Shown piece after piece: positions 1 to 28,417 of a stretch of DNA of 28,417 bases. The notes beneath the pieces were generated by a model. That model did no database searches. It was not told the DNA's origin and saw only the letters and a program-made list of their open reading frames with translations. The stretch spans positions 1 through 28,417 of the IMG/VR virus record IMGVR_UViG_3300030019_000135, one strand, 5' to 3'. The translations under genes were made by a program, and so were the position numbers. This DNA is from a virus. The first letter of the stretch is position 1, and the number at the start of each line of letters is the position of its first letter.

Positions 1-124
1 CATGGCTTCTCAAGGACTCGACGCCAAACGGCAGGGAGCTGTAACTCCTTTCGAACAGATGATGCAGCAACCAGCCGGAGGCGGTATGGCGAGTGGTGGC
101 ATGATGCCATCCCAAGGCTTATAA
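1..124 (+). CDS. C-terminal fragment of an upstream virion protein, possibly the portal (5' partial)
   Basis: An open frame enters from the left edge and ends with TAA at 122-124. The visible part is about 40 residues, polar and then Gly/Met-rich (GGGMASGGMM) before the stop. An ATG lies at the second base, but there is no room to see a ribosome binding site, so I treat this as the end of a longer gene. It sits directly before the scaffold and capsid genes, where the portal usually lies, and portal proteins often end in flexible Gly/Met/Gln-rich tails. The portal identity is inferred from position only. Confidence 0.5.
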   Translation, partial: MASQGLDAKRQGAVTPFEQMMQQPAGGGMASGGMMPSQGL

Positions 125-168
125 AAAAGCGGTATCTCCCCCGCTAGACATTGACAGCTCCTTTCGGC

Positions 169-197
169 AAAACACCTACTATATGTGGGTGTTTTTG
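169..197 (+). terminator. Rho-independent terminator after the upstream gene
   Basis: The arm AAAACACCTAC (169-179) pairs with GTGGGTGTTTT (185-195) in an 11-bp stem with one G-U pair and a 5-base loop, and five T follow from 192 to 196. It lies 45 bases after the stop of the upstream gene and immediately before a promoter-like sequence, so it separates two transcription units. Confidence 0.75.
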
Positions 198-198
198 C

Positions 199-227
199 TT
201 GACATTTTATGACATTTATGGTAATGT
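199..227 (+). promoter_or_regulatory. Candidate sigma-70-type promoter for the scaffold/capsid operon
   Basis: A perfect TTGACA (199-204) is followed by a 17-base spacer and an extended -10 of the form TGG-TAATGT (219-227). The hexamer TAATGT matches TATAAT at only three positions, but the TG motif and perfect -35 compensate. It directly follows the terminator at 169-197. A second, weaker candidate lies downstream: a perfect TATAAT at 291-296, with no good -35 seventeen bases upstream. Either would give a leader ending in the AAAGGAG ribosome binding site at 314-320. Confidence 0.5.
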
Positions 228-324
228 ATGTTTAGCAAATAAGTTTAGGTTCCGCCCTATAAAAAGTGTGTAAAAAGATTTGCGACTCCGTATAATGTCG
301 GCGCGTTATACAGAAAGGAGTTCT

Positions 325-1140
325 ATGTCAGAAGTCTTAACAAAGGAAGATCTAATGTCCAGCTTTGGGATTCAAGTTCCAACAGCAGAAATGGACGAAG
401 ATCCACCCGAAACTGACCCACCTGCTGAAGACGAAATCGATGAGGATGCACCCAACGACGAAGCAGACGTAGATGCAACCGAAGAGGACGACAACGCAGA
501 GCCACCTGCAGATGAACCGGAACAACCGGCAAAACCTGCAGCAGCAAAAGATCCCATGAAGGGACTGCAATCGAAAGATGCAGCAGCCTTCGCCAAAATG
601 CGAATACAGAATACTCAGTTCAGCGCAGCACTCAAAGGAATAGCCGAACAGCTAAACTTAGACGTCAATGTTGATCAGGAGACTCTGCTCGCGACAATCC
701 AGAATGTTGTGTTACAGGCCAAAGCCAAATCACAAGGAACTTCTCCGGAAGTCCTAGCTGAATTGGAAGGACTCAGAGCAGATCGACTTGAATCTCAGAA
801 AGTTACCAGATATACCAAATCGAAAGATAGTCTACTGGCACTTCAAGACAAATATTCGATTCCTGATGATGACCTACCCACATTCTTAGACGAACTGCTT
901 GAAGCAGACTTAGATCCCCGTGAAGTTGATGTCGATTTCGAAATGGAATATCTACGGAGACACCAAAAAGAAATCACTGAGAATGCGGTGGCAAAAGCTC
1001 TTGCCGATGCAAAAGTCTTAACAGATAAGAACAATCGTGCCCCAGGTACGCTTCCCGGAAAAGGCAAGCAAGTGGACACATCCAAGCGAATTGAAACGGT
1101 CGCAGACCTAGACGCACTTTTTAAAACCATTGAATTATAA
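325..1140 (+). CDS. Capsid scaffolding protein (probable)
   Basis: This 271-aa protein is probably the internal scaffold that guides assembly of the major capsid protein and is removed before packaging. The start is taken at 325 because AAAGGAG lies at 314-320; an upstream ATG at 280 in the same frame has no such site. Residues about 20-75 are extremely rich in Asp, Glu, Pro and Ala. The middle (about 95-220) is helical and charged, with the look of a coiled coil, and the C-terminal 50 residues are basic and amphipathic. An acidic front, helical middle and basic capsid-contacting tail are common for phage scaffolds. It sits immediately before the major capsid gene with a 25-base gap. I see no protease motif. 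The assignment rests on composition and position, not on a sequence signature. Confidence 0.7.
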   Translation: MSEVLTKEDLMSSFGIQVPTAEMDEDPPETDPPAEDEIDEDAPNDEADVDATEEDDNAEPPADEPEQPAKPAAAKDPMKGLQSKDAAAFAKMRIQNTQFSAALKGIAEQLNLDVNVDQETLLATIQNVVLQAKAKSQGTSPEVLAELEGLRADRLESQKVTRYTKSKDSLLALQDKYSIPDDDLPTFLDELLEADLDPREVDVDFEMEYLRRHQKEITENAVAKALADAKVLTDKNNRAPGTLPGKGKQVDTSKRIETVADLDALFKTIEL

Positions 1141-1165
1141 CTAAAGCTAAATGGAGGAACCTATT

Positions 1166-2476
1166 ATGGCTAACAGTGTAACCCTAAACGCACTAAACGC
1201 AACATACGATCTGAACACAGTCGTAGAGTTAGCTAACAGTGCCAACTGGGCGGTATCCAATGGCTCAGGTAGTTTGACAGACGGTAACAAACAGGTTAAC
1301 CTGATTCGTCCAGAAGTCTTCTATTCAAAGCAATTGCTTGATACCATCCGAATCGATGCAGGCGAGTTTAAATACTACAAGCTTGCAGACGAATCCCCAA
1401 TCCAAAACCAGGCCGAAAAATTGGTACTCAGACGTTGGGCTCCTTTACAGGCTCACACTACCCCGCTTGAGGAAGGTGTGCCTCCCAAATCTGATAAGGG
1501 ATCCGTAAAGAAATACGAGATCACCGCTTACCAGTATGGCCGATTTATGGAATTTACTGACAAAGTAGATTTCGAAGTAGTTGACCCCGTTGTTGCTCAT
1601 TACAGTAAAGAGTACTCAATCGTAGTTCTCGAAACACTGGATATGCTTGCCAGAGAGTGCTTGTTCTCAATCGCTCAACCATGGTATGCTGCTAGTGCCG
1701 TAGGCTTCGAAGCACTCGATTTCGATAGCATCCCCAACATCACTGATCTGAGAATGATCGGGCTGTCCTTCAAAAGACAGTTGGTAAAACCCAGAGCCAA
1801 TAGCATGTTCCAGGTTATCGCAGGTCCGGAATTCTTCTACGATATGCTGTCTGACGCAACCGTAAAAGATTACATGACCATCAACCGAGACACCAAAGAT
1901 ATGTATAGTGGTTCAATCCTGTTCCCGATGTTCGGATTCAGCTTTGACGAAACCCTGGTCTGCCCGACTCATGGCAACTATGTTGACATGGTAGGCGCAC
2001 CCGGTTCCGAAGTAGCTACTCCTGCAAAGAGAATCTATAGAATGAATGGCGCAACTCCAGAGTTCGCTACCATCTATCAGGATACAAAGATCGACACCCA
2101 AGTTGGAACCACAGCCACAGTATGTACCATCGCAGATGGTTATGTAACTGATGGTCTGACTGGCAAAGACGCCTCATTCATTCCAGACCTGGAAGTTTGG
2201 GACATTGAAGGATTGACCTATGACGGTCATTCTGACTGGGCCGAATTCAAAGTACAGCATGTACTGATCGTAGGTAAAGAAGCCTTGACCAGAACAGGTT
2301 TGTCCGGCGAAGGTCAAGCCAAGATGTACGTTAAACAAAAGGGTTCATCCGGAGTCTTGGATCCTATCGATCAGAGACAGTCAATCGGTTTCAAGATCAA
2401 TTCTGTAGGCTTCGGCTCAACCAGAACTGACGCAATCGTAGACTATATCTGCGTGCCTACTCAGTGCAACATCTAA
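1166..2476 (+). CDS. Major capsid protein, N4-gp56-like family
   Basis: This is the probable shell-forming coat protein, 436 aa. The start is taken at 1166 because the GGAGG at 1153-1157 is correctly spaced for it; the in-frame ATG at 1151 overlaps that site. Residues about 98-165 carry the pattern I associate with the N4-gp56 family: a TTPLEEGVPP segment, an xxYQYGRFMEFTDKVDF strand and a long helix with ETLDMLAREC. The length is near the usual 400 or so for that family. Codon use is biased towards a few codons, as in highly expressed genes. The preceding gene is the likely scaffold and the next is an unknown 139-aa gene 28 bases away. The HK97-like fold is inferred from the family. Confidence 0.85.
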   Translation: MANSVTLNALNATYDLNTVVELANSANWAVSNGSGSLTDGNKQVNLIRPEVFYSKQLLDTIRIDAGEFKYYKLADESPIQNQAEKLVLRRWAPLQAHTTPLEEGVPPKSDKGSVKKYEITAYQYGRFMEFTDKVDFEVVDPVVAHYSKEYSIVVLETLDMLARECLFSIAQPWYAASAVGFEALDFDSIPNITDLRMIGLSFKRQLVKPRANSMFQVIAGPEFFYDMLSDATVKDYMTINRDTKDMYSGSILFPMFGFSFDETLVCPTHGNYVDMVGAPGSEVATPAKRIYRMNGATPEFATIYQDTKIDTQVGTTATVCTIADGYVTDGLTGKDASFIPDLEVWDIEGLTYDGHSDWAEFKVQHVLIVGKEALTRTGLSGEGQAKMYVKQKGSSGVLDPIDQRQSIGFKINSVGFGSTRTDAIVDYICVPTQCNI

Positions 2477-2504
2477 ACGGGGCTTTTAGTTAGGAGGATA
2501 CCAA

Positions 2505-2924
2505 ATGGCTAAAACCCGAATTGAGTCTGAAGTTGAAGCTCTGGAAAGAGATGAAGCGGAAGCTCTAGAAAAAGCAAAACAACCTGTAGAGATAATCTCG
2601 TCCAAACCAGTAAAGGCCAAAACATTGGTTCAGGCAGAAGGACAACGACGTGCTCTCAAAAAGAGTTACCTCGAACAGGGCAAAGTAATGTTCTCAGCAT
2701 CACCTATGTATAAACCATATTTCGGTGAGAACATGAAAATCATGATAAATGGATTCGCAATCTTCGTTCCGCTAGATGGAAGATCAAGATCCATTCCAAA
2801 AAGCTTCGCCGCGGAAGGCTTCCGCAAAATTCGAGAAATCGATAACTTCCTCCTGAAGAAGGAGAGACGGTCCGATATCCAGAATAACGTAGAAACTACG
2901 CCCGGCGATTTACGACTTATCTAA
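2505..2924 (+). CDS. Unknown small virion-operon protein (139 aa)
   Basis: I do not recognise this family. A strong TAGGAGG lies at 2491-2497. Residues 1-60 are charged with Glu/Lys/Ala heptad-like spacing, suggesting a helical or coiled-coil front. Residues about 65-110 look like a small beta-rich domain (MKIMINGFAIFVPLDG), and the tail is basic and polar. It lies between the major capsid protein and the head-tail adaptor and is the last gene before an internal terminator, so it is likely to be made in amounts comparable to capsid protein. A head decoration, head-completion or capsid-stabilising role is possible but is inferred from position only. Confidence 0.8.
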   Translation: MAKTRIESEVEALERDEAEALEKAKQPVEIISSKPVKAKTLVQAEGQRRALKKSYLEQGKVMFSASPMYKPYFGENMKIMINGFAIFVPLDGRSRSIPKSFAAEGFRKIREIDNFLLKKERRSDIQNNVETTPGDLRLI

Positions 2925-2957
2925 GATAGGGGAGGGCAACCTCCCCTTTATCTTTTT
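2923..2957 (+). terminator. Internal terminator/attenuator between capsid and tail genes
   Basis: AGGGGAGG (2928-2935) pairs perfectly with CCTCCCCT (2940-2947) around a GCAA loop. Outer bases AAGAT (2923-2927) can pair with ATCTT (2950-2954) across a two-base bulge. A five-T run (2953-2957) leads straight into the TAGGAGG ribosome binding site of the next gene. No promoter is obvious between it and the adaptor gene, so it probably works as a partial terminator that lowers tail gene expression relative to capsid. Confidence 0.75.
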
Positions 2958-2968
2958 AGGAGGAAACA

Positions 2969-3430
2969 ATGTTTATCAATAAGATTGTGAACAAAGTTAA
3001 CGGAATGTTAGCTGGTGAAACTCTTAGTTACACACGAATGATAACTTACCTTGACGAGGTAGGTGACGAAATAAATGCTAAACTTTGCTCTACTTTTCCA
3101 ACAGTCTCCGAGGCTTTTGATTTAGCACAAGTTGAAGCTGGTGAACCTGTTTCACTGGCTGTTATTGATTATCCGTATTTTCCAGACGAATATGTCCGTG
3201 GAGTCTTATGCAAAGGCGCCGCGTATAAATTCTACATTCAAGATGAAGAGGGTATTATCACAGCCGACAAGTATGGTTATGAATATAAAGATGCCCTTTT
3301 TACAATGGAACGAGACTTCCTAGCCAAAGTTCCTGAAGAGTTCCAAAAAGACACTACTGCAAGTGTGGTTAAAGACGAATACTACCGTGCTGGTAATATG
3401 CCGTTCTCATTTAACCAGTTTGGAGAATAA
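2969..3430 (+). CDS. Head-tail adaptor / connector protein (probable)
   Basis: This 153-aa protein has a TAGGAGG site at 2957-2963. It is mostly alpha-helical. An N-terminal helix pair (INKIVNKVNGMLAGETLSYTRMITYLDEVGDEIN) is followed by a short variable stretch, the segment YPYFPDEYVRGVLCKGAAYKFY, and a long helix EYKDALFTMERDFLAKVPEEF. This arrangement (helical bundle, a 'yP.fPdeyv' turn, then a conserved helix) resembles adaptor proteins that bind below the portal in short-tailed phages, such as T7 gp11-like proteins. It directly precedes the large nozzle gene, which starts 2 bases after its stop, and the nozzle's ribosome binding site lies inside its last codons. The family assignment is from overall pattern and position. 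Confidence 0.6.
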   Translation: MFINKIVNKVNGMLAGETLSYTRMITYLDEVGDEINAKLCSTFPTVSEAFDLAQVEAGEPVSLAVIDYPYFPDEYVRGVLCKGAAYKFYIQDEEGIITADKYGYEYKDALFTMERDFLAKVPEEFQKDTTASVVKDEYYRAGNMPFSFNQFGE

Positions 3431-3432
3431 CG

Positions 3433-6400
3433 ATGGCAATACAAATTACAACCAACTCATTTAAATATAACGCTCGTTTACCCAGAGGATACAACACAGA
3501 ATCCAACTTCATGTTAGGGATGTCTGATACTCTTGGCGCTCTGCCGGATGGCCAAGTAAAAACGATCGTTAATTTTGATATCATCAATGATGGTCAGAAT
3601 CTACAACCTCGACCAGGTTTAAGATCTTCGAAGTTATTCATTCCAAATATTGCTGCGGAATCTACAGAATCTGATTATCACGATGCTAATGCGGGGTATC
3701 TGTTAAATGCTGCAATCGAAACTGTCGAAAGTGATGGTAAGACCCACTATCAATTCATTGTTGCTCGCTGTAACAAGGAAGATAATACAGGACATCTTTA
3801 TGTAGCATCTGGTGCTGATGCTTTAAATTCTAACGCACGAGATGCTCAGTCATTTAAAATGAGCGTACGCAAAGATATCCCAGAAGATAATATCTCACTG
3901 GGGTACACAATGCTGAACACATTAGATATCGATCATCCTGTGCAAGCTGGTTGTTTATTTAATAAGCCGGTTGAAGCTAAAATTCATAATGTGCCTATTC
4001 AGATTTCAGAACACTTAGGCATGGGCGATAATGAATCCATAGCGGAGTTAATCGGTTGTTGGGGTTTTGGTAGTTCCTATTATTTCTTAACGAAGGATAA
4101 AACAGAACTGACTGATAAAAATATCTGCATATATAAAACAAAGTATGACGAAACATCAGGACAATATGAATTGACTCCAATCACTATTAAGCAACCCAAC
4201 GCCTCTGAAGCTGCAACATACGGTTTGAATATGTTATTGGATAACCCTGAAACTTTTGTAAACAAAGTTGATTCTACTGTAACTGAAATTGATTGTAATG
4301 GAATACTACTGTATGATACCAGAGTTGCAGCAGAGCATATCGAACTTTACCCCAGAAAGAACAAGTCTTATAAGGTTCGTTTAAACTATACCGCAATTCC
4401 TAGTGATGACAAATGGTTAGTTAAACTATTGTGGCGTGAACAAGCCGACGTCAGTTGGAATGAATTTCATGCGCAATATATAGATATGACTGGTCGAGCC
4501 GATGGTTCAGACTTACCCATTGTGGAAAAAGCACTAGTCTTTCCATCGAAAGATATCATGATTCGTGCCGAGATATATAAACAAATTTCTCCTGGATCCG
4601 ACGATCATGTGGGCGTCGATTACTTTACCCGATCGGGGCATTCGTTTGCGATTGCCGTAACAGCGTCCACACTCGTTGGATTTTTCCTGGACAGAGTTGT
4701 TGAAAAGTCTCTTGAGAATACAGAAATCATTAACTATGATCTGAAGACAGCGACTGGTTTAGGTTACTGGCGTAATCGACTGTACATTTATGGAGTACCC
4801 AGAGACCCCAAAATACTCTTCCTGAGCGATTTAAATGACCCTGGTTACTTCCCGTACCCTACTAACGCAATTAACTTCGATTTTCCTGTAATTCATGCAG
4901 TAGAGTATATGGGCAAATTGCTTGTATTCACTACAAAACAAATCGTAATGATTACAGCAAATCCAGATGGTATGACTTGGAACAAAGCAATTGTCCAAGA
5001 TAATTTATCAATTGATCCATGGGATCGACATTTAATTCAACCGGTTAAGAATATGGTATTCTTCAAATCCGGTAATTACTATTATATGGTGGTTCCCAAA
5101 GCCATATCTATGACAGGTGAATTAACCATGGCTCCCGTATCTATACCCATTACAGATTTCCTGGATAATTTCCAAGAGCGTGTCTTCGAATATCTGGATC
5201 AGATATACCCCGCTTTGAAAGAACAAAATCTAAGTGAGTCTCTTAGACTTGCAACGTATTACAATTATTTGGATTACGAAGATATCCATAATGTTTACGT
5301 TTATAAATACGAAGAACGTTTTATCCATATCGACCTTCAATACAACTATGTTTCTAGAACTTGGAAAATATATGTTTATGAAGGACAAGATTTGATTAAA
5401 CCTTATAAACATAACGCTACACAAAAAGGTGAGTTGATGGCTTCTACATTCTTTGACAACCTGGAAGTTCAAACCTTTACAGAACTGGTTACAACTAACG
5501 TAGATGGTTCTGATGAAAAAGTTGTAGATGAAATGATTTTACGAACAAGCACAATAGATGTCCGAGGCATAGAACGACTTCGTTATTCTCGACCCGATCT
5601 TGCTAATCCTGGTGCAAGAGTCTATACATACTCCGATGGAATAGAATATTCCGCAACACATAACCGTATCATATACATTTTCAACCCAGATAGACGAATC
5701 GTTATTCCAGTGGAAAAAGATGATACCTATGGTATTCGTTATCAAGATCTTGTAAATAAAGATATGGCCCTTACCGAGTCCTGGCAACTTGAAAAAGAAG
5801 TTGAAGGCTACTGGGTAAATGTTACTTCCGGTAAAACAGTGTGGCCTTTAAAAGATAGGACATTCAGATATAATTTATCTGCGCCTATCACTTCCGGAAC
5901 AGTACTCAAGATCCTAGATCGTACATATATCATCAACTCAATTCAAGGCGATGAGTATCGAGATACCACAAGAAATGGTGATGATTTACTAATTAAATGG
6001 GTTAGAGGAAATCAATATCAATTTATCTTTGATTACGACCTTCCAGATAATGATGCTCCTGTCATTAAAACATTTGTATTAGATGAATCCATAGGAGGCA
6101 CTGTTACAGGAAGATGTATTCAATTTTTCAAATATAATCCGTTTACCAAACATGATTATTATGTTCCGAATAATATTACCATTCAATGTGCAGACAACCT
6201 AACGGATATGTTACTTCCGGAGAAAATCGAACAGTTAGGCAGAATTGCCAAATCCCTATCCAGTACCATTGAAGCATCTGTTCAAGACGTAGAAGATGGG
6301 ATTACATTCCAGAATTGGCAGTTTCTAGATACCGGAAACAGGGAATATAACCAAGAGCATAAAAAGAGATATCGGGAATTGCAGATATTTATAAACAATC

Positions 6401-6753
6401 TTGGAGGCTCCCCACTTGATTTCAGTATGTCCTTTACTGTAGACGACGTAGAAAAGATGGGGATGTACGAATATGTTGTAGAACAAATAACAGACCCCGA
6501 TGACCCCAAATATGGTCTACTATATATTACACCTAATCCCGTTTACCAACCCGAACTACATGTTGATTCTGAAGTTCGATTAAATACTTGGGGACTTGAT
6601 GCGTCATTGTTCCCCGAACTCAGTCTTTGGAAATTGCGTATGCCGGTTGGTGGTAAAGGTTACTCTCCAAGATTTAAAATCATTTCCAGAAATCAAACTG
6701 ATTATACAATCATGAGTTATACCTGGGTACATCGAACAATGTACCTAAGATAG
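3433..6753 (+). CDS. Large tail nozzle / tail tubular-like (stabilisation) protein
   Basis: This 1106-aa protein is probably the tube-closing nozzle of the short tail, through which DNA and internal proteins leave the virion. The N-terminus contains 'VNFDIINDGQNLQPRPGL' (about residues 47-64), matching the 'N.d...G.l..RpG' opening that I know from tail-nozzle and tail-stabilisation proteins (T7 gp12, P22 gp10 types). Residues about 450-520 contain propeller-like strands (LSDLNDPGYFPYP, then AVEYMGKLLVFTTKQIVMIT), also typical of nozzle beta-propellers. The rest is beta-rich with no membrane segment. T7 gp12 is about 800 aa, so this is on the long side and may include extra outer domains. A GGAG at 3422-3425 overlaps the end of the adaptor gene, suggesting translational coupling. 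Confidence 0.7.
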   Translation: MAIQITTNSFKYNARLPRGYNTESNFMLGMSDTLGALPDGQVKTIVNFDIINDGQNLQPRPGLRSSKLFIPNIAAESTESDYHDANAGYLLNAAIETVESDGKTHYQFIVARCNKEDNTGHLYVASGADALNSNARDAQSFKMSVRKDIPEDNISLGYTMLNTLDIDHPVQAGCLFNKPVEAKIHNVPIQISEHLGMGDNESIAELIGCWGFGSSYYFLTKDKTELTDKNICIYKTKYDETSGQYELTPITIKQPNASEAATYGLNMLLDNPETFVNKVDSTVTEIDCNGILLYDTRVAAEHIELYPRKNKSYKVRLNYTAIPSDDKWLVKLLWREQADVSWNEFHAQYIDMTGRADGSDLPIVEKALVFPSKDIMIRAEIYKQISPGSDDHVGVDYFTRSGHSFAIAVTASTLVGFFLDRVVEKSLENTEIINYDLKTATGLGYWRNRLYIYGVPRDPKILFLSDLNDPGYFPYPTNAINFDFPVIHAVEYMGKLLVFTTKQIVMITANPDGMTWNKAIVQDNLSIDPWDRHLIQPVKNMVFFKSGNYYYMVVPKAISMTGELTMAPVSIPITDFLDNFQERVFEYLDQIYPALKEQNLSESLRLATYYNYLDYEDIHNVYVYKYEERFIHIDLQYNYVSRTWKIYVYEGQDLIKPYKHNATQKGELMASTFFDNLEVQTFTELVTTNVDGSDEKVVDEMILRTSTIDVRGIERLRYSRPDLANPGARVYTYSDGIEYSATHNRIIYIFNPDRRIVIPVEKDDTYGIRYQDLVNKDMALTESWQLEKEVEGYWVNVTSGKTVWPLKDRTFRYNLSAPITSGTVLKILDRTYIINSIQGDEYRDTTRNGDDLLIKWVRGNQYQFIFDYDLPDNDAPVIKTFVLDESIGGTVTGRCIQFFKYNPFTKHDYYVPNNITIQCADNLTDMLLPEKIEQLGRIAKSLSSTIEASVQDVEDGITFQNWQFLDTGNREYNQEHKKRYRELQIFINNLGGSPLDFSMSFTVDDVEKMGMYEYVVEQITDPDDPKYGLLYITPNPVYQPELHVDSEVRLNTWGLDASLFPELSLWKLRMPVGGKGYSPRFKIISRNQTDYTIMSYTWVHRTMYLR

Positions 6754-6762
6754 GAGGTCGTA

Positions 6763-7083
6763 ATGTCTATCACATATATTCCTAACTTTATAAGATCCGC
6801 CGAAGATATGAAAGCTGGCGAAAAGATCTCAGCCGAAAAATGGAACGCAGTTCATAATCTACTCGTTACTCAGGGTGACAAAAACTCTGAAACAATCCTG
6901 GCCATTGTTGATGCATTCAATCAACTTGAATTAAGTCCTCCGATTATTCCTTTTAAGACCATTGAAAATTCCTTTGATCCGGGAACCGTTGGTGAGATCT
7001 GTTTTGATTATGGCTATATCTATATCTGTGTTTTAACAAACACATGGAGACGTTTCGCAACAGAAAGTTGGGGCGGTCTATAA
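6763..7083 (+). CDS. Small tail appendage protein with a C-terminal fibre-type module
   Basis: This 106-aa protein starts 9 bases after the nozzle stop; the TAGGAGG site shares its TAG with that stop codon. The N-terminal 60 residues are helical. The C-terminal 40 contain 'GTVGEICFDYGYIYICVLT' followed by TWRRFATESW. The sequence 'G.i..d..YiYvcv...tWkr' is a recurrent short module at or near the ends of phage tail fibre and baseplate-type proteins. It begins the row of small appendage genes. It may be an adaptor between nozzle and fibres; the exact role is not shown by the sequence. Confidence 0.75.
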   Translation: MSITYIPNFIRSAEDMKAGEKISAEKWNAVHNLLVTQGDKNSETILAIVDAFNQLELSPPIIPFKTIENSFDPGTVGEICFDYGYIYICVLTNTWRRFATESWGGL

Positions 7084-7093
7084 GGAGGGCATT

Positions 7094-7255
7094 ATGGCAC
7101 GAACATTAAAAATAGTCAACCGTGCCCAACCTGATGGTGAACAGGAACTTACAATCCAGGAACTCATTAATAATGTATTGGATGAAGTTCCACCAGGTAC
7201 AGGCGAAGTCGATTATGCATACTCAAATGCAGAGATCGATACCATAGAATTTTAG
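7094..7255 (+). CDS. Small protein of 53 aa in the tail appendage row
   Basis: This is a short gene, supported by TAAGGAGGG (7081-7089, sharing the stop codon of the previous gene) four bases before its ATG. The product begins MARTLKIVNRAQPDGEQELT and has a helical middle (IQELINNVLDEV), then an acidic, aromatic tail ending in DTIEF. Its TAG stop at 7253-7255 is part of the TAGGAGG ribosome binding site of the next gene, so it sits in a chain of stop/Shine-Dalgarno fusions. The middle, with a TIQELINNVL helix, faintly recalls the N-terminal 'F.eLktyL' helix of the next two fibre-like proteins, so it could be a related attachment domain on its own. No family recognised. Confidence 0.75.
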   Translation: MARTLKIVNRAQPDGEQELTIQELINNVLDEVPPGTGEVDYAYSNAEIDTIEF

Positions 7256-7267
7256 GAGGTATATCAA

Positions 7268-8170
7268 ATGAAATTCGTAAGTTTAGACAATTTAACTAGA
7301 GCCTTTGGAAAGATCAGAATTGATCTTGCTACAAAAGCCGTTAAACTCAGTGGAGCTCTCACAGACACTGACTCATTCTTAATCATAGATGCTGCTGATA
7401 CGGAAACGATTAATGGCACAGCATCTGTCAAAAAGATTAAACGAGTTACCTTTGCTGAATTAAAAACATATCTTAGTGGTTTTTTCTCAGCCGCTAACGG
7501 AATGGTTTATAAAGGTACACTTGGCACAGCCGGGACAGTCACAGCAGTTCCGACAACCTATGCGGTTGGCGACACCTACAAAGTGATTACAGCCGGAACA
7601 TGGGCCGGAGCCGTACTCGAGCCGGGCGATCTGATTATCGCTATTGTCGCAAGAACCGGAACCGGTAATTTGAATGGTGACTGGACATTTGTTCAGACCA
7701 ACATTGATGGTGCTATTGCTGGTCCTGCTTCGTCAGTAGACCACAACCTAGTTCAATTCAACGGAATCACAGGTAAATCTATCGAAGATTCTGGAATTGC
7801 TGCCGCTAATATCTTAGTTAAAACTGGAGACGGTTCCAACGTAGTTAATACATTTTCAGCAGCAGCCAACCATACAACGAATCTTGTAACTGGTGAAACC
7901 TTAGCGGTATCACTTGGTAAGATTCTGAAATGGTTCACGGATCTAGGAGCTGCCGCGTGGTTAGCAGTTGGCACCATAGCAGGTACGGTTGCCGCAGGAG
8001 ACCATCTTCATACAGGTACTTATGCACCAAACACACATGCTCATGGTAATGTCACCAGTGTTGGTGCAATTGGAACAACTATTGATTTACCAATTATCAC
8101 CGACACCGCAGGTGTAATGATTGCAGGTGCTTGGGCGACTAATGCTGACATCGACGCACTTGTAATATAG
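7268..8170 (+). CDS. Tail fibre / appendage protein (300 aa)
   Basis: This is a candidate host-recognition fibre. The TAGGAGG site is at 7253-7259. Residues 1-75 form an N-terminal domain (SLDNLTRAFGKI, then DTETINGTASVKKIKRVTFAELKTYLSGFF) that is shared with the next gene. Residues about 80-150 (YKGTLGTAGTVTAVPTTYAVGDTYKV, then EPGDLIIAIV and NGDWTFVQ) match a repeat-like fibre module. The linker 'GPASSVDHNLVQFNGITGK' plus SIEDSG is a very common phage fibre phrase. Residues about 230-260 have DHLHTGTYAPNTHAHG, a His-rich 'H.HtG.Yap..HaH' motif typical of trimeric fibre shafts, where histidines can hold metal ions. The C-terminus ends soon after, with no chaperone-like domain, so the receptor-binding tip may be supplied by another protein. 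Confidence 0.8.
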   Translation: MKFVSLDNLTRAFGKIRIDLATKAVKLSGALTDTDSFLIIDAADTETINGTASVKKIKRVTFAELKTYLSGFFSAANGMVYKGTLGTAGTVTAVPTTYAVGDTYKVITAGTWAGAVLEPGDLIIAIVARTGTGNLNGDWTFVQTNIDGAIAGPASSVDHNLVQFNGITGKSIEDSGIAAANILVKTGDGSNVVNTFSAAANHTTNLVTGETLAVSLGKILKWFTDLGAAAWLAVGTIAGTVAAGDHLHTGTYAPNTHAHGNVTSVGAIGTTIDLPIITDTAGVMIAGAWATNADIDALVI

Positions 8171-8179
8171 GAGTAACAC

Positions 8180-8761
8180 ATGGCTAAGAAATTTATTGAA
8201 TTAGTACAAATAACAAGACTGTGGACAGATATCAAAGTATTTATGCAATCAGGGGCACCAGCATTAGCTTCCCCCCATGACGGAGATAATATTGTAATTG
8301 GTGACTCAACGGATCTAGAAACAGTCAATGGCATTCCAATTAATAAAACCAAAAGGATATTTCTTATTGATCTGGTCAATTTTATTTTATCGAAACTTAC
8401 TGATATCGCCCCTGTTTTTACTTTCGTGTCAACCGCGACTATAGTAGTTCAGGCGACAAAAACACGAGTTGTTTATTATTGGCCGGCATTGAATATTGGG
8501 TATATCAAACTCTTTTTAGAGGTTGGAACAGCTGGATGGACCGTTAATACCGAGTACACAATAGGTTCTATTGTTAAGCCTACTGGACACACAATACCAA
8601 CGCAACCGCTTAAAGCTACTAGACCATCCGCATATACAGGACTTATAGATGCTTATTTTGTAACGACAACAGCAGGAGCAGATTTAAAAGTCCAACCAAA
8701 GATTATTGCGGCTGGGTCAGCATATAATGTCTATATTGCTGGTGTATTTCAAATAGTTTAG
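8180..8761 (+). CDS. Second tail appendage protein (193 aa), N-terminally related to the preceding one
   Basis: The start follows a TAGGAG that overlaps the previous stop (8168-8173). The first 75 residues parallel the preceding protein: ELVQITRLWTDIKVFM against SLDNLTRAFGKIRIDL, and ETVNGIPINKTKRIFLIDLV against ETINGTASVKKIKRVTFAEL. The C-terminal 115 residues are entirely different and beta-rich (TATIVVQATKTRVVYYWPAL, then GYIKLFLEVG, ending YNVYIAGVFQIV). The likely reading is a common virion-attachment domain carrying two different tips, with this one perhaps a receptor-binding or capping beta-sandwich. Host binding is inferred, not shown. Confidence 0.75.
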   Translation: MAKKFIELVQITRLWTDIKVFMQSGAPALASPHDGDNIVIGDSTDLETVNGIPINKTKRIFLIDLVNFILSKLTDIAPVFTFVSTATIVVQATKTRVVYYWPALNIGYIKLFLEVGTAGWTVNTEYTIGSIVKPTGHTIPTQPLKATRPSAYTGLIDAYFVTTTAGADLKVQPKIIAAGSAYNVYIAGVFQIV

Positions 8762-8774
8762 AAAGGAGATCAAT

Positions 8775-9437
8775 ATGATCACACGAAAAACATTAATTGA
8801 TAAAGTTTATAAACGAACTGGAGGTGTCCTCACCTCAGCATATGGCACACCCAGAGATGGTGGTGCTCGAAAACATGCTGGTGAAGATTGGGACATTGCC
8901 GGAACAGAGTCTCCTAAAGTCTATTCACCATGGAATGGTATTGTTACACACGCCCAGACATCTATGTTGAATGACCGAGGTAGAGAAGTTGAAATCAAAA
9001 TAGGTAAGAAATATTTCTGGTTCCAACATCTCTCTAGTTGTAGTGTAACCGAAGGTCAGCGAATTGCTGCTGGTAAACAATTTGGTGTTCAAGGTGGTTC
9101 CGGTAAAGCACTTGGTTCATATAAATCTCACATGCATTTCGAAGTTTCGAATTATCCTATGGGAGATCCAAGACGAATTGCGCTCAATCCAGTGTACGGC
9201 CTTTATCTAACATTTATCCCACCTAAGTATCCCACAAAAAAAGTTATTGTTTCTGATCTACATATACGTCAAGGCCATAGTGTCAAAGGCAAAGCCCTTG
9301 GTTATATAGACCTCGGCCCCATAGAAATCTTTGAGCAGTATGTCCAAGATGGTTATGTCTGGGGACGAATTGACTGGGTGTTAGATCAGTGGATAGCCCT
9401 CAGATCAACTGATGGTAAAAAAGTTTACGCAAAATAA
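8775..9437 (+). CDS. Endolysin: M23 zinc metallopeptidase with C-terminal SH3-like domain
   Basis: This 220-aa peptidoglycan hydrolase would cut the peptide bridges of the cell wall at lysis. The M23 signature is complete: H34 and D38 in KHAGEDWD, H85 in FQHLSS, and H119-x-H121 in SHMHFEV. H34, D38 and H121 would hold the zinc, and H85 and H119 are catalytic. Residues about 157-220 (VSDLHIRQGHSVKGKALG, then GYVWGRID, then WIALR) read as a bacterial SH3-like wall-binding domain. No signal peptide is seen, so export would depend on the holin encoded 11 bases downstream. A strong AAAGGAG lies at 8763-8769. A virion-associated lysin is the alternative, but the adjacent holin favours endolysin. 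Confidence 0.9.
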   Translation: MITRKTLIDKVYKRTGGVLTSAYGTPRDGGARKHAGEDWDIAGTESPKVYSPWNGIVTHAQTSMLNDRGREVEIKIGKKYFWFQHLSSCSVTEGQRIAAGKQFGVQGGSGKALGSYKSHMHFEVSNYPMGDPRRIALNPVYGLYLTFIPPKYPTKKVIVSDLHIRQGHSVKGKALGYIDLGPIEIFEQYVQDGYVWGRIDWVLDQWIALRSTDGKKVYAK

Positions 9438-9448
9438 GGAGGTCTATT

Positions 9449-9655
9449 ATGAAAGAATCAACTAAAATTAACTGGTTAAAAAAATTTAAGTCATGGCCAC
9501 TATGGGCTGCCATCGCATCCTTCGTTGCTTTGATCGTTCAACAGTTTTGGGGTTTTGATATTGGTGACCAGCTCAATGATATCCTAACATCACTGTTTGG
9601 AATTTTGATCCTATTAGGTATCGTCAATAATCCCAATAGCCGGGGTACAATCTAA
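9449..9655 (+). CDS. Holin, phi LC3 family-like
   Basis: This 68-aa membrane protein would form the inner-membrane lesion that releases the endolysin. A short basic N-terminus with INW precedes two hydrophobic spans, WPLWAAIASFVALIVQQFWG (residues about 17-36) and NDILTSLFGILILLGIV (about 43-59). The end NNPNSRGT corresponds to the 'DPTTkG' ending of phi LC3-type holins, and the length is typical (70-85 aa). TAAGGAGG overlaps the stop of the endolysin gene, giving tight coupling of the two lysis genes. Two spans suggest a class II topology. Confidence 0.88.
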   Translation: MKESTKINWLKKFKSWPLWAAIASFVALIVQQFWGFDIGDQLNDILTSLFGILILLGIVNNPNSRGTI

Positions 9656-9676
9656 GCATCAATGGAGGGCAGAGAT

Positions 9677-10090
9677 ATGGAACCAACAACACTAGACGTC
9701 ACTCAAATAGGTCAAATTATTATATCTGTTGTTGTCGCACTTACAGGATTCTTCGGATCAATACTTTTACTTATTAAATATAGTAAGAGGATGAAACTTG
9801 CACTTATACGTTGGTTCCATCTTGGGTGCCGAAACGATAGTACAATGTGTGTTATCCTAGGTAACTCAATTATACATCGTTGCGAGATTGCTCAGATAAA
9901 CCGTTGTCTACCAGAACAAGAACGTGAATGGTTAATTAAATTAATGCACGAATACCAAGAAGTTCGAAGATGGAATGGTGTAGTTAAAGATCGATATGAC
10001 AGAACCATTGATCTACCATTAGAGCCCACCTACGAAGAAACTCAAAATCGTTTAAATGATGAAGCCGATTACGGCCGACATATCACATAA
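9677..10090 (+). CDS. Single-span membrane protein next to the holin (unknown, 137 aa)
   Basis: The start at 9677 is chosen because GGAGGG (9664-9669) is correctly spaced for it; an in-frame ATG at 9662 overlaps that site. Residues about 11-34 form one strong transmembrane segment (IIISVVVALTGFFGSILLLI), followed by a basic stretch (KYSKRMKLALIRW), which by the positive-inside rule puts the C-terminal domain in the cytoplasm. The cytoplasmic part has four cysteines and an amphipathic helix EQEREWLIKLMHEYQEVRRW. Its place after the holin suggests a lysis regulator (antiholin or accessory holin), but the family is not recognised. Confidence 0.75.
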   Translation: MEPTTLDVTQIGQIIISVVVALTGFFGSILLLIKYSKRMKLALIRWFHLGCRNDSTMCVILGNSIIHRCEIAQINRCLPEQEREWLIKLMHEYQEVRRWNGVVKDRYDRTIDLPLEPTYEETQNRLNDEADYGRHIT

Positions 10091-10100
10091 GGAGATCGAT

Positions 10101-10706
10101 ATGGCAATTAGTATAGAAATCGGAAACGTATATCATGATGGATTGTATACTCGATTGATTGGGTTAACGCCTAATCCTAAAACGATTCATACATTTCGTT
10201 GGTATTATCGTATTCACGGAACAGAATCTTGGATATTCTTTTCTGATAGTTTAACGACATTGCCTATTGGATCCCTCGCTATTACTACGAAGTGGTTTAA
10301 TAGCCGACCACATTTAAAACCAAATACACATTACGATATTCTATGTTCCCTTAATTTCTCAAATGGGGCAGAACATCAACTGTATACTACAAATGTATGG
10401 ACTAATGATTATGCTTTTGAGATAGTTAAGATCGGAACAATTCCCACTAAGTTCAGATTCGACCCAAAACGAAGTATAGCCAATGGCACAAAATTATACT
10501 TCTTCCGAGCACCTGATGCGCAAGTACGAAGTACATTGGGCGCAGATGCCTGGGTTTATATGGGTGAACGAACATGGAACTCAGCTAAATCAGATACTGC
10601 TCAATTCATTTTCAGTACTGAAGAGGCTTACACCAAATATGATTTTAAAATAATATTCGTTAACTCTTCAAATCATATTATAGATATCGTTTTTATGGAG
10701 GATTAA
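10101..10706 (+). CDS. Unknown beta-rich protein, possibly a virion surface protein (201 aa)
   Basis: The start at 10101 is set by AAGGAGA (10089-10095), which overlaps the preceding stop; the in-frame ATG at 10056 lies inside the previous gene without a site. The protein is mostly predicted beta strands. Residues 1-100 (THTFRWYYRI-like core: IHTFRWYYRIHGTESWIFF, then HLKPNTHYDILCSLNFSNG) have the spacing of a fibronectin type III or Ig-like sandwich, with 'L.pnT.Y.i' as the typical FnIII phrase. The second half looks like another beta domain. There is no signal or membrane segment. It lies after the lysis genes and before the ejection proteins. A surface or appendage role is an inference. 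Confidence 0.75.
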   Translation: MAISIEIGNVYHDGLYTRLIGLTPNPKTIHTFRWYYRIHGTESWIFFSDSLTTLPIGSLAITTKWFNSRPHLKPNTHYDILCSLNFSNGAEHQLYTTNVWTNDYAFEIVKIGTIPTKFRFDPKRSIANGTKLYFFRAPDAQVRSTLGADAWVYMGERTWNSAKSDTAQFIFSTEEAYTKYDFKIIFVNSSNHIIDIVFMED

Positions 10707-10710
10707 GAAC

Positions 10711-10746
10711 TTGCAATTAAATTACAATATTGATACAATATCAATA
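10711..10746 (+). promoter_or_regulatory. Candidate promoter with overlapping inverted repeat before the internal virion genes
   Basis: In the 53-base gap after the previous gene, TTGCAA (10711-10716), a 17-base spacer and TACAAT (10734-10739) form a good sigma-70-type promoter. TG at 10731-10732 adds an extended -10. The -10 lies inside a perfect 8-bp inverted repeat, TATTGATA-CAA-TATCAATA (10728-10746), which could be an operator or an RNA hairpin at the transcript start. GAGGAGG follows at about 10747-10753. The AT-rich context makes chance matches possible. Confidence 0.4.
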
Positions 10747-10759
10747 GAGGAGGTCTGAT

Positions 10760-11734
10760 ATGACATACACTGGCGTTAATGATGCATTCGCCAACCTTTA
10801 CAAAAACTCCAGCAAAGGAGTCAATGTAAACCAAGGACGAAATGCAGTTGCGAAAGCGGCACAAGCTCCCAAAATAGATACGAGCAATCCGATGGGATTC
10901 TTAACAAGTCGTGCAGACATTAAGACACTATTGGATCAAGCAACCAATGACGCTTTTAAAATACAAAGACGCCAGGGTTTGCAAGACCAAGCACGAGTTG
11001 AGAACTCACTGATTGGCGATCGTAATGCGATTGTTGGAGGTATGCGAAATACCCTAGCAGGTAACGTACAAAACGGTGCAACTGAAGGTGCGGCAAATGC
11101 TACAGCATTACAAGCAGCTCTTGGTTTGGGAATGCAACAAGACAATAATCTAAATGCTGGTTTGCAGAACCTACAAAATATCGCCTTGCAAGAACAAGCA
11201 GCTAGATCATTAAATGGTTCAACAGCCATTACTACATCTAACGCGGCCAAAGGCCAGCAATCCACCTTAGCCGGGGAGAAGTATGCATCTGATGCAACTT
11301 ATGCTTCGACAGGTTTACAGGCCTTAGCCAGCCTATTCTGGCCCGGATACGATGGTTCAAAAGCAGGTGGCTCTGGTAACTCTGGTAGTGGCGGTTCCGG
11401 GTCTGGATCCAGTGGTACTAAAACAGGTACTAAGGTTACAACTAAACCTGTTAACAACACTAAACCAGGTAAGTCTGCAACACAAATTGCTGCTGAAAAA
11501 AAGGCAGCCGCAACTAAAGCAGCTAAAGCCAAGGCAGATGCTAAGGCCAAAGCAGATAAAGCAGCAAAGGCAGCTAAAGAAAAAGCAAGACTTAGACATA
11601 TCTCTGATACTACATCCGGTACATCTGGTGGTGGTATGGCAGGTGGCAAAGGCGGCGCTTGGAGTAAATCCAAGTCCGATGCTAAAAAAGCAGCCGAAGC
11701 TAAAGTAGCCGCAGCACTTAATCGTAGAAGGTAA
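10760..11734 (+). CDS. Internal (ejected) virion protein candidate, Ala/Gln-rich with Gly-Ser and Lys-Ala tail (324 aa)
   Basis: A strong GAGGAGG precedes the ATG. Residues about 1-195 are helical and rich in Ala, Gln and Asn (QAALGLGMQQDNNLNAGLQ), with no membrane segment. Residues about 205-220 are a Gly/Ser linker (GGSGNSGSGGSGSGSSG). Residues about 235-275 are Lys/Ala repeats (KAAATKAAKAKADAKAKADK) of the kind seen in histone H1-like and TolA-like tails. The end is Gly-rich (GGGMAGGKGG) and then basic. It lies four bases before the giant gene. Small internal proteins of this Ala/Gln-rich type are encoded beside the large ejection proteins of short-tailed phages. DNA binding by the basic tail is plausible. 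The identity is inferred. Confidence 0.7.
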   Translation: MTYTGVNDAFANLYKNSSKGVNVNQGRNAVAKAAQAPKIDTSNPMGFLTSRADIKTLLDQATNDAFKIQRRQGLQDQARVENSLIGDRNAIVGGMRNTLAGNVQNGATEGAANATALQAALGLGMQQDNNLNAGLQNLQNIALQEQAARSLNGSTAITTSNAAKGQQSTLAGEKYASDATYASTGLQALASLFWPGYDGSKAGGSGNSGSGGSGSGSSGTKTGTKVTTKPVNNTKPGKSATQIAAEKKAAATKAAKAKADAKAKADKAAKAAKEKARLRHISDTTSGTSGGGMAGGKGGAWSKSKSDAKKAAEAKVAAALNRRR

Positions 11735-11738
11735 CTAT

Positions 11739-14700
11739 ATGACAGCACGAGGCAGATTTCATTTTACAACGTATGGTAAACACGGGACGGATACACCAAC
11801 ACCACGTCCTGTGTTGCCTTATGTCCCTAAGCCACAAGCACCAACTGCTTATGGTACAGCGTTAAAAAGCTTACGTTATAATGGAAATGTTCCTGTTGCA
11901 ACACCAGTACCGCTGCCTAAACAATTAGTACGGCCACCTGTTACAGCTAATACCTTATCATTAAGATATAATGGTGTAGTACCCGCATACCTTCAAGTAC
12001 CACAAAAATTAGTTGCAATGTCAACCGATATGAAAGATGGGTTTATACCCAATCCAGAATTATACGGTATTACACATAATGCTGATTTGATATACGACCT
12101 CAAAGGAAATCCGTCTCTTAAACTAAAACAGGATTCAGATACTGTTCAAGCATTCTTCAAGGACTACCTGGGGCAAATGTCCGATACCGAAGCAAGTGCT
12201 ATGACCAGTAAATTATTTGAGTCTGCCAGTAGATATGATTCCGTATCTAAAACATTCAAGAAAACTAAAGTAATGAAAATGAACCCAGACATCCCACCAG
12301 AATACTTGGATGCCTGGAATTATATTGCCTATGTTGATAAAGCGAAATCATATCAAAAAGATGTTGCTGCTAAGACATATATAGACAGAGCTAATTCCTT
12401 TTCAGATTATAATGACCCAGATCAAATAAACTCTGCAGCAGACGTAGTAAGACATACTTGGAATGACGTTACACAAAAAGGAGACTTACTAAGTGGATTT
12501 AAAAATTATTGGTCGTACGCAAAAAATGTATACCTAGACCCAATAGCGAATAAATCCGCAATGGCCTTTGGGATAAATGCCCTTATAGACTTTGGTGAAA
12601 CCTTGGATGCAATTACATTTGCCAAACCAGTTCGTGCGGCATTATTGCCGTATGAAGAATTATCTAATCCTAAGTCAAGGAATTATTTTCAATCTTCTCT
12701 GAGTCCATCAGAGCAATCACGATTACTTTCAGCTTACGATGTCGAAGGTCTCCTTACGAACACGCATGGCTCACATACATTAGGCACAAATACAAAAGCC
12801 AGACGGGATGCGGAGACTATACTTCGCATGAAATCTGATGGCGTATACGATGATTATCTCAGATATACTAAAGAGCTTGAAGAACATAAACAAGAATTAG
12901 ATAAAAAACTTGGTGGTCGATTCTTTAAAGGTATTACCAATGGAGACAACTATAGTGCCAATACAGGTATCGGTGCTAAAGATGTCTTCATGGAAATGGT
13001 AATGGATCCTACACTGTTTGCTTCTGGTCTTGGGGGAGCCACTAAAACCACAATCAAAGGCGCCGTTAAACTAAATACGATGACTGTAGTTGAACGGTTA
13101 ATTGATGCAGGAGCATTATCAGAAAGTAAAAAAGTTGCAAACTTTTATACAAAACAAATTAATCAGATCGTTAAAAAATTAGGACCTGAGTTAATGAGTG
13201 CTTCTCCGGAAAGACTAAAAGAAGTTATAGGTTCCACCGTGAAACGATGGGATTCCAAAGCAGTAGGTGTAGTTAAGACACACCCATCTGGTGCAAGTAT
13301 GTCAGATGTTGTTGAAAAAGAATTGATCAATCATTTCTCCGCATTGAGAAATGATAAGGCATATGCTGTTTTCCAAGCCGCGAAATTTATGACAGATGCA
13401 TCTGATAAGATTAACTCGGCCGGTATAAAAACAGTATTTGCCGTTCCGTATCTCACATACAAAGGTGTGAAATGGGGAACAAAGAAAATGGAGTTCATAA
13501 AAAATGCCACCTTCAAACCTATACTTGATAAGTACAAATTTAAAGATGGTACTAAAGGTACTTCGATTACACATTTCTATGATATATACAATGACTTTAA
13601 AGATGTTTCATCTGTTGTAACTAGTCGTGTTGATACACTGACTGATTTTGTTAATTCAAAAATTAGTAAAATGATGTTAGACGGTATGAAGATAGATGCT
13701 GCAAAGGTTACTCAGAAATTATCAGAAGCTGTAGTAACAAACAAAAATGATGCTAATGCTATGAAACAAGCTGTAGATAAAGTCATTGCAGATACAACCG
13801 AAGGTCGATATAAGACCATTGAGGAATATCGATCTTACTTAGAAAATCTGACAAACGATATGAATGGTCTGGTCCCAGAATTTACATTATTGCATAAAGG
13901 CACACAACAGGTTGAAGAAGCGATTGGTGCAACTTTAAATATTAGTCATCTCGAAGAGATGAAACGTGCAAACGATATTCTACAAGGTGCATTTAAACAA
14001 GGTTTGAAAGTCCCTGAAGAGAATCCAGAAAAAATCTTCATCAAAGAATGTTTTGATAAAGTAGACATTACAAACATTGCTGAGATTCTTACTGAGATTG
14101 CAACGCACTCAGATCGTAGTTATACTGCAGAAATGTTATACAAAGTATCAGATCAATTGAAAGAAGATTCAATTGGTCTATTTACTGATTTTAAAACATC
14201 ACCAATAGAAGTCGGATCTAGTATTGAAGAATATAGTCGAGCTCACATATCTGTCAAAAGTCAACTTACACAAATGGACGCATTGTTGAAAAAACAATAC
14301 GGCCCAGATATGACTATTCGAAAGTATGTTGCTCTATGGGATCAGATAAATCTACCCGCAACAAATCCGTTACTTAAAAATATATTAGAAGATATCGCGC
14401 CACACTTTATGAGAATAAAGCAAATGTTGGCGTTATATGATGGTTTACTATCCACAATTAAACTATTAAAGTCCGTTGCCAGGACAGCGAAAATAACAGG
14501 TAAAGCTTCTCAAGATATGTATGCGACTAGACAAATGTTAAATAAACGTATTCGGAGTATCGCAACTTCGGATCCGAATTTTAATTTATCCAAATACTTT
14601 GACAACAAATCACCAGATGATATTGTTGCAAAGTTAACAGATAAACCTAGATCTTTGACGAGTCCTAGACAACACTTGTATTTAACTGAATCCGATGAAA

Positions 14701-17700
14701 AGTTAAAACTTAGATTCAAAAATAAAGAATTACAAGTTATTAAAAAGAATCGAAGACAGGTTATCAAAGACACCAAAGTGATGTTAGCTAAACTTCGAGA
14801 AGTTACACAAGGTTCCGGTAACGAAGCTTTGTTACACTATCTCGATAAAGTCGAAGAAATCTTTGCAAGCAATCTACCCGATCGTAAGTTATTGCAAACA
14901 ATGAACTCGCTATTCAAATCTGCTAAAGATGGATTTGGGTATATCACACCACACAACAAAGTTGTATATAAAGCTCAAACAGAAGTTGAACAGTTTGCTC
15001 AGAAGACCTATCATAGTTTTATTGATACTGTGCTAAACCTGGGTGTTACTGTACGAGATCCTCAAAAATATGTCGATAAGATATATAATAAGGAATCTAA
15101 AATTTCTAGTTTGGACTTGAAGAATCAAGCCAAAAAAGAAGTTGTTGAGATTACAGATGAAGCGATAAACACTTATGGTGAATTATTAGCTAATAATAAA
15201 AAATATAATAAACGTACTTTCATTCGTAAGTTTTTCATTAAACCTACGAATGATAGTATTGATTTACTTATCCATAACGTTGAACTTCAAAAGGATTTAA
15301 CTGTCAATGCTACAATGCACATCCACTTAGATTATGTTATTGAACAGTTATCTGCAATCAAGGAAAACATTGATGATCTTTTTCATCCCATTGAAGGTAT
15401 GAAAGAATTAAACGCTTTAGAGTTATATAAGTCAGTTATTAGAGAAGTTACCAAAATCGAAGAACTTGTCGAGATGGGGCATACCCTCGAAAAAGAAATT
15501 AAAGATGAAGAAACTATAGTTTCTAAAATAAATATTGAAGGACGTTCAGCATTTGAGATCCGAGATCTTAAAGAGAATGGAGTTGTCTACACAGACGGTC
15601 GTAAAGCGATTGAAAAAGATAATTTACATTATCAATCTGAATATACTCCCAGTCACTCATTACCTCTACGAGAAACTGCTAAACCATTACGAGATGTATT
15701 CGATGACTCGCCTATATATAAAGTAATAGATACTTTTAAAAAGATGAGTGTCCCTACCGCCCAAGACAAAGATCTATTAGACTTTGGTATGGGTGGTACA
15801 TGGATGCGTTTCAAAGGATTGAATTTCCAAACTGCTAAAAGTTTTATCTTTGGCAAAGAAATGGTCAATCTAGTTAATGATGCTGTGCTAGGTACAGGTC
15901 CCATTGCTAAGCGATTTAAAGAGATCGACTCTGCAAAGGCTGCTGTCCCTTCCAGTGATACCCAAATAAATCAATTTATCGTTGCAAAGACTGTAGAGGA
16001 ACAATTAGCACGAGTGCAGCATTATCACAGATTAGCAGACGCACTTCAAGAAATCACAGGTACTGAAGAATTTGCTTATGACATATTAGATGTCATGGGT
16101 TCCTATTATCATATGGACTCGACTTATTTTCGTAATCCCATTGGCACAATGATGAATGAATTAGTTAATAAATTAAAACTAAAATTATATGCTGAACATA
16201 ATGTTACAAGTTTATCTTTAGATAATTTCAGACAAATGTTATTTGATAAAGATAGTGAATTTTGGTCTGCATTTAAACCAGACGATTATGAACAATGCAA
16301 AGGTCTTATTGATAAACTAATTGAATCCGGGCACGTTAGTCCTTTACAGGATGTCCGACTACAAGAATTTATGATTCGTGTCAGAGGTGCTAACGGAGCA
16401 GATGGCAAAGCCGTATTCCAATTAGGCAATCTTCAGACTGCCAAATATGATGCATTAGTTGCTGATGGTAAAACAGTCTATGTCTCAGATATAGAGACAT
16501 CAACATTAAATGCTAATATTGGTATGGTTACTTCTGTTGCATACAAAAAATGGGTGCCACTTGAAAGTGATGCCCTGAGTCTAAAAGAGGTTTTAGAACA
16601 TTGTATGAGAAATGAAGATATATACGAAAGACGTGTTAAATTAGATAGACGTTTAGAAACATCATATCCTAATGCAAATGCTATCGAAATGTATCCTGGT
16701 CAGAATAGATCTGAACGTTCCGGAAATTGGAAAGAATTGCATACAACTGCAGATCGTCAAGATGTTTTTGAAGAAAAAGATTTACTTGAGGAAGTGTGGA
16801 ATAAAACAGGTATGCCCACCAATTCCGATAATGTTTATTGGGTACACCACAACATGAATAACTTTGATGCTGCATTTTTTAATAAAAGATTGCGAGCAGC
16901 ATCTGACTTAGAAGGTTCTGGTTCTTCATTATCCCTTAAACATGTTATGAACTCTCTGGAAGAAATGAAGCCTGAAGGTGCTCGTATTGATACAGATGTA
17001 GAAGCTAAAATTGCAGAAGCAATTGCTGAATTTGCAGGGAACATCTCTGGGAACATGACACTATTTGAACATAATGATTTCATTAATAATCTTCGAAAGT
17101 TATTCCCAGAATATGAATCAAGACTCGCTGATCCAGAATCAGAATTAGGTACAACACTTACACCAATTTTTGACTCGATCAATAATCTACAAACGCTTTC
17201 AAATGCAATGCATGATGCTAACAAATTAATGCGTTGTACTTTAACATTAGAACCTCGTTCATTGAAAATCAAAGATTTTCCTAATGAGTTTCTTATGAAG
17301 TATTTCACTCCTGCAGAGTTAAATGATTATGCTATTAATGTGGCTAATAATCCTGTAGCCAATAAGGTTTATTTGGAAAACAAATGGAATAAGGTATTTC
17401 AAGATAGATATATGGAAGACGCATTAAAAAATGCAGATTTTGCTGATGAAGAGATTATACGAATCATGTCTGAGAATCCTAATACGATGCGTTGGATTCA
17501 ACTTACTTTAGGACATAAACAAATGGGTTACGCCAAAGAACTTGAATGGAGTAAAGTTGCGCAGCAATTTGATATTACAGATTTAAAGCTCAGTCTTGAA
17601 GGTATATACATTCTTAAAACTTTACTTCGTAAAATCTCAACTGAGACTGACTATAAGATTAAAAGTATTGAGTGTCTTAGACCTTATCGTCGATCTTTAT

Positions 17701-20700
17701 CTACAATGGTCGATGTTCTTAAAGAGGATTTAAAACTTCAACCATTTGTTTCTGAAGAGGCCGATATACTAAGTCGTATGCTCCAGCCAGAAGATGAAGC
17801 AACACTATACGTTATGGCTCGTGAATTATATCAGTATTACAATTCTGAAGGTCGTACTTTAGACAAGTGGTTAGAGTCACATGCCACATCAGAAATGGTA
17901 GACCTTGTAGCACAAATGCATATGATCTACCGAGATGATGCGTTCATGTTTGACTCAGCAGTTCATCAAACAAATCGTGAGTTGATTGGACCAATTAATC
18001 TATTAGACGGAGATGGACTTAAAACAAATCGTTTAATAAATGATGTTAAAGATTCTAAATATCGTTGTGAAAAACTCAATGATGTTGTAGATGACCAACG
18101 TGCATTAAATGGTAAAACTTTTGCAATATCTGCATCAGTTGATATTTGTCTGGACCCACTTGAAAAGTACAAACTTTTACCTATGACGCATCAGGCATTG
18201 TTCCAGGATATCGAACGAGAAGTTCAATTGAAACAACAAGAGTTATTGTATGACGCTATGTTAGATCAATGGGCAGACCCAGATAAACTTATTTCCCATT
18301 TACTATATAATGGTCATTTGATCCTATCAAAAAATGGTAACAGCAGTTCTATCAATAAGAAATTATTGAAACTGGTTGAAGATATAAGTGCTATGCATGG
18401 TGTTAGACCGGTTGTTAAAGAGAATAAAAAACTAGGACATATTCTAATTGGATTGCCTAATTTTTCTAAGATCAAATATTCTTCGGAAACACAACTGTTA
18501 TCCTTAGATGGTAAAGAATATGTTAAGTACAATGAAGTTCATGTACTTCCAGATTATGCTAAGTTTACTGGTAAGCTGAGTCAAAATCGAATAGATCGAA
18601 TTGCTCAACAATACGGTATCCCTAAGCGTAACATGACACTAATCGAAAATCAAGATTTTGATTTTGCAGATATAGCTGAACCTATGATGAAAGCACATGA
18701 AGAAATTCGAGCTATGTCTGAATTTGAATCCGATGGAAGTCTGGGTACAGTCTTGACTGCCAAGCATGTACAGGAATATATGAATGCTTTACCTACAGAG
18801 TTTACAAGTAAAGTTTTAACTGCTGACTTCTTGAGTGAGGGTATTTTTTGGAGAGGCCCTAGGTTTGATAAGACTATATACGGAATTGGCGAAGCACGAT
18901 TCGGTCTATTTGGTCCGAAAAATGCAGCATATAAAACCGGGCTCATTAGCAACTTTTATGCAATTCGTAATATTGCTGCTCGTGTTGAAAATGAAGTGCT
19001 GTATGCTAATATGTTTTTCAATCGAAAAAATATGTTAGGTGTTGCAGACTTCTTTAAGGGTGCAAGTCAACAAGAGATTGTTGATGAATTGCAGAAGCAT
19101 CCAGAGTATACTGTTGTCTCTATTACAGGTCGAGATAAGCAGATACGAGATCCACATGCTGAGGGTTATGTAACTAAAATCGTTCCAGGGTATCAAATAT
19201 TTAAACATGAGATTCAAGATACTAAAGATATCGAAATGGCTTTACAAGCTGATGCGATTGTGGTTCCGAAGTTTATCTACGAAACCACCTTCCAGGAGTT
19301 GAACAAGAATAACGTGTCCGGCCCGTTCTTAGCCAGATGGTCCAGAATTGTACATGCTTACAAAACAGGTTATTTATTCTCACCAGGAACATGGGTTAGA
19401 AACTACATGGATTCAACCATTAAAGCGATGATGGCTAATGGAGATCCATTAGGTACACTTGGCTATCAAGTGCAAGGTTTGAAAAAGATGACTCAGTATA
19501 ATCAAGTACTACAAGACATCTATACATTTTCTCCTGGGAGCAGACATATAGATACCTACAATCTTGATGGTTATTACCGCATGATGGGTAATAAAGTTGC
19601 GTTATCTAAAGACGAGTTCCTTACCTTACACGGAATTATTACTGGCTTTGGTAATGAGTCTGATGTCCTTCAAAAACAATTTAGACATATTGATAAAGTT
19701 GCCAAACGACAATATGCCTTGAAAGACGCTGAAGGTAACATTCGATTAGGTGTTAAGGACCCAGCCAAAGGTATGGATGCGGATATGCTTACCTCACTCT
19801 ATAGTAAAGTAAAAGCTCCTCCTATGGCGTTCTCCAGATTCATGGAAATCCGCAAATATTCTGAAGCACGTTTTGTTAAACTGGGCGAAGTTGAACGTAA
19901 AGCTTATGCAGATACGACTAATGCCATTCTGGATAAGAAAGTCTGGGAAGACGCGCCGGTCCATGATAAGATCAATGACGTCTATAATATGATGGTGGAC
20001 ACCATGCTCAGTCCTATGAGTTTTACAGAACGTGTCGTAAGACTGGGGCATTACCTCGACATGGAAGCTAATGGTTATACTGCGAATGAGATATTCAGCA
20101 GTATCTCAGACACGCATTTCAACTATATGATGAAGTCTAACGCAATGAGAACTTCAGAGTTACTTATTCCGTTTGCATTCTTTGAAAAGAATAACCTTGA
20201 GTTCTGGCTTAAAGCAATAGATGATAATCCTGTTGCGATTAACATGTTTGAAAAGATCATGGGTGAGACTTCATGGGATTTCAACGAAACAGATGTTGAT
20301 GATTATAAGTATAATATGTCATTACAAGCAGCTATGCTTAATGGTACCACAACCTTAGATATGGCTACTGGTTGGACATTGAAGTTGAATCCTTCAGCAA
20401 TGTCTGCTCTAGGTTGGTGGTACAATACACCAAATGCGTTTATTGAAAAAACCATTACACCTGTAAGACAGGTTATGATAGATTCAATTGCAAACTATGG
20501 CGCCGGTATACCTAATCTGTTTGATCCGAATTTATTCTGGTCAGCTAATCCGACAGATGAATGGTATAAGTCATTACTGACTTGGAACAATGTTCCAATA
20601 TTCGGGCCATTGGTAATTAGATATTCTCAGATGGCACCTAAGTACGCACAACGTTTGAGAGACGCTGGTGAACAAGACCCAAGTATCGTAACTACAAATC

Positions 20701-21809
20701 AGAATGGACAATTTCGTTCTTCTGAAAGTGGTGGTTCATTAAGTCTATTAACTGCAATGGTATTGCCAGACTTATTCGGTGCGTTAAGTGTTACACCGAG
20801 TACAGTTAAGTTTGAATCTTTTGCATCATTCCAAGACAATCTAAAAGAACAAGGTAGAGTCTATGATGCTAACACTGGTAAGACTGTTGACCTAGACGAA
20901 CTCAGCAAAGGTGGACTCAACGATTTCTTTTTCGAAGGTTTCAAATCAGATGATAAAGAAGCTAAAGCTTTATTGTTTGAACAGCTCAAAGATGTAATGC
21001 TCGAATACAAACAAAAAGTTTGGGATGCTAACGTACAAGATTTTGTACCAATAGGTGAGATTAGACTTGGTGGTCTGAACAAAGATTACAATTTAGACGA
21101 TGGTGATTGGCCTCAGCTCTGTTCAGATATGAAGAAATATCTGGGTAAAGTCTGGGATGCTAACCAACGTACATTTGTTAAAGATGGTAATCAATTGCCA
21201 GGTATGCTTAACACTAAAGGTCTTTCATGGGAACAAGTTGTTTACTATCGTGACAAACTGTTCGATGAAAAGTGGGATGCAAACTTTGGTGAGTTCGTAC
21301 CGGCTGAAGAATACTCTGGCGATGTCGGTCTAAACCAAAAGAATCTTACATGGGACGAAGTTGTTTATTACAAACGGCTCCTACAAGATATGGTTTGGGA
21401 CGATACATCTCAACAGTTCGTACCGGCAACAGACAAGGCAACGTCTGCATCTGTCACCCAGAAATACAAGACTGGTACCTTCGGTGGTTATAAAATAACT
21501 GGCGCACCTATGATCCCAACAACAGATGTCGGGGGAACAAAGTTTGCCACTACATCGAAGAAGTATAAATCCTCTTCAGTAGCTGGAGTTGTTACACCAT
21601 TGTATCAGAATGACTATGGTGTTCAAACGAATTACTATAACTATGCAACCTACAAAAGTATTCGTAGAATGCAGGGTCGTACTAATTCTCTTATCAATCA
21701 GTTACGATACAGACGTTTCGTACCGCTTGAAAAGATTCACAATGTAACAACCCTTGACACTCGTCAAAGGTTAGCTAAAATAAATAATGAATTTAGAATA
21801 TGGAGGTAA
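11739..21809 (+). CDS. Giant virion-type protein (3356 aa) with an internal DEDD exonuclease module
   Basis: This is probably a DNA-ejection (internal virion) protein, on size and position. Reading along it: residues 1-110 are Pro-rich with two LRYNG repeats; 250-450 include an MDPTLFASGLGG segment (D423) of a kind I recall from large phage structural proteins; 450-1400 are long charged helices. Residues about 1580-1830 form a DEDD exonuclease-like module (separate entry). The stretch around S2548-N2555 (SPGTWVRN), then MMANGDPLG, recalls the polyvalent-protein 'NP.f..RN' helical domain (LPD38 type; tentative). Residues 3039-3235 contain five W-D-A-N repeats (separate entry). The C-terminus is basic. 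I looked for single-subunit RNA polymerase motifs (DxxGxxQ, RxxxKxxxMxxxYG, HDS) and for HExxH and found none. A modest AGAAGG lies at 11726-11731, and the start is four bases after the previous stop, implying coupling. Codon use matches the rest of the operon. Confidence 0.85.
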   Translation: MTARGRFHFTTYGKHGTDTPTPRPVLPYVPKPQAPTAYGTALKSLRYNGNVPVATPVPLPKQLVRPPVTANTLSLRYNGVVPAYLQVPQKLVAMSTDMKDGFIPNPELYGITHNADLIYDLKGNPSLKLKQDSDTVQAFFKDYLGQMSDTEASAMTSKLFESASRYDSVSKTFKKTKVMKMNPDIPPEYLDAWNYIAYVDKAKSYQKDVAAKTYIDRANSFSDYNDPDQINSAADVVRHTWNDVTQKGDLLSGFKNYWSYAKNVYLDPIANKSAMAFGINALIDFGETLDAITFAKPVRAALLPYEELSNPKSRNYFQSSLSPSEQSRLLSAYDVEGLLTNTHGSHTLGTNTKARRDAETILRMKSDGVYDDYLRYTKELEEHKQELDKKLGGRFFKGITNGDNYSANTGIGAKDVFMEMVMDPTLFASGLGGATKTTIKGAVKLNTMTVVERLIDAGALSESKKVANFYTKQINQIVKKLGPELMSASPERLKEVIGSTVKRWDSKAVGVVKTHPSGASMSDVVEKELINHFSALRNDKAYAVFQAAKFMTDASDKINSAGIKTVFAVPYLTYKGVKWGTKKMEFIKNATFKPILDKYKFKDGTKGTSITHFYDIYNDFKDVSSVVTSRVDTLTDFVNSKISKMMLDGMKIDAAKVTQKLSEAVVTNKNDANAMKQAVDKVIADTTEGRYKTIEEYRSYLENLTNDMNGLVPEFTLLHKGTQQVEEAIGATLNISHLEEMKRANDILQGAFKQGLKVPEENPEKIFIKECFDKVDITNIAEILTEIATHSDRSYTAEMLYKVSDQLKEDSIGLFTDFKTSPIEVGSSIEEYSRAHISVKSQLTQMDALLKKQYGPDMTIRKYVALWDQINLPATNPLLKNILEDIAPHFMRIKQMLALYDGLLSTIKLLKSVARTAKITGKASQDMYATRQMLNKRIRSIATSDPNFNLSKYFDNKSPDDIVAKLTDKPRSLTSPRQHLYLTESDEKLKLRFKNKELQVIKKNRRQVIKDTKVMLAKLREVTQGSGNEALLHYLDKVEEIFASNLPDRKLLQTMNSLFKSAKDGFGYITPHNKVVYKAQTEVEQFAQKTYHSFIDTVLNLGVTVRDPQKYVDKIYNKESKISSLDLKNQAKKEVVEITDEAINTYGELLANNKKYNKRTFIRKFFIKPTNDSIDLLIHNVELQKDLTVNATMHIHLDYVIEQLSAIKENIDDLFHPIEGMKELNALELYKSVIREVTKIEELVEMGHTLEKEIKDEETIVSKINIEGRSAFEIRDLKENGVVYTDGRKAIEKDNLHYQSEYTPSHSLPLRETAKPLRDVFDDSPIYKVIDTFKKMSVPTAQDKDLLDFGMGGTWMRFKGLNFQTAKSFIFGKEMVNLVNDAVLGTGPIAKRFKEIDSAKAAVPSSDTQINQFIVAKTVEEQLARVQHYHRLADALQEITGTEEFAYDILDVMGSYYHMDSTYFRNPIGTMMNELVNKLKLKLYAEHNVTSLSLDNFRQMLFDKDSEFWSAFKPDDYEQCKGLIDKLIESGHVSPLQDVRLQEFMIRVRGANGADGKAVFQLGNLQTAKYDALVADGKTVYVSDIETSTLNANIGMVTSVAYKKWVPLESDALSLKEVLEHCMRNEDIYERRVKLDRRLETSYPNANAIEMYPGQNRSERSGNWKELHTTADRQDVFEEKDLLEEVWNKTGMPTNSDNVYWVHHNMNNFDAAFFNKRLRAASDLEGSGSSLSLKHVMNSLEEMKPEGARIDTDVEAKIAEAIAEFAGNISGNMTLFEHNDFINNLRKLFPEYESRLADPESELGTTLTPIFDSINNLQTLSNAMHDANKLMRCTLTLEPRSLKIKDFPNEFLMKYFTPAELNDYAINVANNPVANKVYLENKWNKVFQDRYMEDALKNADFADEEIIRIMSENPNTMRWIQLTLGHKQMGYAKELEWSKVAQQFDITDLKLSLEGIYILKTLLRKISTETDYKIKSIECLRPYRRSLSTMVDVLKEDLKLQPFVSEEADILSRMLQPEDEATLYVMARELYQYYNSEGRTLDKWLESHATSEMVDLVAQMHMIYRDDAFMFDSAVHQTNRELIGPINLLDGDGLKTNRLINDVKDSKYRCEKLNDVVDDQRALNGKTFAISASVDICLDPLEKYKLLPMTHQALFQDIEREVQLKQQELLYDAMLDQWADPDKLISHLLYNGHLILSKNGNSSSINKKLLKLVEDISAMHGVRPVVKENKKLGHILIGLPNFSKIKYSSETQLLSLDGKEYVKYNEVHVLPDYAKFTGKLSQNRIDRIAQQYGIPKRNMTLIENQDFDFADIAEPMMKAHEEIRAMSEFESDGSLGTVLTAKHVQEYMNALPTEFTSKVLTADFLSEGIFWRGPRFDKTIYGIGEARFGLFGPKNAAYKTGLISNFYAIRNIAARVENEVLYANMFFNRKNMLGVADFFKGASQQEIVDELQKHPEYTVVSITGRDKQIRDPHAEGYVTKIVPGYQIFKHEIQDTKDIEMALQADAIVVPKFIYETTFQELNKNNVSGPFLARWSRIVHAYKTGYLFSPGTWVRNYMDSTIKAMMANGDPLGTLGYQVQGLKKMTQYNQVLQDIYTFSPGSRHIDTYNLDGYYRMMGNKVALSKDEFLTLHGIITGFGNESDVLQKQFRHIDKVAKRQYALKDAEGNIRLGVKDPAKGMDADMLTSLYSKVKAPPMAFSRFMEIRKYSEARFVKLGEVERKAYADTTNAILDKKVWEDAPVHDKINDVYNMMVDTMLSPMSFTERVVRLGHYLDMEANGYTANEIFSSISDTHFNYMMKSNAMRTSELLIPFAFFEKNNLEFWLKAIDDNPVAINMFEKIMGETSWDFNETDVDDYKYNMSLQAAMLNGTTTLDMATGWTLKLNPSAMSALGWWYNTPNAFIEKTITPVRQVMIDSIANYGAGIPNLFDPNLFWSANPTDEWYKSLLTWNNVPIFGPLVIRYSQMAPKYAQRLRDAGEQDPSIVTTNQNGQFRSSESGGSLSLLTAMVLPDLFGALSVTPSTVKFESFASFQDNLKEQGRVYDANTGKTVDLDELSKGGLNDFFFEGFKSDDKEAKALLFEQLKDVMLEYKQKVWDANVQDFVPIGEIRLGGLNKDYNLDDGDWPQLCSDMKKYLGKVWDANQRTFVKDGNQLPGMLNTKGLSWEQVVYYRDKLFDEKWDANFGEFVPAEEYSGDVGLNQKNLTWDEVVYYKRLLQDMVWDDTSQQFVPATDKATSASVTQKYKTGTFGGYKITGAPMIPTTDVGGTKFATTSKKYKSSSVAGVVTPLYQNDYGVQTNYYNYATYKSIRRMQGRTNSLINQLRYRRFVPLEKIHNVTTLDTRQRLAKINNEFRIWR
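11871..12014 (+). repeat. Two LRYNG-type repeats at the N-terminus of the giant protein
   Basis: Residues 45-64 (LRYNGNVPVATPVPLPKQLV) and 75-92 (LRYNGVVPAYLQVPQKLV) are copies of one unit spaced by 30 residues, inside a Pro-rich, poorly ordered N-terminal arm. A shorter echo, LRYRRFVP, occurs near the extreme C-terminus at about 21695-21725. Such arms often bind a partner protein such as a portal or core protein, but no partner can be named from the sequence. Confidence 0.75.
16479..17240 (+). other. DEDD-family (DnaQ/DexA-like) 3'-5' exonuclease module inside the giant protein
   Basis: Three motifs occur in order. ExoI is VYVSDIETST (D1584 and E1586, at 16488-16496). ExoII is WVHHNMNNFDAAFFNKRL (D1710, at 16866-16868). 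ExoIII is LSNAMHDANKLM (D1826, at 17214-17216). D, E, D and D are the four metal-binding acids of RNase T/DnaQ-type nucleases. In ExoIII the usual pattern is H-N-A-x-x-D-A, and here the first position is Ser1821, so the catalytic histidine of the DEDDh class seems replaced. The spacing between motifs (126 and 116 residues) is longer than in compact exonucleases, so insertions are likely. Activity on DNA or RNA cannot be decided. Confidence 0.7.
20853..21446 (+). repeat. Five degenerate V-[YW]-D-A-N protein repeats near the C-terminus of the giant protein
   Basis: Copies begin at residues 3041 (VYDANTGK), 3094 (VWDANVQDFVP), 3138 (VWDANQRTFV), 3178 (KWDANFGEFVP) and 3219 (VWDDTSQQFVP), with periods of 53, 44, 40 and 41 residues. 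Between them the units share 'GLN.K.LtWeqVvyYr..L' (GLSWEQVVYYRDKLFD, NLTWDEVVYYKRLLQD). The DNA keeps TGGGATGC(T/A)AAC in three copies, so the units arose by duplication. The strand-then-helix unit of about 40 residues resembles short binding repeats. Confidence 0.88.
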
Positions 21810-21813
21810 GTTT

Positions 21814-21870
21814 ATGGCTAAGAAGAAAAAACCGACAAAGAAAATGATGCCGAAAAAAGGATGTAAGTAA
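21814..21870 (+). CDS. 18-aa lysine-rich peptide
   Basis: The ATG has a well-placed TGGAGGT (21801-21807) that forms the last two sense codons and stop of the giant gene, so translation is coupled to it. The product is MAKKKKPTKKMMPKKGCK: nine Lys of 18 residues, one Cys, two Pro, no acidic residue. It could bind DNA, RNA or the acidic inside of the capsid. The terminator follows directly after its stop, so it is the last gene of the virion operon. Such a gene is below usual annotation limits, and the coupling and spacing are the main support. Confidence 0.6.
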   Translation: MAKKKKPTKKMMPKKGCK

Positions 21871-21913
21871 AAAAAATGGAGTAGCAATTGTTAGTTGCTA
21901 CTCCGTTCTTTTA
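21869..21913. terminator. Bidirectional terminator between convergent operons
   Basis: GGAGTAGCAA (21878-21887) pairs perfectly with TTGCTACTCC (21895-21904) around a 7-base loop. On the forward strand GTTCTTTT follows. On the reverse strand eight uninterrupted A (21869-21876) become a U-tract. The forward operon ends at 21870 and the last reverse gene ends at 21911, so one hairpin stops both transcripts. Confidence 0.9.
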
Positions 21914-22150
21914 TCTTAAAGATCTTTGAAGATTTGTTGCGGCTTCCAGAACGTCGTTTGTTATACGATGTATCTGATTGATCTTTTGATAATGATTTTC
22001 TGGCTCAGGGTTGACTGGATCTTCAACGTTGCTAGGACCTCCGTCTACGAACATTTGCGTTATCTTTAATACCGCTAATGCTTCTTCCAATTTCTTGGAA
22101 ATTTCTTTGAACTCATATGTTAGAGTCCATTCTTGTACGTCGTTTGCCAT
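21911..22150 (-). CDS. Unknown small protein (79 aa), last gene of the replication operon
   Basis: The start is at 22150 because GAAAGGAG lies just before it; an upstream in-frame ATG at 22210 is inside the neighbouring gene. The product is helical: WTLTYEFKEISKKLEEALAV, then an acidic loop rich in Pro/Asn (VEDPVNPEPENH), then a long helix (YQKINQIHRITNDVLEAATN). The two-helix pattern fits a small dimerising protein. It has no cysteines and no membrane segment. No family is recognised. It is 16 bases downstream of the Cys-rich gene and ends in the bidirectional terminator. Confidence 0.75.
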   Translation of the reverse strand: MANDVQEWTLTYEFKEISKKLEEALAVLKITQMFVDGGPSNVEDPVNPEPENHYQKINQIHRITNDVLEAATNLQRSLR

Positions 22151-22166
22151 AATTTTCTCCTTTCTA

Positions 22167-22481
22167 TTATTTATACTTAGGCACGTGTAATGCACGGCCA
22201 TCCGATTCAACTAAGTCCGGGCAAATTACCCAACCTGTTGACCGGGGTTTTTCGTTTTGGTATTTACAGCAAGCATTGCACATGTCTGTTATTGCAGATA
22301 TCAATTGTTCATTCGAAATAGTTTCTTTAGAGTTATGCGTAATGTATGTTCCGCAGTGACAGATCAAACATTTTACTCCTGTCGAACCAAATTCTGGACT
22401 AAAGATATCATTAGTTTTTGTCTTTATGATCTTATGTTCTAAGACAGCTTGCTGACACGGGTATAAACTATTCTGTTCCAT
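22167..22481 (-). CDS. Cys-rich, probably zinc-binding small protein (104 aa)
   Basis: Eight cysteines include two clusters, KCLICHCG (C38, C41, C43) and MCNACC (C68, C71, C72), plus C9 and C87. A CxxCxC and CxxCC pair separated by about 25 residues is typical of a structural zinc site. The rest is mixed. The ATG lies 14 bases inside the end of the YqaJ-type nuclease gene, with GGAGG in that gene's last codons, so the two are translationally coupled. It may be a DNA- or protein-binding accessory of the recombination module; no family is recognised. Confidence 0.75.
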   Translation of the reverse strand: MEQNSLYPCQQAVLEHKIIKTKTNDIFSPEFGSTGVKCLICHCGTYITHNSKETISNEQLISAITDMCNACCKYQNEKPRSTGWVICPDLVESDGRALHVPKYK

Positions 22482-23379
22482 AAGGCGGTACCTCCACTAC
22501 AGGTGCAGCAATTGCTTTAGCAATGTGATCCTGTAGTTTCATTTCGAAATCTGGTTTACGACCACGTCTGATTAATTCCCAGACCTTATTACTTTCGATA
22601 ATAAGATTCTGAATTACAACGTCGTCTCTCCAGATTACGAAGATATATACACGCCAGTCTCGTTCAAAGATTACACATAGATAGCCAAATGGTGCATTGG
22701 CTCCCATAATCTGTTGTTGAACCTGGGTGTAATAATACGGTGGAATACCGTATTGTGCAGCCTTAGTTTGAATAGTGTTCATTGTAGACAGACCGAAGTT
22801 TTCCGGCATTGATAAAAATCCGATTCCTTCCTGGAACCAAGCTTTCTTAAAATCATAATGTTTGAATCCAAAAGTCGTGCAGACTTTCATCTCTGCTGGG
22901 ATATAGACATACTTGTCACCTTCAGTAAATTCCTTATCTACAATACCATCATAGTTGATCTTGAGCCAAGGGAAATCTTTCATGGCATACATGTCTACTG
23001 GTTTGATAATTCGTTTACCTAGAATCTCAGCAACCTTTGAGATAACCATAGGTTCCAGATCCGCACCTTTACGGACTGAGTCTTTTAAGCCAATGGCTTT
23101 CTCATCTTTTGTAAGATGATCTCTACATTTTTCTTCGACCAGTTGCTGTCTTGTAGTGTAAGGACTTACACCTAGTACAGAACTAGCGTCTGATCCACCA
23201 AGACCGTCTTTACGAATGAGCGCATATGCCTCATTAGGATACTGGTCTATCTGTTGGACTGCTATTTCAATAGGTAATTGTGATAGGTCTAATACTCCAG
23301 CATTAGCTGCTGAGAAATCAAATCCTTTGTTGTACTCTGCCAGATATTTTTCATCATCTGGGTTTACTGTTATCGTCAT
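22468..23379 (-). CDS. YqaJ / lambda-exonuclease-type recombination nuclease
   Basis: This 303-aa PD-(D/E)xK nuclease would chew 5' ends of double-stranded DNA to give 3' tails for annealing or strand exchange. The YqaJ signatures are present: GLGGSDASSVLGVSPYTT (residues 59-76), RKGADLEP with E109, NYDGIVD with catalytic D144, PAEMKV with E163-x-K165, and the C-terminal YYYTQVQQQIMG (215-226). The start at 23379 follows AGAGGAG; a longer reading from 23418 would overlap the upstream gene further without a site. It overlaps the diphosphohydrolase-like gene by 26 bases. No annealing protein (RecT/Erf/Beta-like) is visible next to it in this window. Confidence 0.88.
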   Translation of the reverse strand: MTITVNPDDEKYLAEYNKGFDFSAANAGVLDLSQLPIEIAVQQIDQYPNEAYALIRKDGLGGSDASSVLGVSPYTTRQQLVEEKCRDHLTKDEKAIGLKDSVRKGADLEPMVISKVAEILGKRIIKPVDMYAMKDFPWLKINYDGIVDKEFTEGDKYVYIPAEMKVCTTFGFKHYDFKKAWFQEGIGFLSMPENFGLSTMNTIQTKAAQYGIPPYYYTQVQQQIMGANAPFGYLCVIFERDWRVYIFVIWRDDVVIQNLIIESNKVWELIRRGRKPDFEMKLQDHIAKAIAAPVVEVPPYGTE

Positions 23380-24073
23380 TGAATGCTCCTCTCTTATAAA
23401 ATTCACTGAGGAATGCACAATTGCAATCTAAGTGAAATAAATGAGGTAAGCCCGATTCCTCGTCTAATGATAATGGATCGGCAGCAAATGCTAAAGCATG
23501 CCTTAACATTGCATCCACCCATCTGTAAGGATCTACGGTTAACCAGGAATCTGGTGCCTTGTACTTATCATTACCAAACTTTTTAGCAATAGCGATATAG
23601 TGCATAATCTGTGATGGGGCTAAACGAAGTTCAGCTTTACCGCTATCTGCTTTATAGAGTTGTGGTTTTTCAGTATCTGGCGTCTCGTCCCATTGCTTTT
23701 CTGTAATGATATCGATCTTTCTCTCTTCGCCCTCGTCACAACCTATTAACCCAAATAGAACTTGATTTCGTTTTAAACAAAATGGTGCCTTTACTACTTG
23801 ATTAGTTGCTAGGTAGTAACCGCATTTGTCACAAGTTACTACTGGTGATTTTCGTCCCATGTGTACGGCTACTGTATCAATACGTTCTTGGAGTCCTTTT
23901 TCGAAATTCCTTTGGTAGTATGTACCAGCATCTTCGATTTGCTTTTCAGTAAGCATATCCGGTTCAGCTTCTATACCAAAGACATGTTGCATTCTTACAT
24001 GCATATCTTCTTCTGGTATTTCTTCGGGGATGTCGTCTTTGACATATTCAAATCTTGATTTTTGTTTACTCAT
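23354..24073 (-). CDS. dATP/dGTP diphosphohydrolase-like protein (DUF5664 type) with an N-terminal zinc-ribbon-like part
   Basis: This 239-aa protein has the DUF5664 pattern from about residue 143 on: SGKAELRLAP, KKFGNDKY, DSW, YRWVDAMLRHALAF (R191, H192), and DEESGLPHLFHLDCN (204-218). Members of this family are annotated as dATP/dGTP diphosphohydrolases that remove pyrophosphate from purine deoxynucleotides, changing the nucleotide pool. Residues 81-112 carry four cysteines (CDKC, FC, GC), which look like a zinc ribbon in front of the catalytic part. The start at 24073 follows GAAGGAG. The gene overlaps the resolvase gene by 8 bases. Activity is inferred from the family. Confidence 0.78.
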   Translation of the reverse strand: MSKQKSRFEYVKDDIPEEIPEEDMHVRMQHVFGIEAEPDMLTEKQIEDAGTYYQRNFEKGLQERIDTVAVHMGRKSPVVTCDKCGYYLATNQVVKAPFCLKRNQVLFGLIGCDEGEERKIDIITEKQWDETPDTEKPQLYKADSGKAELRLAPSQIMHYIAIAKKFGNDKYKAPDSWLTVDPYRWVDAMLRHALAFAADPLSLDEESGLPHLFHLDCNCAFLSEFYKRGAFNDDNSKPR

Positions 24074-24668
24074 GTTTATCTCCTTCCCATGGTTTATCAC
24101 GGTAGTTATAAAACGTCATTTGTTTAGGTTTCTTAGTAGCAACTGGTTCTGGCTTCTTAATCTTATAATGTGCATAATGAATCATGTGGCGCATTGCATC
24201 GATTTCATGTCGATTTATTTTCTTACCGTCTTCTACCAACCGGTAGAATGTTTGAAATGATTCTAAGATATGCACTTCTTCTAAGACTTCGTTACTCCAG
24301 CGTTTCTTAACATCGGCTGCACGTTGGAAGACATAGTCTATTCCAGATTCCCAACAGAATACCTGCATGACTCCAATGAGTCTACATGTTTCCATTCGGG
24401 AGTTAATCTGAGCAGCAGCTTTATCATGATACAACAGATAGTCTTCCATGACGACCACAAGTTTATCCTTGTAATGGTCAGCCATAGAAGCAATTAGTAT
24501 GTTATGCGCTCGCCAGTATTCCTCTGGTGTAGAGAAATTCTTAGCTGTGATAAAGCCTCTGTCCAGAACTTTTTCGAACTTGTTTCCCAGAACCCAGCCG
24601 GTTGTTCCTTGACCCTCGTGGAATGATCCAGATGGGTCTATGGACAGAATATAATCGTATTCTTTCAT
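24066..24668 (-). CDS. RuvC-like Holliday junction resolvase (RNase H fold)
   Basis: This 200-aa endonuclease would cut branched DNA made by replication and recombination before packaging. Residues 8-26 read LSIDPSG...TTGWVL with catalytic D11. E75 lies in VVVMEDYLLY. The third motif is NRHEIDAMRHMIHY with H154, E155, D157, R160 and H161. These three acidic clusters are the RuvC/RNase H-fold pattern. The tail is basic (KKPEPVATKKPK). The ATG overlaps the polymerase stop as ATGA, so translation is coupled to the polymerase. A terminase-type nuclease is less likely because there is no ATPase part. Confidence 0.82.
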   Translation of the reverse strand: MKEYDYILSIDPSGSFHEGQGTTGWVLGNKFEKVLDRGFITAKNFSTPEEYWRAHNILIASMADHYKDKLVVVMEDYLLYHDKAAAQINSRMETCRLIGVMQVFCWESGIDYVFQRAADVKKRWSNEVLEEVHILESFQTFYRLVEDGKKINRHEIDAMRHMIHYAHYKIKKPEPVATKKPKQMTFYNYRDKPWEGDKHE

Positions 24669-26773
24669 AGCTTAGGTTTTCCTTTCTCAGCCCAATTAGT
24701 TTTGGTTACTTCATACTCAGCGATAATTGGAATTTTGGACTCAGGCCAATCTTCCATAATTGCTTTGATTAGAGGTATGAATTGAAAACCTTGTTCTGTG
24801 TATATTTCGAAGCTTAGCTCATCGTGTATTTGCATTTGCATCTTGATATGTTTCCCCTCATTTTTAATGAGATTGTAAATATCAATTATTTTAAATTTAA
24901 GTAGATGAGCTGCACTCCCTTGAATAAGTAGATTTTTTAGTTTGTGTCCGGATACATTGTAGTATCGGACACCGAACAACGACTGTGTATTACTGAATCC
25001 GTTTGCACGTTCCTTACAGTATTTGTGATATTCACGAATACCGGGAAAAGCTGTATAGTAAGATTTGTCAATTTTGACACATTCTTCTAATGACTTTTCT
25101 GGGAACATTTCTCTGATCCGATTTAGTTGAGCACCGTAATTCTTAGAGAAGTTTACTTTCTTTCCAATGTCAGTTCTGAGTTTTTGGAAATCTGGGTGAG
25201 ATTCATCTAAGCCGGTTGCTGCTTTGGTTGTTTCTGAATGTACATCGACAGGATGCCATTCTGTTTCTGGAGATTCATTAAGATAGAATACTCCATTACG
25301 TTCTGTACAATCAAAAGGCATGTATGCTCTGCACATATTCAGATCTGGTTTACCCAAAAGCATGGTGTATAAGGCTTGTATGCGCAGTTCAATCTGGGAA
25401 TAGTCCAGATAACCTATTGCATATGGCGCTTTAACGATTTTTCGGGGTTTAAATAACTCCTTGGAATCTACAGTCGAAATGGCCTTTTTTGGAAATTGTT
25501 GGAAGTCACTGGTGACTCTACCAGACACGGCTCCGACCTGGTTGATAGTTGTATATAACCTATCTCCAGTTTTGAGATCCTTTTGGAATCGTAAAATGTA
25601 AGCGGAGTACCATTTCTCCAAAGTTCGTAATTCCTGTACCCGATTTATAAAATCAACTGCAGGATCATCTTTGAAGAGGTTTAGTTTTAACAGATTCAAT
25701 TCTTCTTCACCGGTACTTTTACATTCAACTTCGAACTTGTCATTGAGTAAGTCTTTGATCAGTTCATTCTGTGATACCTTTAGGTATTGCCCAGCTACAA
25801 CATAGAGTTCTTCACGTCGTTTGATTATGTAAGTCTTTAGTTTGACTCTGGACTTTTCAAGATATTCCTTATCTGCCAGGAAGCCTGTTCGTTCCATATT
25901 AAATAATGGTACGATTAGGTTGTTCTCCAGTTCAATAGCGATTTCTTGATGTCGTCCTTCTATGACGTGAGCGAGACTGAAGTATACTTCAAAGGTGTAC
26001 ACGATATCCAGATGTGCATACTTGATTAGGTTCATTCGATCCAGGTCACTGTATCTAATCATATCTGCTTCTACAACAGTCTGTACTTTCAATTGAAGAT
26101 ATGCTGGAAGCGATGCTCTCCAAGCCAAATATGGTATTTGATATTGCTCTGGAAGATCTGATACTTCGTAGATTGTGTCTCCGAAATACTTAGCCATATC
26201 TTTCATTGTGATACCTAGTGCTCGTTTGAGTTGGAAGTTATAAATTTTAGCAATGTCTGATCTTTCTTTTTTCAAAAGTTGTTCATGTAATTTTGCGGTG
26301 TGGTCTATATACTTTGTAGCGTATTCTTTTAGTTTCATAGGTGGGCCCCCTTCAGAAATATGAAGTGAGTCATGTGCATATCTGATATAAAAGGCCGTAT
26401 CCGTAAATTTGAGTTCTTCATACTGCGTTATATCTTGTCCAATGTTTGCCAGCATATGCAGATCAAATTTTAGATTATGTCCTATTATAGTTGCTTTGTT
26501 CCAGCGGCACCAACCTATAAGTTTCATCATTACTCTGTTAAAGTAAATGCTGTTTACTTCAATCGCAAATGTATAACCATCGAGTCTTGTAAAATCAACA
26601 TACCCAAATTGAATGAGAAATGGTTTGTCATTTATGATGTGTAATCCAGTTGTTTCTGTATCCAGAGTAATGATGTTCTTTTTAGGCTCCCCAAGGTTAC
26701 TGAAAGTTTTGTTGAATACTCTAAAGCTAAATTCATTGTCAATATCAAGACTGGTCCATTTATATTTCAACAT
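24665..26773 (-). CDS. Family A DNA polymerase with 3'-5' exonuclease domain
   Basis: This 702-aa polymerase would copy the phage genome. Exonuclease motifs: ITLDTETTG (D38, E40), IGHNLKFDLHM (D104), YAHLD (Y252, D256), so proofreading looks intact (DEDDy type). Polymerase motifs: VSGRVTS, motif A YLDYSQIELR (D457), motif B GKKVNFSKNYG (K538/K539, F542, Y546), motif C IHDELSFEI (H650-E652). There is no 5'-3' exonuclease domain, as expected for T7-type phage polymerases. I chose the ATG at 26773, which has GGTG-rich Shine-Dalgarno bases at a proper distance; a GTG at 26782 has no properly spaced site. The gene overlaps the helicase end by 14 bases. Phe at the O-helix position corresponding to E. 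coli F762 predicts selection against dideoxynucleotides. Confidence 0.95.
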   Translation of the reverse strand: MLKYKWTSLDIDNEFSFRVFNKTFSNLGEPKKNIITLDTETTGLHIINDKPFLIQFGYVDFTRLDGYTFAIEVNSIYFNRVMMKLIGWCRWNKATIIGHNLKFDLHMLANIGQDITQYEELKFTDTAFYIRYAHDSLHISEGGPPMKLKEYATKYIDHTAKLHEQLLKKERSDIAKIYNFQLKRALGITMKDMAKYFGDTIYEVSDLPEQYQIPYLAWRASLPAYLQLKVQTVVEADMIRYSDLDRMNLIKYAHLDIVYTFEVYFSLAHVIEGRHQEIAIELENNLIVPLFNMERTGFLADKEYLEKSRVKLKTYIIKRREELYVVAGQYLKVSQNELIKDLLNDKFEVECKSTGEEELNLLKLNLFKDDPAVDFINRVQELRTLEKWYSAYILRFQKDLKTGDRLYTTINQVGAVSGRVTSDFQQFPKKAISTVDSKELFKPRKIVKAPYAIGYLDYSQIELRIQALYTMLLGKPDLNMCRAYMPFDCTERNGVFYLNESPETEWHPVDVHSETTKAATGLDESHPDFQKLRTDIGKKVNFSKNYGAQLNRIREMFPEKSLEECVKIDKSYYTAFPGIREYHKYCKERANGFSNTQSLFGVRYYNVSGHKLKNLLIQGSAAHLLKFKIIDIYNLIKNEGKHIKMQMQIHDELSFEIYTEQGFQFIPLIKAIMEDWPESKIPIIAEYEVTKTNWAEKGKPKL

Positions 26774-28417
26774 TAACTTCACCTACCTTTGAGACGAATG
26801 TCTTTTTGTTGATCCGTGCAAGTCCTAATCTGAATCGTTCTGTTGGAACAATATCATAATTGTTGTACTTTACGAATAATCCTTTAGTCATTCTAGTCAG
26901 AGCTTTATTCATTTCCTCAGTGGTTAATCCTGTAGCTGCCAGAAGGATTTGTCGTCCTGTTGCGGCGCTTTGCTCCAATTGGAGTATTAACATGGGGGTC
27001 TTGTCATAAATGTCCTGTAGTAATGCTACACCCTCTTCATCAATATGAGTGAATTGCTTTTCAAAAGCGATGTACTCCTTGAGTTTGAAGGTCGAATTAT
27101 CGTATAGACTGACTAGGATTTTTTCTGCTAAATCAACGTGTTCTTTTTTAACAATAATGTTTTCATAGGAAGCATCTGTGCTAACAACATAACCTGCTAT
27201 TGCAATTGCTAATCTGCTTATCTTTTTCCAAGCCTCTGTTCCGAAGATTTTGATATGACCTTCGTAGGTCTTGTTCAAAGTATTTGAGCGATCTATAATA
27301 TGCAATTCTACAGATCTGTCAATTAGTATCTGGTCTGCTGTTCTGGACCATATCCAACGAATACGATCTCGATAAACTCTGGTATCCAGAGGGGTTTCTG
27401 GTTTCCAATCGGGGTCTATTTTACTATTCCCTTTGTCTGCCAGTACACAAATTAAATCGTATCGGGCTATATCCTCAGCAGAGGTTACTAATTCTGTTAG
27501 CACAGCGATTCCGTTAGGATAGGAAGCTACGCTTTTTATTTGTCCACCTACGTTCTTTGGATTGGTTAATGATATCATTCTTACCATTGCCGGTAGTGTG
27601 ATCGTTCCTGCGACTCTGGTGATCCGTACTTCATTTGAAGATCTGATGTCTGTCAACTCAGTAATGACAGAATTGTTTGATTTACCAAATTCTTCAAAGA
27701 TTACTAACCCTCTGTGATTCTGTGGAATAATACCTGCTCTGGTTTGGTACCCATTAGCGGTTTTATTTGAGCCTCCTACCAGTCCTGGTATGGTTGCTGA
27801 ATTACCTGCTAAGGATGTGAATGTACCTAATCCATATATCTTTCTCAGAGCATCTGCGGTTGAAGATTTACCTGTTCGGGATTCCCCAACGATGATTGTA
27901 TCCAAATATGCCCTGACGTTTTGAAAGTGTCCAAAATGGAATTGTAGCGGTGTATGAAATGCTAGATCGATTATTTCGATCAGTTGATTATTTCCATCAT
28001 AGCCCAAGAGCCCTTTTACCTTTTCTATTAGGATGTGAATTTTGTCAGGTATAGGCCCTTGGATATCAATGATGGTCTGAAGAGAAGCTTTGATGTTCTC
28101 GGTCAGTTTGAAATTTGTAACTGAGTCATTGGCTTGTTTTGCATCTGTGATGATCATAATTAATTGTTGCCCCTTATAGGGATGAGGCACAATTTTGTAT
28201 GTCGCCAGATACTTCTGTCCAGACTCCAGTTTATTGGTCAGAGAATATGCGGTATACTCCATGGGTTGTGTTGTGGATGCATCAGCGGTCTCAAACATGT
28301 CTGTAACAAAACATTTGAACACTGTTGCTTGTTGTAGGGTTTTAATACTTACATAACGTTCTTTTTGAAGTATCCGCAAGATGTCTCTGATGTTCTTTTG
28401 TATTATGTCTTCACGAA
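26760..28417 (-). CDS. MCM-like AAA+ replicative helicase (5' partial)
   Basis: This protein of at least 552 residues is probably the replicative DNA helicase. The reading frame stays open to the window edge (residues REDIIQKN... upstream of a TTG at 28379), so the true start lies beyond. Signatures: Walker A VGESRTGKSS (about 27864-27893), Walker B GLVIFEEFGK (about 27685-27715), sensor 1 SLTNPKN, and the MCM-type arginine-finger phrase ARYDLICVLADKG, equivalent to 'SRFDLvfvl.D'. A preceding part (YLATYKIVPHPYKGQQLIMI) may be an OB-like fold, and the C-terminal 90 residues look like a winged helix (LTTEEMNKALTRM). The N-terminal zinc finger of cellular MCMs is not visible in the part present. 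It heads the reverse operon and ends inside the start of the polymerase gene. Confidence 0.83.
   Translation of the reverse strand, partial: REDIIQKNIRDILRILQKERYVSIKTLQQATVFKCFVTDMFETADASTTQPMEYTAYSLTNKLESGQKYLATYKIVPHPYKGQQLIMIITDAKQANDSVTNFKLTENIKASLQTIIDIQGPIPDKIHILIEKVKGLLGYDGNNQLIEIIDLAFHTPLQFHFGHFQNVRAYLDTIIVGESRTGKSSTADALRKIYGLGTFTSLAGNSATIPGLVGGSNKTANGYQTRAGIIPQNHRGLVIFEEFGKSNNSVITELTDIRSSNEVRITRVAGTITLPAMVRMISLTNPKNVGGQIKSVASYPNGIAVLTELVTSAEDIARYDLICVLADKGNSKIDPDWKPETPLDTRVYRDRIRWIWSRTADQILIDRSVELHIIDRSNTLNKTYEGHIKIFGTEAWKKISRLAIAIAGYVVSTDASYENIIVKKEHVDLAEKILVSLYDNSTFKLKEYIAFEKQFTHIDEEGVALLQDIYDKTPMLILQLEQSAATGRQILLAATGLTTEEMNKALTRMTKGLFVKYNNYDIVPTERFRLGLARINKKTFVSKVGEVNVEI

Follow-up and report, generated by a model that had tools for sequence, protein, structure and literature searches.

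A viral gene predicted to encode a single-chain fusion of a DnaG-type primase and an MCM-type helicase

The window analyzed here, a stretch of viral DNA of 28,417 nucleotides, ends in an incomplete gene that very probably codes for the single-chain primase-helicase of the phage. In this polypeptide a zinc ribbon, a TOPRIM domain, an OB-like MCM N-domain, an MCM-type AAA+ motor and a winged helix are predicted to follow one another. The helicase and primase activities of such a TOPRIM-MCM protein, as well as its polarity, are putative, and its replicative role is suggested by gene context. The first-pass annotation had described an MCM-type replicative helicase. The protein is not such a helicase standing alone, since in relatives the same polypeptide begins with primase domains, a DnaG-type zinc ribbon followed by TOPRIM.

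The gene is present as a 551-codon open frame on the minus strand (26760-28415, stop codon at 26760-26762) that runs off the contig end. The source, IMG/VR record IMGVR_UViG_3300030019_000135, is a linear fragment of exactly 28417 bases and thus the missing N-terminus of the primase-helicase gene is the assembly end. The first residue of the window protein aligns with approximately residue 391 of the 941 residues of a close complete relative (L002), and PHROG 18685 is matched from profile position 467 onward. Judged from such alignments, the window gene covers 59% of a protein of ~940 residues, at its C-terminal end. The ~390 N-terminal residues, which in relatives at 68-73% identity comprise the zinc ribbon, the TOPRIM domain and the start of the MCM N-domain, would lie beyond the contig end. 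An exact 35-mer search of viral contigs for a continuation past base 28417 returned none. The features of this region are as follows.

24665..26782, minus strand: family A DNA polymerase that also has a 3'-5' exonuclease domain, following the ATPase gene in the same direction (Pfam)
26760..28415, minus strand: putative TOPRIM primase-MCM helicase fusion gene, C-terminal 551 codons (open reading frame)
28104..28325, minus strand: part of a predicted beta-rich, OB-like N-terminal domain at the MCM N-domain position, residues 31-104 (AlphaFold2 model)
27426..28103, minus strand: AAA+ ATPase core, residues 105-330 (Pfam MCM 3.3e-10; best 50 Foldseek matches all MCM)
27864..27887, minus strand: Walker A GESRTGKS, residues 177-184 (Lys 100% conserved)
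27735..27776, minus strand: predicted helix-2 insert beta hairpin, residues 214-227 (AlphaFold2 model)
27684..27704, minus strand: Walker B VIFEEFG, residues 238-244 (Glu242 100% conserved)
27591..27632, minus strand: predicted pre-sensor-1 beta hairpin, residues 262-275 (AlphaFold2 model)
27561..27563, minus strand: sensor-1 Asn285, in SLTNP (100% conserved)
27453..27467, minus strand: arginine-finger motif ARYDL, residues 317-321, at the MCM SRFD position (Arg318 100% conserved; aligned with MCM SRFD)
27096..27425, minus strand: predicted pre-sensor-2/lid helices, residues 331-440 (AlphaFold2 model)
26799..27083, minus strand: predicted C-terminal winged-helix-like domain, residues 445-539 (AlphaFold2 secondary structure)

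The motifs GESRTGKS, VIFEEFG and ARYDL are all present in the 551-codon frame as they had first been read, and the term 'finger phrase' that had been applied to ARYDL is correct if taken to mean the arginine-finger motif of MCMs (SRFD). Each of 81 non-redundant full-length relatives retains the Walker A Lys, the Walker B Glu, the sensor-1 Asn and the ARYDL Arg (100% conservation), indicating that these ATPase motifs are not chance occurrences. In the lid region W354 and K398 are invariant, and R358 and R401 are nearly so. Outside the core, the AlphaFold2 model places the strands of the OB-like domain at residues 32-38, 53-59, 69-77 and 85-94, and gives the winged helix, which is weak by sequence alone, a helix-helix-helix-strand-strand pattern at residues 474-532. 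Profile comparison of the N-domain with archaeal MCM N-domains gave a non-significant E of 0.05, so that the OB-like strands derive from predicted structures only; an MCM-like zinc motif of this domain (C..CxxC) is kept in distant subgroups and lost in that of the window.

Evidence for the primase half comes from the relatives. A zinc ribbon and a TOPRIM primase domain occupy the N-terminus in 81 of 81 non-redundant complete relatives, and both are present in each of the closest ones (L002, L003, L004, L006, L026 and L028; 68-73% identity). In L002 numbering, the CHC2 zinc ligands C21/H25/C51/C54 and the TOPRIM acids E186/D226/D228/D264 (D264/D267) are each conserved at 98-100% across the 81. 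When compared with known structures, the N-terminal profile matches Aquifex DnaG (7.9e-23), the zinc-domain entry 1d0q (3.7e-12) and the T7 gp4 primase (6.4e-10). At the level of Pfam, CHC2 is matched in Paenibacillus phage SV21 (9.1e-11) and Toprim_2 in Weizmannia phage Youna2 (1e-10) and Microbacterium phage OverHedge (8e-10); Pfam Toprim scores fall under the cut-off in the window's own subgroup. The missing half of the window gene, outside the window itself, is thus expected from these relatives to be a DnaG-type primase. The first-pass annotation had asked for a primase to be sought outside the window; it would lie directly beyond the contig end and belong to the same gene, since in the relatives it forms the N-terminus of the same polypeptide.

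The next gene in the same direction codes for a family A DNA polymerase (DNA_pol_A 3.8e-41; DNA_pol_A_exo1 2e-8), whose frame overlaps that of the ATPase by about 20 nt. This direct adjacency had already been pointed out, and it recurs among relatives, with PolA located <=120 bp downstream of the MCM gene in 61 of 94 related loci. A PF18909 protein and a weak DpoZ match of this polymerase raised the idea of an aminoadenine (Z) genome, which was rejected as the DpoZ score is 94 bits versus a cut-off of 500; no PurZ-like gene was found in 18 records.

A complete primase fused to the ATPase, and a conserved place before PolA with frames that overlap or abut, is the pattern of a fork module, which an SSB-like gene upstream of the primase-MCM gene in relatives also fits. 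Among 18 records, which include 5 annotated phage records, a search for DnaB-type helicases (DnaB_C) found none that could serve as a phage alternative. These observations argue against the protein being a replication initiator that melts origins, or a repair helicase (like MCM8/9 or the SCCmec protein Cch), with the fork driven by host DnaB. This second role is unlikely in our estimate, even though the fork function of TOPRIM-MCM is drawn from gene context, MCM8/9 also score in the PDB profile search, and the MCM-like Cch of SCCmec acts with element-specific partners (PMC7581432).

Regarding the ATPase itself, the first-pass assignment to the MCM type withstands the refuting condition set there, placement in a non-MCM AAA+ clade: searches by profile and by fold, as well as a comparison between profiles, each have MCM on top, with YifB/ComM and MoxR/RavA below it. 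Specifically, a profile of 50 relatives searched against PDB sequences recovered MCMs only among the best 60 (best 5.4e-8). The AlphaFold2 model of the window protein (pLDDT 88.1, pTM 0.84) shows a helix-2 insert, a pre-sensor-1 hairpin and a C-terminal winged helix, and a Foldseek search of the PDB with this model gives MCMs only among the best 50 folds (lowest E 8.6e-20, over alignments 440-570 columns long), with TM-scores that are moderate (0.5-0.6) and an rmsd that is large over the full length. HHalign gave 4e-26 for archaeal-type MCM versus 6e-13 for YifB and 7e-8 for MoxR/RavA. We rejected the Pfam MCM match as sole evidence because its cut-off is non-specific, being passed in 14 of 14 control genomes, E. 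coli and B. subtilis among them. This cross-hitting, together with a Pfam Mg_chelatase match that is also above cut-off (2.8e-6), is what would speak for a neighboring AAA+ clade (YifB/ComM-Mg chelatase, MoxR/RavA, an NtrC-type regulator or a restriction-type ATPase) in place of an MCM-type helicase. Such an origin is very improbable given that only MCMs occupy the top PDB sequences and folds, that HHalign favors MCM over YifB and MoxR by >=13 orders of magnitude, that the predicted domain order is OB-like, AAA+, winged helix, and that the ATPase is fused to a primase and adjoins PolA. Membership in YifB/ComM in particular was rejected, with TIGR00368 scoring 17.7 bits versus a cut-off of 362.4 and the N-terminal half being primase plus OB-like domain instead. 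By sequence profiles and modeled fold, the window ATPase is therefore assigned to the MCM type (SF6 AAA+).

The linked pair of MCM and PolA in a probable Bacillota podovirus had been flagged as notable. MCM as such is already known in Bacillota phages from BcMCM, a Bacillus cereus prophage protein described as a primase-helicase in which an archaeo-eukaryotic primase (AEP) is fused to MCM (McGeoch and Bell, 2005; Samuels, 2009, as cited in PMC4538821 and PMC5862659) and as a 3'→5' helicase in vitro (PMC4538821); what appears to be new is the TOPRIM primase partner. The known bacterial MCM fusions have a primase of this AEP type, which is unrelated to TOPRIM. Our literature search on MCM with TOPRIM, primase or phage returned AEP-MCM only and no description of TOPRIM-MCM, and an earlier mention elsewhere is possible. 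Bacillus phage vB_BboS-125 likewise has the AEP-MCM form (DNA_primase_S 3.9e-10), as do about 20 IMG/VR contigs, and this form carries the closest MCM module (HHalign of AEP-form versus TOPRIM-form modules, 7e-73). In a tree that includes YifB/RavA, AEP-MCM is nested inside TOPRIM-MCM; when archaeal-type MCM alone serves as outgroup, TOPRIM-MCM forms one clade (98/100) beside AEP-MCM. The RavA/MoxR rows are long branches, and the tree does not fix the root between phage and cellular MCMs. As the AEP form sits on the closest MCM module, the comparison indicates that unrelated primases (AEP and TOPRIM) have been exchanged on one helicase lineage, in a direction that the trees do not fix. That the window gene is itself an AEP-MCM fusion of the BcMCM kind lacking only its AEP half is most improbable, the shared kind of MCM module notwithstanding, as every close complete relative and all 81 aligned ones carry zinc ribbon plus TOPRIM and the window protein is nested well within TOPRIM-MCM in both trees.

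We propose that TOPRIM-MCM would form a hexameric ring encircling one strand, with ATP hydrolyzed where the Walker A/B motifs of a subunit face the arginine finger contributed by its neighbor. The motor would move 3'→5' on the leading-strand template, like its AEP-fused cousin BcMCM in vitro. The N-terminal primase domains would sit around the N-tier face and meet the excluded lagging strand, where primers would be laid down, and PolA would extend these primers and copy the leading strand. Topologically, this geometry would resemble the placement of primase on the CMG helicase of eukaryotes. It would differ from that of T7 gp4, in which the strand threading the 5'→3' motor is the one on which the primase acts.

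The textbook TOPRIM primase-helicase fusions (T7 gp4, Twinkle) run a 5'→3' motor on the very strand being primed; MCM motors elsewhere run 3'→5', on the strand opposite to the primed one. The fusion raises the question of how a DnaG-like primase operates when joined to a helicase whose expected direction is opposite to that of its usual partners. If polarity is conserved, then primase-helicase coupling would be independent of motor direction, and the protein would offer a one-chain phage model of CMG-primase geometry. A primase swap on one MCM module also bears on how viruses might have mixed the replication machinery of bacteria with that of archaea and eukaryotes, the two having different helicases and different primases. 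We lean, by a narrow measure, toward a widespread and unnamed class of phage replisome in which a DnaG-type primase is covalently joined to a leading-strand 3'→5' MCM, with excluded-strand, N-tier priming as in eukaryotes and with TOPRIM and AEP exchanged on one phage MCM lineage. An unrecognized MCM half is present in many phage genes that were deposited as 'DNA primase'.

An example is the 'DNA primase' of Paenibacillus larvae phages SV21 (930 aa) and vB_PlaP_API480, which has the same architecture as the window gene and matches 97% of the window protein at 34.7% identity, with DNA polymerase I next in SV21; it is deposited under that name only, and the record leaves the MCM half unnamed. 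With these as the nearest isolates, the Bacillota podovirus origin suggested at first pass is plausible. The archaeal and eukaryotic MCMs (SsoMCM, MCM2-7) share with the window protein an AAA+ core in which a helix-2 insert and a pre-sensor-1 hairpin are present, an SRFD-like arginine finger and a C-terminal winged helix, and an OB-like N-domain is predicted for the window protein at the position of theirs. They differ in that identity is only ~13-17% in structural alignments, that their Walker A reads GDPxxAKS versus GESRTGKS (the motif letters GESRTGKS, FEEF and ARYD being variants of the window family), that the N-domain zinc motif is lost in the window's subgroup, and that the primase is covalently joined in TOPRIM-MCM. 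BcMCM is likewise a single chain from Bacillota phages with the primase N-terminal to the MCM motor; however, its primase is an AEP, whereas TOPRIM-MCM has an unrelated DnaG/TOPRIM primase with a CHC2 zinc ribbon. Finally, T7 gp4 and Twinkle also unite a ring helicase with a primase in a single chain, the zinc ribbon and TOPRIM domain being on the N-terminal side, and T7 gp4 is also partnered with a family A polymerase. A T7 gp4-type primase-helicase was nevertheless rejected as an identity for the window gene, with DnaB_C absent from the 18 records: the T7 motor is a RecA-fold SF4 (DnaB-like) enzyme that runs 5'→3' on the lagging-strand template, whereas that of TOPRIM-MCM is an MCM-type AAA+ expected to run 3'→5'.

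The MCM-type gene at the end of the window, a linear IMG/VR fragment of 28417 bases, is cut off by the contig end, through which its reading frame stays open. All three motifs named for it in the first-pass annotation were located in this last frame, and the polymerase gene placed next to it does follow in the same direction.

Features of the MCM-type gene and the adjoining polymerase gene
28415 to the stop at 26760-26762, minus strand, cut-off MCM-type gene
27864-27887, minus strand, GESRTGKS motif in the window protein
27684-27704, minus strand, VIFEEFG motif in the window protein
27453-27467, minus strand, ARYDL motif in the window protein
24665-26782, minus strand, family A DNA polymerase (PolA) with a 3'-5' exonuclease domain

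The window protein matches the Pfam MCM model at 3.3e-10 and the Mg_chelatase model at 2.8e-6. The MCM match is weak evidence by itself, since this model also exceeds its own cut-off in 14 of 14 control genomes, including E. coli and B. subtilis. Stronger tests, drawing on sequence profiles and a predicted structure, agree with the earlier assignment of the ATPase to the MCM type. Specifically, a profile of 50 sequences, built from the window protein and its relatives, had only MCM chains among its best 60 PDB sequences (top 5.4e-8). The window protein as modelled by AlphaFold2 (pLDDT 88.1, pTM 0.84) shows a helix-2 insert hairpin, a pre-sensor-1 hairpin, the helices of the pre-sensor-2/lid region and a winged helix at its C-terminus, and the 50 best PDB matches of this model are likewise all MCM (top 8.6e-20). 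The profile check against other AAA+ clades also favors MCM, with profile-profile E-values of 4e-26 for archaeal-type MCM versus 6e-13 for YifB and 7e-8 for MoxR/RavA.

The first-pass annotation had also called for a primase outside of the window. Full-length relatives at 68-73% identity have 937-941 residues, and the first residue of the window protein aligns at approximately residue 391 of the 941-residue protein of the related locus L002. The N-terminal profile of these full-length relatives matches Aquifex DnaG at 7.9e-23 and the T7 gp4 primase at 6.4e-10. Pfam CHC2 is above cut-off in phages Paenibacillus SV21, Weizmannia Youna2 and Bacillus BSTP5, as is Toprim_2 in Youna2, BSTP5 and Microbacterium OverHedge. 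Conservation across 81 non-redundant complete proteins is 98-100% at the four zinc ligands and the TOPRIM acids and 100% at the ATPase residues. This indicates that the N-terminal part of the complete relatives is a DnaG-type primase and thus, judging from these relatives, that the missing primase does lie beyond the window, as the other half of the window's own MCM gene. We refer to this fusion of a zinc ribbon and TOPRIM primase to an MCM motor as TOPRIM-MCM.

In predicted models, the beta-rich domain that precedes the ATPase resembles the OB domain of MCM. A profile of this domain gave no significant match to archaeal MCM N-domains, so the OB assignment rests on predicted structure. In more distant subgroups the OB-like domain has C..CxxC at the position of the MCM zinc ribbon, and L010, a locus coding for an MCM fused to an archaeo-eukaryotic primase (AEP), has a related Cys pattern in its N-domain. 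When L002 to L112 were compared, this C..CxxC was seen to be lost in the subgroup of the window (fusion residues ~312-430, L002 numbering).

The same kind of MCM module also occurs with another primase. In Bacillus phage vB_BboS-125 it is preceded by an AEP primase (DNA_primase_S 3.9e-10), and about 20 contigs that match this protein over almost its full length presumably carry an AEP primase there as well. AEP-MCM is the previously known form, as in BcMCM (PMC4538821; PMC5862659). The MCM modules of the TOPRIM and AEP forms match each other at 7e-73 in profile-profile comparison and are far closer mutually than either is to archaeal MCM. Trees concur that phage MCMs cluster together, apart from cellular MCMs, but differ on the position of the root. 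Sequence comparison thus indicates that TOPRIM and AEP primases are swapped on one kind of MCM, with no direction implied given the differing roots.

A single profile scan yielded 283 IMG/VR relatives, from which 79 loci were retained, and 12 relatives in genome assemblies, nearly all of them MAG contigs. Isolate phages with relatives infect Paenibacillus larvae, Weizmannia, Bacillus subtilis and Microbacterium. Of 94 loci, 61 have PolA downstream at a distance of no more than 120 bp. In L002 the genes upstream of the fusion gene include those for an SF2 helicase, a P-loop ATPase and an SSB-like protein, and a RecE-type exonuclease is encoded on the downstream side. A search of 18 records, of which those from IMG/VR are possibly incomplete, turned up no DnaB-family helicase. 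Two actinobacterial MAG contigs, L113 (5917-9570) and L114 (2-3156), have a primase-side gene and a separate MCM ATPase gene of 441-451 aa with small ORFs between them, and these split genes possibly represent the system in an unfused state. Three related loci, L030 (7778-10670), L067 (8683-11124) and L078 (8660-11221), have an interrupted PolA gene. The L030 gap contains an HNH-like endonuclease ORF (9364-9786), a pattern as for an intron or an inserted homing endonuclease; an Rfam search gave no intron at gathering score.

Several other window genes were also noted. A plus-strand ORF of 3356 residues (11739-21809) covers more than one third of the fragment and has no match in Pfam or PHROG; our guess is a giant virion or ejected protein. 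The minus-strand gene at 23354-24100 codes for a protein with a dATP/dGTP diphosphohydrolase N-terminal domain (PF18909, 4.8e-18), a family associated with modified-base phages; no PurZ-like gene was found in 18 related records. The 200-aa protein of 24066-24668 (minus strand), which starts MKEYDYILSIDPSGSF, is reminiscent of a RuvC-like resolvase and matches PHROG 1981, a family of unknown function; its gene is kept after PolA in relatives.

MCM in bacteriophages is already known, and TOPRIM-MCM proteins carry the database labels 'DNA primase' or 'primase/helicase'. Our search, which covered part of the relevant literature, found no paper describing the fusion. Beyond the observed architecture, conservation and linkage of TOPRIM-MCM, we infer a mechanism in which the motor would form a hexamer with an arginine finger acting in trans. 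By analogy with BcMCM (PMC4538821) and MCM, movement would be 3'->5'. The primase would sit at the N-tier and work on the excluded strand, with PolA as the probable replicase. It is the likely polarity that gives this case its interest, because the TOPRIM primase-helicase chains of T7 gp4 and Twinkle run on RecA-type motors that move 5'->3', whereas the motor of TOPRIM-MCM is of the MCM type and by analogy would move 3'->5'.
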